DNA of 64,000 nucleotides from the NCBI RefSeq assembly GCF_016446475.1, contig NZ_JAEHFP010000009.1:1-64000 (forward strand), read 5' to 3'. The position numbers and the translations under genes were made by a program. Origin of the DNA: Paracoccus binzhouensis (GTDB taxonomy: Bacteria > Pseudomonadota > Alphaproteobacteria > Rhodobacterales > Rhodobacteraceae). Shown here in pieces: positions 1 to 64,000 of the stretch. Position 1 is the first letter of the stretch; each line of letters starts with the position of its first letter. The notes under the pieces are model-generated. The model was not told the DNA's origin. It made no database searches and saw only the letters and a list, made by a program, of their open reading frames with translations.

Positions 1-1
1 C

Positions 2-136
2 CCTCGCAGCCGTCAACGCCATGATTTATATGCGAAATATCACGATTACGACAGCGAAATCAGCGACTTACTTGGAGAATGTGGGTTCAAAAGAAGAAAG
101 GAACATCCAAGATTGCATGTTGATCATGGCCATTAG
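2..136 (+). CDS. 3' end of an unidentified plus-strand gene (partial)
   Basis: The frame is open from the left edge to a TAG at 134-136 and gives 44 residues with a coding-like start (RHDLYAKYHDYDSEISDLL). From about base 85 on the frame runs antisense to pglX, so the last residues are probably not native. The piece probably belongs to a gene outside the window that was joined to pglX when pglX was broken. I do not recognise the family; a transposase or other mobile-element gene is possible but not shown. Confidence 0.3.
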   Translation, partial: PRSRQRHDLYAKYHDYDSEISDLLGECGFKRRKEHPRLHVDHGH

Positions 137-1666
137 GCCATTCTTCCGAGACAGTGCGAGTGCCCTTTCCATGAACATTGCGAAAAGGTCTGCCTTGCTG
201 TCAGGATAAGAAGCTTTCGCAAAGTCTTGAAGTTTTTCATTCATCCCTTTCCCGCCCATATACGGCGGGTTGGCCACCACCACATGGTTTTTCGGCGACA
301 GCGCCTCGGCCATGCTCAGCACGACCAAAATACGTTCATACGCGGCAGGGGCCAGATCGTTAGGACCGAACAGTGCCTGCCATTTCTTGCGCATATCACC
401 TGCGTCGCGCAGTTTCGGCACGATCAGCGAGCCGAAGTTCTTGGCCTGCTCGAACTGCCCCAGCGTTTCGCGCAGCTCATCGGTGAACAGATCCTTACCC
501 ACCACGGCGGCCACGTCCTGCATCTCGGGGTGCGTGAAGCTCACGTTCTGTAACACGCAGATGTCGGGCTTTGCCTCCATCCGCAGGAACCGCCGCCGCC
601 CCAGCTTGGCCGCCGCCTTCATCGCCAGCGCAAAGGCCGCCAGCGCGCCCGCACGGTCGTCAATCTCCACACCGGTCAGGTTGTGCGTCAGGATCAGCGC
701 AGGGATCTCTGTCGCGTCATAGCCCTCTTCCTCGTAGATGGCGTAGAGCAGGTCAAAGGCATAGGTCAGCATGTGCCCCGACCCGCAGGCCGGATCACAG
801 ATCTTGATCTCTTCGGGCTTGCCGATCTTCAGGAAGTCCGTCTCGGGCTCTTCCGGCGCGATGTAGTACTCCATCTTCTCGGCCAGCTTTGACCCCGGTC
901 GGTTCAGCAGCCACAGTCGGCCCAGCGAGTTCTCGACCAGGTAGCCGACGATCCAGTGCGGGGTGAAGAGCTGCGTCGCGGCGGGGATATTGTCGGCCTC
1001 GATCTTCTTGTTCTTCTTGAGCGAGGCGAAGACTTGGTCTTTCTTTTCGGAGATGTAGAACTGATAGAGCCAGCCGATTATCTCAACGTCTTGGCAGGCA
1101 TCCGGCGTCATAGCCTCACGTAGGTAGGCGAGGATAGAGGCATTGGACAGCAAGTCGGCGGGCAGCAGGAGCTCGGTGTAATCATCGATCCGCTCGAAAA
1201 GAAACGGCATGCTGGTCTGCCAGGAATTGCAGATGGCGACGAGAAGCAGCCGATACGCCTCGGCCTGAGGATCCTGGCTGGGGATCAGCCCCTCCAGCAG
1301 GTCACTGACCTTGCGGCGGGTCGCCTCGGGCACGAGCTGTTCGTTGATGTTTCCGGCCTTCGCATCCGCGAGGATCTCGGGCTGGAACTGCCCGGGCAAG
1401 GGAGAGACGACACGAACCGCGCTGATCTCGTTCACATCAAGGAATCGCAGGGCAGTGAAGCGATTGAACCAGATGTAGGCGACCCGCTCCACAACTTCTT
1501 CTTCGCCGTGCTGGGCAATGCTGGCCTCAAGCTTCTTGAAGGCAGCCGGATGTTCGCGCTGAGCGGCAGAGCCTTCAGCGGACACCGCCTCGAGTTTCGC
1601 GGCGACCTGTTCAATGAGCGCGCGCCGCGCGAACTGAGCAAACTTCTTGAGTTTCGTGGTGTCCAT
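68..1666 (-). pseudogene. pglX: PglX, BREX adenine-specific DNA methyltransferase, truncated after 532 residues
   Basis: PglX is the N6-adenine methyltransferase that marks host DNA in BREX systems. The frame has the S-adenosylmethionine-binding motif DPACGSGHML (about residues 290-300) and the catalytic NPPY motif in VVANPPYMGGKGM (about residue 467 on). Family members are normally about 1200 residues. Here the protein matches the family up to MQSWMFLSSFE and then ends after five unrelated residues, so the target-recognition half is missing. The start codon overlaps the stop of the upstream gene (TGATG), so it is translationally coupled. The break lies at about position 85, next to unrelated plus-strand coding sequence. 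It could be an insertion, a deletion or one state of a pglX inversion switch; the rest may lie outside the window. Confidence 0.85.
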
Positions 1667-2166
1667 CAGGCCGCCCCCTCGCTAATTCGGCGTAGTGACT
1701 GCTCTCCGAATTGTCTTTTCCATTGTTCAAAATTCAGGATGATGCAGCTCGCGGCGCAATCGTCCGCCCAGTCCGCATGCCTGATCGGAATGGCCTTCCG
1801 CAGTTCATCTTGTTTTGCAAGCAGCAAAGCATTGTCTAGGTTCTGCATTGAGAGCAGGACAAGATAGAGGACTTTACGGTCATTCTTGCCCTGCGCTGAT
1901 CGGAAGAAAAGGGTATCCCGAAATTTGCCCGCGAGGCTTTGAACCAGCTTTCCGGAGTTCAATTTGGTGACAAAAGCAGCAGGGTTTTCAGCCCCGGGAA
2001 TGTCAGGGTCCTTGATCTCAACGAACAGGTAATGCGCCTCGTATTCTGCGATGAAATCGACGCGCTGGACCGTACTGCTTGCATGGTAATCGCTGTCATC
2101 GAAATGGATTACTACTTGTGCCTCGGGAAAAGAGAGCTCCAGGTCGAATTCCTGCACCGTCGTCAT
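1666..2166 (-). CDS. Putative PD-(D/E)XK-like protein embedded in the BREX operon
   Basis: A 166-residue protein of unknown family. Residues of the stretch VDFIAEYEAHYLFVEIKDPD fit the Asp...Glu-X-Lys core of PD-(D/E)XK nucleases (acidic residue, beta strand, then EIK), which suggests a nuclease-like fold; this is an inference from one motif. It overlaps the upstream ATPase gene by four bases (ATGA) and the downstream pglX by one (TGATG), so all three are coupled. The position between brxC and pglX, together with an ATPase, suggests a two-gene effector module carried inside BREX. It might instead be a non-catalytic adaptor of the ATPase. Confidence 0.55.
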   Translation of the reverse strand: MTTVQEFDLELSFPEAQVVIHFDDSDYHASSTVQRVDFIAEYEAHYLFVEIKDPDIPGAENPAAFVTKLNSGKLVQSLAGKFRDTLFFRSAQGKNDRKVLYLVLLSMQNLDNALLLAKQDELRKAIPIRHADWADDCAASCIILNFEQWKRQFGEQSLRRISEGAA

Positions 2167-3344
2167 AACTCAATACCCTTCAGCGACCGCTCAATTTCCG
2201 CCTCGTAAAGTTCTCCGAAGGTCTTCGATATGCCCGTTGTCACAAGCTGTCCGTAGTCATCTGTCGAATAGACAGACATCCTTCCGTCTTCATCGCGCCT
2301 TTGCAGCACGTGATATCGGACATGGTCCTCCTTGCCTTTCTTGTCCATTAGCAGATCCAGCCACTTCAGAAGCACGTAGTCGTGGGTGGCGACAACAATT
2401 TGCTGACCATTTCGCGAAAGCTCCAAAAGGACTTCAACCACTTCCTTCATCAGCTTTGGGTTCAGGTTCGCTTCCGGCTCGTCCCAGAGAAGAACGCCGG
2501 TTTCTCCGGGATTTATTGACCCGTTGCTTAGTAACCGATGAAGGACGCCAATCTTCCGATATCCTTCGGCTGTCATTCCAGTTGGGAATGGCTGGCTATC
2601 GCTCGAAACAAAGCGGGTTTGTGTCGAATCTTGATATGCCCTCGCAGTTTGCGACTCGGACCGTGATGGATCAGCCTTCAGCTTCTCTTCATATCGCCCC
2701 GGCTCAAAATCGAAGCCGCCGCCGTCCTTCAAACGATACCTGCCTCCAACAAGACCAACCAGTTTGCGAATGACGGTAGACAGCCGTGGGTCCTCCATGG
2801 AGTCGGGTATCGCTTCGTCAGAGCCGGACTGCACAAGAAGTTCCGCCAAGTTTACATAGCCACCATCGAAAATCATCTCGACAGTAGCGCGATCATGTTT
2901 CGGGTGGCGAATGCCGTGAACCAAGGAAAGTACTTCCTTGGTCGGGATGTAGACAGGCTTGTCTGCAGGCTGAGGGTCAACAGCACCTGAGGTGAATTCC
3001 AAATATTGAGACCTCGCACTGAAAGCCACCTCTAAGGAGACCTCATCGCTGTTCACCAACCGTAGCCGTGTCGGTGATGAAGCTCCTTTAGAAGAAAGGG
3101 TTCCTACCCTGTTGTCTTCGGTTGAAAATATGCGCAGAAACTTTCCTGATGCAGAGGCTGCGAAACCCTCGTCTGCGCGATCAGGATATTTACGGTCCGC
3201 GATTAGCCCCAAACCATAGATGGCCTTCAGCAGATGGGTCTTTCCCGTCCCATTGGAACCGATAATGACATTGACTTTCGGGGACAGGGAAAGCTCCAAC
3301 TGCTCGAACGCAGTGAAGTTCTCGAACTCGATCTTGGTCAACAT
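2163..3344 (-). CDS. AAA/ABC-type ATPase (RecF/OLD-like) embedded in the BREX operon
   Basis: A 393-residue soluble ATPase. The N-terminus has the RecF/SMC-like beginning IEFENFTAFEQL followed by a Walker A, GSNGTGKTHLL (about residues 29-39). The C-terminal half has a Walker B, LLWDEPEANLNP, and an H-loop, VVATHDYVLLKW, in the arrangement of AAA_15/AAA_21 (OLD-like) ATPases. It starts on the last base of the brxC stop (TGATG) and ends four bases into the nuclease-like gene. Not one of the standard six BREX type 1 proteins. It probably works with its neighbour as an ATPase-effector pair, analogous in layout to PARIS, Septu or Gabija; sequence identity to those is not claimed. Confidence 0.8.
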   Translation of the reverse strand: MLTKIEFENFTAFEQLELSLSPKVNVIIGSNGTGKTHLLKAIYGLGLIADRKYPDRADEGFAASASGKFLRIFSTEDNRVGTLSSKGASSPTRLRLVNSDEVSLEVAFSARSQYLEFTSGAVDPQPADKPVYIPTKEVLSLVHGIRHPKHDRATVEMIFDGGYVNLAELLVQSGSDEAIPDSMEDPRLSTVIRKLVGLVGGRYRLKDGGGFDFEPGRYEEKLKADPSRSESQTARAYQDSTQTRFVSSDSQPFPTGMTAEGYRKIGVLHRLLSNGSINPGETGVLLWDEPEANLNPKLMKEVVEVLLELSRNGQQIVVATHDYVLLKWLDLLMDKKGKEDHVRYHVLQRRDEDGRMSVYSTDDYGQLVTTGISKTFGELYEAEIERSLKGIEL

Positions 3345-6300
3345 CAGACGATCACCTTCTTGCCCGCGCGGATCTGCTCCAGCAGGGTCTTCTTCATTGC
3401 GTCGACATATTGTTCGACGTCCGCCTCTTCTGTCAGGTAGGGCTTGGCGAAGCCCACTTTGATTTCCGAAGCGTTGACATAGGTGGGCTGCGGGGCGGGG
3501 GCCGAGGTTTCGCCCATACCGGGGTTGGGCTGCGGCTGCGCGGCCGGTCGACTGAGCCGTTCGACCTCCGCCAGTATGCGCGGCAGCAGATCGAGCTTCG
3601 CACCGTTTGCCCTGTCGCGCAGGATCGGGATCATCTTGACGCTGTCGAGCCCGGCTTTGTGGCTGTCGATGTTACGCTTGATGTGCGCTTGGTCATTTGC
3701 TGAGAGTGCCTGAAACTCTGGCGTCTGCGCAACTTTGGCCGAACACTCATCGATGGCCGTGATCACGGCCTTGCGCTCCTCGAGCACGGTCAATTCCACG
3801 CGGTCCTTCAGTCCGTAAAGTTCCGTCTTGAGGGATTGAATGGCCGTGCCTCTGTAACAGGTAGGATCTGCCAGCGTGCGGGCCAAGGCCTCGCCCGCAA
3901 CAGCATCGACGTAGGAAATATTCGCTTCCTGATCGCGCAAAAAATCGCGCGCATCGTCATAGATCTCGCGCTGTGCGCCGCCCATGAAACTGCGGACCTT
4001 GTCGAGCACGTCTTCCTTGGCGTCGAGCAAGTCGTCTTCCTGCGCAGCAGGTTCAGTTATGTACCATGTGGCGGGTTTGCCCGCCATAGCCGAGACTTTC
4101 GCCGCCAAAGGCTCAAGCGCTACGACAAACGGATACTGGGCTTTCTGGGCCAGCAGCTTTCCCAGTTCTTCCGACAGTGTCCGAGTGCTTTCCAGCCATT
4201 CCGCCCCAATCGTGCGGGCGTCGGTGCCGTCCGTGGGGAGATCAAACAGCTCTTTGTAGAGCTCCTTCGCCTTCCGAATTTGGGCGGAGGTGAACTCGGT
4301 CTGCGGAGTCAGAAGGACATTGGCCAAGGCATGGCTGTTATTGAGCGCCTTGGCGAGTTCGGCGCGCTCAAGCACCATGCTGTCCGAGCGAGCTTCGAGC
4401 TTCCCTTTACCGGATAGGCTGGCGGCGAGGCATAGAACTGCGGTGACAGGCCACCCATAAGGTTTACCGCCAAACCGTTCTGTAAGGTACTTGACGGAGA
4501 CCTTCACGCCGATCCGGGCCTGAGACTGGACGTAGTTCAACACGTCCTGCTCGGCTTCGGTCAGACCTTCGCCGTTGTCGCCAAATAGCCCGCTTTCAGG
4601 CGTTGCGGCCTTCAGAATGTCGGCCTCGGAATAGGTCACCCCCCGCAACATCGGGAGGTTGACATAGACTTTGTCGACGAGGCCCTGGAAGCCTTTCACG
4701 ATCCGCTCTTGTGGCTCTTCGCCGCCGATATCAAGCTCATCGCCGCGCACGAACATCCGCGCCTCTGCCATGAGCTTGCGCAAGCGCAGTTCGAGGTCCT
4801 TGTAGCGGCGGCTGTTCTGATCCCCCTTCTCCGCGACAATGCGGTCGCGCCCCGGCTGCTCTGAGCCTGCTCGGGCCTGCCGGATGAACTTGTCGGTTTG
4901 CTTGAAGAGCGTCAGATCACGAATGAATCGCACATCAGCTTGCAATACGACCGCTAGTTCCTCACGGCTCACATTCCGCATTCGCACAGCCTCGGGCGAG
5001 GCGACATCGTCGTTGAAAGGGCTGATCAGATTGATCGAGAGCTCATGCTCCCGGCCCAAGAGGTGATCGTCCAGTTTACGGCTGAAGCTGTATTCATTGC
5101 CGGTGGTCAGATGCTTGATCTTGCGATGGCGCAAGATCGTATCAAATGCCAGCGTCTCCATTTCCTTCGACAGCTCGGACGGGTCGACATCGAGCGCCTT
5201 GATCTCGGCCTCGACATCCTTCTCCTCGTTTGTCAGGAACTCATAGACCTCGCCATTGCGCTGGATAAGCGTGTTTCGTTCGAGGAAGGACAGCGCCTCC
5301 TCAATCTTGCGGCGTTGTTTGATCTGATCAGTATCGAACTCAGAGAGCAAAAGGACGCTGATGTTGCGCACCGTTGGCTTGAACTCCTTGACGTATTTGA
5401 CAAGGAAGAGCGCTTTCAGCACCCGGATCGCAAATGGGTCGATGTCCTGGATTTCCTTTTCGGCAATCTGGATCGACTGTTGGACGGCAGACTTCAGGGC
5501 GGTGCGGATGCCCTCGAACATAAGATCGAACGTAGCAAGGTCGCCCACAGGCTGGTCCGCCATCTTTTTGGCGACCTCCTGGAACACACCCAGCATCGAG
5601 CGTTCGCCGACCGAGCTGTGCTTGCCCTCGAAAGCGTTGTGCTGAGACAGCGACGTGATTGCCATCTGGAACAGCATGTATTGGTAGGGCGGGAACGGGT
5701 AGCTTGAAACGAAGTGGGCGCGCCCATCAAAATTTTTCAGCTTTATTGACCCGTCCGTGAAATCGAAAAGGGTCTTGAGGTTGTTTTCTTCGCGATCATG
5801 CAGGTTGCCAAGCCTGACCTGACCTTCGTCGGTCTTGGATAATAGGCGACGCTGGATGACCTCTGCCACGTCGGCCGAGTTCAGCGGCATCTTCACGCCG
5901 AAGCGCGCCATAATCTTTGAGAAGTCCTGGGACTGGAATGCTTTACCGTCCCCGATGATGGCTTCCATGTCCTGTTGCGACGTGACGATGACCCAGGCCT
6001 GACCCTTGCATTTCGTATTCAGGCTTTCGGCGATGGTCTGCAGGTTCGTCATCAATTTGACGTTCTCGGCGATGTACTGGCCGACCTCGTCCACGTAGAA
6101 GTTCAACCGGAACTTTGGCCCCTGTTTGTCGATCCAGGCCTTCACCTTGATCGCAAAATCCTCGATTGAGACGCGCGTATCCGCCCGGTACTGGCCCAGA
6201 ATATCCGCGGCATCCGCCGGGTCCCCGCCCGTGACCACGGCAAATGCGGTCGCAATGTTCTTCCGCTCAAGCGCTGCTTGCTCACGGCCTCGCTCCCAGG

Positions 6301-6865
6301 GTTTGCCTGCAGCGGTCTCATAAGCGTCCTTGAACGCAGCCAGCTGGCCGCGATCATCGAGGTCTCGTTCAAACTGCGCTATATGTGGCAGCTTTCCATA
6401 GTATCCGCAGGCTTCGTCGAAAACCTTCTGGAACACTGAGAGAAGCGCGTCGACGTCGGCTTTGGAAATGACGTCGGCCTTCTGGTCGATATTGAACAGG
6501 ATCGATCTCGATGGCACGGAAACAGCCTTGCGCAGAGATCCTTGAAGCATGGGCTGATCGGCCAGCTTCTCTTCGAAGATGTCGAATGCCCGGACCCCAT
6601 CCACTTCCCGGTTTTCCATGAGAAGGGCGAGCATCTTCAAGAGGTGCGACTTACCCGATCCGAAGAAGCCCGAGATCCAGACTCCATTGGCGGTGTCGTA
6701 GTTGTTATAGGCGTCGAGGAAGGTCTCAAGACGTTTTCCGATTTCATCGGTGATAACATACTCGTCGAGTTCGACGCGCAGGCTCGCCTCGTCGTCCGCT
6801 TTGATCACACCATCAATCGGGCGGTCGACAGGCTTTGCAAAAATGCTTCTCAGAGCGGTGGTCAT
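3344..6865 (-). CDS. brxC: BrxC, BREX P-loop ATPase
   Basis: BrxC is the large ATPase of type 1 BREX, needed for both host methylation and phage exclusion. The protein has 1173 residues, the usual size. Walker A GFFGSGKS is at residues 66-73 after the family-typical N-terminus with a strand-helix region ending in YNNYDTANGVWISGF. The C-terminal tail has a proline-rich linker (PAAQPQPNPGMGETSAPAPQ) before a short conserved end (VGFAKPYLTEEADVEQYV). It begins four bases after brxB ends and its stop overlaps the embedded ATPase start, so it is mid-operon. No frameshift seen. Confidence 0.93.
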   Translation of the reverse strand: MTTALRSIFAKPVDRPIDGVIKADDEASLRVELDEYVITDEIGKRLETFLDAYNNYDTANGVWISGFFGSGKSHLLKMLALLMENREVDGVRAFDIFEEKLADQPMLQGSLRKAVSVPSRSILFNIDQKADVISKADVDALLSVFQKVFDEACGYYGKLPHIAQFERDLDDRGQLAAFKDAYETAAGKPWERGREQAALERKNIATAFAVVTGGDPADAADILGQYRADTRVSIEDFAIKVKAWIDKQGPKFRLNFYVDEVGQYIAENVKLMTNLQTIAESLNTKCKGQAWVIVTSQQDMEAIIGDGKAFQSQDFSKIMARFGVKMPLNSADVAEVIQRRLLSKTDEGQVRLGNLHDREENNLKTLFDFTDGSIKLKNFDGRAHFVSSYPFPPYQYMLFQMAITSLSQHNAFEGKHSSVGERSMLGVFQEVAKKMADQPVGDLATFDLMFEGIRTALKSAVQQSIQIAEKEIQDIDPFAIRVLKALFLVKYVKEFKPTVRNISVLLLSEFDTDQIKQRRKIEEALSFLERNTLIQRNGEVYEFLTNEEKDVEAEIKALDVDPSELSKEMETLAFDTILRHRKIKHLTTGNEYSFSRKLDDHLLGREHELSINLISPFNDDVASPEAVRMRNVSREELAVVLQADVRFIRDLTLFKQTDKFIRQARAGSEQPGRDRIVAEKGDQNSRRYKDLELRLRKLMAEARMFVRGDELDIGGEEPQERIVKGFQGLVDKVYVNLPMLRGVTYSEADILKAATPESGLFGDNGEGLTEAEQDVLNYVQSQARIGVKVSVKYLTERFGGKPYGWPVTAVLCLAASLSGKGKLEARSDSMVLERAELAKALNNSHALANVLLTPQTEFTSAQIRKAKELYKELFDLPTDGTDARTIGAEWLESTRTLSEELGKLLAQKAQYPFVVALEPLAAKVSAMAGKPATWYITEPAAQEDDLLDAKEDVLDKVRSFMGGAQREIYDDARDFLRDQEANISYVDAVAGEALARTLADPTCYRGTAIQSLKTELYGLKDRVELTVLEERKAVITAIDECSAKVAQTPEFQALSANDQAHIKRNIDSHKAGLDSVKMIPILRDRANGAKLDLLPRILAEVERLSRPAAQPQPNPGMGETSAPAPQPTYVNASEIKVGFAKPYLTEEADVEQYVDAMKKTLLEQIRAGKKVIV

Positions 6866-6869
6866 CGGA

Positions 6870-7472
6870 TCAGACCTCGTAGTTCAAAATGTTGAATGCA
6901 CGGTAATACTTGTCGTCATGCAGCAGCCCGAAGAGATCAAGGGACCCTCCGGTTGCCGTGGAGTGCGTATAGCTGCCCGGGAAGAACAGGACGGTCGGCC
7001 TGTCCTTGGCCGTACTCTGGAGATTGTTGAGCACATTGTGCGAGCGGATATACGGATAGACCTCGCCCACACCGGAGAGAAAGATCACGTCATGCGGCTG
7101 AGCGGCGATGGCCGCACCAATCTTTGGGATCAGGTGCTCGTGGACATCAAGAACGCCCTGCAAGAGCTCGCGCAGCTCTGACTTCTCCATGTCAGGCTCT
7201 GCGGCAAGGATGTCTTCGAGGATGCCACGTTCCTCGAGAAGCCCAAGGGAGATATCGTAGAGGCTCAGGTCGAGCGCTGTCACGCCCGCATGCGCGATCC
7301 GCTCGATCAGGTCGCGTCGGTCCTCGATCATGGTGACGCCTTCTTCCGCCGGGAACGGGCAGATGAAAAATGGCACTTCGTTGCCGAGGCCTTGCTTGGT
7401 CAGGAACCGTTCGCTGGTGATGACCCGGTAGAGGTGCTCGGCGCGTTCCTTGCGTGACAACTGCGGGATCAT
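6870..7472 (-). CDS. brxB: BrxB (DUF1788)
   Basis: A 200-residue BrxB protein, a required but biochemically poorly defined BREX component. Family features visible are the N-terminal helical half and the C-terminal segment VLFFPGSYTHSTATGGSLDL with LHDDKYYRAFNI near the end, typical of DUF1788. It overlaps brxA by four bases (ATGA) and is followed by brxC after four bases, the normal type 1 order brxA-brxB-brxC. Confidence 0.93.
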   Translation of the reverse strand: MIPQLSRKERAEHLYRVITSERFLTKQGLGNEVPFFICPFPAEEGVTMIEDRRDLIERIAHAGVTALDLSLYDISLGLLEERGILEDILAAEPDMEKSELRELLQGVLDVHEHLIPKIGAAIAAQPHDVIFLSGVGEVYPYIRSHNVLNNLQSTAKDRPTVLFFPGSYTHSTATGGSLDLFGLLHDDKYYRAFNILNYEV

Positions 7473-8113
7473 GATGAGCCTCCCTCGATCGCAACGCTAG
7501 GGAACACCGCAAGATCGGTGGGGTCGGTCGCCTCGATTATCTGCCGCAACTGCTCCGAGAGATACGTCGATTGGATCCGGTTATCGCCAGAGATAACGCC
7601 AGCTTCCCGCATCATGCGGAATAGGATCTGCCGAAGCTTGTTGCGGGTGCTGTCGCTGATCGAGGCCAGCCCCTCATTCCAATCGGCTTTGGCATCAAAG
7701 AATATGTCGAAGCTCTCGAGCGGCAGGTCCAGCTGATAGGCGAGATACCGATCACAAATGACCTCAACAGCGAACTCACGCACGAACCTGTAAGCCCGAC
7801 ATGTGGCGATCCACAGTAGGTGCTGTTGTTCTTGTCGACCGGGCTCACTGACGAAAAACCGGATTTCGTCTTCGGTCAGCGTCATCAGGCGGTTGACGAT
7901 TTCGCGGAGGGTGCGCCGGTTTGAAGCCGCCTTCGGCAAAGACGTCGCCCCCTCTTCGAGCGCGCGTGAAAGCGTTACTTTCCAATCTTCACCAGCTACG
8001 TGCAGTTCGGCGACGATCACGCTCTCGTTCAGAAACAGCCCCCCAGAGGTGAAGGACATTTTGTAGGGCTGGTGGTTTGCTCCGAAGTCTGCTTTCCGTG
8101 CTGCCATGGTCAT
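7469..8113 (-). CDS. brxA: BrxA (DUF1819)
   Basis: A 214-residue BrxA protein. The family is a small DNA-binding BREX component. The sequence has the usual N-terminal YKMSFTSGGLFLNES segment and the LPKAASNRRTLREIVNRL motif in the first third. The gene overlaps brxR by four bases at its start and brxB by four at its end, so brxR, brxA and brxB are probably one transcript. Confidence 0.93.
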   Translation of the reverse strand: MTMAARKADFGANHQPYKMSFTSGGLFLNESVIVAELHVAGEDWKVTLSRALEEGATSLPKAASNRRTLREIVNRLMTLTEDEIRFFVSEPGRQEQQHLLWIATCRAYRFVREFAVEVICDRYLAYQLDLPLESFDIFFDAKADWNEGLASISDSTRNKLRQILFRMMREAGVISGDNRIQSTYLSEQLRQIIEATDPTDLAVFPSVAIEGGSS

Positions 8114-8964
8114 CCAACGACCTCGTCTCGATTCAACAGCACGATCTGCTGGTCCTGCGGTTTTCGAGCGGCGGGGTCGGTATCAAGCCCCAGCCTCTTG
8201 AGCGCGTAGAACAACAGCGCGCGGCGGACTACGATCTGCGCGTGGCCCGCCTCCATGCCATAATCCATCTCTATCGCGCGGCGTTGGTTGTCGGAGAGGT
8301 CCGGATGCGGCCCAATCTCGAGCAAGACGTCTGTGTGCCAAGCGCCATCGGAGCTAGGGTCCGATGTAACAGGCCCTTGGTCCCCGACCTCCACGATGCG
8401 AGAGAGCAGGAAATCCTTGAAAACCTGGTCATTCTGGCAAAACGCGCGGGCATGCCAACGGAAGCCGTCAAAGGCAAGAGCATGGGGCTCGATCCAGCGC
8501 GCGCTTGGCTCAGGGCGCGACATCGACTGATAGGTCACCTGCAAGGCGGCCGGCAAACGGATCGCCGCGAGAACATCGCGCAGCGTTTCAGGTGCCACGC
8601 CTCGGGCAGGTGTCGGCGTTGCTCCAAAGCCCGGAAAGACGCTGATCCAGCTTTGCTCCGCGCTCACCAACCCCTGATCGACGGCCCGCAGCTGCGCGAA
8701 GTACTCCTCCGCATCGGGCTTGAGATATTTGGGCTTGAATTGTTTGCCGCGCAGGTAGGTGCGCAGGCTCTTGTCATAGACGAGGTTCCGCTTGGCCTGA
8801 TCGATATAGGCGTTCAGGTCCAGCGATGCCTGCTGTGTTGAAACCCCGAACGCGTCCATCAAATCCCCTCGGTTTATCCGCCCCTGCCAGAACAGGCGAA
8901 ACTCGATGAACTCATATCGACGTTCGACACCCCAGTTCAGCTGCTTGCCCTTCTTGCGAGTCAC
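8110..8964 (-). CDS. brxR: BrxR, WYL-domain transcriptional regulator of BREX
   Basis: A 284-residue regulator of the BrxR/CapW type: N-terminal winged helix (YEFIEFRLFWQGRINRGDLM, then the DNA-reading helix STQQASLDLNAYI), a central WYL domain (VTYQSMSRPEPSARWIEPH, residues about 144-163, with the ligand-pocket FDGFRWHARAF) and a C-terminal dimer domain (LLFYALKRLGL). Such proteins repress the BREX operon until a signal is bound. The start is GTG at 8964, preceded by GAGGG. It is the first gene of the operon and so controls everything down to pglX. Confidence 0.92.
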   Translation of the reverse strand: MTRKKGKQLNWGVERRYEFIEFRLFWQGRINRGDLMDAFGVSTQQASLDLNAYIDQAKRNLVYDKSLRTYLRGKQFKPKYLKPDAEEYFAQLRAVDQGLVSAEQSWISVFPGFGATPTPARGVAPETLRDVLAAIRLPAALQVTYQSMSRPEPSARWIEPHALAFDGFRWHARAFCQNDQVFKDFLLSRIVEVGDQGPVTSDPSSDGAWHTDVLLEIGPHPDLSDNQRRAIEMDYGMEAGHAQIVVRRALLFYALKRLGLDTDPAARKPQDQQIVLLNRDEVVG

Positions 8965-9165
8965 TTAGTGCCCTCATATATATGTCGCAAAGTTACACGC
9001 GTCCAGTTTTTAGATTGACTCACAAATCAGACCATATGACTCTTGAAGTGTCAGGAAGTCGATTCGTGACAAGCCCGTCGCGTTATTAGACGTATCACAA
9101 ACTTGGGGGCTCGCCCCAGCATTACCCTCCCGCACCGCTCACTGGAAGGGAAAAGGAGCTTTTGC
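8965..9165. promoter_or_regulatory. Divergent promoter region between BREX and the secreted-protein gene
   Basis: About 200 bases without a gene separate the minus-strand BREX operon from a plus-strand gene. It is AT-rich compared with its surroundings. A tract CATATATATG lies 8-15 bases upstream of brxR and could be its -10 element. The hexamer TGACTC occurs twice, 22 bases apart (near 9017 and 9039), i.e. about two helical turns, which may be a BrxR-binding arrangement. No perfect long palindrome was found. Confidence 0.4.
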
Positions 9166-10464
9166 ATGACGAAAATTCGTACGCTCACCGCATCCCTGTT
9201 GATCAGCACCTGCCTGACGGCAGGCGCCGTCGCACAAGAAAGCTCTCCGCTGGACGCAGAAATTGCAGCGATCGACAGCCAGATTTCCGAAGTCGATGCG
9301 ACGATCTCCCGCTATGATGGGGGATTGATCCGTATGCTGGCCGAGAGCCGCCGCGAGGCTCTGCTTCTCTTGCGCACGGTCGTGGAGGCACGACAGGCGG
9401 CGGAAGCCGCTGGCGCGATGATCGAGGTCACCGTACCGGCGGTAGAGCCAGATCCAGAGCGCGCCGAGCAGCTTCTAGGAGAAATGGCCGCACAACAGAA
9501 TCGTGTCGAGACCGCGGAGCGAGAAGCGGCCTCGGCAGGGGGATTGATTCAGGCGGTGGCCCTCAGCCGTGTGGAAACGGAAAAGCTCACGCTCGCTCAA
9601 CTGCAAATGGCCTATCTGCAGGCCCGTTACGGCATCGCCTTCCCGGTGACACCGACCGGTACGAATTCAGCGCCGCCCATAACCGACCCAACTGCGCCCG
9701 CTGCCTTGATCCAAGGCGACGAGGTCGCTGAGACCGCACTACCTTGGGCCGACCCGGACCACCCGGACATCGACTACAGCCTCACGCCTTTCGAGCAGGC
9801 GCATAATGAAGGGGACCGGATCGCAGGCTGGTGGGTGATCAATGAAGAGCGTGCAGCAATCGACGACAGCCCGTCGGTGGTGGCCGTCAACTACTCTGCC
9901 TATGACGCGCGCAGCTTTGGGGGTCCTACAGCCCTACTCGCGCAATGCCGTGAGGGCGTGACGTCGGTGGTGTTTATCCAAGACGATTTCTTGATGAGTG
10001 CCATCCGACGGGATTCGTTCGACATCACCTACCGGATCGACAGCAATCCTGCGCAATCTACGCGCTGGAACGAGTTGACCAATAACAAGGGGGCCGGGCT
10101 CTTCGGCTCTGGCTCGGAGGGGTTCCTGCGCGGCCTTTACGATGCTGAAGCCTTCTTCATCCGTCTCACGGACGGCAATGGCCGACGGTACGATGCAGAA
10201 TTTGATCTCGCCGGAATTCAGGATGCGATCGAGGCCGTGGCTGGTGCCTGCGGGTGGTCGACGCTCGATCTCTCGCCCGACGACTACCGCGCGATCCAGA
10301 CTCTCCTGAACGCCGGCGGGTTTGAAGCGGGCACCCCGGACGGGGTCTGGGGTAACGGCTCGCGGAATGCGATGCGCGCATTCCAGGAGCAAAGGGGCTT
10401 GCCAGCCTCTGGCGCGCCAGATCGCGCAACCCTCGAGGCATTGGGCGTCCAGCCCGGCGAATAG
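9166..10464 (+). CDS. Secreted protein with C-terminal peptidoglycan-binding domain
   Basis: I chose the ATG at 9166 because AAAGGAG lies 7 bases upstream and the protein then begins with a signal peptide (MTKIRTLTASLLISTCL...AVAQ, cleavage near residue 24). The mature part has a long coiled coil (about 25-150), a central domain of unknown type, and a C-terminal PG_binding_1-like domain (DYRAIQTLLNAGGFEAGTPDG...ALG). It probably sits in the periplasm and holds peptidoglycan. Its position ahead of the virB operon suggests a role with the transfer machine, but this is an inference. Confidence 0.75.
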   Translation: MTKIRTLTASLLISTCLTAGAVAQESSPLDAEIAAIDSQISEVDATISRYDGGLIRMLAESRREALLLLRTVVEARQAAEAAGAMIEVTVPAVEPDPERAEQLLGEMAAQQNRVETAEREAASAGGLIQAVALSRVETEKLTLAQLQMAYLQARYGIAFPVTPTGTNSAPPITDPTAPAALIQGDEVAETALPWADPDHPDIDYSLTPFEQAHNEGDRIAGWWVINEERAAIDDSPSVVAVNYSAYDARSFGGPTALLAQCREGVTSVVFIQDDFLMSAIRRDSFDITYRIDSNPAQSTRWNELTNNKGAGLFGSGSEGFLRGLYDAEAFFIRLTDGNGRRYDAEFDLAGIQDAIEAVAGACGWSTLDLSPDDYRAIQTLLNAGGFEAGTPDGVWGNGSRNAMRAFQEQRGLPASGAPDRATLEALGVQPGE

Positions 10465-10604
10465 CAACCTTGCCCACACAGCCCTGGCTCAAAATCCTCC
10501 CTGTCTTGTTGCAGTGGCCAACCGGCGGCTTCACAGGGCTTTAGTGTTCACTGCAGGATGATCCGTTTATGTCTGGTCACCTTTTCTCAAAACAGGTTCG
10601 TCTT

Positions 10605-11084
10605 ATGCGCTGTCTACTCGGCTTCCTTCTGTTCTGGTTTGCTGCCGTCCCACAGGCACATGCCGATCGGTTGACCGGCGTTGCCAGTGTCATTGATGGC
10701 GATACTCTGGAAATCCGTGGGCAACGCATCCGACTGCATGGGATTGACGCACCCGAAAGTCGGCAGCTTTGTGCCACAGCCGAGGGTCAGCGCTGGCGAT
10801 GCGGGCAGCGAGCGGCGCTGTCTCTCGCCGACAGGATCGGCCGCAGGCAGGTCAGTTGCACCGTTCGCGATACCGACCGCTATGGCCGCTTCATTGCGGT
10901 CTGTCATCAAGACGGTACCGATCTGAACGCTTGGCTTGTGCGTGAAGGGTGGGCCGTGGCTTATCGCCGATACAGCCGCGACTACATCCGCGATGAGACC
11001 GAAGCCAGATCCGCACGGCGCAATATCTGGTCCGGACGCTTTGACATGCCGTGGGACTGGCGCCGCGCGCAAGGTGGCGGATGA
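10605..11084 (+). CDS. Secreted thermonuclease-like (SNase) protein
   Basis: A staphylococcal-nuclease-fold protein of 159 residues from the ATG at 10605 (an upstream ATG at 10569 would add 12 residues without improving the signal peptide). The signal peptide is MRCLLGFLLFWFAAVPQAHA. The catalytic signature is seen in VIDGDTLEIRGQRIRLHGID and in the RDTDRYGRFIA segment, including the Asp and Arg residues expected for Ca-dependent cleavage. Similar secreted SNases are common next to conjugation genes of alphaproteobacterial plasmids. Confidence 0.85.
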   Translation: MRCLLGFLLFWFAAVPQAHADRLTGVASVIDGDTLEIRGQRIRLHGIDAPESRQLCATAEGQRWRCGQRAALSLADRIGRRQVSCTVRDTDRYGRFIAVCHQDGTDLNAWLVREGWAVAYRRYSRDYIRDETEARSARRNIWSGRFDMPWDWRRAQGGG

Positions 11085-11205
11085 TGAAGTGCGAGGCTGT
11101 CGGCTCGCGATCTTGCCTACCACCGCAACCGCAACACGCATCATCAATGTTGCAATAGTATATTTTCGTATGTATGCTGGGTGAAGATCGTCAAGGGTCC
11201 TTGCC

Positions 11206-11961
11206 ATGCGCTTCGAATTCAAAAATCTCCCTCTGGTGGCCTTTTTAGCTCTCGCCTTGATCGGCCCAACAGTTCCGACGCAAGCACGCGCCCAAACCTA
11301 TCAGATCGATTGCGCCATCCTGCTGTGTTTGTCCGGTGGGTGGCCGGCTTCCGTGCCATGCGCACGCGCGCGGGCCGAGTTCATCCGGCGCATCACACCA
11401 TGGCCGGTGGAGCCGCCGCTGCAGATTTGGCGCTGCCCCATGGGTGCGTCTTACGATGGGCCTGCCAGGTCGCGCCCCACGGACCGGATCTTCGATGCCC
11501 TATATGGTGGTTCAGGAACCCCACCAAACTCTTCAGCCCCGCTCTTCGATCAGGCAGCCAAGGCTGGCGGAATGCTCGGGCTGAAAGGCTCCGACGCTGT
11601 CTGGGGGAACCTCGTGCGGGCTGATTACGCCCTCCAGCTCGTAGAAGACCGCGCCGATATCGATATCAGCGGGCCGGAATTCAATTTCGTGCGCTCCATC
11701 CGCGTCTTTGACGTTCGTTATGCCCGCCAGCACGAATCCGGGCGAGATGGCGACTGCAACCGCAGCGCCGTCGTTGTCCTCGGCACCTACGGGATCCAGG
11801 GCGATTTTTCTTGGAGGGCGTCGTCACCCGCAGCGCTTCCTGCTGCGCATGACGGTCTCGAGCGGTGGGGCGAGCACTGCCCGAACATTTATCACAGATC
11901 CGTCTTCGTAGAGTGGCGTGACTATAGCGGGAACTACGGCTTCGAGCAGGTCAATTACTGA
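11206..11961 (+). CDS. Secreted hypothetical protein of plasmid transfer regions
   Basis: A 251-residue protein with a signal peptide (LPLVAFLALALIGPTVPTQARA). The mature protein begins with two close cysteines (QIDCAILLCLSGGWP) and has further cysteines (CARAR, WRCPMG, CNRSA, HCPN) that could form disulphides in the periplasm. No recognised domain. I know similar proteins near Rhodobacteraceae virB clusters, but function is unknown. Confidence 0.65.
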   Translation: MRFEFKNLPLVAFLALALIGPTVPTQARAQTYQIDCAILLCLSGGWPASVPCARARAEFIRRITPWPVEPPLQIWRCPMGASYDGPARSRPTDRIFDALYGGSGTPPNSSAPLFDQAAKAGGMLGLKGSDAVWGNLVRADYALQLVEDRADIDISGPEFNFVRSIRVFDVRYARQHESGRDGDCNRSAVVVLGTYGIQGDFSWRASSPAALPAAHDGLERWGEHCPNIYHRSVFVEWRDYSGNYGFEQVNY

Positions 11962-12064
11962 CTGTTGAGGCGCCACGACGTCGCGCAGAGCCTTGCACGA
12001 AATCAAACCTGCAACGCAGGCACACTCACACAATCGAGGGCCATAAAGGCCATGTTCTACCATG

Positions 12065-12289
12065 TCAGTCGTTGCGACAGGGCAGCTGCATGAGAGACGC
12101 GAAGTCAATTTCGGCTTTATCCGCATCGCAGAGCTCCGGGTAAATCTTTGAGACACGCTGCGGGCCATGGATGTCCCACCGGATTGCCAGAGCACCTGTG
12201 TTCCAGCGATATACCCAGCCGACAATGGTTTCTTCATCGGCTGCAATCAAATTGGCGATCGCGACGCCTTCGACCTCATTTTCGTTCAC
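12065..12289 (-). CDS. Small hypothetical protein
   Basis: A 74-residue acidic protein from a GTG at 12289. Composition and the absence of an alternative frame support coding; sequence pieces such as ETIVGWVYRWNTGALAIRWD look globular. No signal peptide, membrane segment or known motif. The lack of a clear ribosome site keeps confidence moderate. Confidence 0.5.
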   Translation of the reverse strand: MNENEVEGVAIANLIAADEETIVGWVYRWNTGALAIRWDIHGPQRVSKIYPELCDADKAEIDFASLMQLPCRND

Positions 12290-12455
12290 TGTTTACTGAC
12301 TTCCTGCAATTTGGCGTTGCGGATAGCAGCTCAGATCCAAAGCGTTTGCTGCAACCGTGTGCCGGGCCTCGTTAAAATCGGTTACTGTTCGTCCTCGCGG
12401 TAACGAATTCACACTGGGAGAAGTCAGCTCCCGTGTTCTCGAAAGATGAAATGGC

Positions 12456-12713
12456 TCAAATCCGGTGGTCGGGCTCCGTGGCGGCTTCAACGATCGCCAG
12501 AACCTCGGAGGGGTCAAAGCCGATGGCGCGGGCGAGGACGACCAGTTCGACGACGTCGACCCGGCGCTGGCCGCTTTCAATGCGCGCCACGAGGGATTGA
12601 TGGCACTTGAGCTTGATCGCCAAGTCCTCCTGACCGAGTCCCGCCTTGATGCGGGCGTCGACCAATGCTTGGCAGAGTGCCACCTGTCCTTTGCTTCTGA
12701 TTGTCTTTGCCAC
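12456..12713 (-). CDS. Xre-family helix-turn-helix regulator
   Basis: An 85-residue Cro/CI-type DNA-binding protein: residues about 12-66 form the HTH_3 domain (LVDARIKAGLGQEDLAIKL, then HQSLVARIESGQRRVDVVE). It is almost all domain, as in small plasmid repressors. A GTCACA-N7-TGTGAC palindrome lies three bases upstream of its start codon, so it probably represses itself. It may also regulate the transfer genes that begin 600 bases further on, but no second copy of the palindrome was seen there. Confidence 0.88.
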   Translation of the reverse strand: MAKTIRSKGQVALCQALVDARIKAGLGQEDLAIKLKCHQSLVARIESGQRRVDVVELVVLARAIGFDPSEVLAIVEAATEPDHRI

Positions 12714-12715
12714 GC

Positions 12716-12734
12716 GTCACATACCTTTTGTGAC
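12716..12734. promoter_or_regulatory. Operator palindrome of the Xre regulator
   Basis: GTCACA (12716-12721) and TGTGAC (12729-12734) form a perfect 6-bp inverted repeat with a 7-base spacer. It starts three bases upstream of the regulator's start codon on the minus strand, where a bound repressor would block initiation. The pairing is seen directly; the binding protein is inferred. Confidence 0.55.
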
Positions 12735-12837
12735 GTCGCTAGCGGATGAAATCTGTTATCTAAAAAGTAGATATATGAGGGTGTTATCGGCGTCTGGTTT
12801 CCATGGGCTGCAAGTCTGATGCTCCCGAGGTTGCCCA

Positions 12838-13158
12838 TCAATCCCCTACCAATTGTAGAAATCGGCCATAGTCCTCGCTGACTTCGCGCGCTTCCTCGAA
12901 AGCGCGGGCGCGTTCGCTGTCGAGGCAACGGAAGTAGCTCTGGATATCCTGGATGTAGTTTTCGAAATCGCCACGGATGATGTCCGCATAGTCCCGCGCC
13001 GCCTGCGAATCGCTTGGTAGGAAGGGGCGGGCCGGGGCGAAGCAGGATTCCGCCAAAACCGGCCCGGGAACGCAGATTAGAAGGACTATAGCTTGCAATG
13101 GGAGCAGGCATGTCAACCTTGGGTTTCTCAAACCTGTTATCTCCTTGATCGCAGACAC
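12838..13158 (-). CDS. Secreted hypothetical protein
   Basis: A 106-residue protein with an N-terminal hydrophobic segment and signal-peptidase-like site (LLPLQAIVLLICVPGPVLAES). The mature part is short and charged with two cysteines (SCFAPARPF, FRCLDSERA) and a helical C-terminus. It is divergent from the virB operon. Function unknown; periplasmic location is predicted from the signal sequence only. Confidence 0.6.
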   Translation of the reverse strand: MSAIKEITGLRNPRLTCLLPLQAIVLLICVPGPVLAESCFAPARPFLPSDSQAARDYADIIRGDFENYIQDIQSYFRCLDSERARAFEEAREVSEDYGRFLQLVGD

Positions 13159-13221
13159 TGGCCGTGACTAGTGTTTGCGTGACCAAACTACAGCTAATGC
13201 ACGATATTACATCTTGCGGTT

Positions 13222-13235
13222 GATAGTATACTATC
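13222..13235. promoter_or_regulatory. 14-bp perfect palindrome upstream of the virB operon
   Basis: GATAGTATACTATC is a perfect palindrome in the 130-base gap between two divergent genes and lies 52 bases before the first plus-strand start. It contains TATACT, a good -10 hexamer, so a bound protein would cover a promoter. Candidate operator for the transfer operon. Confidence 0.4.
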
Positions 13236-13287
13236 GTAACTCTGGGCTTCAAGTGGGAATGCCTGGGGTCGCGCCATTGGAGAAAGC

Positions 13288-13653
13288 GTGAGCCGGGCCA
13301 TGAACTGGGACATCGAAGCACCAAATGTGGTTACGGAAGCCAGGTTCCGCGAGCTCGTGGAAAGCGGCTATAGCGCAGAAATCCTGTGCCAGGAGTCAGC
13401 ACATAAGAAAGGCCCCAGCTATTACGGGGTCTGGATCATGCGCGTTGTCTCTGACGAGGGCGTGGAAAAGCTCCTCGTCACCGCCCGCACGCGGACGACC
13501 TACAACGATATCAAGATCCGCGAGTTCAAGACGATCTCCGGCGTGGTGTCTTTCTTCATTGGCCTTGGCTTTGCGCATGTCGACCTGCCGCTTGAAGCGG
13601 GGACAAGCCGGAGCCACAAGCTCGCCCCATCAGACAAGGACGCTGGCAGCTAA
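13288..13653 (+). CDS. Hypothetical protein at the head of the virB operon
   Basis: A 121-residue soluble protein. GGAGAAAG directly precedes the GTG at 13288; an ATG at 13300 is the alternative. No signal peptide or known motif. The middle (SYYGVWIMRVVSDEGVEKLL) looks like a beta-rich fold. Its 3' end overlaps the start of virB1 by about 75 bases, so the two are translationally linked. It may be a regulator or a transfer-specific cytoplasmic factor; unknown. Confidence 0.6.
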   Translation: MSRAMNWDIEAPNVVTEARFRELVESGYSAEILCQESAHKKGPSYYGVWIMRVVSDEGVEKLLVTARTRTTYNDIKIREFKTISGVVSFFIGLGFAHVDLPLEAGTSRSHKLAPSDKDAGS

Positions 13654-14311
13654 CCTCGTCTGCCTCTGGCTGGTCGCAGCACCTGCCTCAGCTCAAATGG
13701 TCCTGGTCATGGAGAGCGACGGCTCCCTGATCCCGTCCCGCTCCCAAAGCAGCTTTGCTCGAAACTACAATGACGGGATTGGTCAGGGTTCGGCCTCCGA
13801 TGGGATCGCGATCTTCGGCGAGGTAGCGGCCGGGCAAGAGGGCGTCCAAGTCACGGCCCTTGCCCGCCCCACTCCCCTGCCCCGCGCCGATGTCCTCTCC
13901 GGGATTCAGACCACGGCCTTGCGCTATGCCGGCCATCCTGGCCTGCGTCGCGCGGGGCTTTCCGTGACGGATTGGCTGGCTCTCTATCGGGCCAATATCG
14001 AGGTTGAGAGCGCCTACCGGCAGGATGCGATTTCAAGTGCAGGTGCCATTGGCCTTGGTCAATTGATGCCAGCGACGGCGCGTGATCTGGGCGTCGACCC
14101 GCGTGATCCGCTGCAGAACCTCGACGGCTCTGCCCGCTACCTCGCGATGATGCTGGAGCGCTTCGGCGATCCGCATCTGGCGCTGGCGGCCTACAACGCG
14201 GGGCCGGACGCCGTGCGCCAACACGGTGGCATTCCCCCTTACCGAGAAACCCAGAACCACGTGGCCCGCGTCATGGCCGTCGTGGCCCGATTGGAAGGAT
14301 CAAATTCATGA
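13577..14311 (+). CDS. virB1: VirB1-type lytic transglycosylase
   Basis: VirB1 cuts peptidoglycan so that the secretion channel can assemble. The frame is open far upstream, but only a start near 13577 (ATG) gives a normal export signal: basic region, then LAANLVCLWLVAAPASAQ, cleavage at about residue 40. The SLT domain shows the catalytic Glu in NIEVESAYRQDAIS, then GAIGLGQLMPATARDLGV and ALAAYNAGPDAV. The mature protein is about 200 residues. Its stop overlaps the virB2 start (ATGA). Confidence 0.88.
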   Translation: MSTCRLKRGQAGATSSPHQTRTLAANLVCLWLVAAPASAQMVLVMESDGSLIPSRSQSSFARNYNDGIGQGSASDGIAIFGEVAAGQEGVQVTALARPTPLPRADVLSGIQTTALRYAGHPGLRRAGLSVTDWLALYRANIEVESAYRQDAISSAGAIGLGQLMPATARDLGVDPRDPLQNLDGSARYLAMMLERFGDPHLALAAYNAGPDAVRQHGGIPPYRETQNHVARVMAVVARLEGSNS

Positions 14312-14601
14312 AACAGATTTCAAACTTCTTTGTCGCCTCGCTGGCGCTATTCCTGTTCATTGCCGAGCCCGCCCTTGCACAGAGCATCGATCTCTCCCCG
14401 ATCCAGAGCTTGTTGCAGGGCATCGTCGATGCGCTGACCGGCCCACTTGGCGTTGTCATCGCGACGCTTGCCGTTCTCGGGGTCTTTCTCAGCTGGTTCT
14501 TCAACATCATCGATCTGCGCCAGGCGCTCTGGGTCCTCGTGGGCATCGCTGGTGTTGCCGCCGCCCCCACCATCGTTGCCGCGGTCTTTGCCGGTGGCTG
14601 A
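14308..14601 (+). CDS. virB2: VirB2, major pilin
   Basis: A 97-residue pilin precursor: signal peptide ending in AEPALAQ (about residue 25), then two hydrophobic segments (GPLGVVIATLAVLGVFLSWF and LWVLVGIAGVAAAPTIVAAV) joined by a short polar loop with IDLRQ, the TrbC/VirB2 pattern. It lies between virB1 and virB3 with overlapping ends. Confidence 0.92.
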   Translation: MKQISNFFVASLALFLFIAEPALAQSIDLSPIQSLLQGIVDALTGPLGVVIATLAVLGVFLSWFFNIIDLRQALWVLVGIAGVAAAPTIVAAVFAGG

Positions 14602-14872
14602 GCGCACGCCTCTCTTTCTCGGCCTCGTGCGCCCGCCGAAGCTTCTGGGCCTGCCCATCATGTACGCGATGGTCTGGCTCTTCGGTTCGGTGCTTCTCTT
14701 CGTCTGGGTCCAGCACATCGCGGTGCTGGGCGTGGCCGCCCTTCTCTATCCGGTGCTGTGGAAGGCCGCAGATTGGGACCCGCGTTTCATCGACGTGATG
14801 ATGACGGCGCTGCAGGAAACGCCACCCACGCGAAACCACAGCATCCATGGCGGGGACAGCTATGCCCCGTGA
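14594..14872 (+). CDS. virB3: VirB3, inner-membrane protein
   Basis: A 92-residue VirB3. The GTG at 14594 is inside the last codons of virB2 (8-base overlap) and gives the family start MAERTPLFLGLVRPPKLLG. Two hydrophobic segments follow (MYAMVWLFGSVLLFVWV and VLGVAALLYPVLW). The stop lies within the first codons of virB4. A longer open frame upstream is antisense-free read-through, not a gene. Confidence 0.9.
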   Translation: MAERTPLFLGLVRPPKLLGLPIMYAMVWLFGSVLLFVWVQHIAVLGVAALLYPVLWKAADWDPRFIDVMMTALQETPPTRNHSIHGGDSYAP

Positions 14873-17237
14873 TGACGCCCGTGATGCTGCGCTCGACCCC
14901 CGCACAATGACGCCGGACTGGTATGCGCGCGAGACCCGCCTCGCGCATATGCTGCCCTATGTGAGCCTCGTCGACGACCAGACCGTGCGGACCCGGGTGA
15001 ACGAACTCTTCCGGTGCATCCGGCTCGAGGGGATCAACAGCTACACGACCGACGATGCCTATCTCGACAAGGTGACGGCACTTTTTGCCCGCATCGTCGC
15101 GCAGCTCGGGCCGGAATTCAGCTATTACGTCCACAAGGTCTCCAAGGCCATCAAACCAGATCTCGACCCAATTCGTGAGGACAGCTTCGCAGGCGAGGTG
15201 GACCGGCGCTGGCGCGCCAAACTCGAAACCAGCGGGCTTCGCGACAAGACACTGACGCTCACCGTCATTCACCGCCCGCCCCCGAAAAGCCTCTTGCCGT
15301 TCCTCAGCCGCAGCGCGCCGGACCGCCTGAGAGAAGAGACCCGCAAACGCCAGCAGCGCCTGGGCGAGGCCGTGAACGTCTTTCTGTCTGGCCTCGCCGA
15401 GCTCAAACCGCGCTTGCTGTCGGCCGCATCGGGGGAGTTGGTGGGGTTTCTGGGGGCTCTCAACACGGGCACCGAGCTGCCGCTTTATCCGGCAAACACC
15501 TACGGCTTTTTGTCCTTCAACGTCGCCAATACCCGCGTGACGTTTCATGGCGATCATTTCGAGCTTTCCGAAGGCGTCGTGGGGCATCGCTACGGCAAGA
15601 GTTTCACCATCGGGGAATACTCGGAAGGCACCTCCTGCACCATGTTCGACATGCTGAACCTGCCGGTCGACATGATCGTGACGCACTCCTTCACGCCGAT
15701 CAATTCGAACCTCATGGCGGGCCGCATCAAACGGCAAAAGCGCCAGATGCAGGCCAGCCAGGACGCGGCCCTCTCGCTCCTGGAAGCCCTCGATATCGCC
15801 GCCGATGATCTCGAGGCCAAGCGCCAAAGCTTCGGCGAACACCATATGGTCGTGACGCTCTTCTGCGAAACGCTGGATGAGCTGCAGACGCTCAGCGCCG
15901 AAATCGTGAACGCCGCCGCGACCGAAGGCGTGAAGATGATCGGTGAGCGGGTCGCCGCAAAGGCCCATTACCTCAGCCAGCATCCCGGCAACCAGCCCAA
16001 GCGCGTGCGTGCCAGCGCCGTCACCAATCGCAACTTCGCGGATTTCGCGGCCTTCCACCGAACGCAGCTCGGCAAACCCGCAGCACTTACCCCCTGGGGC
16101 CGGGTCATCACCTATCTGCCTACGCCCGAGCAAAGCGCCTACCGATTTTCCTATCACGAGCAGGGATCGCCCGACAAAGAACCGACCAGCGGCCATACCC
16201 TGATCATGGGGCGGCCCGGGTCGGGCAAATCGGTGCTTTCGGCCTTTCTGATGACCCAAGCCCGTCGCGCAGGGGCGCGGATCTTCGTCTTCGATTACCG
16301 TCTTGGTATGGAGATGGCGGTCCGCGCGGGTGGCGGGCGCTACGCGTCCCTGAACGCCGGTCAGCCCACAGGCCTCAACCCGCTCTGGACCGAGACCGAT
16401 GCGCGCGGCACGGCCTGGCTCTCGGACTGGCTCGCGACGCTTCTCTACCGCGCCGACAAGCCCCTGACCCCGGCGCAGACCAACCGCATCCAGGAGGTCG
16501 TGCGCCAGAATGCCCAGGCCACCAATCCGGCACTGCGGAACTGGCGGGATTTCGCATCGCTTTTTGTGTCGACCGATGATGGTGGCGATCTGCACCAGCG
16601 CCTGCTCGAATGGACCGAAGACGGCCGCTACGGCTGGATCTTCGGGCAGAGCCTCGAGGACACGTTCTCGCTCAAAGGCGATGTGGTGGGCTTCGATCTG
16701 ACCGGCATTCTCGACAGCGAGGCCGACAAGGAACGGATGGCGGTCCTGTCCTATCTCTTCCGCCGGGTCGAGCGCGAGATCGAGGACCGCCGCCCCACCA
16801 TCATCGTGATCGACGAGGCCTGGAAGGCGCTCGACAACGCATATTTCGCGGAGCGGCTGTCGAACTGGCTGGTGACAGCGCGCAAGCAGAACACCGTCGC
16901 GGTGATGATGACGCAATATGCCAGCCAGCTTGAGCGCACCCGGACCGGCAAGACCATCGTCGAGGCCGTGCCGACGCAGATCCTGCTGCCCAATATCCGC
17001 GCGCAGCCTGCGGATTACGCCATGCTGAACCTCACGGAGAAGGAGCTCGACGTCCTTCTCAACACGGGCAGCAACAGCCGCCTCGCATTGATCCGCGACG
17101 ATCAGGGCTCGATCGTCGTCGATGCCGATCTGAGCGCACTCGGGCCCAATCTCACCATCCTTGGCGGCATGGAAAAGGGCGAAGCGCTTGTCGGCTCCGA
17201 TTACCGCGACCGCCCAGATTTTTGGAGGCTTTCATGA
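14847..17237 (+). CDS. virB4: VirB4, secretion ATPase
   Basis: A 796-residue VirB4 (791 if the ATG at 14862 is used). Walker A GRPGSGKS is at residues 455-462 and Walker B IIVIDEAW near 652, followed by the family motif NTVAVMMTQYASQL. It powers pilus assembly and substrate transfer at the inner membrane. The stop overlaps the start of a lipoprotein gene (ATGA). The large antisense frames over it are shadows. Confidence 0.96.
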   Translation: MAGTAMPRDDARDAALDPRTMTPDWYARETRLAHMLPYVSLVDDQTVRTRVNELFRCIRLEGINSYTTDDAYLDKVTALFARIVAQLGPEFSYYVHKVSKAIKPDLDPIREDSFAGEVDRRWRAKLETSGLRDKTLTLTVIHRPPPKSLLPFLSRSAPDRLREETRKRQQRLGEAVNVFLSGLAELKPRLLSAASGELVGFLGALNTGTELPLYPANTYGFLSFNVANTRVTFHGDHFELSEGVVGHRYGKSFTIGEYSEGTSCTMFDMLNLPVDMIVTHSFTPINSNLMAGRIKRQKRQMQASQDAALSLLEALDIAADDLEAKRQSFGEHHMVVTLFCETLDELQTLSAEIVNAAATEGVKMIGERVAAKAHYLSQHPGNQPKRVRASAVTNRNFADFAAFHRTQLGKPAALTPWGRVITYLPTPEQSAYRFSYHEQGSPDKEPTSGHTLIMGRPGSGKSVLSAFLMTQARRAGARIFVFDYRLGMEMAVRAGGGRYASLNAGQPTGLNPLWTETDARGTAWLSDWLATLLYRADKPLTPAQTNRIQEVVRQNAQATNPALRNWRDFASLFVSTDDGGDLHQRLLEWTEDGRYGWIFGQSLEDTFSLKGDVVGFDLTGILDSEADKERMAVLSYLFRRVEREIEDRRPTIIVIDEAWKALDNAYFAERLSNWLVTARKQNTVAVMMTQYASQLERTRTGKTIVEAVPTQILLPNIRAQPADYAMLNLTEKELDVLLNTGSNSRLALIRDDQGSIVVDADLSALGPNLTILGGMEKGEALVGSDYRDRPDFWRLS

Positions 17238-17401
17238 TCCGTATTCTTGTCGCTTTGGCTGCGCTCGGCGCGCTGGCCTCCTGCACCCAGTACCGGGAGC
17301 CGCAGGCCAATTGCTTCACATTCCTCGCCTCCACGACAGCCATCTCGCCTGATTGCACATTCACGCCCCTTGGCGCACCGGAGGGCGACATTGAAGTCTA
17401 G
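17234..17401 (+). CDS. Small lipoprotein in the virB operon (VirB7-position)
   Basis: A 55-residue protein with a clear lipobox: MIRILVALAALGALASC, so Cys17 would be acylated. The mature peptide has two further cysteines. It overlaps virB4 by four bases (ATGA) and the next gene by eleven, so it is certainly in the operon. In the VirB systems VirB7 is the small outer-membrane lipoprotein that stabilises VirB9; by size and lipobox this is the candidate here, although its place after virB4 rather than after virB6 is unusual. An entry-exclusion lipoprotein is the other possibility. Confidence 0.7.
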   Translation: MIRILVALAALGALASCTQYREPQANCFTFLASTTAISPDCTFTPLGAPEGDIEV

Positions 17402-18545
17402 CCTGCCTCATATCCTGGCACTTTGCCTGCTGCCCGGTCTCGCTTTGTCTCAAGGCGTGCCGACCAATGACAGTGGGCTGACCGCGCGTGACATCGTCGA
17501 GACTGGCGATCGCGAGGCTGACTTGGCCGTTCAGGCCGACAAGCTTGCCGTGCGCGAACTCATCGCGGAGATCGAGCGCGAACAGCTGGAAACCCTGCAA
17601 CGCATCCTCGATGCCCAGACCAGCTTCGGCGGCCAGAGCTTGCCGGCTATGGTCTCGGGGCTAGAAAACGGCAGCGGCGATCCCGACCGCGCCGTGGAAG
17701 CCGTTTATGGCACGGGCGAGATCGACCCCAATCCCGGCGGTGCGCAGATGTTCGGGGATGCGGCAGAAAACATAGAGCAGCTCATCATCCGGGTCGCCCA
17801 GGAGACCAGCGGCTTTGCGGGTGTTGGCCGCGCAGGGCTCTCGCCTGTCCAATGGCGCGCGTTGCTGCAAGCGCTGATCTGGCAGGAAAGCCGGTTTACG
17901 ATTGGGGCACGGTCTCCCGTCGGCGCCTATGGCCTCACCCAGATCATGCCGGGCACCGCCAGCGATCTGGGCATCAACCCGGAATATTACGACAGCCCCT
18001 ACCTTCAGGTGCATGGCGGCGCGCGCTATCTCGCGACCCAGCTCAACACATTCGATGGCAACATCATCAACGCCCTCGCGGCCTATAACGCCGGACCCGG
18101 CCGGGTCTTCGAGTATGGCGGCGTCCCACCCTTCCGCGAGACCCAGCACTACGTCCAGGTTATCCCTGAACGCTACAATCTCTATCTGACCCGTATCGGC
18201 GGGATCGAAGCGCTTGGCACGATCGACCCCGCGCTTCTCGCCAATGCCAACCTCTCGCTCACGGGTCATGGGGCGGCCTTTTATGGCAGCAACTCACCCG
18301 CCGCGATCAGGCAAGCCGCCCTGCGTATTGCGGATATCGTCGAACGGATTTCCGAGACCGAGGATGTGCAGGAGAGCGTCGCGCTCAACACCTATGCCCG
18401 CGCCGAACTCGTGCGCCTCGTCGCTGCACGCATCCGACTTCAGGCGGCACGCACCCGCGTCCTTTCTGCCGAAGAGCTGGCCCAGGCCAGCGCCCGCATG
18501 GCCGAAGGCGCGTTCATGGATTTTACGATCAGGGAGATTGAATGA
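17391..18545 (+). CDS. Second SLT-type lytic transglycosylase of the virB operon
   Basis: TTG at 17391 is preceded by GGAGG and gives a signal peptide (MKSSLPHILALCLLPGLALS); the longer open frame upstream overlaps virB4 and is spurious. The protein has 384 residues: an N-terminal helical part (about 40-75), the SLT domain with catalytic Glu in LIWQESRFTIGARSPVGAYG, then ALAAYNAGPGRVFEYGGVP, and a long helical C-terminus. It is clearly different from the VirB1 encoded earlier. Having two transglycosylases in one system is not standard; one may serve donor assembly and the other another wall step. Confidence 0.85.
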   Translation: MKSSLPHILALCLLPGLALSQGVPTNDSGLTARDIVETGDREADLAVQADKLAVRELIAEIEREQLETLQRILDAQTSFGGQSLPAMVSGLENGSGDPDRAVEAVYGTGEIDPNPGGAQMFGDAAENIEQLIIRVAQETSGFAGVGRAGLSPVQWRALLQALIWQESRFTIGARSPVGAYGLTQIMPGTASDLGINPEYYDSPYLQVHGGARYLATQLNTFDGNIINALAAYNAGPGRVFEYGGVPPFRETQHYVQVIPERYNLYLTRIGGIEALGTIDPALLANANLSLTGHGAAFYGSNSPAAIRQAALRIADIVERISETEDVQESVALNTYARAELVRLVAARIRLQAARTRVLSAEELAQASARMAEGAFMDFTIREIE

Positions 18546-19354
18546 TGGGACATCTGCTCTTGAGGACAGCTTTGGCCACGACACTTGGCGTTGGCTTGCA
18601 GTTCAGCGCCCTACCCCCTGCCGCAGCACAAGGTGTACCGGTCGTCGACACCCAGAACATCGCGCAAAACATCCAGCAGCTGCGGCAGATGATCGAAGAC
18701 GAGATTCTGCAAAACGAGCAGCTGACGCAGCTCCGCGAACAGCTTGCCACACTCACGGATCAACTCGCGGAGCTGCAAAGAACCTATGAAGCGCTCACCC
18801 GACTTGCCGAGCTTCCCGAAATCATCCGGACGGAAATGGAAGACGAACTCAATGGCCTGCTCGACCAGGAGTTCGGGGACATCCTCGCCACGATTGAGGC
18901 GATCAAGACTGGGGATTTCTCGGGCCTCTCGGGCTCCGGCGCAGGCGAAATCGAAACCCAGATGGACCGGGTGCTGGCCGATCTCGGCTTCGATGAAGAC
19001 ACGCTCTCGGAAATGGCCACCAGCGGCAATCCCGGCGCCAACCGTGTCGCAACCCAGGCCACGACCGGCGCACTCGTCTCGGCCGCTGCCCAGAACAGCT
19101 ATGAAGACGCCGGGCAATCGCTGGAACGCGTCGACCGGCTGGTCGGGCTGATCGATGACATGGACGAACTGAAGGAAAGCATCGATCTCAACACGCGCGT
19201 GACAGCTGAATTGGCCATCGCCCTCGTGGCGATGTGGCAGCTGGAAGCGATTCAAACGGTGGGCGATGGCACCGGCGGCGTGATCGATGCCGCCACCATC
19301 GCCGAGGAGCAGCGCTTCATGGATTTCACCTTGCCAGCCCTCCGGGCAGACTGA
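18542..19354 (+). CDS. virB5: VirB5-like minor pilin
   Basis: A 270-residue secreted protein: signal peptide to about residue 29 (LPPAAAQG), then long coiled coils (QNIQQLRQMIEDEILQNEQ...LAELQRTYEALTRL) and a C-terminal helix bundle, the pattern of VirB5/TrbJ. Its start overlaps the previous stop (ATGATG region). VirB5 sits at the pilus tip and contacts recipients. Confidence 0.85.
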   Translation: MMGHLLLRTALATTLGVGLQFSALPPAAAQGVPVVDTQNIAQNIQQLRQMIEDEILQNEQLTQLREQLATLTDQLAELQRTYEALTRLAELPEIIRTEMEDELNGLLDQEFGDILATIEAIKTGDFSGLSGSGAGEIETQMDRVLADLGFDEDTLSEMATSGNPGANRVATQATTGALVSAAAQNSYEDAGQSLERVDRLVGLIDDMDELKESIDLNTRVTAELAIALVAMWQLEAIQTVGDGTGGVIDAATIAEEQRFMDFTLPALRAD

Positions 19355-19371
19355 TCGTGGGGGCCTGACGG

Positions 19372-20025
19372 GTGGCGACTGAACAAGAAATCATCGAGGA
19401 AGAACTGGTCTATGGTGCCTTACGCCGCGAACGGCTCTGGCAACGCCTTGGTCTGACAGGTCTTGTCTTCGGCATCATCGGCTGTCTGAGTGCCGCGGCT
19501 GTCTCGATCCTCGATGTCGACCCGCCCCCGGTTGTTGTCCCCTATGATCCCGCCACTGGTTTTGCCCTGCCCGAGGCGTCCGTTGGGGCCACATCCGTCA
19601 CCGCCAACCAGGCGATCATCGAGGCGGAGGTCTTCCGCTATGTGACCGACCGGGAAGTCTATAACCAGCTCGACAACGATCTACGCATCCGCAGCGTTCT
19701 GCGCCGCTCGGACGGGGCCGCCGAGAGCGGGTTGCGGCAGATCTGGAACAGCGCCAACGAGAATTACCCGCCAACCGTCTATGGCCCCAACGCCAGGCTC
19801 GACGTGGAAATCCTCAGCATCAACCGGATCGGAACCAACCGCGCGACGGTCCGCCTGCGCAAGCGCCTGACGTCCATTAACGGCACCCAGACCGGCCTCT
19901 TCACTACGACGCTTCTCTTCGAGTTCCGCCCGGAGACCCGCCGCTCCATCGATGAGGTCTGGACCAATCCATTCGGCTTCACCGTTCTCGAATATTCCAT
20001 CCGCTCCGACAGATTGGAGAACTGA
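19372..20025 (+). CDS. virB8: VirB8, inner-membrane assembly factor
   Basis: A 217-residue VirB8: short cytoplasmic N-terminus, one membrane helix (LGLTGLVFGIIGCLSAAAV), then a periplasmic NTF2-like domain with the family segment FRYVTDREVYN and the C-terminal LLFEFRP...NPFGFTVLEYS. It begins with GTG at 19372, 17 bases after virB5. VirB8 links the inner-membrane and core complexes. Confidence 0.92.
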   Translation: MATEQEIIEEELVYGALRRERLWQRLGLTGLVFGIIGCLSAAAVSILDVDPPPVVVPYDPATGFALPEASVGATSVTANQAIIEAEVFRYVTDREVYNQLDNDLRIRSVLRRSDGAAESGLRQIWNSANENYPPTVYGPNARLDVEILSINRIGTNRATVRLRKRLTSINGTQTGLFTTTLLFEFRPETRRSIDEVWTNPFGFTVLEYSIRSDRLEN

Positions 20026-20027
20026 CG

Positions 20028-20723
20028 TTGTTGTTTATAAGATCGCTTATTTTTGTCATTGCCCTGTTGCCCGGCCTCGCCTCTGCCGAAGCCATCCCGC
20101 GTGGCGGTCCCAACGACAGCCGCGTGCGCTTGGCCACCTACCAGGAGGGTCAGGTCTACCGTCTCAGCGTCTCGCTTACCCATGTCACCACGGTCGAATT
20201 CGGTGAGGGCGAAAGCATCCGCTCGATCATCGCGGGCGATACCGAGGGCTTCGAGATCGATGGCGTGCCGGGCGGGCAGGCCTTCGCGATCAAGCCCGTC
20301 GCGCGCGGTGTCCATACCAATGTGACGGTCTACACGAACAGGCGAAGCTACTATTTCAACGTCGAGGAGGTCCGCAGCCCGACCTTCTACGTGGTGCAGT
20401 TCCGCTATCCGGAGGACGATGCGCGCCCGACCCGGGCCATCGCCGCCCAAGCACCAAACTACAATTACGGTGCCAGCGCGCGGACCGAGTTCACGCCAAC
20501 CCGCATCTGGGATGACGGGACGTTCACGTATTTCGCTTTTCCAAGAAACGCGCCTGTGCCCGCGATCTTTCGCTACGCGGGCGGCCGTGAGCGCACGGTC
20601 AACACGCAAGCCCCTGAGGACGGCGTGATCCGCGTCAGCGGCGTGAACCGCCAATGGGTCCTGCGACTTGGCGAAGAGGTGGTCTGCATCGAGGCGATCC
20701 CGCCCGCGGAGGCCACCTCATGA
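20028..20723 (+). CDS. virB9: VirB9, outer-membrane core protein
   Basis: A 231-residue VirB9 beginning at a TTG two bases after virB8. Signal peptide MLFIRSLIFVIALLPGLASA. The N-terminal domain contains PRGGPNDSRVRLATYQEG and the C-terminal beta domain TPTRIWDDGTFTYFAFP with FVVNRQ-type ending GVNRQWVLRLGEEVVC. The stop overlaps virB10 (ATGA). Confidence 0.93.
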   Translation: MLFIRSLIFVIALLPGLASAEAIPRGGPNDSRVRLATYQEGQVYRLSVSLTHVTTVEFGEGESIRSIIAGDTEGFEIDGVPGGQAFAIKPVARGVHTNVTVYTNRRSYYFNVEEVRSPTFYVVQFRYPEDDARPTRAIAAQAPNYNYGASARTEFTPTRIWDDGTFTYFAFPRNAPVPAIFRYAGGRERTVNTQAPEDGVIRVSGVNRQWVLRLGEEVVCIEAIPPAEATS

Positions 20724-22099
20724 GCGATACCGGGAACACCGAGCTGGAAAGGCGCCTCGCCGCCCTTGAGAAAGGCAGTGCCCGCGCGCCCATAGCGGCG
20801 CAGCGCCGGTCGCCCCTTCTCGCGCTGGTCGTGGTCCTCGTCATCGGCGCGGGTGGTGCCCTGCTTTATCTCCTCTCACAGCCCGACGAAGAGGAAGCCT
20901 TGCCGACGGCCACTCCGGACGTCTTCCAAAACGAAGGGGATGGCTTTGGCGCTATCGAGACCTTGCCCCCGCCCGAGCCCGAGGTTGTGTTCGTCGGACC
21001 AGACCCCGTCGAGCCCAACGCGGAGCTTCTGGCGCAGATCACCGCCCTGCAGGCCCAGATCGAGGAGTTGCGCAACGCCCCTGAACCAGTTGTCGAGGAA
21101 GACACCGCCGCCGCAGAGGCAATTGACGCGCTGACCGCTCAGATCGCTGCGCTACAAGCCGCCTCGGAAGCCGCACAGCAACGATTCCAGGACGAACTGA
21201 CGGCGCGGGATCGAAGTCTTGAACAACTCCGCATGGATCTGGAACTGGCCCAACTCGAGGCCAGCCGACCCCAACCCGCCCCAGCGGGCCCCACGGAAGA
21301 TGAGCTGCGCGCACGCGAGCAAGAGCGACTGCGCCGGGAGGAAGAAGCCCGGCGCATGGCCGATCTGGAGCGCCGCGCCGCGGAGGAACGCGCCTTCCAG
21401 GAGCGGCGCATCGCCTCGCCCACCATCGCGTTTGGCGGCACGTCAGGAGCGAATGAAACGGCTCTGACTGAACGCACTTTTGGCGAGGTGACGGATTTCG
21501 TGCTGAACGGGGCGCTGCCCTCGACGGTGACGCAGGCCGAGGTAATCGCCAATCCCTCCAACACCATCATCCAGGGCACCATGATCCAGGCCGTCATGGA
21601 AACCGCCCTCGACAGCTCCCTGCCCGGCCAGACCCGTGCCGTGGTGTCCGAGGATGTTTACAGCGTCGATGGCGCGCGCCTCCTGATCCCGCGCGGATCC
21701 CGTCTTATCGGGCGCTACCGCGCCGGCGTCGATATCGCGCAGCGCCGCGTCACGATCGCCTGGGATCGGATTATCCTGCCCGCGGGCCAAACCGTCCAGA
21801 TCAGCTCCTTCGGGGGCGATGAACTGGGCCGTTCCGGTGTCACAGGTTTCGTGGACACGCGCTTTGCCGAGCGTTTCGGGTCGGCCGCCCTGATCTCGCT
21901 GATTTCGGCAGCACCTGGTGCCGCCGCCTCCGAGGTCCAGGATGAGACTACCGCCGACGTTCTCGAAGACGTTGGCGATGATCTGGCAGATGCCACGGAC
22001 AGCGTCATCGGCGATTACCTCTCCATCGGCCCCGTCATCTATGTCAACCAGGGCGCCCGCGTCACGGTCATGGTCGACCGCGATCTGGAGATATTCTGA
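20720..22099 (+). CDS. virB10: VirB10, channel scaffold
   Basis: I take the ATG at 20720 (overlapping the virB9 stop), giving 459 residues; the frame extends 66 bases upstream without support. One membrane helix (SPLLALVVVLVIGAGGALLY) is followed by a long Glu/Ala/Gln-rich periplasmic coiled coil (about 90-240) and the beta-barrel domain with GTMIQAVMETALDSSLPGQT, RLLIPRGSRLIGRYRAGV and a C-terminal ARVTVMVDRDLEIF. VirB10 spans both membranes and forms the pore cap. Confidence 0.94.
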   Translation: MSDTGNTELERRLAALEKGSARAPIAAQRRSPLLALVVVLVIGAGGALLYLLSQPDEEEALPTATPDVFQNEGDGFGAIETLPPPEPEVVFVGPDPVEPNAELLAQITALQAQIEELRNAPEPVVEEDTAAAEAIDALTAQIAALQAASEAAQQRFQDELTARDRSLEQLRMDLELAQLEASRPQPAPAGPTEDELRAREQERLRREEEARRMADLERRAAEERAFQERRIASPTIAFGGTSGANETALTERTFGEVTDFVLNGALPSTVTQAEVIANPSNTIIQGTMIQAVMETALDSSLPGQTRAVVSEDVYSVDGARLLIPRGSRLIGRYRAGVDIAQRRVTIAWDRIILPAGQTVQISSFGGDELGRSGVTGFVDTRFAERFGSAALISLISAAPGAAASEVQDETTADVLEDVGDDLADATDSVIGDYLSIGPVIYVNQGARVTVMVDRDLEIF

Positions 22100-22103
22100 G
22101 CCC

Positions 22104-23099
22104 ATGTCGCTGAGCTATCTGGAAACCTCACTCGACCGGATCGACGCCGCCGCCCGCGACGATGTCATCGAGATCTGCATCAACCCCGACGGGACCTGCT
22201 GGGGCGAATTCCAGGGCGATCACTTCATGCGCGCGCTGGACCAGAGGCTGACCGGCGTTCAGGTCAGGGACCTCGGCAACCAGATCGCCTCATCGGCCAA
22301 TACCACGATGAGCAAGGACCGCCCCATCGTCTCGGTTTCGATCACCTACAAGGGGCGCCCGATCCGCGCACAGGTCATCACCCCGCCCGCCGTGCTCTCG
22401 GCCATGTCGATCAGCCTGCGGTTCTTCTCAAGCCTGCCACTCGAGGGCATTGCGCTCGATTTCCTCTTCGGAAAAGAGCGCAAGCTCGAAGACCTGCGCG
22501 TGGAAAAGAAGCGCGCCTTGCGCGCAGTGGTGGCCGCTGGTTTGATCGATGATGCGCTGGCCTTCTGCGTCGAGAACAAACTCAACATGATCGTCTCGGG
22601 TGGCACCTCCACCGGCAAGACCGTCGCCGCGCGCAAGATCCTCTCTCACGTACCGGCCGAGGAACGCATCGTGACCATCGAAGAAGCGGCCGAGCTTTTA
22701 CCGACCCAGCCAAATGCCGTGACCCTCATCGCCAATCGTGACGCGGAATTCCAGACCGCCGATGTGCTTCTCACCGCCACGCTGCGCATGCGCCCCGACC
22801 GGATCATCCTGGGCGAGGTGCGCGGCAAGGAGGCCATGACCTTCCTCGAGGCCATCAACACCGGCCATGGCGGCTCCATGACCACGCTGCACGCAGAAAC
22901 CCCGCAACTCGCCGTGCAGCGGCTTGCGATCGCAGCGCTCAAGACCGAGATCCCCATGACCTATGCCGACATGATCCAATACATCGAGAATTCCATCGAC
23001 GTGATCATCCAGGCCGGTCGCCATGACGGCCGCCGCGGCATCACCGAATTTTACCTCCCCGGCGCAACTGAGATTGGAATTTCCCATGAAGACGTTTGA
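22104..23099 (+). CDS. virB11: VirB11, hexameric traffic ATPase
   Basis: A 331-residue VirB11 from ATG 22104. Walker A GGTSTGKT is at residues 166-173, the Asp box VTIEEAAELL and Walker B RIILGEVRGKEAMTFLEA follow, then the His box GHGGSMTTLHAE. It sits five bases after virB10 and its end overlaps the next small gene. VirB11 is the cytoplasmic ring that switches the system between pilus and DNA transfer. Confidence 0.95.
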   Translation: MSLSYLETSLDRIDAAARDDVIEICINPDGTCWGEFQGDHFMRALDQRLTGVQVRDLGNQIASSANTTMSKDRPIVSVSITYKGRPIRAQVITPPAVLSAMSISLRFFSSLPLEGIALDFLFGKERKLEDLRVEKKRALRAVVAAGLIDDALAFCVENKLNMIVSGGTSTGKTVAARKILSHVPAEERIVTIEEAAELLPTQPNAVTLIANRDAEFQTADVLLTATLRMRPDRIILGEVRGKEAMTFLEAINTGHGGSMTTLHAETPQLAVQRLAIAALKTEIPMTYADMIQYIENSIDVIIQAGRHDGRRGITEFYLPGATEIGISHEDV

Positions 23100-23280
23100 A
23101 TACAATATCCTGTCCTTTCCCATGACCCGTAAGACCATCCTCTCCGACATGCAGGCCAGCCTGAACGAGAAGGGCGCAGACGGGTGGGAGGTGGTGTCGA
23201 TCAGCACTTCGGAATTCGCCAATATCGGGCACACCGTTTTCCTAAAGCGCGAAACCACTACCATCGGAGCCACGGAATGA
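23086..23280 (+). CDS. Small DUF4177-like protein
   Basis: A 64-residue protein from the ATG at 23086 (overlaps virB11 by 14 bases). The pattern YNIL...LNEKGADGWEVVSIS...TVFLKR matches the short beta-alpha-beta DUF4177 fold. It overlaps the following gene by four bases (ATGA). No known role; the place in the operon suggests it is made with the transfer machine. Confidence 0.65.
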   Translation: MKTFEYNILSFPMTRKTILSDMQASLNEKGADGWEVVSISTSEFANIGHTVFLKRETTTIGATE

Positions 23281-23690
23281 AGCCGGCGCGGCTAACCCTT
23301 GCGCTAATCGCGCTGGCCGTGAGCCTACTGGCTGTCCCTGCCTTCGCCGAGCGCAATATGGTGCCGACCCTCGATCGCAGCTTTGACGTCTGTCCGGACC
23401 GGCCCGCTGAGCCCAACTGGATGCAAGAAATACCCCTGCGCCAAGCCTATCAACGCGTGTTGGTCCAGGATATCTACCGCGCCCAGAATCTCGAGCGCAT
23501 CATCGAGACCGAAAGCTGCGACTGTGAAATCCGGTTCCCGTCTTGGGACGCTGCCGAGGCGGAGTTTCATGAGCAGCACGCGAGTGACGAACGCTGGAAA
23601 ACGCTGGAAGCATCCGACGCCTACAATCAGCGCGCCAACGACGTTCGCCTTGAGGCTAAAGCCATCTGCGAAACCGCAGGCAATTGGTAA
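23277..23690 (+). CDS. Secreted hypothetical protein of the virB operon
   Basis: A 137-residue protein with signal peptide (LTLALIALAVSLLAVPAFAER). Four cysteines in the mature protein, including the pair in ESCDCEIRF, could form disulphides. It lies between virB11 and virB6 and is read in the same direction with overlapping ends. I recognise the position (seen in other Rhodobacteraceae virB clusters) but not the function. Confidence 0.65.
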   Translation: MKPARLTLALIALAVSLLAVPAFAERNMVPTLDRSFDVCPDRPAEPNWMQEIPLRQAYQRVLVQDIYRAQNLERIIETESCDCEIRFPSWDAAEAEFHEQHASDERWKTLEASDAYNQRANDVRLEAKAICETAGNW

Positions 23691-23702
23691 GGCAGCCCCG
23701 TT

Positions 23703-24779
23703 ATGAGCGTCGTCACCTATTTCGTTGAAACCTCCCAGGGCTATCTCGACACCGCCGCCGAAACCCAGTTCGGATCGGTTGCGGCAACGGTGGGCACACT
23801 TCTGGTGCTGGGAACAACACTCGTGGTGATCCTCGTCTTCCTGAACATGATCTACCAGTATAAGGCGATGGACGGGCGCACGGCCTTTTGGCTCGCGGTC
23901 AAGATCGGGCTCATCGGGATATTTGCAACCAACTGGGTGCAGTTCAACGCCCTCTCCTCCGCCATCTTGGCCGGGATCGACAGCATTGCGGGGGCGCTCG
24001 TGGCTTCGGTCGGCGGTGGAACTCCTGGCCCTTCTGGAACTTTCGCCGAAGAATTCGACCGTTTGATCGCCGAGTTGGGGGACTACTTGAATGCCGCAGG
24101 TTCAGAGTTGAACTGGATGGCCGGCGCCATGCTCGACATTGTCGGGGTCCTCTTGCTCTCGATACTCGGCGGGCTGGCCGCCTTCATCCTTGTGGCATCC
24201 CGCCTGATGATCGCACTTCTAATCGGGATCGCGCCGGTGATGATCTTCCTCACCCTCTTCGAGGTGACTAAAGATTACTTCGCACGCTGGCTGTCGGCAC
24301 TGGTTTCCTTCGCACTCTACCCAATCGTCGTCGCAGGGGTGTTCGCAACTATCACTGGCGTCTCTTCCGCTCTGATCGGTGAGCTTGGCGACCCGGAAGG
24401 GGCTTCAAACATAGGCGCGCTCATCCCCTTCTTCATGATGGTCCTCATGGCCAAGGGCTTCATCATTGCCACGCCCTTCATCGTCCGCGCGATCTCCGGA
24501 AACATCATGATGCCCGCCCTCTCCGGTGGTCTCGGCGGTGGCTACAGCTTTGCCCGCGCCGCAATGGGCAGCCAGCAGGTCTACAATCGCTATCTGATCG
24601 GCGGGGCAAGTGGCGCAGAATACGCCGCCCTCAGGGCGCGGCAGTTCTTCGGCGTGCAGCAGATGCCCGTGAGACAAGGCATGGGGCAGACGGGTTCCGC
24701 AGTAGGCACAGGATCCGCTGACTCGGGGTCAAAAATGCTGGCGCAGCTGGCGAGACTGGGTCGACTTGGACGACGGTGA
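23703..24779 (+). CDS. virB6: VirB6/TrbL, polytopic inner-membrane protein
   Basis: A 358-residue protein with five or six membrane helices (for example VGTLLVLGTTLVVILVFL, ILGGLAAFILVASRLMIALL, SALVSFALYPIVVAGVFA) and the TrbL/VirB6 motif IGIAPVMIFLTLFEVTKDYF. It ends the plus-strand virB operon and is followed after 43 bases by a convergent gene on the other strand. Confidence 0.92.
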   Translation: MSVVTYFVETSQGYLDTAAETQFGSVAATVGTLLVLGTTLVVILVFLNMIYQYKAMDGRTAFWLAVKIGLIGIFATNWVQFNALSSAILAGIDSIAGALVASVGGGTPGPSGTFAEEFDRLIAELGDYLNAAGSELNWMAGAMLDIVGVLLLSILGGLAAFILVASRLMIALLIGIAPVMIFLTLFEVTKDYFARWLSALVSFALYPIVVAGVFATITGVSSALIGELGDPEGASNIGALIPFFMMVLMAKGFIIATPFIVRAISGNIMMPALSGGLGGGYSFARAAMGSQQVYNRYLIGGASGAEYAALRARQFFGVQQMPVRQGMGQTGSAVGTGSADSGSKMLAQLARLGRLGRR

Positions 24780-24822
24780 CGGCCCTTCGCCGACGGTCGC
24801 TCACCTTGGTCGTCAATGTCCG

Positions 24823-26496
24823 CTAAAGGGTTGCAAGCAAAGCATCAACAAACTCTGACCTGACCGCGAGGAAGGGGATTGTCCGGTCGTCGTCGTTTGG
24901 CCCCCTAACGATTACGCCGACAACTTTTCCAGAGAATAGCACGGGACCACCACTCATTCCCTCGTAAGTTCCCGACAACAAGGCGATCACGTTATCGGAT
25001 GTGGCGGGCGTGCCGTCAAAGGTCTGCCGCGAGAAACCTGTCACCTCGGTGTCGCGGATCGTCAGAGACGTGCTGTCCAGATTGGAAGGATAGCCCGCAG
25101 CCTGCACCGCAGAGCGGATGCCGAGCGCTCCAGCTTCGGCTGTCGAGGCCATTTGCAGCGTGGCTGCTGGATTGAATGCGGGCATTGGAGTTCTTAACCG
25201 AATGAGCGCAAGGTCGTTGTGTTCGTCGCGGGCTACTTCGTCCGCTTCCATTGCGAATGCCGGGCTTTGTCGCGGAAAGATGCGCAGATTTGGTCCAAGG
25301 CAATGCGCGCAGGTCGCAAACAGGTTCTCGGCTACGGCGAAACAAGTGCCCACTGATCCACCATCTGTGTCATTTTCGAGATACCAAACGGCTGCGTTTA
25401 GAACCTCGCTATCCTCGACCAATGGAATCGAAAATTGTCCGCCCGAGGACAATGCGTTGAACCTCGCGGCAAGGCCGCGGAAGACCTGGTCAGTGGATCC
25501 CTTCACCTGCCGAATAAACTCTATTTTCCCTCGGAGCACCCATTCGAAGTTCGTAGCTTCCTGCTCCGGCAACCGGCCTCTATCTGGGCGCTTATCGTTG
25601 AAGTGGCGTGCCGATGCCGCAGCATAGCCATTAAACTCCCAGTCATGAAGCATCGCCCTGACATCGCGAACAAATTTGCGCTTAACGTTAACTTTCTCAT
25701 TCACAACCAGACCGGTGACTTCCTGTTGAAAGGCGGCGCCCAGCAGTCGTGTCTTTGCGTGGTTAATTCTAAATCCGTTGTCCTCAATCATCTGCTGAAA
25801 GGTGTCGGATAGAATGAAGTCATCGTGGCTGTCGGGGTTTGCAAAACGTCCGATTGGCGCCGGAAAGGTCCTGCGATTGGAGGAGATTGTGATGTCATCG
25901 GCATATCGCGTGTAGGTGCATCCAAGTTGCCTGCAAAATCGAGCCAACTCAGCATCGAGTTTGTCTGAAACGATGTTTGCAAGTATTGGCGACAGTGCGG
26001 CGCCAGGCATCAGGACATGGGTTGTTCGAAGACTGCCTTCGACCTCCTTTTCTGTTTGAAAGCAAGCGATGTGCGCGATGAACTGGGCAATCTCTTCTGG
26101 ATAGTCATAAGGCGGGGCCATCAAACGCCCGCGAATGCGACCGAAGTGAATGGTCTCGAAGTAGTCTTCAAGGTCAATGTTGAGCACCCAGCGCTTACCG
26201 ACGTGTTGTCGAGCATTGCTCACTATGCTGCGTTGATGCCCGCCGACAAAACCGTGGACGTGGGCGCGAGGACGATAGTCGCTTTCCAGAAGGCGCAGGA
26301 TGTCACGCTGCAACCCGAGAAGCGCAATACGCGGTGCGCAAATACGCCGTGTCCCACCACTTTTCTTCGGTATGGTGAATTCTTTGTATCGCGCACCTGG
26401 AGCAAGTCCGTAAGCGATGTAGACAAATCTCTTCCGATAATTCCGGCGAAGCGCAAAGGCGATTTGTCTAAGGTTGGCAAAGGGCTTTAACGACAT
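24823..26496 (-). CDS. Retron-type reverse transcriptase fused to a trypsin-like protease
   Basis: A 557-residue fusion. Residues about 35-340 are a reverse transcriptase with the catalytic YADD at 198-201. Two marks of retron enzymes are present: NARQH (the NAxxH motif, 94-98) and VTG (260-262). Residues about 365-557 are a trypsin-like serine protease with the triad His398 (ATCAHC), Asp428 (HNDLALIRL) and Ser515 (YEGMSGGPV). Such RT-protease fusions are known among retrons; I cannot assign the type number. Model (inference): the RT makes an RNA-linked DNA that guards the protease, and phage disturbance releases it. A 436-base gap upstream should hold the template RNA. Converges with virB6. 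Confidence 0.85.
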   Translation of the reverse strand: MSLKPFANLRQIAFALRRNYRKRFVYIAYGLAPGARYKEFTIPKKSGGTRRICAPRIALLGLQRDILRLLESDYRPRAHVHGFVGGHQRSIVSNARQHVGKRWVLNIDLEDYFETIHFGRIRGRLMAPPYDYPEEIAQFIAHIACFQTEKEVEGSLRTTHVLMPGAALSPILANIVSDKLDAELARFCRQLGCTYTRYADDITISSNRRTFPAPIGRFANPDSHDDFILSDTFQQMIEDNGFRINHAKTRLLGAAFQQEVTGLVVNEKVNVKRKFVRDVRAMLHDWEFNGYAAASARHFNDKRPDRGRLPEQEATNFEWVLRGKIEFIRQVKGSTDQVFRGLAARFNALSSGGQFSIPLVEDSEVLNAAVWYLENDTDGGSVGTCFAVAENLFATCAHCLGPNLRIFPRQSPAFAMEADEVARDEHNDLALIRLRTPMPAFNPAATLQMASTAEAGALGIRSAVQAAGYPSNLDSTSLTIRDTEVTGFSRQTFDGTPATSDNVIALLSGTYEGMSGGPVLFSGKVVGVIVRGPNDDDRTIPFLAVRSEFVDALLATL

Positions 26497-26511
26497 GGGT
26501 GCATCAACGAC

Positions 26512-26652
26512 CTACAATCTCGCATTCCCAACATCGCGGGAATTTCGCAATTCCGTAACAGCATGTAGCGGGGCGAGTTGAAAGTAACCTTCTCGCAGGT
26601 GTCGCAGGTAACACAACACTTGGTTGATTGCAGGCCGCTGATGCTCGGTCAC
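26512..26652 (-). CDS. Small ORF or gene remnant upstream of the retron RT
   Basis: From GTG 26652 this frame encodes 46 residues with a strongly coding look (INQVLCYLRHLREGYFQLAP, then LHAVTELRNSRDVGNARL). The same frame is open without a start for about 60 bases further upstream, and another frame from ATG 26716 starts plausibly (MTAMEATDTLPPLPPLKDQD), so the two may be halves of one protein of about 67 residues broken by a one-base shift near 26652. Not recognised. If real, it reduces the space left for the retron RNA to 26717-26932. Confidence 0.4.
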   Translation of the reverse strand: MTEHQRPAINQVLCYLRHLREGYFQLAPLHAVTELRNSRDVGNARL

Positions 26653-26716
26653 GTGTATCTTGATCTTTGAGTGGAGGCAACGGTGGCAGAGTGTCGGTTG
26701 CTTCCATTGCAGTCAT

Positions 26717-26932
26717 TCATTCGGAGTGCAGCGAATGGCTGCTTCCCGTCCCGACCACGACCAAGTCGTTTCCGGCCCTTTGCTGCCATTCGCGCTCCGT
26801 TCTAAATCGTGCATCTTCACAACTGTTTCGTGCCATACATTTAGGCGGCATGATTACAGGCGCTCGTCCCGACCTGAGTGCGCGATAAACAGGACGACAA
26901 CAATCGCCGGCTGACTGATTGCTTTCGCAACT
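26717..26932 (-). ncRNA. Candidate retron msr-msd template RNA region
   Basis: The region lies upstream of the RT on its strand. It contains a long hairpin: 26782-26793 and 26731-26742 pair at 11 of 12 positions (GCGAATGGCAGC with GCAGCCATTCGC), and inside it 26757-26769 forms a perfect ACGAC-TTG-GTCGT hairpin. An alternative stem CATTCG/CGAATG (26718-26737) shares one arm. I could not find convincing a1/a2 end repeats, and similar palindromic intergenic decay is common in this group, so this is only a candidate. Confidence 0.3.
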
Positions 26933-28836
26933 TTATGCGCGTGCAGCTTTCTTGATAAGCTCCAGTTGGCCGACCGCATAGCGCTCCACAACAACCAATG
27001 TTTCCCTGCAGGCGAGAACCAGATCATCAGGCGGCGGCGCCTCGTCATAGTAGGTACCGTGGCATAGGGAGTTGATCAGGACACTCTTGAGAGTCATGCC
27101 CTCCTCGCCCGCAAGATGCTTGACGAAATCTGTCAGGCTGTCGGACTTGTCCGGCCTGCAGAAGCGGCCAATTGCCTCCAGCACCGAGCGGACTGAATTT
27201 GCGGTCCTATGATCAGGGTCTTTGCCGTTCGCCACCTCGTGGATGTCCACCAATTGCTCCTGGAAGGGGGCGATGTACTTGTTCAGGCGTGCAAGACTGT
27301 GGCTCTTGCCGTCGGTGTGAAGTACAAACGCTGCATTATCATCGACCACACGGTTCGTAAGCGAAATATTGAAGAAATAGCTGCTGTGGGTGAGCAAGAG
27401 TAATTCCGGCCTCCAGCACTTTTTGCCATCAATCTTTCCTGGATTTATCGAAATCTCACCCTGATCCGAAATGTTCAGGTTCTTGAGAGTTTGCGCAATT
27501 GCGAAAACAAAATCATAAGACATTGACGTAATCGGATCGTCAAAGACGAGAAACAGCTTCTTATAATCACTACCTGTTGCTACCTTCTTGTGCGTGCATG
27601 CAATGAAATAACAGAAAGAAATTGCTGTCTTCTCGCCGTCACTCAACGTCCGATGCGTCCCACGAGCCATTTCCTGTTGGCCGCGCTTCAGCACAAACCT
27701 GGTCTTGTCGAAAACGTATTTGTCGGCGAAGAACTCTTTCAGGAGCAATTCAAAGGTCTCGGCAACACGATCCCGTGCTTGTGCCGACGGACTTGCCTTT
27801 TCCAGCTCACCCAAAGCGTTCTGCTTCAAGACAACATCGGCATGAAGTCCCCGCAGGTTTTCGATGTCGGGCCAATTGCCGATAGCGAATTCGCGCTCAA
27901 ACACCGCGCAGGCTTTGCGCTGTAGAGTCTTGCGCTCTTCATCAGCTTTCTCGACAGCTGAATTCAGCGCTTCCGCTTTCTCATTGTTTTCGCCGATGAC
28001 CTTGTTGATCGCCGCGATACAAGCGGACAGGTTCTCGGCAGGAAGCGCAGCCGCGGTTCCAAGTGCTGAGGCCTTCTGTTCGATCACCGACTTTATAGCC
28101 GCGATCGCTTCCTGCACGCTCTTCAGCGCATCCGCGCCGTCGCTGACTTCTGTATCCTTTTTCGATGGCACATGACGCTTAAGTGCGTCATAGCGGGACT
28201 TCTGCCTTGCAAGCTGGGTTGCCGTCGGATCCAGCTGCGCTTCCTTTTGTCTGAGCTTTCGAAAGAAGTCCCTCAATTCCGCTTTGTGTTTCTCTTCTTC
28301 GTCTTCAAAATATTCAATGTAGGCATCAATCACCGCCTTAGGATCAGGGTCCGTGATACCCTGTTCGCAGAAGGGGCATACGGTCCGGTGCTCATCTCGA
28401 ATGATCTTTGCGCCTTCCTCGTAAAAGCCGTGATGCGCATCGATCTTCTTCTTGATTGCGTCGGAGACACTTGATGGGGAGGTCGGGCGCTCAAGCGAAA
28501 CAGCAAGGGCGTCGAGATCGACATCATTGGTTGCAATGGGTTCAATTTGCCCAGGATAGGCAGGTTCTGCAGGTATTGCCTTGAGGCTATCGAGGTCCCT
28601 GATGATGTCGGTGAGAGATTGCTTCGGCGCTTCTGGCTTCTCTTGAAAGGTCTCCAGAAGCTTTTCCAGAGAAAGAGCCTTGTACTCTTTCAGTTGTTTG
28701 TTGATGCCTGCCTTCTCGTGCAGCTCGGATTCTTTCGCGGCGGTAAATTTGCCGTCAAGCGCATTGTATGCCTCGGAAACCTTCACCCTTGCTTCTTCCA
28801 GCACCTTCTTCGCATCATCGAGCTTGATGTTTTCGC
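26933..28836 (-). pseudogene. C-terminal part of an interrupted RloC/PrrC-like ATPase gene
   Basis: Residues 141-774 of a split gene (N-terminal part at 40809-41229). It shows a CPFC zinc-hook-like motif inside long coiled coils, an ABC-like signature HRTLSDGEKTAISFCYF, and Walker B LFLVFDDPITSMS, the arrangement of AAA_13 proteins such as PrrC and RloC. The C-terminal region has Arg-X3-Glu (VRSVLEA) and, 43 residues after the Arg, a His (NSLCHGTYY), which resembles the Arg/Glu/His set reported for these anticodon nucleases. The insertion removes the Walker A half, so this piece alone cannot be an active ATPase. Read-through from the IS end adds unrelated residues at its start. Confidence 0.8.
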
Positions 28837-28845
28837 TATCGACGG
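28837..28845. repeat. Target site duplication, left copy
   Basis: TATCGACGG directly precedes the IS left inverted repeat. The same nine bases occur at 40809-40817. Nine-base duplications are typical of the IS903 group. Deleting 28846-40808 and one copy restores the frame of the split ATPase gene exactly. Confidence 0.92.
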
Positions 28846-29893
28846 GGCGTTGTTGCGCAAATCCGGGAGGATTCATGTTGTGAATCCGGCATGCTAGCTG
28901 GGCAGCATGAGCAGACCTCCGAAGACGACCTACAAGACCACCAACTGGCAAAGCTACAATCAGGCGCTGAGGCAGCGGGGATCACTGACCGTTTGGTTCG
29001 ATCCCTCGATGCAGTGGGAAGCCATTCCGTCGGGGCGTCGCGGCCGTCAGCAGGCCTATAGCGACGCGGCGATCCAGGCCTGCCTCACCCTCAAGATCCT
29101 CCTCGGGCTGCCGCTCCGCCAAGCGACCGGTTTCGTGGCGAGCCTGCTCGAACTGTCTGGGCTCGACTGGTCCGTGCCGGACTTTAGCACTCTGTCACGC
29201 CGCCAGAAAACCTTGAACGTGATCATTCCGTATCGCGGCTCGAAGGGGCAGCTGCACCTGCTCGTGGACAGCACCGGCATCAAGGTGGAAGGTGAAGGTG
29301 AGTGGCATACGCGCAAGCATGGCGGCTCGAAACGGCGCGTGTGGCGCAAGATCCACCTCGGAGTCGACGAGGAAACATTGGAAATCCGGGCCGTCGAGGT
29401 CACGTCCAGCAATGTCGGCGATGCGCCGATGCTGCCGGACCTGCTTGCCCAGATCCCGGCGGAGGAGGAGATCGCCACCGTCACCGCCGACGGTGCCTAT
29501 GACACCCGCGCCTGCCACGACGCCATCGCCGCGCGCGATGCTGCAGCTATCATCCCGCCGAGACGGAATGCCAGGCCATGGAAGCCGGACACAGCCGGAG
29601 CCCGCGCGCGCAACGAGATCCTGCGAGCATCGAAGCACTTGGGCCGGGCGCTCTGGCGGAACTGGAGCGGGTATCACCGCCGCAGCAGGGTCGAAACAAA
29701 AATGAACTGCGTGAAGCTGCTCGGCCAGCGGTTGATGTCGCGGGACTTTGACCGCCAAGTGGCAGAGGTCCAGATCCGCGCGGCGGTCCTCAACCGCTTC
29801 ACGGCACTCGGTATCCCGATGACCGTGGCCGCGGGATAAGAGTGTCCGGGGAAAGGGCAAGTGCGATCATCAGCTGATTTGCGCAACAGCGCC
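28846..29893 (+). mobile_element. IS5-family element, IS903-like
   Basis: A 1,048-bp insertion sequence. Its 18-bp terminal repeats are at 28846-28863 (GGCGTTGTTGCGCAAATC) and 29876-29893 (reverse GGCGCTGTTGCGCAAATC), one mismatch. It carries one transposase gene. The bases directly right of it do not repeat those on its left, as expected if the duplication lies at the far end of the larger insertion. Confidence 0.92.
28907..29839 (+). CDS. IS5-family (IS903 group) DDE transposase
   Basis: A 310-residue transposase. The DDE residues are seen in LLVDSTGIKV (first Asp), TVTADGAYDTRACHD (second Asp) and HRRSRVETKMNCVK (Glu, with the IS5-family Tyr-Arg-Glu-Lys-like context). The N-terminus SLTVWFDPSMQW is typical of the IS5 family. 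The frame is intact, so the element could still be active. Confidence 0.93.
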   Translation: MSRPPKTTYKTTNWQSYNQALRQRGSLTVWFDPSMQWEAIPSGRRGRQQAYSDAAIQACLTLKILLGLPLRQATGFVASLLELSGLDWSVPDFSTLSRRQKTLNVIIPYRGSKGQLHLLVDSTGIKVEGEGEWHTRKHGGSKRRVWRKIHLGVDEETLEIRAVEVTSSNVGDAPMLPDLLAQIPAEEEIATVTADGAYDTRACHDAIAARDAAAIIPPRRNARPWKPDTAGARARNEILRASKHLGRALWRNWSGYHRRSRVETKMNCVKLLGQRLMSRDFDRQVAEVQIRAAVLNRFTALGIPMTVAAG

Positions 29894-30188
29894 GGATACG
29901 CGCACCCAGAACGATCAGCGCCAGCGCATCGAGGGCGAGGCTCTCCAGGCCAACCCGGTCGATCACGTAGACGATCGTGCCGAAGACGGGAAGGTTCTCG
30001 ATACAGTTCATATGCGCGCGCATCGCCCTCGGGTAGAGACCGGCGCCAGCGTTCGGATCGGCCGTCCAGTGGCTCGCGCGCGTGCGACCGCTGAGAATGC
30101 GCACCCAGCGATAGGGGCCGACGAAGGCAAAGAGAATGAGAAGAGTCCAGAGCGCGAAGCCAAGGAGTGCCAGAAGGGGGATTGTCAT
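29894..30188 (-). pseudogene. MAPEG-family membrane protein, 3' end lost to the IS
   Basis: The N-terminal 98 residues of a MAPEG protein (membrane-associated, eicosanoid/glutathione-type family): MTIPLLALLGFALWTLLILF, the conserved RAMRAHMNCIENLPVFG (the RAxxNxxEN-like signature), then LESLALDALALIVLGARI. After this the frame runs into the IS right end and stops inside it (29799). The last membrane helix is missing, so it is probably not functional. Its truncation shows that the IS was already in this gene before the large insertion formed. Confidence 0.8.
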
Positions 30189-30331
30189 CTTCGTCCTTTC
30201 CTGTGCGCGAAAACCCGAGCCAGTGTCGTCCGCGACTTGGCCTCGGGCGCGGGTCGCGTCACTATTGGACCGCCCCTCCCCCGGAGGCCAAGCGACAACC
30301 TTTCCAGAGCGGAAACGTCAGGAAGTGACAG

Positions 30332-30781
30332 ATGACCCGGAACCGAGCCGAGACGATCTACGACACCCCTCTCCCCGAGGAGTTGCGCCTTGCGGTGCGC
30401 GTGCAGACGCAGGCGCAGATCATCGAATGCCTCAACCGGTTCTACATGCTCGAGACCGAGATGTGGGGCAAACCGGTCGATGCGTTGATCGTGCGGATGG
30501 TGGTGCAGGGTCGGCTTCAGGGGCGGCTTTATGATCTCAGCGCGCTCTCGGCCGCGCTCGGGCTTCCGATCGCCACGCTGCATCGCAAGGTCGCGGATCT
30601 TGTCGAAGGCGGGCATCTGCGCCGGGAGCGGCGGGGAAAATCCGTTTACCTCGTGCCGACCGACGAAACCTGCGGGGCGCTCGATGAATCCTTCGAGGCC
30701 ATGGTTGCGGCGCTGCGTCGCCTCTATCGCGGGGGCGTGCTGAAGGAGGGCGAAGGGGACGGGCCTTTCTGTCCGCCCTGA
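30332..30781 (+). CDS. MarR-like winged-helix regulator
   Basis: A 149-residue DNA-binding protein. Residues about 65-115 form a winged helix (LSAALGLPIATLHRKVADLV, then the wing GHLRRERRGKSVYLVPT). Long N- and C-terminal helices probably make the dimer interface. It is divergent from the MAPEG gene with 140 bases between them. The regulated genes are unknown. Confidence 0.75.
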   Translation: MTRNRAETIYDTPLPEELRLAVRVQTQAQIIECLNRFYMLETEMWGKPVDALIVRMVVQGRLQGRLYDLSALSAALGLPIATLHRKVADLVEGGHLRRERRGKSVYLVPTDETCGALDESFEAMVAALRRLYRGGVLKEGEGDGPFCPP

Positions 30782-30985
30782 GGATCGCGACAGGGACCGG
30801 GGCGGGCGAAGAGGCGTCACGGATTTGCGCCCCCGAGAGACGGCGGACGCGCCCACTGCCCTCGATCGAACGGGGCAAGGTAGCTACGTGCGCCGACAGC
30901 GTTCCAGCCCCCCGCGAAAAGCGGGAGGCTGGTCTGATTTCGGGCAGGCCAAGGCCCTTTCGCTTTGCCGGACCTGCTTGCGCCC

Positions 30986-32023
30986 TCAGGCGTTGAGAAT
31001 GACTTTCATCGCCTTCTCGCGCGCGGCATTCGAGAACACCTCATAGGCGTCGAGGATCTCATCGAGCTTGAAGCGGTGCGTCACGAGCTTGGCCGGGTCG
31101 ACCTTGCCCGAACCCAGCGTCTTGAGAAGCATGGGCGTCGTGTTGGTGCTGACCAGCCCCATCGAGATGTTGATGTTCTTGATCCAGAGCTCTTCGATAT
31201 GCAGCTCGACCGGCTTGCCATGCACGCCGACATTGGCGATCGAGCCACCGGCGGAGACGATCTTCTGACAGGTATCGAAGGTCGCGGGCACGCCCACCGC
31301 CTCGATGGCGACATCCACGCCAAGCCCTCCGGTCATCTCCATGATCCGTGCGACGACATCATCCGCCCCCACCTGAAGCGTGTCGGTCGCGCCGAATTGC
31401 TTCGCGAGTTCAAGACGCGCCGGGTCCATGTCGATCATCACGATCCGGCCCGGGGAATAGAACTGCGCGGTCAGGAGAACCGACATCCCCACCGGCCCCG
31501 CGCCGATGATGGCAATCGTATCACCCGGTTTGACGCGGCCGTATTGCACACCGATCTCAAGCCCGGTCGGCATGATGTCGGAAAGCATCACCAGCGCCTC
31601 TTCATCGGCACCTTCCGGGATCGGATAAAGCGAGTTGTCGCCATGCGGGATGCGGACATATTCCGCCTGCGTGCCATCGATCAGGTGCCCGAGGATCCAG
31701 CCGCCATCGGAGCAATGGGCATAGAGCTGACGCTTGCAATTCGCGCATTTCCCGCAAGAGGTCACGCAGGAGATCAGCACCGGATCGCCGGGCTTGAAAT
31801 TCGCCACGGCATCGCCGACCGCCTCGACGATACCGACGCCTTCGTGGCCCAGGGTGCGCCCGGGCGTGACCGCGGGCACATCGCCCTTGAGAATGTGAAG
31901 ATCCGTGCCGCAGATCGTCGTCTTGGTGATCCGCACGATCACGTCGGTCGGTTTCTCGATTTCGGGTTTTTCCTTTTCGACCCAGCTTTTCTGCCCCGGT
32001 CCGTTGTAAACAAGCGCCTTCAT
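30986..32023 (-). CDS. Zinc-dependent secondary alcohol dehydrogenase, likely 2-propanol dehydrogenase
   Basis: A 345-residue medium-chain dehydrogenase. Catalytic zinc ligands are in TTICGTDLHIL and GHEGVG; four structural-zinc cysteines in SCVTSCGKCANCKRQLYAHC; NAD(P)-binding GAGPVGMS. It is the family of isopropanol/secondary-alcohol dehydrogenases. Next to acetone carboxylase, the fitting reaction is 2-propanol to acetone. It has its own promoter region with a TGTCCG/CGGACA palindrome shared with the acetone genes and is cut off from acxC by a terminator. Confidence 0.85.
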   Translation of the reverse strand: MKALVYNGPGQKSWVEKEKPEIEKPTDVIVRITKTTICGTDLHILKGDVPAVTPGRTLGHEGVGIVEAVGDAVANFKPGDPVLISCVTSCGKCANCKRQLYAHCSDGGWILGHLIDGTQAEYVRIPHGDNSLYPIPEGADEEALVMLSDIMPTGLEIGVQYGRVKPGDTIAIIGAGPVGMSVLLTAQFYSPGRIVMIDMDPARLELAKQFGATDTLQVGADDVVARIMEMTGGLGVDVAIEAVGVPATFDTCQKIVSAGGSIANVGVHGKPVELHIEELWIKNINISMGLVSTNTTPMLLKTLGSGKVDPAKLVTHRFKLDEILDAYEVFSNAAREKAMKVILNA

Positions 32024-32101
32024 GACACGCCTCCCAGCCTGTGTTCGCGGGCCGGTTCACCGGCCCCGGATGCGACCCTAGCGGCACCAGCGGCAGCGCG
32101 C

Positions 32102-32120
32102 CTGTCCGGTTTTCGGACAG
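32102..32120. promoter_or_regulatory. Candidate AcxR operator upstream of the alcohol dehydrogenase
   Basis: CTGTCCG-GTTTT-CGGACAG, a perfect 7-bp inverted repeat with a 5-base spacer, 79-97 bases upstream of the start codon. A further half site CGGACA lies at 32138-32142. The same motif is found upstream of acxA and acxR, so a common activator, presumably AcxR, is inferred. Confidence 0.65.
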
Positions 32121-32143
32121 CCCGTGCGAGAGCCGTCGGACAC

Positions 32144-32178
32144 CAAAAAGCGCCGCGCATCCTGAAGATGCGCGGCGC
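32144..32178 (-). terminator. Terminator after acxC
   Basis: A 12-bp perfect hairpin (32150-32161 with 32167-32178, arms GCGCCGCGCATC) followed on the minus strand by a run of five T. It lies just after acxC and separates it from the alcohol dehydrogenase gene. Confidence 0.88.
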
Positions 32179-32196
32179 CAGTCTCGGGGCGCCCGA

Positions 32197-32700
32197 TCAG
32201 GCGGCCCGCTCGGGGATCTTGAGGCCCAGCCAGTCGGTGTAGAAGGCGTCGATATCGGGCTCGAAATCATGGATCACCGGATACCAGGGCGTCGGCGCCT
32301 CGACATCGAGCAGATCGCCCGATTTCGGACAGTAATATTCCCGGATCACCTGCCAGTCCGAAGAAGGCGCCATCAGCTTGGGATAGAGCTCTTCCATTTC
32401 CTCGGGGGTTTCTCGGACGCGCATCACCGCGTGCAGCTTCCAGTTCTCGCGCCAGTCGCAGAATTCGTGACCGGCCTGCGATTTGACCACCCATTTCTTG
32501 TCCGAGGCCCGCTGCACGATATAGAGCTTGGGCCCGAGCGGCAGAATGATCCTGTCATCCCACGGGACCTGCTCTTGCAGGATCTCGAGATATTTGACGA
32601 AGCGATCCGCATCCTTGGGCGTGGAGAGCATCGTCTGCAGGGTGTCGCGGTCGATCTTGCCATCGACCAGGTCTTTGATCTTCGCTTTCGTGTAAGCCAT
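32197..32700 (-). CDS. acxC: Acetone carboxylase gamma subunit
   Basis: A 167-residue gamma subunit of acetone carboxylase, the heterohexameric enzyme that makes acetoacetate from acetone, CO2 and ATP. The sequence has the conserved CDWRENWKLHA...RVRETPEEMEELYP middle and the YYCPKSGDLLDVEAPTPWYP zinc-like segment of the family. It follows acxB after 60 bases and is the last gene before a terminator. Confidence 0.93.
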   Translation of the reverse strand: MAYTKAKIKDLVDGKIDRDTLQTMLSTPKDADRFVKYLEILQEQVPWDDRIILPLGPKLYIVQRASDKKWVVKSQAGHEFCDWRENWKLHAVMRVRETPEEMEELYPKLMAPSSDWQVIREYYCPKSGDLLDVEAPTPWYPVIHDFEPDIDAFYTDWLGLKIPERAA

Positions 32701-32760
32701 TGCTTTTCTCCTGAGTTTCTCGGGGCGCCGTGCGGGAGGCGGATACGGCGCCCCGCGGGA

Positions 32761-35070
32761 TCATTCCTCGACGAACTTGACGGTCTTCACGTCCGGCAGA
32801 TCGGAGAGGTCCATGGAATATTCGCGACCATAGGAGGGGATCGGCAGATCCTCTTCCTTCAGTTGCCACTCCTCGGGCAGATCCCAGAACTTGCGGAACC
32901 CTTCCTCCCATTTCGGGCCGAGCTTGAAGCTCGCCGCGAACATCTGCTGGACATGGGTGCCGGCATCCTTCGCGAGGATGCGCTCGCGTTCCCTGGCCAT
33001 CCACTCGCGGGTCGGCTGGGCCTTGGCCAGACGGTCCTTGCGGATTTGCGCGCGCAACGCCTCGGTGCCCGCCTCATCCGCCGCAAACAGACCATCGGAC
33101 CCTTTCGCGAGCACGACGCCGTAGACCGTCTCGGCGAAGCGTTCGAGCAGGTAGCCGCCATTCACATCCTCGGCCACCGACTGCGCCTCGCGATCAAGCG
33201 GATCGCCGAAGCCCGGACCACCACGCATGTAGTTGAGGTAGAGGTCGTAATCCTTGAACATCTCCTCGGTGGTGATCGCCTGCTTGTCGCGCTTGATGCC
33301 CTCGGGGTTTACCATCGCGTCATAGGTCGGGTGTTCGGGATCGGTATCGCCGCCGAAGGGAATGGGATCACCGTTGGCGATCTTTTCCTTCAGCCCCGTG
33401 TCATGGGCCGCGAAGCGATAGCCCGAAGCCGCCGGATAGCCGCCCATCAGCCCCCAGTCGGAGCTGATATGGCCGTTGCCCATGAAGAACATCGTCCAGT
33501 CCTTCGCGTTCCAGACCATGCGCAGGGATTCAAAGCCGCAGCCGCCGCGATACTTGCCCGCGCCGCCCGAACTGGCCTTGATCTGGCGGCCCAGATAAAC
33601 CAGCGGTTCGGCCAGCTCCCAGATCTCCATATCGCCCATGTCGCCTTCGGGGTTCCAGATCGCCGCCGCGTGGCTGATGCCGTCGGCGATGGCGCTGGCG
33701 CCGACCCCGTTGGCCGCGCATTCGAAGGAGTTCACCGCATGGATCTCGTCATACTGGTTGAACCCGCCGCCCTGCAGCCAGTTCGAGGTATTGGCGTTGC
33801 CCGCGTTCACCTCTTCGAGATAGCCGCGCCCGAAATAGCTGCGCGAGAGCCCGCGCCAGAGCGCCGTCCAGCTTGAGACCAGGAAGTGCCAGCTATAGGC
33901 GAAGGCCACGCGCCGGTCGTCGGGGTTCATCCAGGTGCCCTTGGGCAGGCGAAACTCGGTCCCGTAGGCGGCCCCGTCATTGATCATCTCGGTCGGGATC
34001 AGGGTCTGGGTCATCATCACCCAGATACCCGAGGTGAACGAGACCGAATGGGCGTTGTAGGTGTGCCAGCCCCAGCGTGACGAGCCCTCGAAATCGAGCC
34101 GCCAAGTCCCGTCCTTGCGGATCGTCATCTCGGAGGGAGTGTGCATGATCGTGTCGACCTTGGCGAAATCCGAAGGCACGCGCACGTCTTCATGGTTGTA
34201 GGGCACGTCGACGAAGCCGACCTGACGATAGGTGCCCGGGATGGTCATCGCCTTGATCCGGTTCTGCAGACCGATCCGGCCATGCTCGACCGCCTCATAG
34301 GCGAATTTCCAATAGGCCTCGATCCCCTCCTCGGCGATCACCTCCTCGACCAGCTTGCGGATCATGTGGCAGCCGGCGACGCGGGTGCGTTCGTCTAGCA
34401 TCCAGTAGCGCGTGGTGCGCACCGCGCGCTGGCTCTCATGCAGCCAGTCGCGTTTCAGCTCGTCATTCTCGCCGATCTTGCGGCAGGTCACCGAATAGCC
34501 GTCGCCGAAGCGCTGCACCTGACCCGTCGTCATCGAGCCCGGGCCGACCGCGCCGGTGTCGATCACATGGGTCACGCCGCCGACCCAGCCGATCAGCTCG
34601 CCCTCGTGGAAGATCGGCACGATGGTGTGGATGTCGCACGGATGGACATTGCCGATCAGGCTGTCATTGTTGCAGAAGATATCCTTGTCCTTGATCCCCG
34701 GATTACTCTCCCAGTCGTTCTCGATCATGTATTTGATCGCGGCGCCCATGGTGCCGACATGGATGATGATCCCGGTCGAGGTCAGGATGGAATCCCCGGC
34801 CGCGTTATAGAGGGTGAAGCACAGCTCGCCCTCCTGCTCCACGATCGGGGACGCGGCGATCTTCTTCGCGGTTTCGCGCGCATCGACAACGCCGGCCCGC
34901 AAGCGCGAGAACAGCTTGTTGTAGAGGATCGGGCTTTCCTTGTGCAGCGCCCGTTCCGTGAGCCCGGCATAATGCCCGGTGCCCTTGGTCTTGGCCATGA
35001 TCTCGTCGCGGTGCTGCTTGAGCGTTTGACCGCCACGGACGATGCCCTTGATGTCAGTTTGCATATTCAT
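32761..35070 (-). CDS. acxB: Acetone carboxylase alpha subunit (hydantoinase B-like)
   Basis: A 769-residue HyuB-family subunit that contains the metal site and completes acetone carboxylation. Family segments include SPILYNKLFSRLRAGVVDA near the N-terminus, GGVTHVIDTGAVGPGSMTT, and the glycine-rich GGAGKYRGGCGFESLRM. The length matches known alpha subunits. It starts 21 bases after the beta subunit gene, so acxA, acxB and acxC form one operon. Confidence 0.94.
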   Translation of the reverse strand: MNMQTDIKGIVRGGQTLKQHRDEIMAKTKGTGHYAGLTERALHKESPILYNKLFSRLRAGVVDARETAKKIAASPIVEQEGELCFTLYNAAGDSILTSTGIIIHVGTMGAAIKYMIENDWESNPGIKDKDIFCNNDSLIGNVHPCDIHTIVPIFHEGELIGWVGGVTHVIDTGAVGPGSMTTGQVQRFGDGYSVTCRKIGENDELKRDWLHESQRAVRTTRYWMLDERTRVAGCHMIRKLVEEVIAEEGIEAYWKFAYEAVEHGRIGLQNRIKAMTIPGTYRQVGFVDVPYNHEDVRVPSDFAKVDTIMHTPSEMTIRKDGTWRLDFEGSSRWGWHTYNAHSVSFTSGIWVMMTQTLIPTEMINDGAAYGTEFRLPKGTWMNPDDRRVAFAYSWHFLVSSWTALWRGLSRSYFGRGYLEEVNAGNANTSNWLQGGGFNQYDEIHAVNSFECAANGVGASAIADGISHAAAIWNPEGDMGDMEIWELAEPLVYLGRQIKASSGGAGKYRGGCGFESLRMVWNAKDWTMFFMGNGHISSDWGLMGGYPAASGYRFAAHDTGLKEKIANGDPIPFGGDTDPEHPTYDAMVNPEGIKRDKQAITTEEMFKDYDLYLNYMRGGPGFGDPLDREAQSVAEDVNGGYLLERFAETVYGVVLAKGSDGLFAADEAGTEALRAQIRKDRLAKAQPTREWMARERERILAKDAGTHVQQMFAASFKLGPKWEEGFRKFWDLPEEWQLKEEDLPIPSYGREYSMDLSDLPDVKTVKFVEE

Positions 35071-35091
35071 TGGTTCTTCCTCCCTTGGCCG

Positions 35092-37245
35092 TCACACTTC
35101 TTTCAGATGGAACAGGCGGTGACCGTCGAGCCATGTCTCGAACCCTCCCGGCACGACGAAGGTCGTGGCGTCGGATTCGATGATCGCGGGACCGGTGACC
35201 CGGTTGCCGGGCACGAGCCTTTCCATCTGGTAGAGCTGCGCATCGACCCATTTGCCCTTGCGATAGAATTTGCGGGTGCCAAGCTTGGCCTCGTCCGGCG
35301 GGGTCGGGCTACCTTCTTCCTCCTTGGGGATGTTGGGTTTCGGGATCGGCACGGTGCCGCGCATGATCGCGCCGGTGATCGAATAGCCCAGCTCGGGCGA
35401 ACGCGCCGAGGCGGCATAGACCCGCCCGTAAGTGTCGTTGAACGCATCGACGAGCTTGTCCCAGTCCGCCGCCGTCTTGGCCGACTCGATCGGGCTTTCG
35501 ATCTCGAGATCGTTGAGCTGGCCGCGATACTGCATCCGGTAGCCGGGTTGCAGCGTGACCTGATCGCGCGAATAGCCGTTGAGTTCGAACTCCTCGAGCA
35601 CGCGCTCAGCCAGTTCGTGCCAGGCGTCGTTCAGGGTCTTCGCCTCGATCTCCTTGGCATCGTCCGACGCCTCTTCGGCGATGTTCACGTCGAGCGACTT
35701 GTCGTAGCGATATTCGAAATCCGCCGCGGCGCAGCCGAAGGCCGAGAAGCCCGCGGCCCAGGCCGGCACGATCACGTCCTCGAAGCCCAGACCTTCGGTA
35801 TAGCCATAGGTATGGACCGGACCGGCCCCGCCATAGCTGAAGCAGGTAAACGACGACGGCGAGTAGCCCTTGCCCGAGATCATCGAGCGCAGATAGTCGC
35901 GCAGGTCGCTGTCCAGAAGCTCGATGACGCCCGCCGCCGCTTCCTCGACCGTCAACCCGAGCGGATCGGCGATCTGTTCCTTCATGGCATCATAGGCGCG
36001 CTGCCGGTCGAGCTTGACCTGACCGCCGAGGAAGTTGTCGGGGTTCAGGTAACCCAGAATGACGTGGCAATCCGAGATCGTCACCGTGTCGATGCCGCTA
36101 TCGGCCCAGCACACGCCGACCCGATAGCCCGCGCTGTCGGGACCAAGCTTGATCGCCTTGGTATACGGATCGAGGCGGATGAAGCTGCCCGCGCCTGCGC
36201 CCACGGAATCAAGCCCCACGAGCGGCAGCGACAGCACCAGCCGCGCCATGTCGGGGTCGTTCTGGATCGTCAGTTCGCCTTGCGTGATCAGCGCCACGTC
36301 GAAGGAGGTCCCGCCGATATCCGAGCAGGCGATGTTCTTGTAGCCCAGAACCTCGCCGAGATATTTCGCGCCGATCACGCCGCCGATCGGCCCCGAGACG
36401 ATGGTGCGCGCCAGCTCCTTCGCCTTCCAGCTGATCGTGCCGCCATGCGTGGCCATCACCCGGAAATCGAATTTCGAGCCATTGTCCTTGAACGCGGCCG
36501 AGATCTTCTTGAGCGTCTGGCGCGAGGGCTCGGCGGCGAAGGCCTCGAGCACGGTGGTATTGGTGCGGTGGGTCTCCTTGCGCACCGGGTAGTAATCGGT
36601 CGAGGCGAAGACCGGGATCTGCTTGCCCGATTTCTCGACCTCCTCGGCCACGATATCGCGCACCCGGCGCTCATGCGCGGGGTTCTTGTAGCTGTGCAGA
36701 AGCGAGATCACGATGCCCTCGACATCCTGCGCGATCAGCTCCTGCGCCGCGCTGCGCGCCGTGTCCTCGCGCAGCGGAATGACCACGTCGCCGAACATGT
36801 CCACGCGCTCCATCACGCCGCGCGTCAGGTGACGCGGCACGAGCGGATCGTCATAGTAATGGGTGTTGAGGTGGATGCGGTCCTCGTAGGCCATCCCCAG
36901 ATAGGCCTGACAGGCGCGACCCATGCGGTGGAAATCCTCCATCCCCGCATTGACGATCAGCCCGGTCTTGAGCCCCTTGCGCTGAACCACGCGATTGAGC
37001 ATCGCGGTGCCGGAATAAACCCCGGTCTGGATCGAGCCCAGCGCCTCCTCCAGCGACAAGCCCCAGTGCTCCAGCCCTTCGCGGCTCGACTCGATGAGGC
37101 CGCGCGCTTCGTTATCCGGCGTCGATTGCGCCTTGCCGACGACGAATTCCCCATCCGCATCGACAAAAAACGTGTCAGTCATCGTCCCGCCCGCGTCGAT
37201 GCCCAGCACCTGCACGGAACGGCTGTTTTTCTTGTCCAGTGGCAC
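35092..37245 (-). CDS. acxA: Acetone carboxylase beta subunit (hydantoinase A-like)
   Basis: A 717-residue HyuA-family ATP-using subunit that activates acetone and bicarbonate by phosphorylation. I chose the GTG at 37245: GGGAGGAG lies just upstream and the protein then starts close to the nucleotide-binding LGIDAGGTMTDTFFVD, whereas the open frame upstream (to 37485) covers the promoter. Further family marks are ACSDIGGTSFDVALI and CFSYGGAGPVHTYGYTEG. First gene of acxABC. Confidence 0.94.
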   Translation of the reverse strand: MPLDKKNSRSVQVLGIDAGGTMTDTFFVDADGEFVVGKAQSTPDNEARGLIESSREGLEHWGLSLEEALGSIQTGVYSGTAMLNRVVQRKGLKTGLIVNAGMEDFHRMGRACQAYLGMAYEDRIHLNTHYYDDPLVPRHLTRGVMERVDMFGDVVIPLREDTARSAAQELIAQDVEGIVISLLHSYKNPAHERRVRDIVAEEVEKSGKQIPVFASTDYYPVRKETHRTNTTVLEAFAAEPSRQTLKKISAAFKDNGSKFDFRVMATHGGTISWKAKELARTIVSGPIGGVIGAKYLGEVLGYKNIACSDIGGTSFDVALITQGELTIQNDPDMARLVLSLPLVGLDSVGAGAGSFIRLDPYTKAIKLGPDSAGYRVGVCWADSGIDTVTISDCHVILGYLNPDNFLGGQVKLDRQRAYDAMKEQIADPLGLTVEEAAAGVIELLDSDLRDYLRSMISGKGYSPSSFTCFSYGGAGPVHTYGYTEGLGFEDVIVPAWAAGFSAFGCAAADFEYRYDKSLDVNIAEEASDDAKEIEAKTLNDAWHELAERVLEEFELNGYSRDQVTLQPGYRMQYRGQLNDLEIESPIESAKTAADWDKLVDAFNDTYGRVYAASARSPELGYSITGAIMRGTVPIPKPNIPKEEEGSPTPPDEAKLGTRKFYRKGKWVDAQLYQMERLVPGNRVTGPAIIESDATTFVVPGGFETWLDGHRLFHLKEV

Positions 37246-37326
37246 GAAAAACTCCTCCCTTAGCCAAAGCCGGCCCGACCTGGGCGCGGCTGAGTCACAG
37301 GATGGCAGCGTGATTTCAGGTCGCGG

Positions 37327-37355
37327 TGTCCGATTTTCGACGGGTCTGACGGACA
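37327..37355. promoter_or_regulatory. Candidate AcxR operator upstream of acxA
   Basis: TGTCCG (37327-37332) with the following ATTTT as in the acxR site, then an imperfect CGACGG and a clear CGGACA (37350-37355). It lies 82-110 bases upstream of the acxA start. Three sites of this kind in one cluster suggest a real regulator motif. No convincing -24/-12 sigma-54 element was seen between it and acxA. Confidence 0.5.
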
Positions 37356-37461
37356 CGCTGCGGACGCGAAATCGCGGCGAAGGTCGGCCCGATACGGCCA
37401 TATCGAGGGCCACCCGGGAAGAGCTGTCGAAACGTTCAGCTCGGAATGTCTTCAAAGATAG

Positions 37462-37492
37462 GAAAATCCCGTGAGTGATCGTCACTCACGGG
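37462..37492 (-). terminator. Terminator after acxR
   Basis: CCCGTGAGTGA (37468-37478) and TCACTCACGGG (37482-37492) pair perfectly over 11 bp with a 3-base loop. On the minus strand the hairpin follows the acxR stop by 30 bases and is followed by ATTTTCC. It separates acxR from the acxABC promoter. Confidence 0.82.
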
Positions 37493-37521
37493 TCGCAGGG
37501 GGATTGCCGCCCCATAGGCCT

Positions 37522-39345
37522 TCAGGCCTTTTGCGATCGCGCGATCCCGAAACTGTCGAGCTTGAGATAGAGCGTCGAGCGCGCGATCCCGAGGCGGCGC
37601 GCGACCTGAGAGAGATTGCCGTTCTCGGCAGCGATCGCGCTGATGATTTCGGCCCGTTCCAGATCACGCAAAGTCGTCTCCGCCCCGTTTCGCGTGTCGC
37701 GCTGACGGAACTCCGGCGGGAGCGTCCGGTCATCAATGAGCCCGGTCGGAGACAAGGCGTCGAGTGTTGCGACAAGGTTGCGCATCTCGCGGATATTGCC
37801 GGGCCAGGCATAGGCTTTCAGAGCATCCATCGCACCGGACGTGAAGCGAATTTCGCGACCGCATTGCCTTGCGCTGTGACAACGGACGAGCTGCTGGAGA
37901 AGCGGCGCGATCTCTTCGGGGCGCTCACGCAGAGGCGGAATGTGGAGCCGCACCCCGGCGATCCGATAGTAGAGATCGCTTCGGAAAGCCCCTTTGCGCA
38001 TTTCGTCATAGAGCGAACGCTGCGACAGGGAGATGATACGCATTCCACGCAAGGAGGCCTGCTCGACCGCCGCCAGCAAGAGCTTCTGAACGGGCGCGAT
38101 CGCGGCGCCCGGGCTGTTGAGGCACAGCACCCCGACTTCCAATCCGTAGCGAGCCTCGGCGAGATCCTCGCGAAGCCCCGCTTCCGTCAGTTGCGGGCAA
38201 TCGATGAGGGTGAAGGGACCCTCGGCTTCGGTGCTCGCGTGATGAATGGCTTCCGCCAGATAGGTCTTCCCGGTTCCCGTCTCGCCTTCGATGAGGATCG
38301 GGATCGTGGTCTGCGCGAGCTTTCGGGCCTGAGCGCAAAGCCGCGCGCTCGCCTCTCCGAGCTTGCTTGCCTGATCCAGCTGCGCCGACATATCGAGGGC
38401 CTTCGCGCGGCGTTGCCGCATGCAGAGCATGACACCGATCGCCTCGCCCTGATCCTCGATCACTTCCAGATCCGCGTTATGCAGGCAATCGGCAAGAGTT
38501 TCGGCGATCGTGTCGGGGGTCTGGTCGATGATTTGGGGCACCTGACCGCGCAGCCATGTGAGCGCTTCATCATCCTCGCAGAACCGCGCGAAATCCTCGG
38601 TCGCGAAGACATCTGCGCCGCTGCGATCCATGATCAGCAACGGATCATTCCCCCGACGCAGACGCCGCAAGTGGATGCGTTCGGCCAGAGTTTCGCGTTC
38701 ACGCGAAACCATGCGGGTCAGTTCCGTCTCCACCTGCAAGGCCAGCGCGGCGGACAAGGCGGCCGCGCTGGTCTGATGAAGAGCTTCCGGCCAGGAGATA
38801 TCGACCACCCCGAGGAGCCGGCCGGTCCCCGGCTCGGCGATCGGCGTCGCGACACAGTTCCATCTCTGGATCGCCTCGCAGAAATGTTCCGCCTCGCGGA
38901 TCATGACCGGAAGCCCCAGCTTGATCGACGTTCCGATCGCGTTGGTCCCGATGGCCTCCTCGGTCCATTGCCCGCCAAGGTTCAGATGGTTTTCGCTGCC
39001 GCGCGCGAGTGTCCGGCTGTCGCCGACGGCGTCGAGCACCACCCCCGCATCATCGCAGAGCAACAGGATCTCGCCGCTTTTGTTCAGCAGTCGCCCGGCG
39101 CGCTGCAGCGCCGTGTGCGCGCCGCGGCGCAACCGGCGCGCAGATGTTCGCTGCGCCGCCAATTCATCTTCCGTCAGGGCCGGCGCAAACCTGAGATGGG
39201 AAAAGGAATGGCGCGCGGAACGCTTCCAGCTCTCGAGAACCTCAAGGCGGATTTGGCGTGGAACCCGCCCTACGGCCATGAAGTCTTCCCAATCTCCCTT
39301 CTGTACTGTCTGCTCCATCTTCTCCTCCCCGAAAAGACAGGTCAT
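37522..39345 (-). CDS. acxR: AcxR-like activator with degenerate AAA+ domain
   Basis: A 607-residue AcoR-type regulator: N-terminal GAF-like sensor (about 90-200, NAIGTSIKLGLPVMIREAEH), a central AAA+ domain with intact Walker A (IEGETGTGKTYLAEAI), and a C-terminal Fis-type HTH (NLSQVARRLGIARSTLYLKL). Where sigma-54 activators have GAFTGA and an acidic Walker B, this one has ARYGLEVGVLCLNSPGA, so both are missing. Rhodobacter NtrC also lacks GAFTGA and works with sigma-70, a fitting parallel. It sits upstream of acxABC and presumably responds to acetone or 2-propanol. An ATG at 39318 inside the frame is an alternative start. Confidence 0.85.
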   Translation of the reverse strand: MTCLFGEEKMEQTVQKGDWEDFMAVGRVPRQIRLEVLESWKRSARHSFSHLRFAPALTEDELAAQRTSARRLRRGAHTALQRAGRLLNKSGEILLLCDDAGVVLDAVGDSRTLARGSENHLNLGGQWTEEAIGTNAIGTSIKLGLPVMIREAEHFCEAIQRWNCVATPIAEPGTGRLLGVVDISWPEALHQTSAAALSAALALQVETELTRMVSRERETLAERIHLRRLRRGNDPLLIMDRSGADVFATEDFARFCEDDEALTWLRGQVPQIIDQTPDTIAETLADCLHNADLEVIEDQGEAIGVMLCMRQRRAKALDMSAQLDQASKLGEASARLCAQARKLAQTTIPILIEGETGTGKTYLAEAIHHASTEAEGPFTLIDCPQLTEAGLREDLAEARYGLEVGVLCLNSPGAAIAPVQKLLLAAVEQASLRGMRIISLSQRSLYDEMRKGAFRSDLYYRIAGVRLHIPPLRERPEEIAPLLQQLVRCHSARQCGREIRFTSGAMDALKAYAWPGNIREMRNLVATLDALSPTGLIDDRTLPPEFRQRDTRNGAETTLRDLERAEIISAIAAENGNLSQVARRLGIARSTLYLKLDSFGIARSQKA

Positions 39346-39460
39346 CAGAGCAAGCCAACGGACCTTCTCGCTCCGGAAAGCCTCCGCACTGATTCAGAAT
39401 ACACGAATCATGCGGCCGTGGATGCTGGACACTTTCATAGCAAAGACGATGAAATCCGAG

Positions 39461-39477
39461 TGTCCGATTTTCGGACG
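39461..39477. promoter_or_regulatory. Candidate AcxR operator upstream of acxR
   Basis: TGTCCG-ATTTT-CGGACG, nearly the same sequence and spacing as the sites before the alcohol dehydrogenase and acxA. It lies 116 bases upstream of the acxR start, which suggests autoregulation. Confidence 0.6.
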
Positions 39478-39773
39478 CCCGCAGCATCCCCCCAAATGAC
39501 GGCTGTCGGCCGGAGCGTCTTCTTCCGCCACCCTTTTTCGCGGTGCACCTGCGTCGCGTCTGACGCCCCGTCGCGGCTGCGCGATGGCCGCGCTCCGAGC
39601 GCGCCGAAAGGGAGCCCCGCCCCCTCTGCGACGAAGCCCCCGAGAGGTCTGACACTGGTATTGGATCTGCGCTCACGCCTTCGTGATCGCGCCCGAGTGA
39701 TCGCTATCCCGCCTCTCCTGCGTAGCCCTTGCACCAGACGGAAACGCTCCGTCACATCACAGGGAGAACCACT

Positions 39774-40346
39774 ATGTCTTTGAACTTCCGCGCATTTGTC
39801 GCGTCGATTTCGGCTGCCGCAACGCTTGCTGTCGCGGGCCCCGCCCTTGCGGACGATCACATGAACCCGATGGTCGGCGGCGCCAAGATGTATGAGAGCA
39901 AGCCGATCGCGGCCAATGCCTCGGCGGCGCCGAACCTGACCACGCTCGTCGCGGCCGTGAAAGCTGCGGGCCTCGTCGAGACCCTGTCCGGCCCCGGCCC
40001 CTTCACCGTCTTCGCGCCGACCAATGACGCGTTCGACAAGCTGCCCGCGGGCACCGTCGAGACGCTGGTCAAGCCCGAGAACAAGGAGACGCTGACGAAG
40101 ATCCTGACCTGCCATGTGGCATCGGGCGTGATCACCGCCGAGAACATCGTGGCGACGATCGAAAAGGGCAAAGGCATGGCCAAGATCGAGACGCTTGGCG
40201 GGTGCGAGCTGACGGCCACCATGAAGGATGGCATGGTGATGCTCACCGATCCCAAGGGCGATGTCGCAACCGTCGAGACGGCTGATGTGCGCCAGTCGAA
40301 CGGCATGGTCCACGTGATCTCGACCGTGATGCTGCCGAAGATGTAA
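39774..40346 (+). CDS. Secreted fasciclin-domain protein
   Basis: The ATG at 39774 is preceded by AGGGAG and begins a signal peptide (SISAAATLAVAGPALADD). The 190-residue protein is a single FAS1 domain: LVAAVKAAGLVETLSGPGPF, TVFAPTNDAFDKLPAG and HVISTVMLPKM are the typical H1, conserved H-box-like and C-terminal parts. It probably acts in adhesion or the cell envelope. A strong terminator follows. Confidence 0.9.
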   Translation: MSLNFRAFVASISAAATLAVAGPALADDHMNPMVGGAKMYESKPIAANASAAPNLTTLVAAVKAAGLVETLSGPGPFTVFAPTNDAFDKLPAGTVETLVKPENKETLTKILTCHVASGVITAENIVATIEKGKGMAKIETLGGCELTATMKDGMVMLTDPKGDVATVETADVRQSNGMVHVISTVMLPKM

Positions 40347-40370
40347 GCCCGCTCCCTTAGGGTTTGCGAG

Positions 40371-40406
40371 AAACGCCCGGTCGGCCTCTGGCCTTCCGGG
40401 CGTTTT
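40371..40406 (+). terminator. Terminator after the fasciclin gene
   Basis: AAACGCCCGG (40371-40380) pairs with CCGGGCGTTT (40396-40405); a second small GGCC stem sits in the loop; a T run follows. It lies 25 bases after the stop codon. Confidence 0.88.
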
Positions 40407-40464
40407 GCTGCGCGATCCCTCTTGACCGGGCGCGGCGCCTGACTTACCTCTGCGCTCGCACCAT

Positions 40465-40538
40465 GCGGGTATGATGTAATGGTAGCCTGTCAGCTTCCCA
40501 AGCTGAACGCGCGGGTTCGATTCCCGCTACCCGCTCCA
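40465..40538 (+). tRNA. tRNA-Gly (anticodon CCC)
   Basis: A complete cloverleaf: acceptor stem GCGGGTA with TACCCGC (7 bp), anticodon stem TCAGC/GCTGA with loop TTCCCAA, T arm with GGTTCGATTCC, discriminator T and an encoded CCA (40536-40538). It lies inside the captured chromosomal segment, so the plasmid carries an extra copy of a host-type tRNA gene. Confidence 0.93.
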
Positions 40539-40546
40539 AGCTCCCC

Positions 40547-40808
40547 TCAGTTCGGAACCAGCCGGTAGAGCGCGCCGTCATCGGCGTCTTCGATGATCCA
40601 GACCTGCCCCTGCGGACCGACCGCAACATCGCGCACGCGCATCTCCAGATCCCAGCGCGCAAGCTGGTCCGAGCCATCTCCAGCGATCAGCGCCACGCCG
40701 CTCCCCGCCAATCCACCGATCAGCATATCGCCTCGCCATTGCGGGAAGTCGCCGCCCTCGTAGACCGTCATCCCCGAGGGTGCGATCACCGGCGTCCACC
40801 ACAGCTTC
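40547..40808 (-). pseudogene. C-terminal fragment of a PQQ-dependent sugar dehydrogenase-like protein
   Basis: Only the end of a glucose/sorbosone dehydrogenase (YliI-type) is present: PVIAPSGMTVYEGGDFPQWR, LARWDLEMRVRDVAVGPQGQ and the ending DDGALYRLVPN are the last blades of the family propeller. The gene is open to 40808 and is cut exactly at the right border of the 12-kb insertion, upstream of which the plasmid ATPase gene begins. No start codon of its own before residue 80. Confidence 0.8.
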
Positions 40809-41229
40809 TATCGACGGCGATCTGGTTTTCAATCTCGCCATCCAGTTCGTATTTTCGTTCCCGCAACTCTTCTTGCACGAAATCCTCGGAGAACACGTGG
40901 AAGATTGTGTCATTGACCGTTGCTGTGACCGCATCTCCAGCCTTTTGAAGGTTGAGAGTTCCCATTGCCGTCGTACCGCGAGAAAACGCAAACGAGCCGG
41001 AGCCATCGGTGGATTCGTCAGAAACAAGGTTGAGAGCGGCGCCTGACACATCTTCCTGCTGGCCGTACAGATCAAGATACCGGAAGGCGCGCGACAGGAA
41101 GGACTTGCCGATACCGTTTCGCGCGAAAACTAGGTTTTGATTGCTCTTCGTCAACTCTCCATCGAGAGTGAAGACGGGTCCGAGATATCGGGCGGACACG
41201 GAAAATTTTGGTTTTGGTACTGTATTCAT
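40809..41229 (-). pseudogene. N-terminal part of the interrupted RloC/PrrC-like ATPase gene
   Basis: The first 140 residues of the split gene from ATG 41229. It has a Walker A in LVFARNGIGKSFLSRAF (about residues 32-48) after a beta-strand start, and ends at GEIENQIAVD, where codon 141 (AGC) is completed only across the insertion. With the part at 26933-28836 it makes one frame of 774 residues. In the present sequence the frame runs on into the insertion and stops at 40786. Includes the right copy of the duplication (40809-40817). Confidence 0.88.
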
Positions 41230-41317
41230 TTTTCAAATCCATCAAATCAAGAAAACTCGAACCCTTGTGTCCAGCTTCAATATCCTTCGGCTCAAGCGCC
41301 GATGGATTGGCGCTCAC
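41072..41317 (-). CDS. Small overlapping ORF before the RloC-like gene
   Basis: GTG at 41317 overlaps the stop of another short frame (GTGA). The first 30 residues look like coding sequence (MSANPSALEPKDIEAGHKGS, then SFLDLMDLKNE), but the rest overlaps the ATPase gene in a different frame. Either this is a short leader gene that couples translation, or it is the true N-terminus of the ATPase put out of frame by an indel at the A5 run near 41232. Not recognised. Confidence 0.35.
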   Translation of the reverse strand: MSANPSALEPKDIEAGHKGSSFLDLMDLKNEYSTKTKIFRVRPISRTRLHSRWRVDEEQSKPSFRAKRYRQVLPVARLPVS

Positions 41318-41448
41318 TCGTGATTGGTGCCTGCGGGCAGCCGTAAGTCAATATCATCTGGCACAATGCTGAACCCCCTAGCCATGGCTCTGCCGAACTC
41401 GATTGTTGGCCAATGACGTGTCTCGAGCTTCCATTTTCTTACTCGCAA
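41314..41448 (-). CDS. Small ORF between virD4 and the RloC-like gene
   Basis: From TTG 41448 to TGA 41314 a 44-residue frame with coding-like sequence (KLETRHWPTIEFGRAMARGF, SIVPDDIDLRL). The frame is open further upstream into the end of virD4 without a good start, so it may be the tail of a gene whose beginning was lost. Its stop overlaps the next GTG, which suggests coupling. Confidence 0.35.
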   Translation of the reverse strand: MRVRKWKLETRHWPTIEFGRAMARGFSIVPDDIDLRLPAGTNHE

Positions 41449-41519
41449 ACGGATGTTTTCGCACGTACACTGAGCGTCAGCATCCCGCCCTCTATGACCG
41501 TCAGACCATGCCCACCGCC

Positions 41520-43532
41520 CTACCGATGAATTGGCTTTTTGCCACCCTCCTCCTGCAGCATCGCTTCCATTTCTTCTAACCCATCGACTGCAGAGCGCAT
41601 CTGCGCCTCATCATCCACCCCCGCTGTCTCGGCATCCGCAAGCTGTCCCCCAAAATCCATCTCCATCTGGCGCTGTTCCTCGGCGATAACGGCTTGAACG
41701 ACAGGCGCGGTCTTCTTTGGAACAACATCAGATTGCCCTGACGGTTGACCGTCAACGCTCTCGCGTGCCCGCTCCACATCAGTTTCAGAACCACAGGGGC
41801 CGTCCGGTGGCGGTGACATCGGCATGGCCCGCACACTCAGCGGCAGATTGCCCTGCGACCCCCCTCCCCCCGGCTCCGGAAACGGCAACTCGCCCGTCTG
41901 TGCCGCGTGGATCGCCTTGAACAGCCGATCGTCAAAATACTGGATCCGCTTTGCCCGGACCGGCATCTGGGCATCGATCACCATGACGATCTCGTCGAGC
42001 GGCAAGCGGCGCGCCTCATCCTCAGGCAACAACGAACTTTCTTCGGTCCGTGTGGATTGGCTGCGCCCTTCAAAGGGGTTCTTGCCGATGGACTGGGACC
42101 GCGTGACCACGGTCTTCGTGGTCTTGCCGACCGCCTTGCTCAGCTCCTCGACGGTTTTTTCGTCTGACGGCGTGAGGTAGAGCTTCACGCCCGCATTGCC
42201 CTGCAGGGCGCGGCGGGTGTTCTCGCCATAGATTTCATCGAGGGCGGGGATGGTTTGGGTGACCACGGCCAGGTGACCACGATAGGTGCGCAGTGTCTCG
42301 ATGCTTTCGACCACGATGGGCATTTTGCCGAGGCGATTGAACTCGTCGAGCATGATCATCACGGGCCATGGCTCATCCGGCCCGGGGTCCTTTTCCTGCA
42401 TGGCCGAGAGCAGGTCGGAGAAAAACAGCCGGATCAGCGGTGCGAGTGGCTTTACCATCAGCGGCTGGACCACGAGATAGACCGATAAGGGCTTTTTCCG
42501 GATCGTGCGGAAATCAAAGTCCGAGACTGCCGTCGCTTCATCGATGGCCGGGTTCTGCCATTGGTCGAGCCCCGAGGTCATCAGGAGCGAAACATAAGAG
42601 GTCAGCGTGTCATTGTTGGTGGACGCCAGCCGGGTGAAGATCAGCTTGGCGGCCCTGTTGTCGACCTCGTGGCCGCGCGCGAAGTATTCCTTCTGCTTGT
42701 TCCCGCCCGAGGCCGCGATGCGATAGATCTCGCCCAAGGTGGGGCGCTTGCGCTGGAAGGCCAGCAGGCCTGCTGCCACGAAGAGATCGATCCCGCCCTT
42801 GAGGAGACCCTGCACCCGGTCATTGTCGCTCTGGAGGAAGAGCGTCGCCAGGAGCTGCAATTCCATCTGCTGGCGCGCGGGATCTTTCAGCTCAAAGATG
42901 CGCAGGAGCGGGTTGTAGCGATGCGTGCGCTTGCCCTCCCAATCGGTGGGGGCAAAGCGATAGACCTTGTCACCTTGGGCTGCGCGATGCCGGGCCGTGG
43001 CCTCAAAGCACTCGCCCTTCACATCGAGCGTCACGGCGGAGCCTTGCCAAGTCAGCAGGTTCGGAATGACGAAGCCCGTGGTCTTGCCGCGGCCCGTGGG
43101 CGCCACGATCAGCGCATGGGGGAAGACCTTGGAGCAGATGTAGTTGGCGCGGGAGCCCGGCGGCCCCAGCTTGCCGAGGATGAACCCGGTCCCTGGCGCC
43201 CCGAAGAACCCATTGGCCTTCATCTCGCGCGCGGTCTGCCAATGGGTCTGGCCAAACCGTGTCAGGGCGGACCCCGAGAGGGCGAGGCTCAGCATCAGGC
43301 CGGCGGCGGCGAAGCTTCCGATGATCAGGTGAATAAGTTGCGCGTCCTCCGGGCGGCGGTCCAGGATCGCCAGATAGTTCTGCGCGATATATGCAAAGTC
43401 GATCTCGGCCCCGAAGCCGAGATCCTGGTAGGTCAGCACCGCCGAGGCGATGGTATAGCCTATGGCCCCGGTCACCAGCGTCACAAGCAGGACGCCCGTG
43501 GCGATCCGCGCTTTTCCCATGGAGGCGCTCAA
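41520..43532 (-). CDS. virD4: VirD4, type IV coupling protein
   Basis: A 670-residue coupling ATPase that brings the relaxase-DNA complex to the channel. Two N-terminal membrane segments (about 12-33 and 66-88), Walker A APTGRGKT at 144-151 and Walker B VMIMLDEFNRLG. The C-terminal tail beyond about residue 560 is polar, proline/glutamate-rich and probably a substrate-specific extension. Its start overlaps the relaxase stop (ATGA). Confidence 0.95.
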   Translation of the reverse strand: MSASMGKARIATGVLLVTLVTGAIGYTIASAVLTYQDLGFGAEIDFAYIAQNYLAILDRRPEDAQLIHLIIGSFAAAGLMLSLALSGSALTRFGQTHWQTAREMKANGFFGAPGTGFILGKLGPPGSRANYICSKVFPHALIVAPTGRGKTTGFVIPNLLTWQGSAVTLDVKGECFEATARHRAAQGDKVYRFAPTDWEGKRTHRYNPLLRIFELKDPARQQMELQLLATLFLQSDNDRVQGLLKGGIDLFVAAGLLAFQRKRPTLGEIYRIAASGGNKQKEYFARGHEVDNRAAKLIFTRLASTNNDTLTSYVSLLMTSGLDQWQNPAIDEATAVSDFDFRTIRKKPLSVYLVVQPLMVKPLAPLIRLFFSDLLSAMQEKDPGPDEPWPVMIMLDEFNRLGKMPIVVESIETLRTYRGHLAVVTQTIPALDEIYGENTRRALQGNAGVKLYLTPSDEKTVEELSKAVGKTTKTVVTRSQSIGKNPFEGRSQSTRTEESSLLPEDEARRLPLDEIVMVIDAQMPVRAKRIQYFDDRLFKAIHAAQTGELPFPEPGGGGSQGNLPLSVRAMPMSPPPDGPCGSETDVERARESVDGQPSGQSDVVPKKTAPVVQAVIAEEQRQMEMDFGGQLADAETAGVDDEAQMRSAVDGLEEMEAMLQEEGGKKPIHR

Positions 43533-45868
43533 TGGACCTGACCCCGCTCGGTCTCGCCATCCACATCTGTCGCGCGGTGTTTTTCGTATTCGGTGTCGGC
43601 AAGATCATCGACCACCTGGCGCAAGGCCTCCGTGTTGGCCGTCGCTGCATCCGATTGCAGATAGACCTTGGCGACATAGAGCCGGTCGAGGCGGTCCTCG
43701 AGAACCTTGTCCAGCGCATCGGCATCGCCAGATGTGAGCCGGTCGAGTTGGCGAACGTCCAGCACCCGCGCGATCTCGCCACGGAAGGCGTCCCGCTCCG
43801 CCTCGGTCTCGAAGGGCGCGGACAACTCCCCGGCCCGCTCATGGTCCAGAACACGCGCAATCTCGTCTGCAAGGCGGTCGGCACGGTGAGACTGCGGCGC
43901 AGTTTCACCGCGGGCTGCGAGGAGCGCGTCGCGCGTGCCAGACGCAAGCCCGTCGCGCATCTCGTTTTCGCGGCGGACCTGATTGATGGCCTCCGTGTCC
44001 CGGATCTCGACGACGGCCGCATAGGTCGCGCCAAGCCCACGGGCGAGGTGGGACGGCATGTCCGGATAGCGCGCGCGTAAGTCATCCGTGACAGCATCTG
44101 CAACGGGCGTGCGGACGTCGCGTCCCTCCATGATCCGGTCGACCTCGCGGGTGATCTCACTGGCGCGGGCCGCATCGGTGATGGTCTCCCTGTAGGGCTC
44201 AGACCGGTCAATCACATCGCCAGGGCGTGCGAGCAAGTCCGGGTGTGCTTCGAGATACGCGCGCTGCTCGGTCTCGATCCGGCGCTCCGCCCTTGAGACA
44301 ACCTCCCGATCCCGGTCCTCGATCTGCTGCGCTGTCAGGCCCTCTGCGCGCATCTCCTGACGGATTGTCCCTTCCATCGCCCGGACCGCGCCCTCATGAT
44401 AATGGAACTGCTCGCTGACCGGTTCCGCTTCCATGACACCATCCCGGCGCAGCACGTTCTCCCGTTCCAGCAGCGTGCCAAGCGCGACATGCACATCGTT
44501 GAGAATGTCGCGCGCCTGTTCCAGATCGGCGCGGCGCTCGAGGTTCAGATCGCGCGCCTCAGCCACTTTGGAGAGATCATTGGCGATCCATTGATGCTCG
44601 AGCGCTGCATTTGAGGCGCCCGTCTCGATCCGGGCCACCACTTCCGATGTGCTGATCCCGGTGCCGTGTAGTGCCGCGTCAATGCGCGATCTCAGATCGG
44701 GCTCTGCCAGTCGCTCGCGCTGGCTGGCGTCAATATTGGCCTCGGAATAGATCCCGCCCTCTGAGGGGGGCTCTGACAGCGTGGATGATCGCAATCCGAG
44801 TGGCTGCATGTGCTGGACCTGCGTCTGGATCTCGATGAGGCGTTTTTCCAGCACGGGACGTTCGGCGTCAGACTTCTCGGCGATCATGCCCTGCACCCGT
44901 GCGAGCTTCTCCGCATAGAGGCTTCTCAGATCCTCGAAACTCTGATCCTCGGCCATATACACATCTCCTGTTCGGTCCACCTGCCCGCCGCGCGCCAGCA
45001 CCTCGCCCGCGCGGAAGAGGGCTGCGGCAATATCCTCGCGGGCTTCTCGCGAGGCCTCCGCGGCAAGCGCGTGGTAGACGGTTCTGGTGTTGGCGATCTC
45101 CACGAGCGTCCGGGTCAGGTCGGCCCCGACGCGTTCCCGCTCGCGGGGCGCGCGCCCCTCCTCTTTCGCCGCATAAACCTCGCTGGTGCGGGCCGGGTAA
45201 TGCACGACACCGCGATCCACCCGGCGCGTGGCTTCCAGGCGCACGCCGTACTTCTCCGCCTCCTCGACCATGGCGAGGCGGAAGTCGTCATAGTTGAAGC
45301 GGTGGTTGCGCCCCAGGAAAAAGAACTCGCCTTCCTGCGAGCGGCGGTTCAGCACCAGATGCGCATGCGGGTGATCGCGGTCCTCATGCACCGCGATGAT
45401 GTAGTCGAAATGCCCCTCGTCGGTCTGGAAGAACCGCTCGGCCACGTCCGTCGCGATGTCGCGCACATCCTCCCCGCGCGTGCCGATGGGGAAGGACATG
45501 AGCATATGGGTGGTCTGTCCGAGCTTGGGCTTGAAGCCCGCATCCCACCGTTTGGCAAAGCGCACGGTCAGGTCCTTGATGTCACCCGCCTCGAGCTTCG
45601 CCTTGCCATCCAGGAACCCGCTACTGTCCACGATATGGGTAGACTTGGTGGTGAGGTAATCGAGCTGGTTCATCAGCTGCGATTTGGTATGCGTGCCCCC
45701 GCCCCGGATCGCCTTGAAGACCGCCGGACGGTGCCCTGCTGCCGCGCGCGTCAGCTGGGTCTGCTTGGCCACGTGCAGCCCTTGCATCGAGCCCCGAACG
45801 CGGCTCCAGCCATCCCGAAAGACCTCGCCCGTGACGGCATGGACGGCATCATTCAGCCGCATGCGCAA
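43529..45868 (-). CDS. virD2: VirD2-type relaxase
   Basis: A 779-residue relaxase. The metal-binding three-His motif is HEDRDHPHAH at 161-170; the likely catalytic Tyr is Y71 (NQLDYLTTKS), and a second conserved motif is GQTTHMLMSFP. These features fit the MOB-P/VirD2 kind of enzyme, which nicks oriT and pilots the strand. The region after about 260 is long, helical and charged, probably for translocation. It overlaps mobC by 20 bases. Confidence 0.92.
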   Translation of the reverse strand: MRMRLNDAVHAVTGEVFRDGWSRVRGSMQGLHVAKQTQLTRAAAGHRPAVFKAIRGGGTHTKSQLMNQLDYLTTKSTHIVDSSGFLDGKAKLEAGDIKDLTVRFAKRWDAGFKPKLGQTTHMLMSFPIGTRGEDVRDIATDVAERFFQTDEGHFDYIIAVHEDRDHPHAHLVLNRRSQEGEFFFLGRNHRFNYDDFRLAMVEEAEKYGVRLEATRRVDRGVVHYPARTSEVYAAKEEGRAPRERERVGADLTRTLVEIANTRTVYHALAAEASREAREDIAAALFRAGEVLARGGQVDRTGDVYMAEDQSFEDLRSLYAEKLARVQGMIAEKSDAERPVLEKRLIEIQTQVQHMQPLGLRSSTLSEPPSEGGIYSEANIDASQRERLAEPDLRSRIDAALHGTGISTSEVVARIETGASNAALEHQWIANDLSKVAEARDLNLERRADLEQARDILNDVHVALGTLLERENVLRRDGVMEAEPVSEQFHYHEGAVRAMEGTIRQEMRAEGLTAQQIEDRDREVVSRAERRIETEQRAYLEAHPDLLARPGDVIDRSEPYRETITDAARASEITREVDRIMEGRDVRTPVADAVTDDLRARYPDMPSHLARGLGATYAAVVEIRDTEAINQVRRENEMRDGLASGTRDALLAARGETAPQSHRADRLADEIARVLDHERAGELSAPFETEAERDAFRGEIARVLDVRQLDRLTSGDADALDKVLEDRLDRLYVAKVYLQSDAATANTEALRQVVDDLADTEYEKHRATDVDGETERGQVH

Positions 45869-46442
45869 ACTCCCTCAGCGCGGCCGTGGCCTGCAGCTGC
45901 ATTGCGTCCCGACGGCGGCGCAGAAGCAGATCGATCTCGTCAGCAGAATCCAGAATGAACCGCGCCAACCCGCGCATCTGGGCAAGGCGCAATTCGGTGA
46001 ACTCGGCACTCGTGCCCCCCACGGCCCCCTGCCCCCGCCGGTTGGCCTGCGTCATCTGCTTGGCGATTTGCGTGACCCCATTGCCGACCTCGTGCAGTGA
46101 AGCGCGGTAGCGCGCCATCTCGGCCGCCATCTGCGCGTCCGGAACGAACACCCCGCCTGCCGCCTGAATGAGCCGCCGCAGCCCCTCGGCCCGGCTCTCG
46201 ATCCCCGCCTTCGCCAGCACCTCGTCGAGCGCCGCCAGCTCCGCCGCCGTGACCTTCACACTGACCGCTGAGACCGGAATTGCGGCATCCGTCTGGCGCT
46301 CGGCATCGGCTTTGAGCGTGTACTGGATCGCCCGCACCGACACGCCAAACCGTTCCGCCAGCACTGAAGTGGAAACGCCTTCCGCGGCTTCGCGAACGAT
46401 CTCCATGCGGTCCGCATCTGTGAGACGTTTTGAGCGCGACAT
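45849..46442 (-). CDS. MobC/VirD1-like relaxosome accessory protein
   Basis: A 197-residue DNA-binding protein: N-terminal HTH (IVREAAEGVSTSVLAERFGV) and a C-terminal MobC-like helical part (LHEVGNGVTQIAKQMTQANR). Such proteins bind oriT and help the relaxase. It is the first gene of the minus-strand transfer operon and lies directly beside the candidate oriT. Confidence 0.82.
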   Translation of the reverse strand: MSRSKRLTDADRMEIVREAAEGVSTSVLAERFGVSVRAIQYTLKADAERQTDAAIPVSAVSVKVTAAELAALDEVLAKAGIESRAEGLRRLIQAAGGVFVPDAQMAAEMARYRASLHEVGNGVTQIAKQMTQANRRGQGAVGGTSAEFTELRLAQMRGLARFILDSADEIDLLLRRRRDAMQLQATAALREFAHAAE

Positions 46443-46600
46443 GCGAAGAAAGGCCCCCTATTTCCTGCCACCTTCCACCAAGGCTGCCCCTACCTTACGA
46501 TAATATACCAAGCTGTCAATTATATACTTCCGTCGCTTTCAGTCTCAGGCAGCCTTGGTGTCCGCTTCACGCCGCGGCCCGCAGGGACGCGGCTCTGCCG
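46443..46600. other. Candidate oriT
   Basis: Directly upstream of the mobC-relaxase operon lies a perfect 13-bp inverted repeat, CACCAAGGCTGCC (46476-46488) and GGCAGCCTTGGTG (46548-46560), around an AT-rich 59-base spacer. Just beside it, 46458-46468 reads TATTTCCTGCC, which resembles the TATCCTG nick region of P-type relaxases. Position, inverted repeat and AT-rich core fit an origin of transfer; the nick position is a guess. Confidence 0.5.
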
Positions 46601-46665
46601 CCCTCACCACCGGGCGACCCACCTGTCCTAGGGGTCCCGTCCACCAGCCCCGCCCGAGGGTCTGG

Positions 46666-46765
46666 CCGAACACCACGTGTTCGGACGGAACCGCGGGCGG
46701 GCGCAAACCCCACCGACAGGGCGGACAGGCAGGGTCAAGGAGGGCCAGATTTGGCCCCCAAATCT
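46666..46765. repeat. Two 8-bp/3-base hairpins in the oriT-side intergenic region
   Basis: CCGAACAC-cac-GTGTTCGG (46666-46684) and AGATTTGG-ccc-CCAAATCT (46747-46765) are two perfect inverted repeats of identical geometry 81 bases apart, in a 560-base stretch without a gene. They may be protein-binding sites or single-strand structures of the transfer origin, or a promoter-control region. Confidence 0.45.
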
Positions 46766-46940
46766 CTGCCGCAAAAACCGGGAGGCCCTGGCCGATAGGT
46801 TTTTGTGGATGGCCCCCTTGAGGCTGACTGGCCGGTCTGTCGCTACCTGATCATTCCGGGGGAGGTGCGTCTGATGAATGCGCAGCGACCGGCAACTTCG
46901 TGAAGTCGCCTCGGGCGATCTGACCGCCGGACACGGCATC

Positions 46941-46986
46941 CCTGGAACAGGGATCGGGCCGCCCCAAGATCATCCTGGGGCGGCCC
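46941..46986 (-). terminator. Hairpins after the small plasmid gene
   Basis: GGGCCGCCCCA (46956-46966) pairs perfectly with TGGGGCGGCCC (46976-46986), and CCCTG-GAA-CAGGG follows at 46941-46953. They lie 16 bases after the stop of the minus-strand gene at 47003. No clear T run, so this is a probable but not certain terminator. Confidence 0.55.
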
Positions 46987-47002
46987 ATCCTCGTCAGAGG
47001 AT

Positions 47003-47209
47003 TTAGTCCTGGGGATCTTTCGCACTCGGCGGGAACATGACCAGCTCCGAGACCGCGACCGGGAAGTCGAGCTTGAGGCTGAAGAACTCCGAGCCGTCCC
47101 CGTTGCGAGTGTTGCGGAACATCGCACCCACGCGTTGGAAGCGGGTGCGCTCCTGGCCATCGGTGTCGGTGAACTTGACGGGGACGGTGGCGACGTAGTG
47201 GTTGGTCAT
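47003..47209 (-). CDS. Small conserved plasmid protein
   Basis: A 68-residue protein (TNHYVATVPVKFTDTDGQE, FFSLKLDFPVAVSELVMFPP) with AAGGAG just upstream of its ATG. It looks like a small beta-sheet protein related in style to the DUF736 group of plasmid proteins that also occurs in this window; the relation is only an impression. No membrane or signal sequence. Confidence 0.65.
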   Translation of the reverse strand: MTNHYVATVPVKFTDTDGQERTRFQRVGAMFRNTRNGDGSEFFSLKLDFPVAVSELVMFPPSAKDPQD

Positions 47210-47748
47210 TTGGGTTACTCCTTGTTGCGATGGGGATCACCCGGCATGGGGGCAAGAGGCCCGGTCGCAAGCGCAAATGCGGAGGGTCCGCGGCTCCGCC
47301 GTGGAAGCCGTATTTGTGCTTGCCGAAGCGTGAGCTGAGGGCACGGACGGGCCGACCCCGTGCGATCCACATCGATGAGCAAAAAGGAGTGATCCGGATG
47401 ATCTTTGCCATCACGCAGCCGCCATCATCCGCGTCCGCGTCCCGCCGAGCCTGGCCGGGGTGCTGACGGAGCCCGCCCGCGTGGATGCGATATTCCGAAA
47501 CACCACCCGAGGGACGCACAAGTCTTCAGCCTCAAGTGCGACGTTTCGAGCCTTCGTGTCTTGCGATGCTGACGATGTGCGTGAGGTGCGCACCATCCCC
47601 AACCCGTACCGATGCGGATGGGCCGCACGCTGACGGACTTGGTAGAGGGATAACGGTGCTGGCCGCCGCGAGCTCCCGATCACGCGTGACCGACCGCACG
47701 CGCCATGAGACATGACGAAAGGGCCGCGCCAAGCGCGACCCCCTCTCT
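47210..47748. other. Intergenic stretch without a recognised gene
   Basis: About 540 bases. Several short overlapping frames exist on both strands but none has a ribosome site, coherent composition or recognised sequence. No strong palindrome was noticed. It probably holds the promoter of the gene ending upstream on the minus strand. Confidence 0.4.
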
Positions 47749-48678
47749 TCAATCCTGCGACGCCTTCTTCGCCGGGTCCGCAACCCGCATGACCGTCAGA
47801 CCTTTCGCTTCCGCCTTCTGCCCGAGGTTCAGCGCGACCCCGTTGCCGCCGAAGAGTACAACCCCCGTCGCCGCGAACTTGTCGTCCAGCATTTCGTCAT
47901 TGCACTTGAACGGTGCCGCCCGCCCATGCGCGGACCAGCGCGGATCGAAGCGCGCTTGTGCGACACCCCGTGCGCGCGCCCACCGAGCCGCAATCATCTC
48001 CGCCCCGTGCTTGCCACCCTTGTGGCAGAGGAAGATCTCCTGATTGCGGTTCTGCTTGATCCGTTCGCGAACCTTGTCGAGCGTGTTGAAGATCACATCG
48101 ACATCGGTCCAGTCGGTGGCGCCTGAGACGATCAGGGGCACCCCCTCGACTTTCGATTTCTCGGCAGTCTCGCGGTCGTGCTGCTCCAGGAGCTGCCGCG
48201 CCTCGAAGATCGCCCCGGTCTCTTGCGCCCGGACGCTTGCGCGGGACCCGGCTGCCGGGATGAAGGCGTGGCCCGTCTCGATCTCGTAGCATTCCGCCGC
48301 TGCCTCGCTCATCACCTCGATGGCGCCGACAATCTCGCGCAGCTGCACAAAGCGCGCCTGCGCCTCCTCAATCGCGGTCTCGGCGATCTCCGATCCGTCA
48401 TGGGATTTTGCCAGCGCGCCGATCTTGTCGGCGGTGCGGTCGACCTCCTTACCAAGCGCCACCTTGCGCCGCTGGAGGATCGTCGCGAGCCCATGGGCCA
48501 GCGGTTCGATTTCCGCTTCAAGCCCGGTCCCGCGCAGCTGACCGAGCAAAGCCTCGAAGCTCTCGCGGACGATGTGGTCGGTCAGAACGTGATCCTCCGG
48601 GATCGGCAGCTGCGCGTCCTTTTCAGTCAGTCCGAAAAGTTCGATGGTCTCGTAGGTGTTTGCGTTGTCGTAAGCCAT
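47749..48678 (-). CDS. DUF2493-family plasmid protein
   Basis: A 309-residue protein from ATG 48678 (the frame is open 51 bases further without a better start). The C-terminal third has the DUF2493/SLOG-like nucleotide-binding pattern: GVPLIVSGATDWTD, FLCHKGGKHGAEMIAARWA and GVVLFGGNGVALNLGQKAEA. The N-terminal half is helical. Such genes are common on Rhodobacteraceae plasmids; the ligand is unknown. Confidence 0.82.
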   Translation of the reverse strand: MAYDNANTYETIELFGLTEKDAQLPIPEDHVLTDHIVRESFEALLGQLRGTGLEAEIEPLAHGLATILQRRKVALGKEVDRTADKIGALAKSHDGSEIAETAIEEAQARFVQLREIVGAIEVMSEAAAECYEIETGHAFIPAAGSRASVRAQETGAIFEARQLLEQHDRETAEKSKVEGVPLIVSGATDWTDVDVIFNTLDKVRERIKQNRNQEIFLCHKGGKHGAEMIAARWARARGVAQARFDPRWSAHGRAAPFKCNDEMLDDKFAATGVVLFGGNGVALNLGQKAEAKGLTVMRVADPAKKASQD

Positions 48679-49435
48679 GTCTGGTCTCCAGTGTTCGGTT
48701 CCAAGGCCACCACGTGAGTGTGGGGGCATGGCCGAATGCCTGGTTTCCGAATCTGCCCGGGTCAGGGACGGCGCAGCCGCCGGCTTGCCGGGCGCAAAAG
48801 TTTTCCGCGTGCAGCAAATGACACATGCGCGCCCTCACGCACGGGACCGCCCCAAGCCACAGGCCCCGTCCTCGCCGAAAAGTTTTGCGATCCTTGACGC
48901 GGGCTGATTTGGGGGCCATCCGGAGGATATGCTTCCGCACTCATGTGTGTGTGTTTTGACGGTAGGTTTGCCCGACACGAGCAGGCAAACGGCCCGACCG
49001 AACGCGGGAGACGGATGGAGCGGCGGGATCGTTTTGGCCTTGGGCCAAAACAGACCAGAGCGCAATCCGGCGGAGCGGCCGGGGAGGGACGTGCTCGCGA
49101 GGCGGGCAAACCGGGATGCCAAGCGCAACGCCGCGGTGAGGCCGGATGGCCGAATGCGCGACGGCCCGAAGGGCCGTTCTCCCCTGCGACACGCGAAGCC
49201 GAGCTGGGGAGGCCGCAAGGCTTATGCCAAGGTTGATGTGCAGGCGACTACGCGGTGATGCGGGCGCAGGTCATGTGGGTAGTCTGGCCTCACCAAGCGG
49301 CTCAGGAAACACTAGTGGGGCATGGCGATGAAGCCGCGAACACCCGCCAGCAAGATGATTTGCGTGCAGCGCGCAGATAGTTTGCGACCAATTGATTTTG
49401 AGGGTGCGTATTCCGCACGGCTTCTGGTCTGATTT
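48679..49435. other. Intergenic stretch without a recognised gene
   Basis: About 750 bases of high GC with several Arg/Gly/Pro-rich open frames on both strands, typical of random frames in GC-rich DNA. None has an RBS plus plausible protein. Short GGCC-rich inverted repeats occur near 49160. I see no gene here. Confidence 0.4.
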
Positions 49436-49951
49436 TTAGGTCTCCTGTACCTGATCGAGTGCTTCGCCATGCACCACCAGATCAAAGCCTTCTTCGGCAG
49501 TCGGCGATGCGAAGTGACTGGAAAACTGGTGGAACTGTGCCTCCGTGACCGCGAAAGGATGGTCTCCCGCCGCGTTGCGCGCGCGCAGCCGAGCCAAGCA
49601 GACGTCATCTGGCACGTCAAACACATGAAGCTGGTGCGCAGCCTCAGTGCTGGCGATGATCTCCCTCATCCAGGCGCGTTGCGCGACGGTGTTTGCCGGG
49701 AAGTCGAGGACGACCGACACACCCGCGTTCAGCAAGGCGACCACATGAGGCCCCATGACACTTTGGAGTTTCGATGAGCACCGCACGTAATCCTTCAGCG
49801 AATGCAGCTCATCTGCGAAGAGCGCATCGAGCCAGGAGTCCTCAGCGATAAGAACCGTTCCGGGCGTGGCCCCAAGCTGGGCGGCCATTGTGGACTTCCC
49901 GGATGCGATCTTACCGCACAGCATGTGCAGCGTCGGAGATTCAGACAACAT
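49436..49951 (-). CDS. AAA_33-type P-loop kinase-like protein
   Basis: A 171-residue P-loop protein with Walker A MLCGKIASGKSTMAAQL at the start, SWLDALFADELHSLKDYV (substrate region), VVLDFPANTVAQRAWM and a lid-like LARLRARNAAGDHPFAVTEA. It resembles chloramphenicol phosphotransferase/zeta-toxin-like small kinases. The phosphoryl acceptor is unknown. Single gene. Confidence 0.75.
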   Translation of the reverse strand: MLSESPTLHMLCGKIASGKSTMAAQLGATPGTVLIAEDSWLDALFADELHSLKDYVRCSSKLQSVMGPHVVALLNAGVSVVLDFPANTVAQRAWMREIIASTEAAHQLHVFDVPDDVCLARLRARNAAGDHPFAVTEAQFHQFSSHFASPTAEEGFDLVVHGEALDQVQET

Positions 49952-50050
49952 TGCTATGTCTCCCTCATTACGGATGAAAAGATTTCAGGATTGGCCTGTA
50001 GCGGGATCTGATGCCAAAGTATTGGCCTCGTCCGCCAAGGCATTGACAGA

Positions 50051-50749
50051 TCATGCCACCGCATTCCTTTCTCGGTGGCTGTTCCTTTGAAAAAGCAGCC
50101 GGATGCAGAACGCCGTCTCGGCGAGGATCGTCAGTAGATACGCCGGTACGAATGCCTGGGACCATTCAGGGGAGAAGAAGCGCAGGCCGCTGCCGATCAG
50201 ATAGACGAGCCCGGCGATCGCCAGGCCGGCCCCGAAGACCTTCGCAAAATGACCTGATCGCCAGACAAGCAGACCCATGATCAAGCTATTGACGCCAAAG
50301 AAAATGAGGCCGAGATCATAGCCATGACCGTGCAGATCGAGGAACACCAGCGCAAGCGCGTTGGCATCGACAAGCTCGTTGGGGCCAGAAATCAGAAGCC
50401 ACGCGGCTTGCAGGACCATGAGGTTCGCGGCGACCAGCACAGTCTGGATCAGCCGGAACACCATCGCGGACAGGGCAAGCCCCGGCGACGCGGCCCGAAA
50501 GATCAGATAAAGCAGTATGGCGAGCCCGGCATCGGAAAGCGCCATCACCAGATCGGCGACGATGGCCAGCCGGAACTGGCCCGGGGCGGCTAGGATCGCC
50601 GCCGCGGTGCCTGCCGCATCGCCAAGGTCGATCAACGGGCCACGCAGGCCCAGCTCGGCCCCTAGGCCCGCGACGATGATGAGCAGGTACAGCATGCCTG
50701 CAAGGCGGGCTTGGCGGGCAAACTCGGGCGTCAGTGCGGGATCGGTCAT
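50051..50749 (-). CDS. DUF4386 membrane protein
   Basis: A 232-residue membrane protein from ATG 50749 (AGGAGG upstream). About six helices are seen, e.g. AGMLYLLIIVAGLGAELGLR and YDLGLIFFGVNSLIMGLLVW, the pattern of DUF4386. Its start overlaps the EamA stop (TGATG). It also has its own promoter-like 84-bp repeat upstream, shared with the oxidoreductase at 57059. Confidence 0.85.
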   Translation of the reverse strand: MTDPALTPEFARQARLAGMLYLLIIVAGLGAELGLRGPLIDLGDAAGTAAAILAAPGQFRLAIVADLVMALSDAGLAILLYLIFRAASPGLALSAMVFRLIQTVLVAANLMVLQAAWLLISGPNELVDANALALVFLDLHGHGYDLGLIFFGVNSLIMGLLVWRSGHFAKVFGAGLAIAGLVYLIGSGLRFFSPEWSQAFVPAYLLTILAETAFCIRLLFQRNSHRERNAVA

Positions 50750-51738
50750 CAGGGCCTCCTTTCGGTGCGATTGGCCATGACATACCGGAACGGATTCGAC
50801 CCGAACATTGCCAGAAACGCACCGGTGCGGTTCATGATCGTTCCGCCAGCTGGGGCGGTACCCGCCTCCGGCTTTGCCGACGCTGGCGTCGTCGGGCGGT
50901 TCGCCCGTTGACCTGCCCAGACCGAGCCGAGGACGATCAGCGCGCCGAATCCCTGCAGCAGGGACAGCGACTGGCCCAGCACCACCCAGCCAAGGATCAC
51001 CGCCGTCACCGGGCTCATCATGCCCAGCATCGAGACCGCGCCTGGCTCGATCCGGGCGACGCCCCGGAACCAGAGCGCATAGGTGGCCGCAGAACCGATG
51101 AGCCCGAGCCAGACCAGTCCGGCCAGGTTCGTCGCCGTGAGTGTCGGCAGCGCAGGTTCCACGATCAGCGCCAGCGGCAACAGGATCACCCCCCCGGCGG
51201 TCAACTGCCAGGCGGTGAAGCTGAGGGCCGAGACGGGCGGTTGCCATTTCCGGCTGAGGACCGTGCCCGCCGCCATGGATGCCGCGCCACCAAGCCCTGC
51301 GGCGATGCCCACGGGGTCCAGTTCGGCGTCCGGCGAGATCAGCAGAAGCGCCACGCCCAGAACGCCAGTTGCAGCTGCGGCAACCGCACCTGCCCGGATC
51401 GGCGTGCCGAGCCACCCACGTGCCATCAGGATCACCATCATGGCCTGCAGCGATCCCAGCGTGGCCGCCACCCCGCCGGGAAGCCTGTAGGCGGCCACGA
51501 ACAAGAGCGCCCAGAACAGCGCGAAGTTGAAACTGCCGAGCAGGAAGACGCGACCGAGCCAGGCACGGGGTGGCAGGCAACGCGTGACAGCAAGCAGCAG
51601 CAGTCCGGCTGGCAAGGCCCTAAGCGCGGCAAGGGTCACGGGATATCCCGCAGGCAGCGCCTCGGTCGTGGCGAGATAGGTGCTTCCCCAGACCGCCGGG
51701 GCGAGCGCTGTTAGAAGGATGTCGGTGGTGCGGGACAT
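50749..51738 (-). CDS. EamA-family transporter (DMT superfamily)
   Basis: A 329-residue inner-membrane exporter with ten predicted helices in two EamA repeats; first repeat begins ILLTALAPAVWGSTYLAT, second begins LDPVGIAAGLGGAASMAAGT. The ATG at 51738 follows AGGAGATACAGCC. The last about 32 residues (GGTIMNRTGAFLAMFGSNPF...) are not family-like and come from the promoter repeat described separately, so the natural end was probably replaced. Substrate unknown, probably a small metabolite or drug. Confidence 0.88.
   Translation of the reverse strand: MSRTTDILLTALAPAVWGSTYLATTEALPAGYPVTLAALRALPAGLLLLAVTRCLPPRAWLGRVFLLGSFNFALFWALLFVAAYRLPGGVAATLGSLQAMMVILMARGWLGTPIRAGAVAAAATGVLGVALLLISPDAELDPVGIAAGLGGAASMAAGTVLSRKWQPPVSALSFTAWQLTAGGVILLPLALIVEPALPTLTATNLAGLVWLGLIGSAATYALWFRGVARIEPGAVSMLGMMSPVTAVILGWVVLGQSLSLLQGFGALIVLGSVWAGQRANRPTTPASAKPEAGTAPAGGTIMNRTGAFLAMFGSNPFRYVMANRTERRP
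50761..50844. repeat. 84-bp promoter-type repeat, copy A
   Basis: Ends 12 bases before the DUF4386 start codon. Aligns without gaps to 57071-57154 with 57 of 84 identical bases; the outer ends are almost identical (reverse strand GGAACGAT.ATGAACC.CACCGG and the TCGCACCGAAAGGAG side). The last 30 or so codons of the EamA gene are made of this element. Confidence 0.75.
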
Positions 51739-51760
51739 GGCTGTATCTCCTGGCGGGGGC

Positions 51761-51910
51761 TTACCAAAGCGGATGGAAGGGCAAACGCGGGCGGTCCGGC
51801 CAGGGATCAAGGCCGATGTCGCGCATCAGATGAGGCGGCAGATCGCGCGGCACGCCGCGCGGAATGCGGTGCCTGTGCCGGGCTGCAGTGCGGAGAAATG
51901 AGAGGGTCAT
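51761..51910 (-). CDS. DUF1127-like small protein
   Basis: A 49-residue Arg/Pro/His-rich protein from ATG 51910 with AGGAAA upstream. The core PRDLPPHLMRDIGLDPW matches the YjiS/DUF1127 consensus (L..hLlrDIGL). DUF1127 proteins of alphaproteobacteria are RNA-linked regulators of C1, phosphate and stress metabolism. It sits between the EamA and DsbA-like genes on their strand. Confidence 0.75.
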   Translation of the reverse strand: MTLSFLRTAARHRHRIPRGVPRDLPPHLMRDIGLDPWPDRPRLPFHPLW

Positions 51911-51921
51911 GGCATTTCCTT

Positions 51922-52560
51922 TCAGGCGACGAGGCGGAGGGCGGCGCGCAGTTGCGCGGCCAAATCCTCGCGCGGTCCGTTGACGAGCCGGGCGCCGGTC
52001 TCGCGGACGATGAGGGTTGGAATGGACCGGACCTGTAGGGCACGGGCGTGTTGCCGGTCGGTCTCGACGGCTCGAAGGGTTTCCGGGTCCTCGAAAACAT
52101 CGACGAAGGCCGCAGCTTCGAAGCCCAGCTCCCGGGCGGCGTGCAGCACCGTTGCTGGGTCAGCGACGTTCCGCGCCTCCGTCAGATGCGCGCGCTGCAG
52201 GCGGTCGAACATGTCCCAGTGGGCGGCCTGTCCGCCAAGCTGCTCCGCTGTCTTGCATCCCAGTGCGGCCGTCAGCCCGTGGGGATAGTCGAAGGGCGCG
52301 GCCCGCATGGCGTCGATATCGACGAGGTCCGGTCGGTCGCTCACCTGGCGGCAGACCGCCCAGTGCCCGAGGATGGTCTCGCGGGCGTCCTCGGGCGTGC
52401 CCCAGCGGGTGGCCATCTCGGCACGGCTGGCCTGCAGGACGAAGGTGCGGTGCCGGATGTCGAGGTCGAACTCAGCGGCAAGCGTCCGCATCCGCGACGA
52501 GATGTTGAAGCACCAGCAGCAGACGACGTCGTGGAAGAAGTCGATGGTGAGGGAGGGCAT
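51922..52560 (-). CDS. DsbA-family oxidoreductase (FrnE-like)
   Basis: A 212-residue thioredoxin-fold protein. The active site is CCWC in DVVCCWCFNISSRM near the N-terminus, the cis-Pro region VRSIPTLIVRETG near the C-terminus. No signal peptide, so cytoplasmic like FrnE/2-hydroxychromene isomerase relatives. It overlaps wrbA by one base. Confidence 0.88.
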   Translation of the reverse strand: MPSLTIDFFHDVVCCWCFNISSRMRTLAAEFDLDIRHRTFVLQASRAEMATRWGTPEDARETILGHWAVCRQVSDRPDLVDIDAMRAAPFDYPHGLTAALGCKTAEQLGGQAAHWDMFDRLQRAHLTEARNVADPATVLHAARELGFEAAAFVDVFEDPETLRAVETDRQHARALQVRSIPTLIVRETGARLVNGPREDLAAQLRAALRLVA

Positions 52561-53183
52561 TACGCGGCCTCCTCTGACAGGTTGCCCCCAGCCAGCCGCG
52601 CGGCGATCCGGGCCACATGCGCGCCCTGAAAACGCGCGCCGGCGAGGTCGGTCTCTGTCGGTGCGCGCGAGCCGTCTGCGCCTGCAATCGTGCCCGCCCC
52701 ATAGGGCGCACCGCCGACGATCCCTTCGGCCGTCGTCTGACCGGCGAAGGTGTAGGGCATTCCGGCTATAAGCATCCCGAAATGCTGGAGCGGGATCTGA
52801 GTGGACAGCAGCGTCGCCTCGTGCCCGCCATGCTGCGAGCCGGTGGAGGCGAAGACGGCGGCGACCTTGCCGACCAGAGCATTCCGTGCCCAGAGGCCAC
52901 CAGCCTGGTCGAGGAAGGATTTCATCTGCCCGGCCATCATGCCGAAGAGCGTCGGCGTGCCGAAGATGATGGCGTCATAGGCCTCCAGATCGGCCGGCGC
53001 AGCCACGGGCGTGTCATCTGGGGCGAAGCCGACCTTTTGCCGGATTTCCTCGGGAACAGTTTCAGGCACGCGACGCATGTCGACATGGGTACCGGGCACG
53101 CTGCGTGCGCCTTCGACTTCGGCCTGCGCAAGGGCGCGGACATGGCCATAGCTGGAATAGTAAAGAACAAGAACGCGGGTCAT
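52560..53183 (-). CDS. wrbA: WrbA-type NAD(P)H:quinone oxidoreductase
   Basis: A 207-residue flavodoxin-like protein: YYSSYGHVRALAQA (FMN phosphate loop), GTPTLFGMMAGQMKSFLDQ and STGSQHGGHEATLLS are the WrbA signatures. It reduces quinones in two-electron steps and protects from redox cycling. First gene of a run wrbA-dsbA-DUF1127-eamA-DUF4386. Confidence 0.92.
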   Translation of the reverse strand: MTRVLVLYYSSYGHVRALAQAEVEGARSVPGTHVDMRRVPETVPEEIRQKVGFAPDDTPVAAPADLEAYDAIIFGTPTLFGMMAGQMKSFLDQAGGLWARNALVGKVAAVFASTGSQHGGHEATLLSTQIPLQHFGMLIAGMPYTFAGQTTAEGIVGGAPYGAGTIAGADGSRAPTETDLAGARFQGAHVARIAARLAGGNLSEEAA

Positions 53184-53188
53184 GGGAT

Positions 53189-53222
53189 CCTCTCAGTGCA
53201 TTGGGTTTCGATGCCTGAGAGG
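53189..53222. promoter_or_regulatory. Inverted repeat upstream of wrbA
   Basis: CCTCTCAG (53189-53196) and CTGAGAGG (53215-53222), perfect 8-bp arms with an 18-base spacer. It lies 6-39 bases upstream of the wrbA start and could be the operator of the LysR regulator encoded next to it. Confidence 0.45.
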
Positions 53223-53290
53223 ATGGGGGATCGGTCGGGCCGCAATAACCCGCTGACTGTCACTTCATTCTTTACGCCAGTTGAAGAATG

Positions 53291-54178
53291 TCAGGACCGG
53301 AGCGTCGCGCGCAGGTGGTCGAGGAAGGCCGTGACCTTCGCGTCCATCCCCAGCCGCGAGGCCGTCACGGCGAAGATCTCCGGCGCGGGAAGCTCCCAGT
53401 TGGGCAGGACGCGCACCAGCGCGCCCCGCGCCTCGGCCTCGTTTGAGACGAAGTCCGGCAAGGTGCCGATGCCCTGGCCCGCGATCAGGAGATCGCGCAG
53501 GACGAGGCTGTTGCCGACACGAACCGGCGGATCGACGTCGATCGTGACCGTGCCGGAAGGGCCTGTCAGCGCCCATGTGGTCAGGTGGTCCGCAAGCAGG
53601 AAGCCGATCACCCGGTGCCGGGCGATGTCCTGCGGGACAACCGGCACGCCCGCCCGTTCCAGATAGGCGGGTGCCGCGAAGATCCGCTGCCGCATCGTCC
53701 CGACCCTGCGCGCCACCAGCGCCGAGTCCGGCATGGCAGGCCGGATGCGGATCGAGACATCGAACCCGCCCTCGACCATGTCCACCACCCGGTCGTCCAT
53801 GGACAGCGTCAGACGCAGATCGGGATAGGCGTCGAGAAACCCGGGCAGGATCGGCGCGATCACGGTCTGCCCGAACGAGCTGGAGGCGTTGACCTTGAGG
53901 TGCCCCCGCACCGCCCCGGCACCATCGCGGATGCGCGTCTCGACCCCGGCAACGGCATCCAGAATGCCTGTCGCCTCGTCGTAGTAGAGCCGCCCGGCAT
54001 CAGTGAGCGACATGGAGCGGGTCGTTCGGGTGAGCAGCGTCGTGCCAAGACTCTCTTCGAGCAGCTTGATCTCGCGGCTCAGAAGCGCAGGCGACACGCC
54101 AAGATCCTCCGCCGCACGCGCGAAGCTGCCGCGCTCGACAATGCGGCGGAAGGCGTGCATGACGGAAAGCTTGTCCAT
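53291..54178 (-). CDS. LysR-family regulator
   Basis: A 295-residue LysR protein from ATG 54178 (MDKLSVMHAFRRIVERGS). N-terminal HTH FARAAEDLGVSPALLSREIK and a substrate-binding domain with GHLKVNASSSFGQTVIAP and RVGTMRQRIFAAPAYL. It is of the CrgA/DmlR-like group that commonly controls a neighbouring oxidoreductase; wrbA is the likely target. Confidence 0.9.
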   Translation of the reverse strand: MDKLSVMHAFRRIVERGSFARAAEDLGVSPALLSREIKLLEESLGTTLLTRTTRSMSLTDAGRLYYDEATGILDAVAGVETRIRDGAGAVRGHLKVNASSSFGQTVIAPILPGFLDAYPDLRLTLSMDDRVVDMVEGGFDVSIRIRPAMPDSALVARRVGTMRQRIFAAPAYLERAGVPVVPQDIARHRVIGFLLADHLTTWALTGPSGTVTIDVDPPVRVGNSLVLRDLLIAGQGIGTLPDFVSNEAEARGALVRVLPNWELPAPEIFAVTASRLGMDAKVTAFLDHLRATLRS

Positions 54179-54299
54179 TCTTCTCGGTCGTTCCTCGCGT
54201 GAGCGCCCCTTGCGGGTCGCATGTACCTCGACCCTATCACGGGCACGGCAAGGCGCGAACGGATTGCGTTCGCGCCCGCCGATGGACCGTGACCGCCGC

Positions 54300-55244
54300 C
54301 TAAGCCGCCTGCCGAACCGCAAGCCAGTCCAGGATCGCCCGAGTGGTCTCGTTGGGCTTCTCCTGCTGGATCCAGTGGCCGCTGTCGAGGCTGAGCACCT
54401 CCACATTCGGGACGAAATCCGCGATGGTTTCGGACGGCGGAATCATGTCTCGCGTTCCGTAGATCATGAGTGCCGGCTGCCGGACGATGGGGTCCACTTC
54501 CGCCAGAATGTGCCAGTTGCGATCCATGTTCCTGTACCAATTGATGCTTGCCGTGAACCCGGTTGCCTCGAAGGCCGCGATGAACACGGCAAGATCCGCG
54601 TCGCTCATCACGGGATCACCTGCGGGGGCTGCGGCCGTGGCGAGGTTGATCATCATCATGCCCGGCTCGGGCGGCGCAGGCGGCAGGTTCTTGCGGAACA
54701 GGTTGCGTAGGAAGCAATCGGTGTGGGCATCCAGCACAGCGTCCGCGACACCGGGCTGACGGTTGAAGTGGACGAAATAATTGTCGGGCCCAAATACGCT
54801 TTCCATGAACTCGATCCATGGGACTGGGGTGCGAGGCTGGTAGGGCAGCGCCAAGTTGATGATCCGGGTCACACGAGCCGGATTCAGGAGTGCCATGCTC
54901 CAGACGACGTTTGCGCCCCAGTCATGACCAACGAAGGTGGCCGCTTCGTACCCGAAGTGGTCGAGAAGCGCTGCGAGATCGTCCGTCAGATGAGCGATGT
55001 CGTAGTCTTCCACCTTGGTCGGGCGTGACGAGTTCCCGTAGCCCCTTTGGTTTGGAACGATGACGTGGTAACCCGCCGCCGCCAGCGCCGGTATCTGGTG
55101 GCGCCACGAATAGGCATGCTCGGGCCATCCGTGGCACAGCACGATCGGGTTTCCTCGATTCTCTCGACCGGCCTCGAAGACCTCGAGGTGGGAATTGCCC
55201 AGCGAAACGAGCGTGGGCGCGGGGAAATCAGCGTTTCGGTTCAT
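54300..55244 (-). CDS. Epoxide-hydrolase-like alpha/beta hydrolase
   Basis: A 314-residue alpha/beta hydrolase. The oxyanion motif HGWPE (VLCHGWPEHAYSWRHQ), nucleophile Asp in FVGHDWGANVVWS and base His in LSLDSGHWIQQEKP give the epoxide hydrolase/dehalogenase set. Substrate unknown. It is divergent from a WYL regulator which may control it. Confidence 0.9.
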   Translation of the reverse strand: MNRNADFPAPTLVSLGNSHLEVFEAGRENRGNPIVLCHGWPEHAYSWRHQIPALAAAGYHVIVPNQRGYGNSSRPTKVEDYDIAHLTDDLAALLDHFGYEAATFVGHDWGANVVWSMALLNPARVTRIINLALPYQPRTPVPWIEFMESVFGPDNYFVHFNRQPGVADAVLDAHTDCFLRNLFRKNLPPAPPEPGMMMINLATAAAPAGDPVMSDADLAVFIAAFEATGFTASINWYRNMDRNWHILAEVDPIVRQPALMIYGTRDMIPPSETIADFVPNVEVLSLDSGHWIQQEKPNETTRAILDWLAVRQAA

Positions 55245-55332
55245 GGCAGTCTATCCTTTGTTAATTGCCTCGACGCTCGCCTATCTCAAAAAGGTTTCAA
55301 ATCCTGACACCTTTGTATGGTATTAAGCCTCC

Positions 55333-56046
55333 ATGAAGAGCCGTAGCCGACAAGACGCCATCGTGCGGACCCTGCGCCGTAACGGAACAAGCACAATCGA
55401 CGCGCTGGTCCGAGAGGTCAGTGCGTCGCGCAGCACGATCATGCGAGACCTGTCGGCGCTGCGCGACGAGGGCTATGTGATCCACGCCGAACAGGGCCGC
55501 GGCGGCGGATTGTACCTCGATCCGGGCTCGGTGCAGACCACGGCCCGGCTTTCGGTCGCGGAGGTGTTCGCGCTCATCATCGGCGTCTCAAGCATGCGCG
55601 CCGCCCGGACGCTTCCGTTCGCAAGCCTTGCCGATGCCGGGCTTGCCAAGATCGAGAAGGCCTTGCCATCCGACAAGCTCCGAGATCTGCGCCGCCTCCT
55701 CGATTGTCTCTATGTCGGGCCCCTGGCTCCCCAAGTCGACACGTCGAACCTTGGAGATATGGAGGCCGCCCTGTTGCCCGCATTCGAGCAGTCGTTTCTC
55801 GAGCGCTTGTGCCTGAGGTTCCGCTATCGCGACGCCAAAGGGACCGAGACCGAAAGGCAGGTCGAGCCGCAGGCCATGCTGATGCTACCGCCACTGTGGT
55901 ACCTGGTCGCCTGGGATCCGATGCGCGAGGATTTCCGGCATTTCCGCATGGACCGGATCAGCCGGCCCGAAGTGGTCGAAGGCACGGCATTTCGAACGAG
56001 GCGCGTCCAGTTTGATGATGGCGTGCAACCCGTTCGATACGCCTAG
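55333..56046 (+). CDS. DeoR/WYL-type regulator
   Basis: A 237-residue YafY-type regulator: N-terminal HTH (IDALVREVSASRSTIMRDLS) and C-terminal WYL domain (LRFRYRDAKGTETERQVEPQ, PPLWYLVAWDPMREDFRHFR). Divergent from the hydrolase gene with 88 bases between starts, so probably its regulator. Confidence 0.9.
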   Translation: MKSRSRQDAIVRTLRRNGTSTIDALVREVSASRSTIMRDLSALRDEGYVIHAEQGRGGGLYLDPGSVQTTARLSVAEVFALIIGVSSMRAARTLPFASLADAGLAKIEKALPSDKLRDLRRLLDCLYVGPLAPQVDTSNLGDMEAALLPAFEQSFLERLCLRFRYRDAKGTETERQVEPQAMLMLPPLWYLVAWDPMREDFRHFRMDRISRPEVVEGTAFRTRRVQFDDGVQPVRYA

Positions 56047-56078
56047 CGGCGGTCAGTTGGCGGCGAGGGCAGCGGAGG

Positions 56079-57059
56079 TCAAACGACGACGACGTTCCCG
56101 CGCTTGTGTCCCGTTTCCATGTGGCGGTGCGCATCAATCAGATCGGTCAGGGGATAGATCCGGTCGAGCACGGGCGACAAGGTTCCGGCCTCAAGCATTG
56201 CCAGAAGATGTACCAGGTGGGCGCGCAGGATCTCCGGCGACTGCAGGCCCGCAGCGGCGAACAAGGCGCGGCGATGGCCGATCAGGCGGCTTTGCAACAT
56301 CGCGCCCAGAAGCGGCAGCGTCAGCACGGGGCAGACATAGCGCCCGTTATTCGTCAGCCGGGCCTTGGCTGTTCCGAAGGTACTGATGCCGAGCGTGTCG
56401 AAAATCACATCGTAGCGCTCTGGCAGAGTGGTGAAATCCTCTTGGGTGTAGTCGATGATCCGGTCCGCACCCAGTCCCGCGACAAAGGCGGTGTTCCGCG
56501 TGCTGCAGGTTGCAGCAACATGGGATCTGGCCGCCTTGGCGATCTGCACCGCCGCAGTGCCGAGGCTGCCTGATCCGCCAAGGATCAGCACGCGCTGCCC
56601 CGGCCGCACCTGCGCGACCTCATGCAGAAAATGATACGATGTCAGCGGACCGTCGCACATCACGGCGGCGTCCTCATGCGCCAGCGCGCGGGGCTTCTTC
56701 ATCAGCACGCTCGCCTCATCAAGACAGATGTGGCTGGCATTGGCCCCGAACTTCATCCCCGCCTCGCCGAAGACGGCGTCGCCCACGGCAAACCGGCCAA
56801 CCTTGTGTCCGATTGCGATCACCTCACCCGAAAGCCCGGTACCGGACAGGTTCTGGCGCGGTCGGCGCAGGCCGAGGAACGGCCGCGCAAACAGCGGCCG
56901 TCCGGCGCGCATCATGCCATCGGCCCGGGTCACGGCCGAGGCGCGGATGCGGATCAGGATTTCCGTGGGGCCGGGCGTCGGCATCGCCCGGGTCACGGGG
57001 TTCAAGACCTCGGGGGCGCCATAGCGTTCGATGCTCCATGCGGTGAGGGTAGCAGTCAT
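56079..57059 (-). CDS. Zinc-type (quinone oxidoreductase-like) dehydrogenase
   Basis: A 326-residue MDR-family protein of the NAD(P)-dependent alcohol dehydrogenase/ reticulon-4-interacting group. Start ATG 57059 with AAAGGAG upstream. NAD(P)-binding LILGGSGSLGTAAVQIAK; no zinc ligands of the classical kind, so probably a zinc-independent quinone or enal reductase. Divergent from a LysR gene and preceded by the 84-bp promoter repeat. Confidence 0.88.
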   Translation of the reverse strand: MTATLTAWSIERYGAPEVLNPVTRAMPTPGPTEILIRIRASAVTRADGMMRAGRPLFARPFLGLRRPRQNLSGTGLSGEVIAIGHKVGRFAVGDAVFGEAGMKFGANASHICLDEASVLMKKPRALAHEDAAVMCDGPLTSYHFLHEVAQVRPGQRVLILGGSGSLGTAAVQIAKAARSHVAATCSTRNTAFVAGLGADRIIDYTQEDFTTLPERYDVIFDTLGISTFGTAKARLTNNGRYVCPVLTLPLLGAMLQSRLIGHRRALFAAAGLQSPEILRAHLVHLLAMLEAGTLSPVLDRIYPLTDLIDAHRHMETGHKRGNVVVV

Positions 57060-57070
57060 GGGGTTCTCCT

Positions 57071-57154
57071 TTCGGTGTGAGTGCCCCCAATCTATCGGGT
57101 CGAATTTCCACCAGATATTGCCATTTATGGCCCGGTGTGGTTCATAATCGTTCC
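57071..57154. repeat. 84-bp promoter-type repeat, copy B
   Basis: Fills the gap between the divergent oxidoreductase (start 57059) and the LysR gene (start 57157), where a LysR operator is expected. It aligns without gaps to 50761-50844 and has the same 11-base distance to its downstream start codon. Confidence 0.75.
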
Positions 57155-57156
57155 AT

Positions 57157-58038
57157 ATGGTGGATTGGAAATCTCTTCCGGCCTTTCTGGCCGTTGCGCG
57201 GGCGGGATCGCTGCGCGGGGCTGCCGAGCAGTTGGACGGCACCCATGCAACGGTGCGTCGGCAGGTCGAGGGGCTGGAAGCGCAACTGGGTGTCCAACTG
57301 TTCCGGCGCAGTGCAGGGGGGCTGGAGCTGTCGGCGGCGGGCCGCAAGCTGCTTCCTCAGGCGCTAGAGGCGGAAGCGTCCCTGCGTCAGGGGTTCAACG
57401 CCGTTCGTGGGCTCGACAGCGAGGCGGCGGGCCGCATCCGACTGTCGGCCGACCCGATGACGGCACATTTCCTGCTGGCGCCGGTTATGGGCGAGTTCCT
57501 GTCGCTCTATCCCGACATCCACATCGACATGAAACTGTCCTACGCTATCGACTCGATCGAAAGGCTGGAAACCGACATATCGATCCGCCATGTGCGCGAC
57601 CTCACCGGCGACGCCGTGGGGCGCAAGCTGTTTCCGCTGTCGCTGGGCGTCTTCGCCTCGCGTAGCTACATCGACAGGCATCTGCACGATGCCGGGCCGC
57701 GTGGCGAGGGACTGACCTGGCTTGGCTACGGCGAGGTGCCGGAGTTGCAGGCGATGATCGCGGCCTCGCCTTTTCCACATGCGAAGGTGCGCCATGCCAT
57801 CGCCGATCCGGCGATGCACATGCATCTCGCCAGGGCCGGGGCAGGAATGACCTTTCTGGCGGCCTGGGTGCAAAGCGTCTTTCCCGAGTTGCAGCGGGTG
57901 CCGGGAACCGACCTCGACCAGAGCCGCTCGACCTGGGTGCTGATGCACGGCGATCTGCGCCGGGTGCATCGGGTCAGGCTCTTTGTCGATTTCCTCTACG
58001 AAAGCCTGCTCGAGCGACGCGCTGACTTCATCGGCTGA
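57157..58038 (+). CDS. LysR-family regulator
   Basis: A 293-residue LysR protein beginning MVDWKSLPAFLAVARAGS, with HTH LRGAAEQLDGTHATVRRQVE. The substrate domain contains GRIRLSADPMTAHFLLAPV. It is divergent from the oxidoreductase gene and probably binds copy B of the 84-bp repeat. Copy A suggests it also controls DUF4386. Confidence 0.9.
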   Translation: MVDWKSLPAFLAVARAGSLRGAAEQLDGTHATVRRQVEGLEAQLGVQLFRRSAGGLELSAAGRKLLPQALEAEASLRQGFNAVRGLDSEAAGRIRLSADPMTAHFLLAPVMGEFLSLYPDIHIDMKLSYAIDSIERLETDISIRHVRDLTGDAVGRKLFPLSLGVFASRSYIDRHLHDAGPRGEGLTWLGYGEVPELQAMIAASPFPHAKVRHAIADPAMHMHLARAGAGMTFLAAWVQSVFPELQRVPGTDLDQSRSTWVLMHGDLRRVHRVRLFVDFLYESLLERRADFIG

Positions 58039-58298
58039 TTGTCACTTCAGCCTTGATGCGCGTTTGGCCGCGAAGATTACATCTCCGGAATTGCTGCATA
58101 TTGTATCCTGACCGAGCGCCTAACTTGAGCTTCTTCTTTCAACTCTTTCAATAATTTATGGCGGAGAGAGTTCTACGTCAGGCCCATTTCCTCCAGTACT
58201 TGGACTTATCAGGGGGTGCAATTTGCCCTGACCATCTTCGCAAAGCTGCCGTTAAAGATTCATGGTATGAGCGAACGCTAAGGGCCGAGTGTAGGGCT

Positions 58299-58898
58299 TC
58301 AGTCCAGATCGACACCGCCGAGGCGCGGCACATGGACATGCGTTCGTACAAGAAATGCGGCGGCCGCGCCGGCCAAAGCGCCGAACAGATGAGCCTCCCA
58401 AGAGACGCCGGGTTGGCCCGGAAGAACGCCCCAGAGAATTGAGCCATAGAGGACACCGACCACCAGTGCCGCGCCCAGCGTGATCAATGAGCGATCCACG
58501 AAGCCGCGCGCGACGAGGAAGCCAAACCAGCCGAAGACCAACCCTGACGCACCGATATGGATGGCGGAGCTTCCGAACAGCCAGACGAGTCCGCCGCCGA
58601 GGCCGATCACCACTGCGTTCACCGGCAGCAAGGCCCTCGTGGTCGTGGCCACCAGCAGCCCACCCATCACCAGGAGCGGCGGCGTATTGGCCATCAGGTG
58701 CGCGAAACTTCCATGCAGGAGGGGCATGGCGATGACGCCATCCAATCCGCTGACGTGCCGGGGGATCAGGCCGAAGGCCGGGTTCAAGCCGTAACCGATG
58801 ATCCAATTGACGAGGTGAATCGCCCAGAGCAGTGCGACAAAGGCGACAAGCGCTGCGGCGCGCCGGAAGAAGGCGCGCATGTGATCCCGGTTCATCAT
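58299..58898 (-). CDS. Rhomboid-family intramembrane serine protease
   Basis: A 199-residue membrane protein with six helices. Catalytic Ser in [15 protein letters not shown] and His in [13 protein letters not shown] form the rhomboid dyad; the [13 protein letters not shown] motif is the conserved first-helix region. I take ATG 58898 ([11 protein letters not shown]); the frame is open further up without support. It would cut membrane-embedded substrates; target unknown. Confidence 0.88.
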
Positions 58899-59028
58899 GT
58901 TGGCGACAGTAGACGTCACCACAGCACCTTCAACGGCTTCCGCACGCTGCACAGGGTGCCACCTCCGGGAAAGGGGGTTTGAGGCGGCCAACTTGGTCAA
59001 GGCCCAAGGCAAGAGAACGGCCTCGATC

Positions 59029-59565
59029 TTACACGGTGTTCCCCGGACGAAAGGGCTGCGGTTCACGCTCGGGGCGCTTCAGGGCTTCGGCGTATTTGCG
59101 GGCATTGTCGTCAATCGTGCCGTGCCAAAGCTTCGAGACGAAGGCCTGGGCGTCTTGGACCGTCATGTCCTTCAGCGAAGAGGACAGCGCCATGAACAAC
59201 TCATCCTCGCTGATCGCGGCGGCACGGTGCATGGCATCCGCGTAAAATGACGGGTCGTTGAGAACCTGCTCGTTCAGCGGCATCCGCGCGAGGTTCTCTT
59301 CCGGGATCGCCATGAAGATCGTGTCCTGCAGCTCGGTCAGATACGCACGCCGCGATGTGGACACCGGCTTTCCCACCGCCTTGGCCTCCAGATATGCCTG
59401 CCTGGTCCTGTCGAGCTTTGCCCTTGCATGGGTCATGATGACAGCGAGCTTTCGGGCGGGTAGCGCGAATCCGGTGCAGCGCTCGATATGGGCGAGGAGA
59501 TCTGCAACCTCTGCCTCAACATCAAGGTTGTCAAACCATAGAACCGTCCCTGATCTAGCCGCCAC
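59029..59565 (-). CDS. Hypothetical plasmid protein
   Basis: A 178-residue soluble, mostly helical protein (KLAVIMTHARAKLDRTRQAY, SEDELFMALSSSLKDMTVQD). No known motif. An AT-rich tract with the palindrome TAATATATTA (59588-59597) upstream is a good promoter candidate. I have seen such proteins in plasmid backbones of this family, function unknown. Confidence 0.65.
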   Translation of the reverse strand: MAARSGTVLWFDNLDVEAEVADLLAHIERCTGFALPARKLAVIMTHARAKLDRTRQAYLEAKAVGKPVSTSRRAYLTELQDTIFMAIPEENLARMPLNEQVLNDPSFYADAMHRAAAISEDELFMALSSSLKDMTVQDAQAFVSKLWHGTIDDNARKYAEALKRPEREPQPFRPGNTV

Positions 59566-59655
59566 GCGCCCGCCCTCGATATTGCGTTAATATATTATTG
59601 TATCGCATTTACACCAGATCGCAAGCGGGGGGCGTCCTTCACGCAAACGGACATG

Positions 59656-59690
59656 GAAAAAGGGGAACCGTGGTCCCACGGCTCCCCTTT
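59656..59690 (-). terminator. Terminator after the tandem DUF736 gene
   Basis: AAAGGGG.ACCGTGG-like arms: 59659-59673 pairs with 59676-59690 with one mismatch, and on the minus strand a T run follows the hairpin. It lies 32 bases after the stop at 59722. Confidence 0.82.
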
Positions 59691-59721
59691 GGATTCAGAT
59701 CGTCTCCCCCTCACGCGCCGA

Positions 59722-60450
59722 CTAGGCGACCAACGACAGCCCCGCGCCTGCGTCCTGCGGCTGCTCACCACTGTCGATGAACGGGATGATCGAGAAGGTC
59801 TGCCCGCCGCGCTGTTCTTCGTTCTGCACGGCGTTGACGCGCAGGTCGCCATCGGGCGTGTTGATCAGCAGCGACAGGTAGTTATTGCCCGTGCGGCTGC
59901 TTTTCGCCATCCAGGCCGAGCCGATGCGGATCGGTGTGCCCCGGGGCGAGCTGACCTCGATGCGGTAATCGGGGTGGGTTTCCTCGGATTTGTAGCTGTT
60001 CTCGATCAGCATGAACTCCAGATCGAACATCATGTTGGCGATGTAGCCGGTGAAGGCGTTGTCGGCGTCCATGGCGGTGAGCTCGCCCGAGATCGAGCCG
60101 GATTTCATCAGGCCGTTCGAGACCAGCGGGATGATCTCGAATTCGCCGCTCTGGGCCGCGCGCGCCTCTTTCGTCTGCACCGCGTTGACCCGGAACGGGC
60201 CGAGGCCGACATCGATCTGCATCGAGATGTAGGGGTTGCCGCTGGTATTCCCGGTCTCGTTCCAGGCCGTGCCGATACGCACCTTGCGGCCTGATTTGTT
60301 GACTGCCGTCACGTCGTAATCCGGGCTGCGAGCGGACATCTTGGCCCGTGCCTCGAGCTGGATGGCGATGTCAAAGCGCGTCGAATGGATCATGCCGGTG
60401 TACTCGGCGGCTGCGGTCTCGACATTGCGGGTGAGGGTTCCTGCGAACAT
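59722..60450 (-). CDS. Tandem DUF736 protein
   Basis: A 242-residue protein with two DUF736 domains: the first has RIGTAWNETGNTSGNPYISM and FRVNAVQTKEA, the second RIGSAWMAKSSRTGNNYLSL and LRVNAVQNEEQ. Single DUF736 proteins (about 100 residues) are very frequent on alphaproteobacterial plasmids; the duplication is less usual. ATG 60450 follows AAGGAACC. Function unknown, maybe DNA-related as the gene accompanies plasmid transfer modules. Confidence 0.88.
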   Translation of the reverse strand: MFAGTLTRNVETAAAEYTGMIHSTRFDIAIQLEARAKMSARSPDYDVTAVNKSGRKVRIGTAWNETGNTSGNPYISMQIDVGLGPFRVNAVQTKEARAAQSGEFEIIPLVSNGLMKSGSISGELTAMDADNAFTGYIANMMFDLEFMLIENSYKSEETHPDYRIEVSSPRGTPIRIGSAWMAKSSRTGNNYLSLLINTPDGDLRVNAVQNEEQRGGQTFSIIPFIDSGEQPQDAGAGLSLVA

Positions 60451-60574
60451 GGGATGGTTCCTTTTGGATTGGCCGGTGCCTGACGTTTTTGCCAACGCAT
60501 CCGGGATTGCTTTCTCGACCCCTTGAGGGATCACAAATCAGAAAGCCTGCTTTCCTTTCAGCCCCGCCCACGGG

Positions 60575-60877
60575 TCAAAGCTGCCGTCCGAGTGGGAATG
60601 CCCCCGCGCCTCCGGGTGCTACGCCCCTCCCCTGCCCGTCTGGTCTTGATTGGTTGCCCGGATTTTCTGCGGCGTCCTTCGATTGCGCGACGAAGAACTC
60701 CGTTTCTTTTCCGTTCAACCGGTGCCCGCCCCGGTCGGTCAGACCGATGCAGCTACCATTCGGCACATAGGTGATGAGGTACTGACCGAGCCGGTCCTTG
60801 TGGACAACGTAGCCGGTATTGGCCCAATGCACGGTCTGGCCGGCATCAACGGCCGCCTTGATGTCTTCGAGTGTCAT
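60575..60877 (-). CDS. Small plasmid protein
   Basis: A 100-residue protein from ATG 60877 (AAGGAGG just upstream). The first 70 residues look globular (MTLEDIKAAVDAGQTVHWAN, LITYVPNGSCIGLTDRGG); the C-terminal 30 are Gly/Pro/Arg-rich and may be disordered. Not assigned to a named family by me. Confidence 0.7.
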   Translation of the reverse strand: MTLEDIKAAVDAGQTVHWANTGYVVHKDRLGQYLITYVPNGSCIGLTDRGGHRLNGKETEFFVAQSKDAAENPGNQSRPDGQGRGVAPGGAGAFPLGRQL

Positions 60878-60977
60878 GCGAACCTCCTTACGAAGAATGG
60901 TGGGGAAACGACGCAAGAAGTCCGATCTTCCGACCGGGCTTCCATGCAAGATTTGTTTGGCAAACGGCCGAGAGCTG

Positions 60978-61439
60978 TCAGGCGCTTTGCGTGGCTTGCG
61001 TCGCGCGCGCCGCTATCCAATCCTTCAGGCCAAGAACCGTTCTTCCGGCGGCGACCTCGGAGGCCCAGGCAACCCTTGGGTCGCCGCAGGGCTCATCGCC
61101 GGAATGCCGGTCGATGTGGCCATTGGCCATCCATGGCTCAGGCTGTATCCGTCGCAGCCAGTCCGCCATGCTCGGGATGCGGCCCTGGCAGTCTTCACGG
61201 ATATGCTGCTCGCCGATCCAGCGCACGGGGATGTCGCGGCCCGCACTATTCGTCAGTGTCAGGCCAAAAACCCGTTCGGCCTCAAACAGGCCTTGCGCAT
61301 GGTGACGCATGGCGCGGTGCGTGAAGAGCGCGAGGTGCTCTTTCGAGGCGTCAAACCAATCGTGCAGAGACTGATAGTCAGACGGCACCCCGCCGAATTT
61401 TCGGGCAGAGCTTTCAGCATGATGAAGCGGATGGGCCAT
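60978..61439 (-). CDS. DUF6915-family protein
   Basis: A 153-residue protein: MAHPLHHAESSARKFGGVPS, LHDWFDASKEHLALFTHRAM, RHHAQGLFEAERVFG and RWIGEQHIREDC, the pattern of DUF6915. Starts one base after the previous gene's stop. Function unknown. Confidence 0.82.
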   Translation of the reverse strand: MAHPLHHAESSARKFGGVPSDYQSLHDWFDASKEHLALFTHRAMRHHAQGLFEAERVFGLTLTNSAGRDIPVRWIGEQHIREDCQGRIPSMADWLRRIQPEPWMANGHIDRHSGDEPCGDPRVAWASEVAAGRTVLGLKDWIAARATQATQSA

Positions 61440-61440
61440 C

Positions 61441-61827
61441 TCAAAGCCCCTCGTCATAGCTGTGCGAGCATTCGACATAGCGGTCCGCGTGATCGAGGAT
61501 GATGCTGTCTAGTGCTATGTCCCAGGTCAGCGTGCCGTAGCCGCCCTCGTTGTTTTCGAACCCCGGGTGATGGTGATAGGCGAGCGACCAGGCGAAGTCG
61601 CCAACCTCTGTGGCAAGCGCCTCCGGCAGTTGGACCTCTGCAGGCTGCACCGTGACATCCTCGACATTGCCGGAGTCGCCATAGCCTTCGTATTCGGCAG
61701 TGACCTCGCTGATGCCAAGCGCACGTAGTTGCGCGAGCAGCTCCGTTCGGGATGCCTTCAATGTGGTTTCGCGCTCTGCACGCCACTGAGCCGCCATTGC
61801 GGCATAGTCGATCTGGGGATTGGTCAT
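61441..61827 (-). CDS. DUF6878-family protein
   Basis: A 128-residue acidic protein with LRALGISEVTAEYEGYGDSG and WDIALDSIILDHADRYVECS, typical of DUF6878. It is followed immediately by the DUF6915 gene (stop to ATG one base) so they are co-translated. Function unknown; the pair is a frequent companion of the Sno-type helicase gene on these plasmids. Confidence 0.85.
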   Translation of the reverse strand: MTNPQIDYAAMAAQWRAERETTLKASRTELLAQLRALGISEVTAEYEGYGDSGNVEDVTVQPAEVQLPEALATEVGDFAWSLAYHHHPGFENNEGGYGTLTWDIALDSIILDHADRYVECSHSYDEGL

Positions 61828-61948
61828 GGGTCTGTCCTCTTGTCTGAATTTGGGGGGCCGGGCGTGGCATTGGTCTGCCCGCGCCCGGAAAGCGCAGCCC
61901 GGGCAAACCCCGATCCGCGACGCCCGACCGAAAGCCCGCTTTGACTTT

Positions 61949-64000
61949 TCAGGCGGCTTGTTCTGACGTCATGGCGGCTTCCTGCCCCACGATCCGGGCC
62001 AGAATGCTTCCCGTGTCGATCCCGTCCCCATGCGGCAGGAACACCCGCAGCTGGAAGGCGATGATCTCAGTGAAACACCCCATTGCCTTGAGGCCATCAA
62101 TCATGCCCCGATCCGCGCCGCCCAGCTCGAGGCGCATCTCGCCTGCGACACGGCGACGGGTCAGGGTCAGACCCCGGCCCAGATCGACAGGCGCGGTGGT
62201 GCCGAGGGCGGCGGTCAACATCTCCTGCGGTGTTTGCGGGTTGGAGACGAGGAAGCGGGCGCGCAGCGCGGCCGCCCCTTCCTCGCTCAGCGTGCGCCCG
62301 ATCATGGCGGTCGCCCCATCGGGCGTGACCCGGTAGATGCGCTCATTGGTGGTCGGAATGTCCTTCCAGATCGGCAACAAGAGCCCGGTCAGCAGGTAGA
62401 GCTTGGTCGTGGTGGTTTTTGGCAGGGACGCAGCCTCGGCATCCCAAAGCCTTGCAAACTCGGGCCTTCCGATGTCTTCCCAGGCCGAGGACTCAAACCG
62501 TGCCTCTTCGAGGTAGCTCGACCCGTTTGGACGCACCGCCTTGCGCATCAGCGTGACGATGTCCTCGTCATACATCTGCATAGGGCGCGCCGAGATGAGC
62601 GCCGCGCGGCCGGAGGCGCGATTCACCATCGGTAGCTTGTCGGGGTTGCGCGATATGGCCTCTTCGGCCCCAAGGACGTGGACCGGGTCGGTGACCTCCA
62701 GCCCGATGATCCGCGTCACGGCGCCGGATTTCGGGCAGGTCCAGAGATCCTCCGTGGAGACCTGTTCGATCTTTTCGCCGCGCAGGGTTTCGACGCCGAG
62801 ATCGAGTGTGCCCGCCGCGCGCGCCCGTTCAGTCTGATCGGCAATCCGGCGCATGAACTCGGCAAAGAGCGCGTTCTGCATGTGGATGGGCAGCGCCAGC
62901 ACCCGGTTGAGAAACCGCTGGATCGGGGGAAGCTCCTCGAGAAGCACCCCGTCCTTGTCGATCAGCCGCAAGGCCGTCCAGTCGGTGAAGCTCTCGTAGC
63001 TCATCGCCTCGGCCCGCCCGGCAGCAAGATCGGCGAAATACCCGCGCAGCGCCGCTCGTGCAATCGGGCTTTCGAGATTGTCCTCCTCGCGGAACATGCC
63101 CTGCGAGCCGGTCTCGCGCTGGCCCTTCGTCAAGGCCCCCAGCTGGTCGAGGCGCTTGGCAATCGTCGAGGTGAAACGCTTCTCGCCATGCACATCGGAG
63201 GTGCAGACCCGGAAGAAGGGCGCGCTGACCTGGGCCGAGCGATGCGTGCGGCCGAGCCCCTGGATGGCCGCATCGGCGCGCCAGCCGGGCTCCAACAGGT
63301 AGTGCCGGCGCCGTTTCTGGTTCTTCGCCGTTTGCGCCGCGTGATAGGATCGGCCAGTACCGCCTGCATCGGAGAAGATCAGGATATCCTTTTCGCCGTC
63401 CATGAAGGCTTGGGTCTCGGACGAATTGCTGCTGGCGGCGCGCTTCTCGATGAAGAGATGACCATCCTCGGCCTTCAAAGGGCGGATGGACCGACCCGTG
63501 ACCTCTGCGACGGCCTCGTCGCCAAAAGCCCAGAGGATCTGATCGAGCGCCGAGGGGATCGGGGCCAGCGTCATCAACTCCATCATGGCCGCATCACGCA
63601 GGGCGAGCGCCTCGCGCGAGACGACGAGCGCGCCGGTCTCATCCCGCAAGGGTTCCGCCACCATATTGCCGTCGACCTCGACCAGCTTTTGCGCATGGAT
63701 CGGGAAAGCCTGTTCGAGGTAGGCCAGTACGTAATCGCGCGGCGTCAAGGCACCCTCGACAAGTTCATCCTCGGGGTCCATCGTCTCAAGCCGGCGTTTC
63801 AGCAGACTCTCGCCCGTCGAGACCACCTGGATGACGCAAGCCTTGCTCGCCGCCAGATCGTCCTTGATTGCGCGGATGATGCTTTGAGCCTTCATGCCCA
63901 TCAGGAGATGGTTGAAGAAGCGCTGTTTCGTGCTCTCGAAGCGGGACTTGGCCGAGGCGCGTGCGGCCGACGCATTGGTCTCGCCCGAGGCGTCGTTGAC
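61949..64000 (-). CDS. Strawberry-notch-like helicase, C-terminal part (runs off the window)
   Basis: At least 683 residues; the frame continues through the right edge (FFNHLLMGMKAQSIIRAIKD directly precedes and includes an internal Met). The helicase C-terminal domain shows ILIFSDAGGTGRSYHAAQTA and the arginine-finger motif AAIQGLGRTHRSAQVSAPFF. The N-terminal P-loop half would lie beyond base 64000. Large Sno-type SF2 helicases of this kind are hallmarks of Rhodobacteraceae and sphingomonad plasmids. Confidence 0.88.
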   Translation of the reverse strand, partial: VNDASGETNASAARASAKSRFESTKQRFFNHLLMGMKAQSIIRAIKDDLAASKACVIQVVSTGESLLKRRLETMDPEDELVEGALTPRDYVLAYLEQAFPIHAQKLVEVDGNMVAEPLRDETGALVVSREALALRDAAMMELMTLAPIPSALDQILWAFGDEAVAEVTGRSIRPLKAEDGHLFIEKRAASSNSSETQAFMDGEKDILIFSDAGGTGRSYHAAQTAKNQKRRRHYLLEPGWRADAAIQGLGRTHRSAQVSAPFFRVCTSDVHGEKRFTSTIAKRLDQLGALTKGQRETGSQGMFREEDNLESPIARAALRGYFADLAAGRAEAMSYESFTDWTALRLIDKDGVLLEELPPIQRFLNRVLALPIHMQNALFAEFMRRIADQTERARAAGTLDLGVETLRGEKIEQVSTEDLWTCPKSGAVTRIIGLEVTDPVHVLGAEEAISRNPDKLPMVNRASGRAALISARPMQMYDEDIVTLMRKAVRPNGSSYLEEARFESSAWEDIGRPEFARLWDAEAASLPKTTTTKLYLLTGLLLPIWKDIPTTNERIYRVTPDGATAMIGRTLSEEGAAALRARFLVSNPQTPQEMLTAALGTTAPVDLGRGLTLTRRRVAGEMRLELGGADRGMIDGLKAMGCFTEIIAFQLRVFLPHGDGIDTGSILARIVGQEAAMTSEQAA

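Follow-up and report, generated by a model that had tools for sequence, protein, structure and literature searches.

The locus lies on the minus strand of a 64,000-nucleotide stretch of Paracoccus binzhouensis DNA, the whole of which is referred to here as the window. It comprises a gene for a fusion of reverse transcriptase (RT) and serine protease and, ahead of this gene, a structured RNA (Table 1). The preliminary description placed the fusion between virB6 and virD4 genes. That placement is correct, although the interval also holds an AAA_13 gene together with the 12-kb insertion that splits it. The interval then given, 24823-26932, combined the open reading frame (ORF) with the entire 436-nt upstream gap, whereas the inserted unit described below stops at about 26772. 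BREX genes and a PDC-S06 homologue occur in the same 64-kb window.

Table 1. Positions of the retron, its parts and surrounding features in the window.
Feature	Position	Strand	Basis
VirB6/TrbL	23703-24779		
Retron cassette, ~1.98 kb, absent from pSMR1-7	24791..26772	-	AAGGGCCG at both edges; collinearity
RT-protease fusion ORF, 557 aa, ATG start	24823..26496	-	ORF list, PADLOC, Pfam
HtrA/Deg-like trypsin-fold protease domain, ~residues 356-557	24826..25431	-	Trypsin_2, fold matches
Catalytic Ser515 codon (GMSGG)	24952..24954	-	Ser in 31/31 rows; Ser motif partly used for selection
Catalytic Asp428 codon	25213..25215	-	Asp in 31/31 rows
Catalytic His398 codon	25303..25305	-	His in 31/31 rows
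RT domain, ~residues 1-352	25441..26496	-	AlphaFold2 model vs 9i2f_C
VTG motif (residues 260-262)	25711..25719	-	alignment
YADD catalytic motif (residues 198-201)	25894..25905	-	alignment
NAxxH motif (NARQH, residues 94-98)	26203..26217	-	alignment
Retron RNA, ~145 nt, directly before RT start codon	26501-26644	-	fold, covariation
a2 strand GATTGTAGGTCGTTGATGC, end 4 nt ahead of RT ATG	26501..26519	-	19-pair helix with a1
Putative msd, sequence variable, hairpins weakly defined	26520..26572	-	exact ends inferred
msr, two hairpins (26599-26619, 26573-26596)	26571..26625	-	near-invariant in 13 aligned copies
a1 strand GCATCAGCGGCCTGCAATC	26626..26644	-	19-pair helix with a2
AAA_13 gene, same strand as retron	26933-28951	-	PADLOC PDC-S06, E 4.5e-108
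12-kb insertion	28846-40807		
VirD4-type coupling protein	41520-43532		

Domains and class of the fusion protein

PADLOC matched the 557-aa ORF over its full length to RT-Protease_XI (PDLC02960, E 8.2e-150; residues 3-552 on model positions 3-502 of 506), while its I-C models matched within residues 2-379 only. Pfam assigned residues 42-252 to RVT_1 (E 4e-21) and residues 383-528 to Trypsin_2 (E 8.6e-14; 52.9 bits against a cut-off of 27.6). The earlier claim of a retron-type RT, made from the NAxxH, YADD and VTG motifs, is borne out by the presence of all three together with the RVT_1 and RT-Protease_XI matches. Across 31 aligned RT-protease rows, N94 and H98 were each found in 30 (one gap each) and A95 in 29; the Asp pair of YxDD and T261 were kept in all 31, and V260 and G262 in 30. 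The fused trypsin-like protease with a full triad, also proposed at the outset, is equally evident from intact H398, D428 and S515 and the Trypsin_2 match. Loss of the triad in relatives was looked for as well, and all three residues were retained in 31/31 aligned proteins, a set that includes near-copies and was picked partly by its Ser motif.

Structure prediction was in agreement with this domain arrangement. The AlphaFold2 model used was built from 46 sequences (mean pLDDT 86.2); a first model from 9 close sequences (pLDDT 41.5) was set aside. The modelled RT domain aligned with Retron-Eco2 (9i2f_C) at Z 31.2 and rmsd 2.5 over 321 residues, and Eco2 was also the closest RT among solved chains by phmmer (E 6.9e-44). 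The protease domain matched plant Deg2 (4fln_B; Z 25.1, rmsd 2.0, 181 residues) and DegP (8f0a_A; Z 24.2, rmsd 2.3, 187 residues). It thus resembles HtrA/Deg (S1C) proteases in fold and triad, but is fused to an RT, and Pfam matched no PDZ domain in the ORF. In a viral fold library, the matches listed included trypsin-like, RT, RNA-polymerase or polyprotein entries, the best at E 5.3e-13 over 353 columns.

Like the type XI systems modelled by PDLC02959 and PDLC02960, the element has a single gene encoding an RT with a C-terminal trypsin-like protease, and nothing in it excludes membership; we therefore assign it to type XI (RT-Protease) with high confidence. RT-protease retrons are an already catalogued class, which lowers the novelty of the window's retron. 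The numbering of retron types, type XI included, reportedly derives from Mestre et al. 2020. Two other types share parts of this plan. Retron-Eco2 (Ec67, RT-Toprim, type I-C) likewise joins RT and effector in one chain, has an a1/a2-ended RNA and supplies the closest solved RT, but its effector is a Toprim RNase; the Toprim C-terminus that characterizes type I-C is replaced in the window's ORF by a protease, as judged by Pfam. RT-TIR_XII, the best PADLOC model outside type XI, also combines an RT with a C-terminal effector and matches the RT part at E 7.2e-103, yet it covers residues 21-365 only, ending before the C-terminal protease. The idea that the protease was fused only once was considered and found unsupported: RT-proteases are not one clade in the tree, where well-supported branches force at least two label changes.

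The RNA beside the RT start and its relatives

The RNA partner of this retron, previously unannotated, is located directly upstream of the RT gene and is conserved. The long imperfect hairpin that had been noticed in the upstream gap is real and beyond chance: on the minus strand, 26497-26645 folds at -62.6 kcal/mol (z -5.4), a stability matched by 0/200 dinucleotide shuffles. The RNA is therefore present in the 436-nt gap where it had been sought, but fills only the RT-proximal third. PADLOC models of type XI are protein only, and the RNA was found independently of them. Examination of the upstream region for covarying a1/a2 repeats, as the preliminary description had suggested, was positive, with a 19-bp stem and covariation in 13 close copies. 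The a1/a2 helix was paired in 99.5% of aligned cells, and its 19 pairs comprised 11 that were invariant, 6 changed on one side, 1 changed on both sides and 1 with an unpaired cell. In the msr, 13 of 14 pairs never varied among the 13 copies. Over the entire RNA, 6 of 42 consensus pairs changed on both sides compared with 1.2 in shuffles, and 0/500 shuffles reached 6, a figure inflated by the relatedness of the aligned rows. Rfam, searched over 24500-29500 with E up to 5, gave no match to the retron RNA region; its sole match was mir-52 (plus strand, 29171-29201), far below the gathering score. A simple scan of 24600-27000 found no minus-strand promoter and one promoter-like site on the plus strand, where 1.0 was expected.

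Whether homologues carry a conserved upstream RNA had been raised as a check on the retron assignment, and the answer was affirmative among both close and distant loci. A covariance model built from close copies (R1) matched the RT strand in 15 sources, the window and 14 loci, always just before the RT start. At one of these, L005, the match precedes the first RT codons and the rest of the RT lies about 3.8 kb away. Weak R1 matches on the opposite strand coincided with the hairpins matched on the RT strand (strongest at L002, E 0.0002), as expected of an RNA that is an inverted repeat. At distant RT-protease loci R1 had no match, so the kinship of their RNAs with that of the window rests on position and architecture: significant inverted repeats that differ in sequence yet are similar in extent and location were present at 13/17 distant loci. 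Overall, the best inverted repeat near the RT start was reached by at most 1/40 shuffles in 19/24 RT-protease loci, with spans of 120-149 nt. The test was weak in the other five, namely L005 (26/40; the region tested missed its RNA, which lies elsewhere), L040 (26/40), L037 (17/40), L060 (9/40) and L054 (4/40). When RNA ends were assigned, those of L037 and L040 were picked by eye so as to take in an imperfect stem.

As a positive control, a similar scan of 25 loci recovered a1/a2-type repeats in most of those that were RT-Toprim-like, their Toprim nature being judged by eye. For comparison of start codons, 18 of the 25 were retained after removal of L046 (a copy of L023), L056 (no anchor) and L024, L025, L062, L063 and L093 (weak repeats). 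An in-frame start lay inside a2 or no more than 15 nt past it in 16/21 RT-protease loci versus 4/18 comparison loci, a rough contrast given that any in-frame ATG, GTG or TTG was counted and that 4 of the 21 belong to the window's own clade. The first in-frame start was 16-38 nt past a2 in 13/18 comparison loci, which were mostly RT-Toprim-like.

The inserted unit and its setting

Plasmid pSMR1-7 (NZ_CP022422.1, L038/L039) is collinear with the window down to 26773 and again from 24790. Because it is collinear on both sides and without the ~1.98-kb unit, what was inserted corresponds to the RNA plus the RT-protease. A dispersed repeat acting through the cassette edges was dropped as an insertion route, the exact pattern having a single genomic occurrence, that in the window. 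In a close homologue (L010) that is collinear with pSMR1-7, only the AAA_13 gene separates the retron from the coupling protein. Broken relatives also exist: L034 is cut by IS3, L011 is internally deleted and L005 is split. When ORFs of at least 90 aa were compared by blastp (1e-6), any neighbour family other than the RT-protease itself was common to at most 3 of the 27 RT-protease loci, within flanks that extend ~1.5-6 kb at many of them.

Proposed action and competing explanations

We consider it probable that the cassette is a stand-alone two-part unit, made up of the msr-msd RNA and an RT with a C-terminal HtrA-fold serine protease, whose action is gated by msDNA. In such a unit, the RT would prime on the msr and copy the msd into msDNA, and the resulting msDNA-RT-protease complex would be self-inhibited, as in Retron-Eco2. 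Degradation or modification of the msDNA by phage nucleases or other factors would release the protease, and the freed enzyme would then cut one or more essential proteins of the cell (or phage), such that infection is stopped, probably by sacrificing the cell. This abortive-infection scheme is modelled on Retron-Eco2, and we judge the chances of its applying here to be evenly balanced. Eco2 is described, in the accessible part of its report, as a self-inhibited trimer in which the isolated Toprim is toxic and the full fusion is not, with phage DenB as the proposed trigger (PMC12405507). Given that no partner gene is seen travelling with the retron, the protease would most likely act on a protein of host or phage that is widely conserved, or else on the fusion itself through self-release. 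A more speculative extension, possible though on the unlikely side, builds on the a2 strand abutting or containing the start codon, which would make the RNA and the RT start a single overlapping unit in RT-protease retrons. A molecule that is folded and reverse-transcribed could not also be the one translated, and the ratio of msDNA to protease would be self-limiting. The cassette of ~2 kb would spread without needing a linked partner and deploy its protease as an msDNA-gated executioner acting on a universal protein.

Other explanations differ in what the protease does. Were it an activator, it would, once freed, cleave and switch on a separate pro-effector. Precedent comes from Hachiman, AVAST, Lamassu and DRT, where, in the accessible part of one report, defence enzymes carry a fused trypsin-like protease and are accompanied by a nuclease gene, including pairs with an MBL-fold pro-nuclease, and where proteolytic activation has been demonstrated for Hachiman and AVAST (PMC12799240). 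In those pairs, however, the protease is N-terminal and the pro-nuclease is encoded next door, immediately upstream, whereas the window's protease is C-terminal and RT-protease loci share no widely common neighbour within the flanks compared, which are short at many of them; the adjacent AAA_13 gene occurs without the retron in pSMR1-7. We regard an activator role as unlikely, although a partner, especially an unlinked one, may exist. That the AAA_13 gene is itself the effector or an accessory gene of the retron is scarcely credible, despite its adjoining the retron on the same strand and belonging to a candidate defence family of PADLOC: pSMR1-7 carries the whole gene with no retron, no ORF in the flanks of the other 26 loci compared matches that of the AAA_13 gene, and the 12-kb insertion splits it in the window while the retron is intact.

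The setting of the retron among type IV secretion, relaxase and coupling-protein genes, and the presence of relatives in Phaeobacter and Haematobacter on plasmids typed as conjugative (MOBP/MPF_T), could instead point to a plasmid-stabilising or competition module of toxin-antitoxin style, with the msDNA complex as antitoxin, the protease as toxin and phage defence as incidental. We hold this to be quite unlikely, as one relative (L003) resides on a 4.25-Mb scaffold and others on viral-collection contigs, where plasmid stabilisation would not apply, and the truncated copy L034 persists on a plasmid. Finally, the upstream hairpin might be a mere leader or attenuator of RT expression, the RT working without msDNA. 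The proximity of a2 to the start codon, in the window and across RT-protease loci, leaves the stem well placed to influence translation. Against a mere leader stand an architecture like that of Eco2, with terminal a1/a2, msr hairpins and a variable middle, the occurrence of a1/a2-type repeats in most RT-Toprim-like loci, and conservation of the NAxxH and VTG retron marks in RT-proteases, and we find this explanation very improbable.

In a literature set from which the paper that founded the classification and most subscription articles are absent, titles and abstract openings revealed no experiments on an RT-protease retron. A literature match on type XI terms proved to concern, in the part accessible, retron type XIII in Variovorax and was discarded. 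Proteases are listed among retron-associated genes in PMC8867640, and the accessible parts of that report, PMC13405049 and PMC12548924 contain nothing on type XI. The retron effectors named in the accessible part of PMC12405507 target RNA, NAD+ or the membrane. To these, a protease effector would add the cleavage of proteins, and if the reading of the protease as an msDNA-gated executioner is true, this retron effector would kill through proteolysis. The system is small, self-contained and testable, with RNA ends and catalytic residues assigned and with intact homologues and a plasmid without the unit to draw on. Moreover, its short msr-msd, in which a near-invariant msr is joined to a variable msd, may appeal to researchers who employ retrons for DNA production in cells.

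Protein class, fold and relatives

The PADLOC model RT-Protease_XI covers residues 3-552 of the window protein (E 8.2e-150), and matches to RT-TIR_XII (residues 21-365) and RT-Toprim_I-C models (within residues 2-379) are confined to its RT side; the protein therefore belongs to an already catalogued class, retron type XI. Pfam places RVT_1 at residues 42-252 and Trypsin_2 at 383-528. The retron RT marks and full protease triad credited to this protein in the preliminary description are all present (NARQH 94-98, YADD 198-201, VTG 260-262; H398/D428/S515). An AlphaFold2 model from 46 aligned sequences (window and related loci) reached a mean pLDDT of 86.2 and pTM of 0.67; an earlier model from 9 close sequences was poor (pLDDT 41.5). 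Compared by VIA-align 2, the RT part of the predicted model resembles retron Eco2 (9i2f_C; Z 31.2, rmsd 2.5, 321 residues) and the protease part Deg2 (4fln_B; Z 25.1, rmsd 2.0, 181 residues) and DegP (8f0a_A; Z 24.2, rmsd 2.3, 187 residues), in agreement with sequence searches against solved chains.

A search of genome contigs yielded 17 loci, with L001-L011 close to the window (71-100% identical at the best segment). Further RT-proteases occur on viral-collection contigs (L031, L053-L055, L057-L060, L066, L075, L117; part drawn from the best 80 of 388 matches listed), on plasmids (L034-L037, L132) and in other genomes (L033, L040, L041, L043, L050, L051). After removal of 9 locus ids representing duplicates or stretches of other kinds, a protease filter (YxDD, G.S[GSA]G and a His or Asp motif) kept 30 loci; the decayed copies L011 and L034 fell out here. 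Retention of the triad in relatives was borne out, with His, Asp and Ser each found in 31/31 proteins (30 loci plus window), a count that includes near-copies L001, L010, L007, L008 and L033 and, for Ser, partly reflects selection. Close copies also lie in metagenome bins labelled Puniceicoccaceae (Verrucomicrobiota; L009, 71% identical) and Pimelobacter (Actinomycetota; L006, 79%), reflecting either wide transfer or misbinning.

RT-proteases are sparse in genome samples. Matches were found in 2/390 genomes of the order at 1e-60, the window's own among them; in 9/398 of the phylum at 1e-80 (PDLC02959), 4 of which, own included, covered the full model; and in 3/360 of the class of another genome, G1068, at 1e-115. 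In the window's class 11/385 matched PDLC02960 at 1e-60, all but its own ending inside the model's RT half; these were rejected by the protease filter and by eye are RT-Toprim-like or RT alone. In a tree of 61 RT segments the label 'protease' needs 6 changes, and well-supported branches force at least 2. The protease must therefore have been joined to the RT in more than one event, or else lost or replaced, a choice the tree leaves undecided.

Features of the window and of compared loci
Feature	Location	Strand	Remark
RT-protease ORF	24823-26496	minus	557 aa
Retron RNA	26501-26644	minus	
BREX genes brxA, brxB, brxC and pglX-like gene	68-8113		pglX-like, 532 aa; HEC-02A/HEC-02B-like pair between brxC and pglX-like gene
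Collinear with pSMR1-7	11092-24790; 26773-28845		
12-kb insertion	28846-40807		
DDE transposase	28907-29839		near left end of insertion
Hydantoinase A/B genes	32761-37485		carried by insertion
5' part of AAA_13 gene	from 40808 on		beyond insertion
Second RT-like stretch, window's genome	G000:C235:24566-24967		42% identical to residues 21-148; open frame 204 aa
Split retron	L005 1818-2185; 5989-7560		rearrangement
Decayed copy, Phaeobacter plasmid	L034 6001-7545		IS3 cuts C-terminus
Decayed copy, Epibacterium	L011 6001-7379		internal deletion
Full-length RT-Protease_XI, Bacillus arachidis plasmid	L132 2944-4749		E 3.5e-170

Retron RNA

Among close loci about 145 nt ahead of the start codon are conserved, whereas sequence further upstream often diverges. 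Across 13 aligned copies, the msr stretch (positions 26-77) is invariant at 46/52 sites, versus 8 of the 47 that follow. The predicted fold of the window RNA strand has an energy of -62.6 kcal/mol (z -5.4), a stability equalled in 0/200 shuffles. RNAalifold gives 42 pairs, 6 changed on both sides. Over 11 distinct rows pairing is kept in 98.3% of cells (shuffled mean 95.8%), and 0/500 shuffles reach 6 double-change pairs (mean 1.2), a control that overstates the case because the rows are related; with the structure slid by 1-3 columns, 30.8-47.2% of cells pair, with 0-3 double-change pairs. The terminal a1/a2 helix has 19 pairs, 99.5% kept; 11 never vary, one is changed on both sides (UA to CG) and one is seen as GU, GC and AU. 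The structured upstream RNA that a covariance search was proposed to find in homologues was recovered on the RT strand of the window and of 14 close loci, each time finishing at the RT start; the model, built from close copies, gave no match in distant RT-protease loci. About 3.8 kb separates the RNA and opening RT codons of L005 from the remainder of its RT.

Distant loci were examined by an inverted-repeat test of 24 RT-protease loci, left from the 30 once 5 near-copies and L051 had been set aside, taking the best repeat near the estimated start with spans of 70-190 nt allowed and 40 dinucleotide shuffles per locus. This repeat was matched by 0/40 shuffles in 15 loci and 1/40 in 4 (L035, L036, L043, L053); repeats were weaker in L054 (4/40), L060 (9/40), L037 (17/40), L040 and L005 (26/40 each). 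Repeats of a1/a2 type extend beyond the window's clade (7/24 loci), with at most 1/40 in 13 of the other 17. They vary in sequence among clades, cover 120-156 nt (except in L005) and stop near the start. A comparison scan of 24 other retron loci, by eye mostly RT-Toprim, with 20 Markov-resampled controls (L056 gave no anchor) recovered such repeats in most, and therefore detects RNAs of known kind. An in-frame start codon lies inside a2 or at most 15 nt beyond in 16/21 RT-protease loci versus 4/18 comparison loci. L036, L040, L043, L060 and L117 are misfits; by eye, a2 of L043 would fall within the first codons if the MVDITLVPP methionine is the translation start.

Genomic setting and proposed mechanism

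pSMR1-7 (NZ_CP022422.1), a conjugative plasmid (MOBP, MPF_T) of Pseudosulfitobacter pseudonitzschiae, has nothing between its two stretches collinear with the window, which share 11 bases at the retron junction. It is without the ~1.98-kb unit formed by RNA, RT-protease and short flanks. AAGGGCCG is present at both edges of this unit and may be either a target duplication or a piece of the cassette itself, since L005 bears a similar end elsewhere. In L010, from Sulfitobacter sp. F26204, the retron occupies the corresponding position, and collinearity with pSMR1-7 runs through the whole neighbouring AAA_13 gene, which in the window is split by the 12-kb insertion relative to pSMR1-7, L001 and L010. 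That gene looks like a separate defence candidate (PDC-S06).

The nearest solved relative of the window RT is Retron-Eco2. In that system RT-Toprim assembles with msDNA into a trimer that inhibits itself; toxicity is seen with the Toprim domain by itself but not with the complete fusion, and denB was mutated in four escaper phages, DenB being the proposed trigger (PMC12405507). By analogy, msDNA would keep the RT-linked protease off, and damage to msDNA would free it; msDNA gating, the protease substrate and a defence function of the window retron are inference. Alternatively, the protease may activate another enzyme, as in the nuclease-protease pairs described in PMC12799240, but no widely shared linked candidate enzyme was seen at RT-protease loci. 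No non-RT-protease family is common to more than 3/27 loci (ORFs of at least 90 aa, blastp 1e-6) and, given also the unit's absence from pSMR1-7, the retron has the look of a self-contained unit. The window's type XI retron is real and well preserved, and its RNA has been located; interest attaches to its putative protease effector, to a compact RNA that directly adjoins the start codon, and to a natural comparison with a plasmid without the unit.
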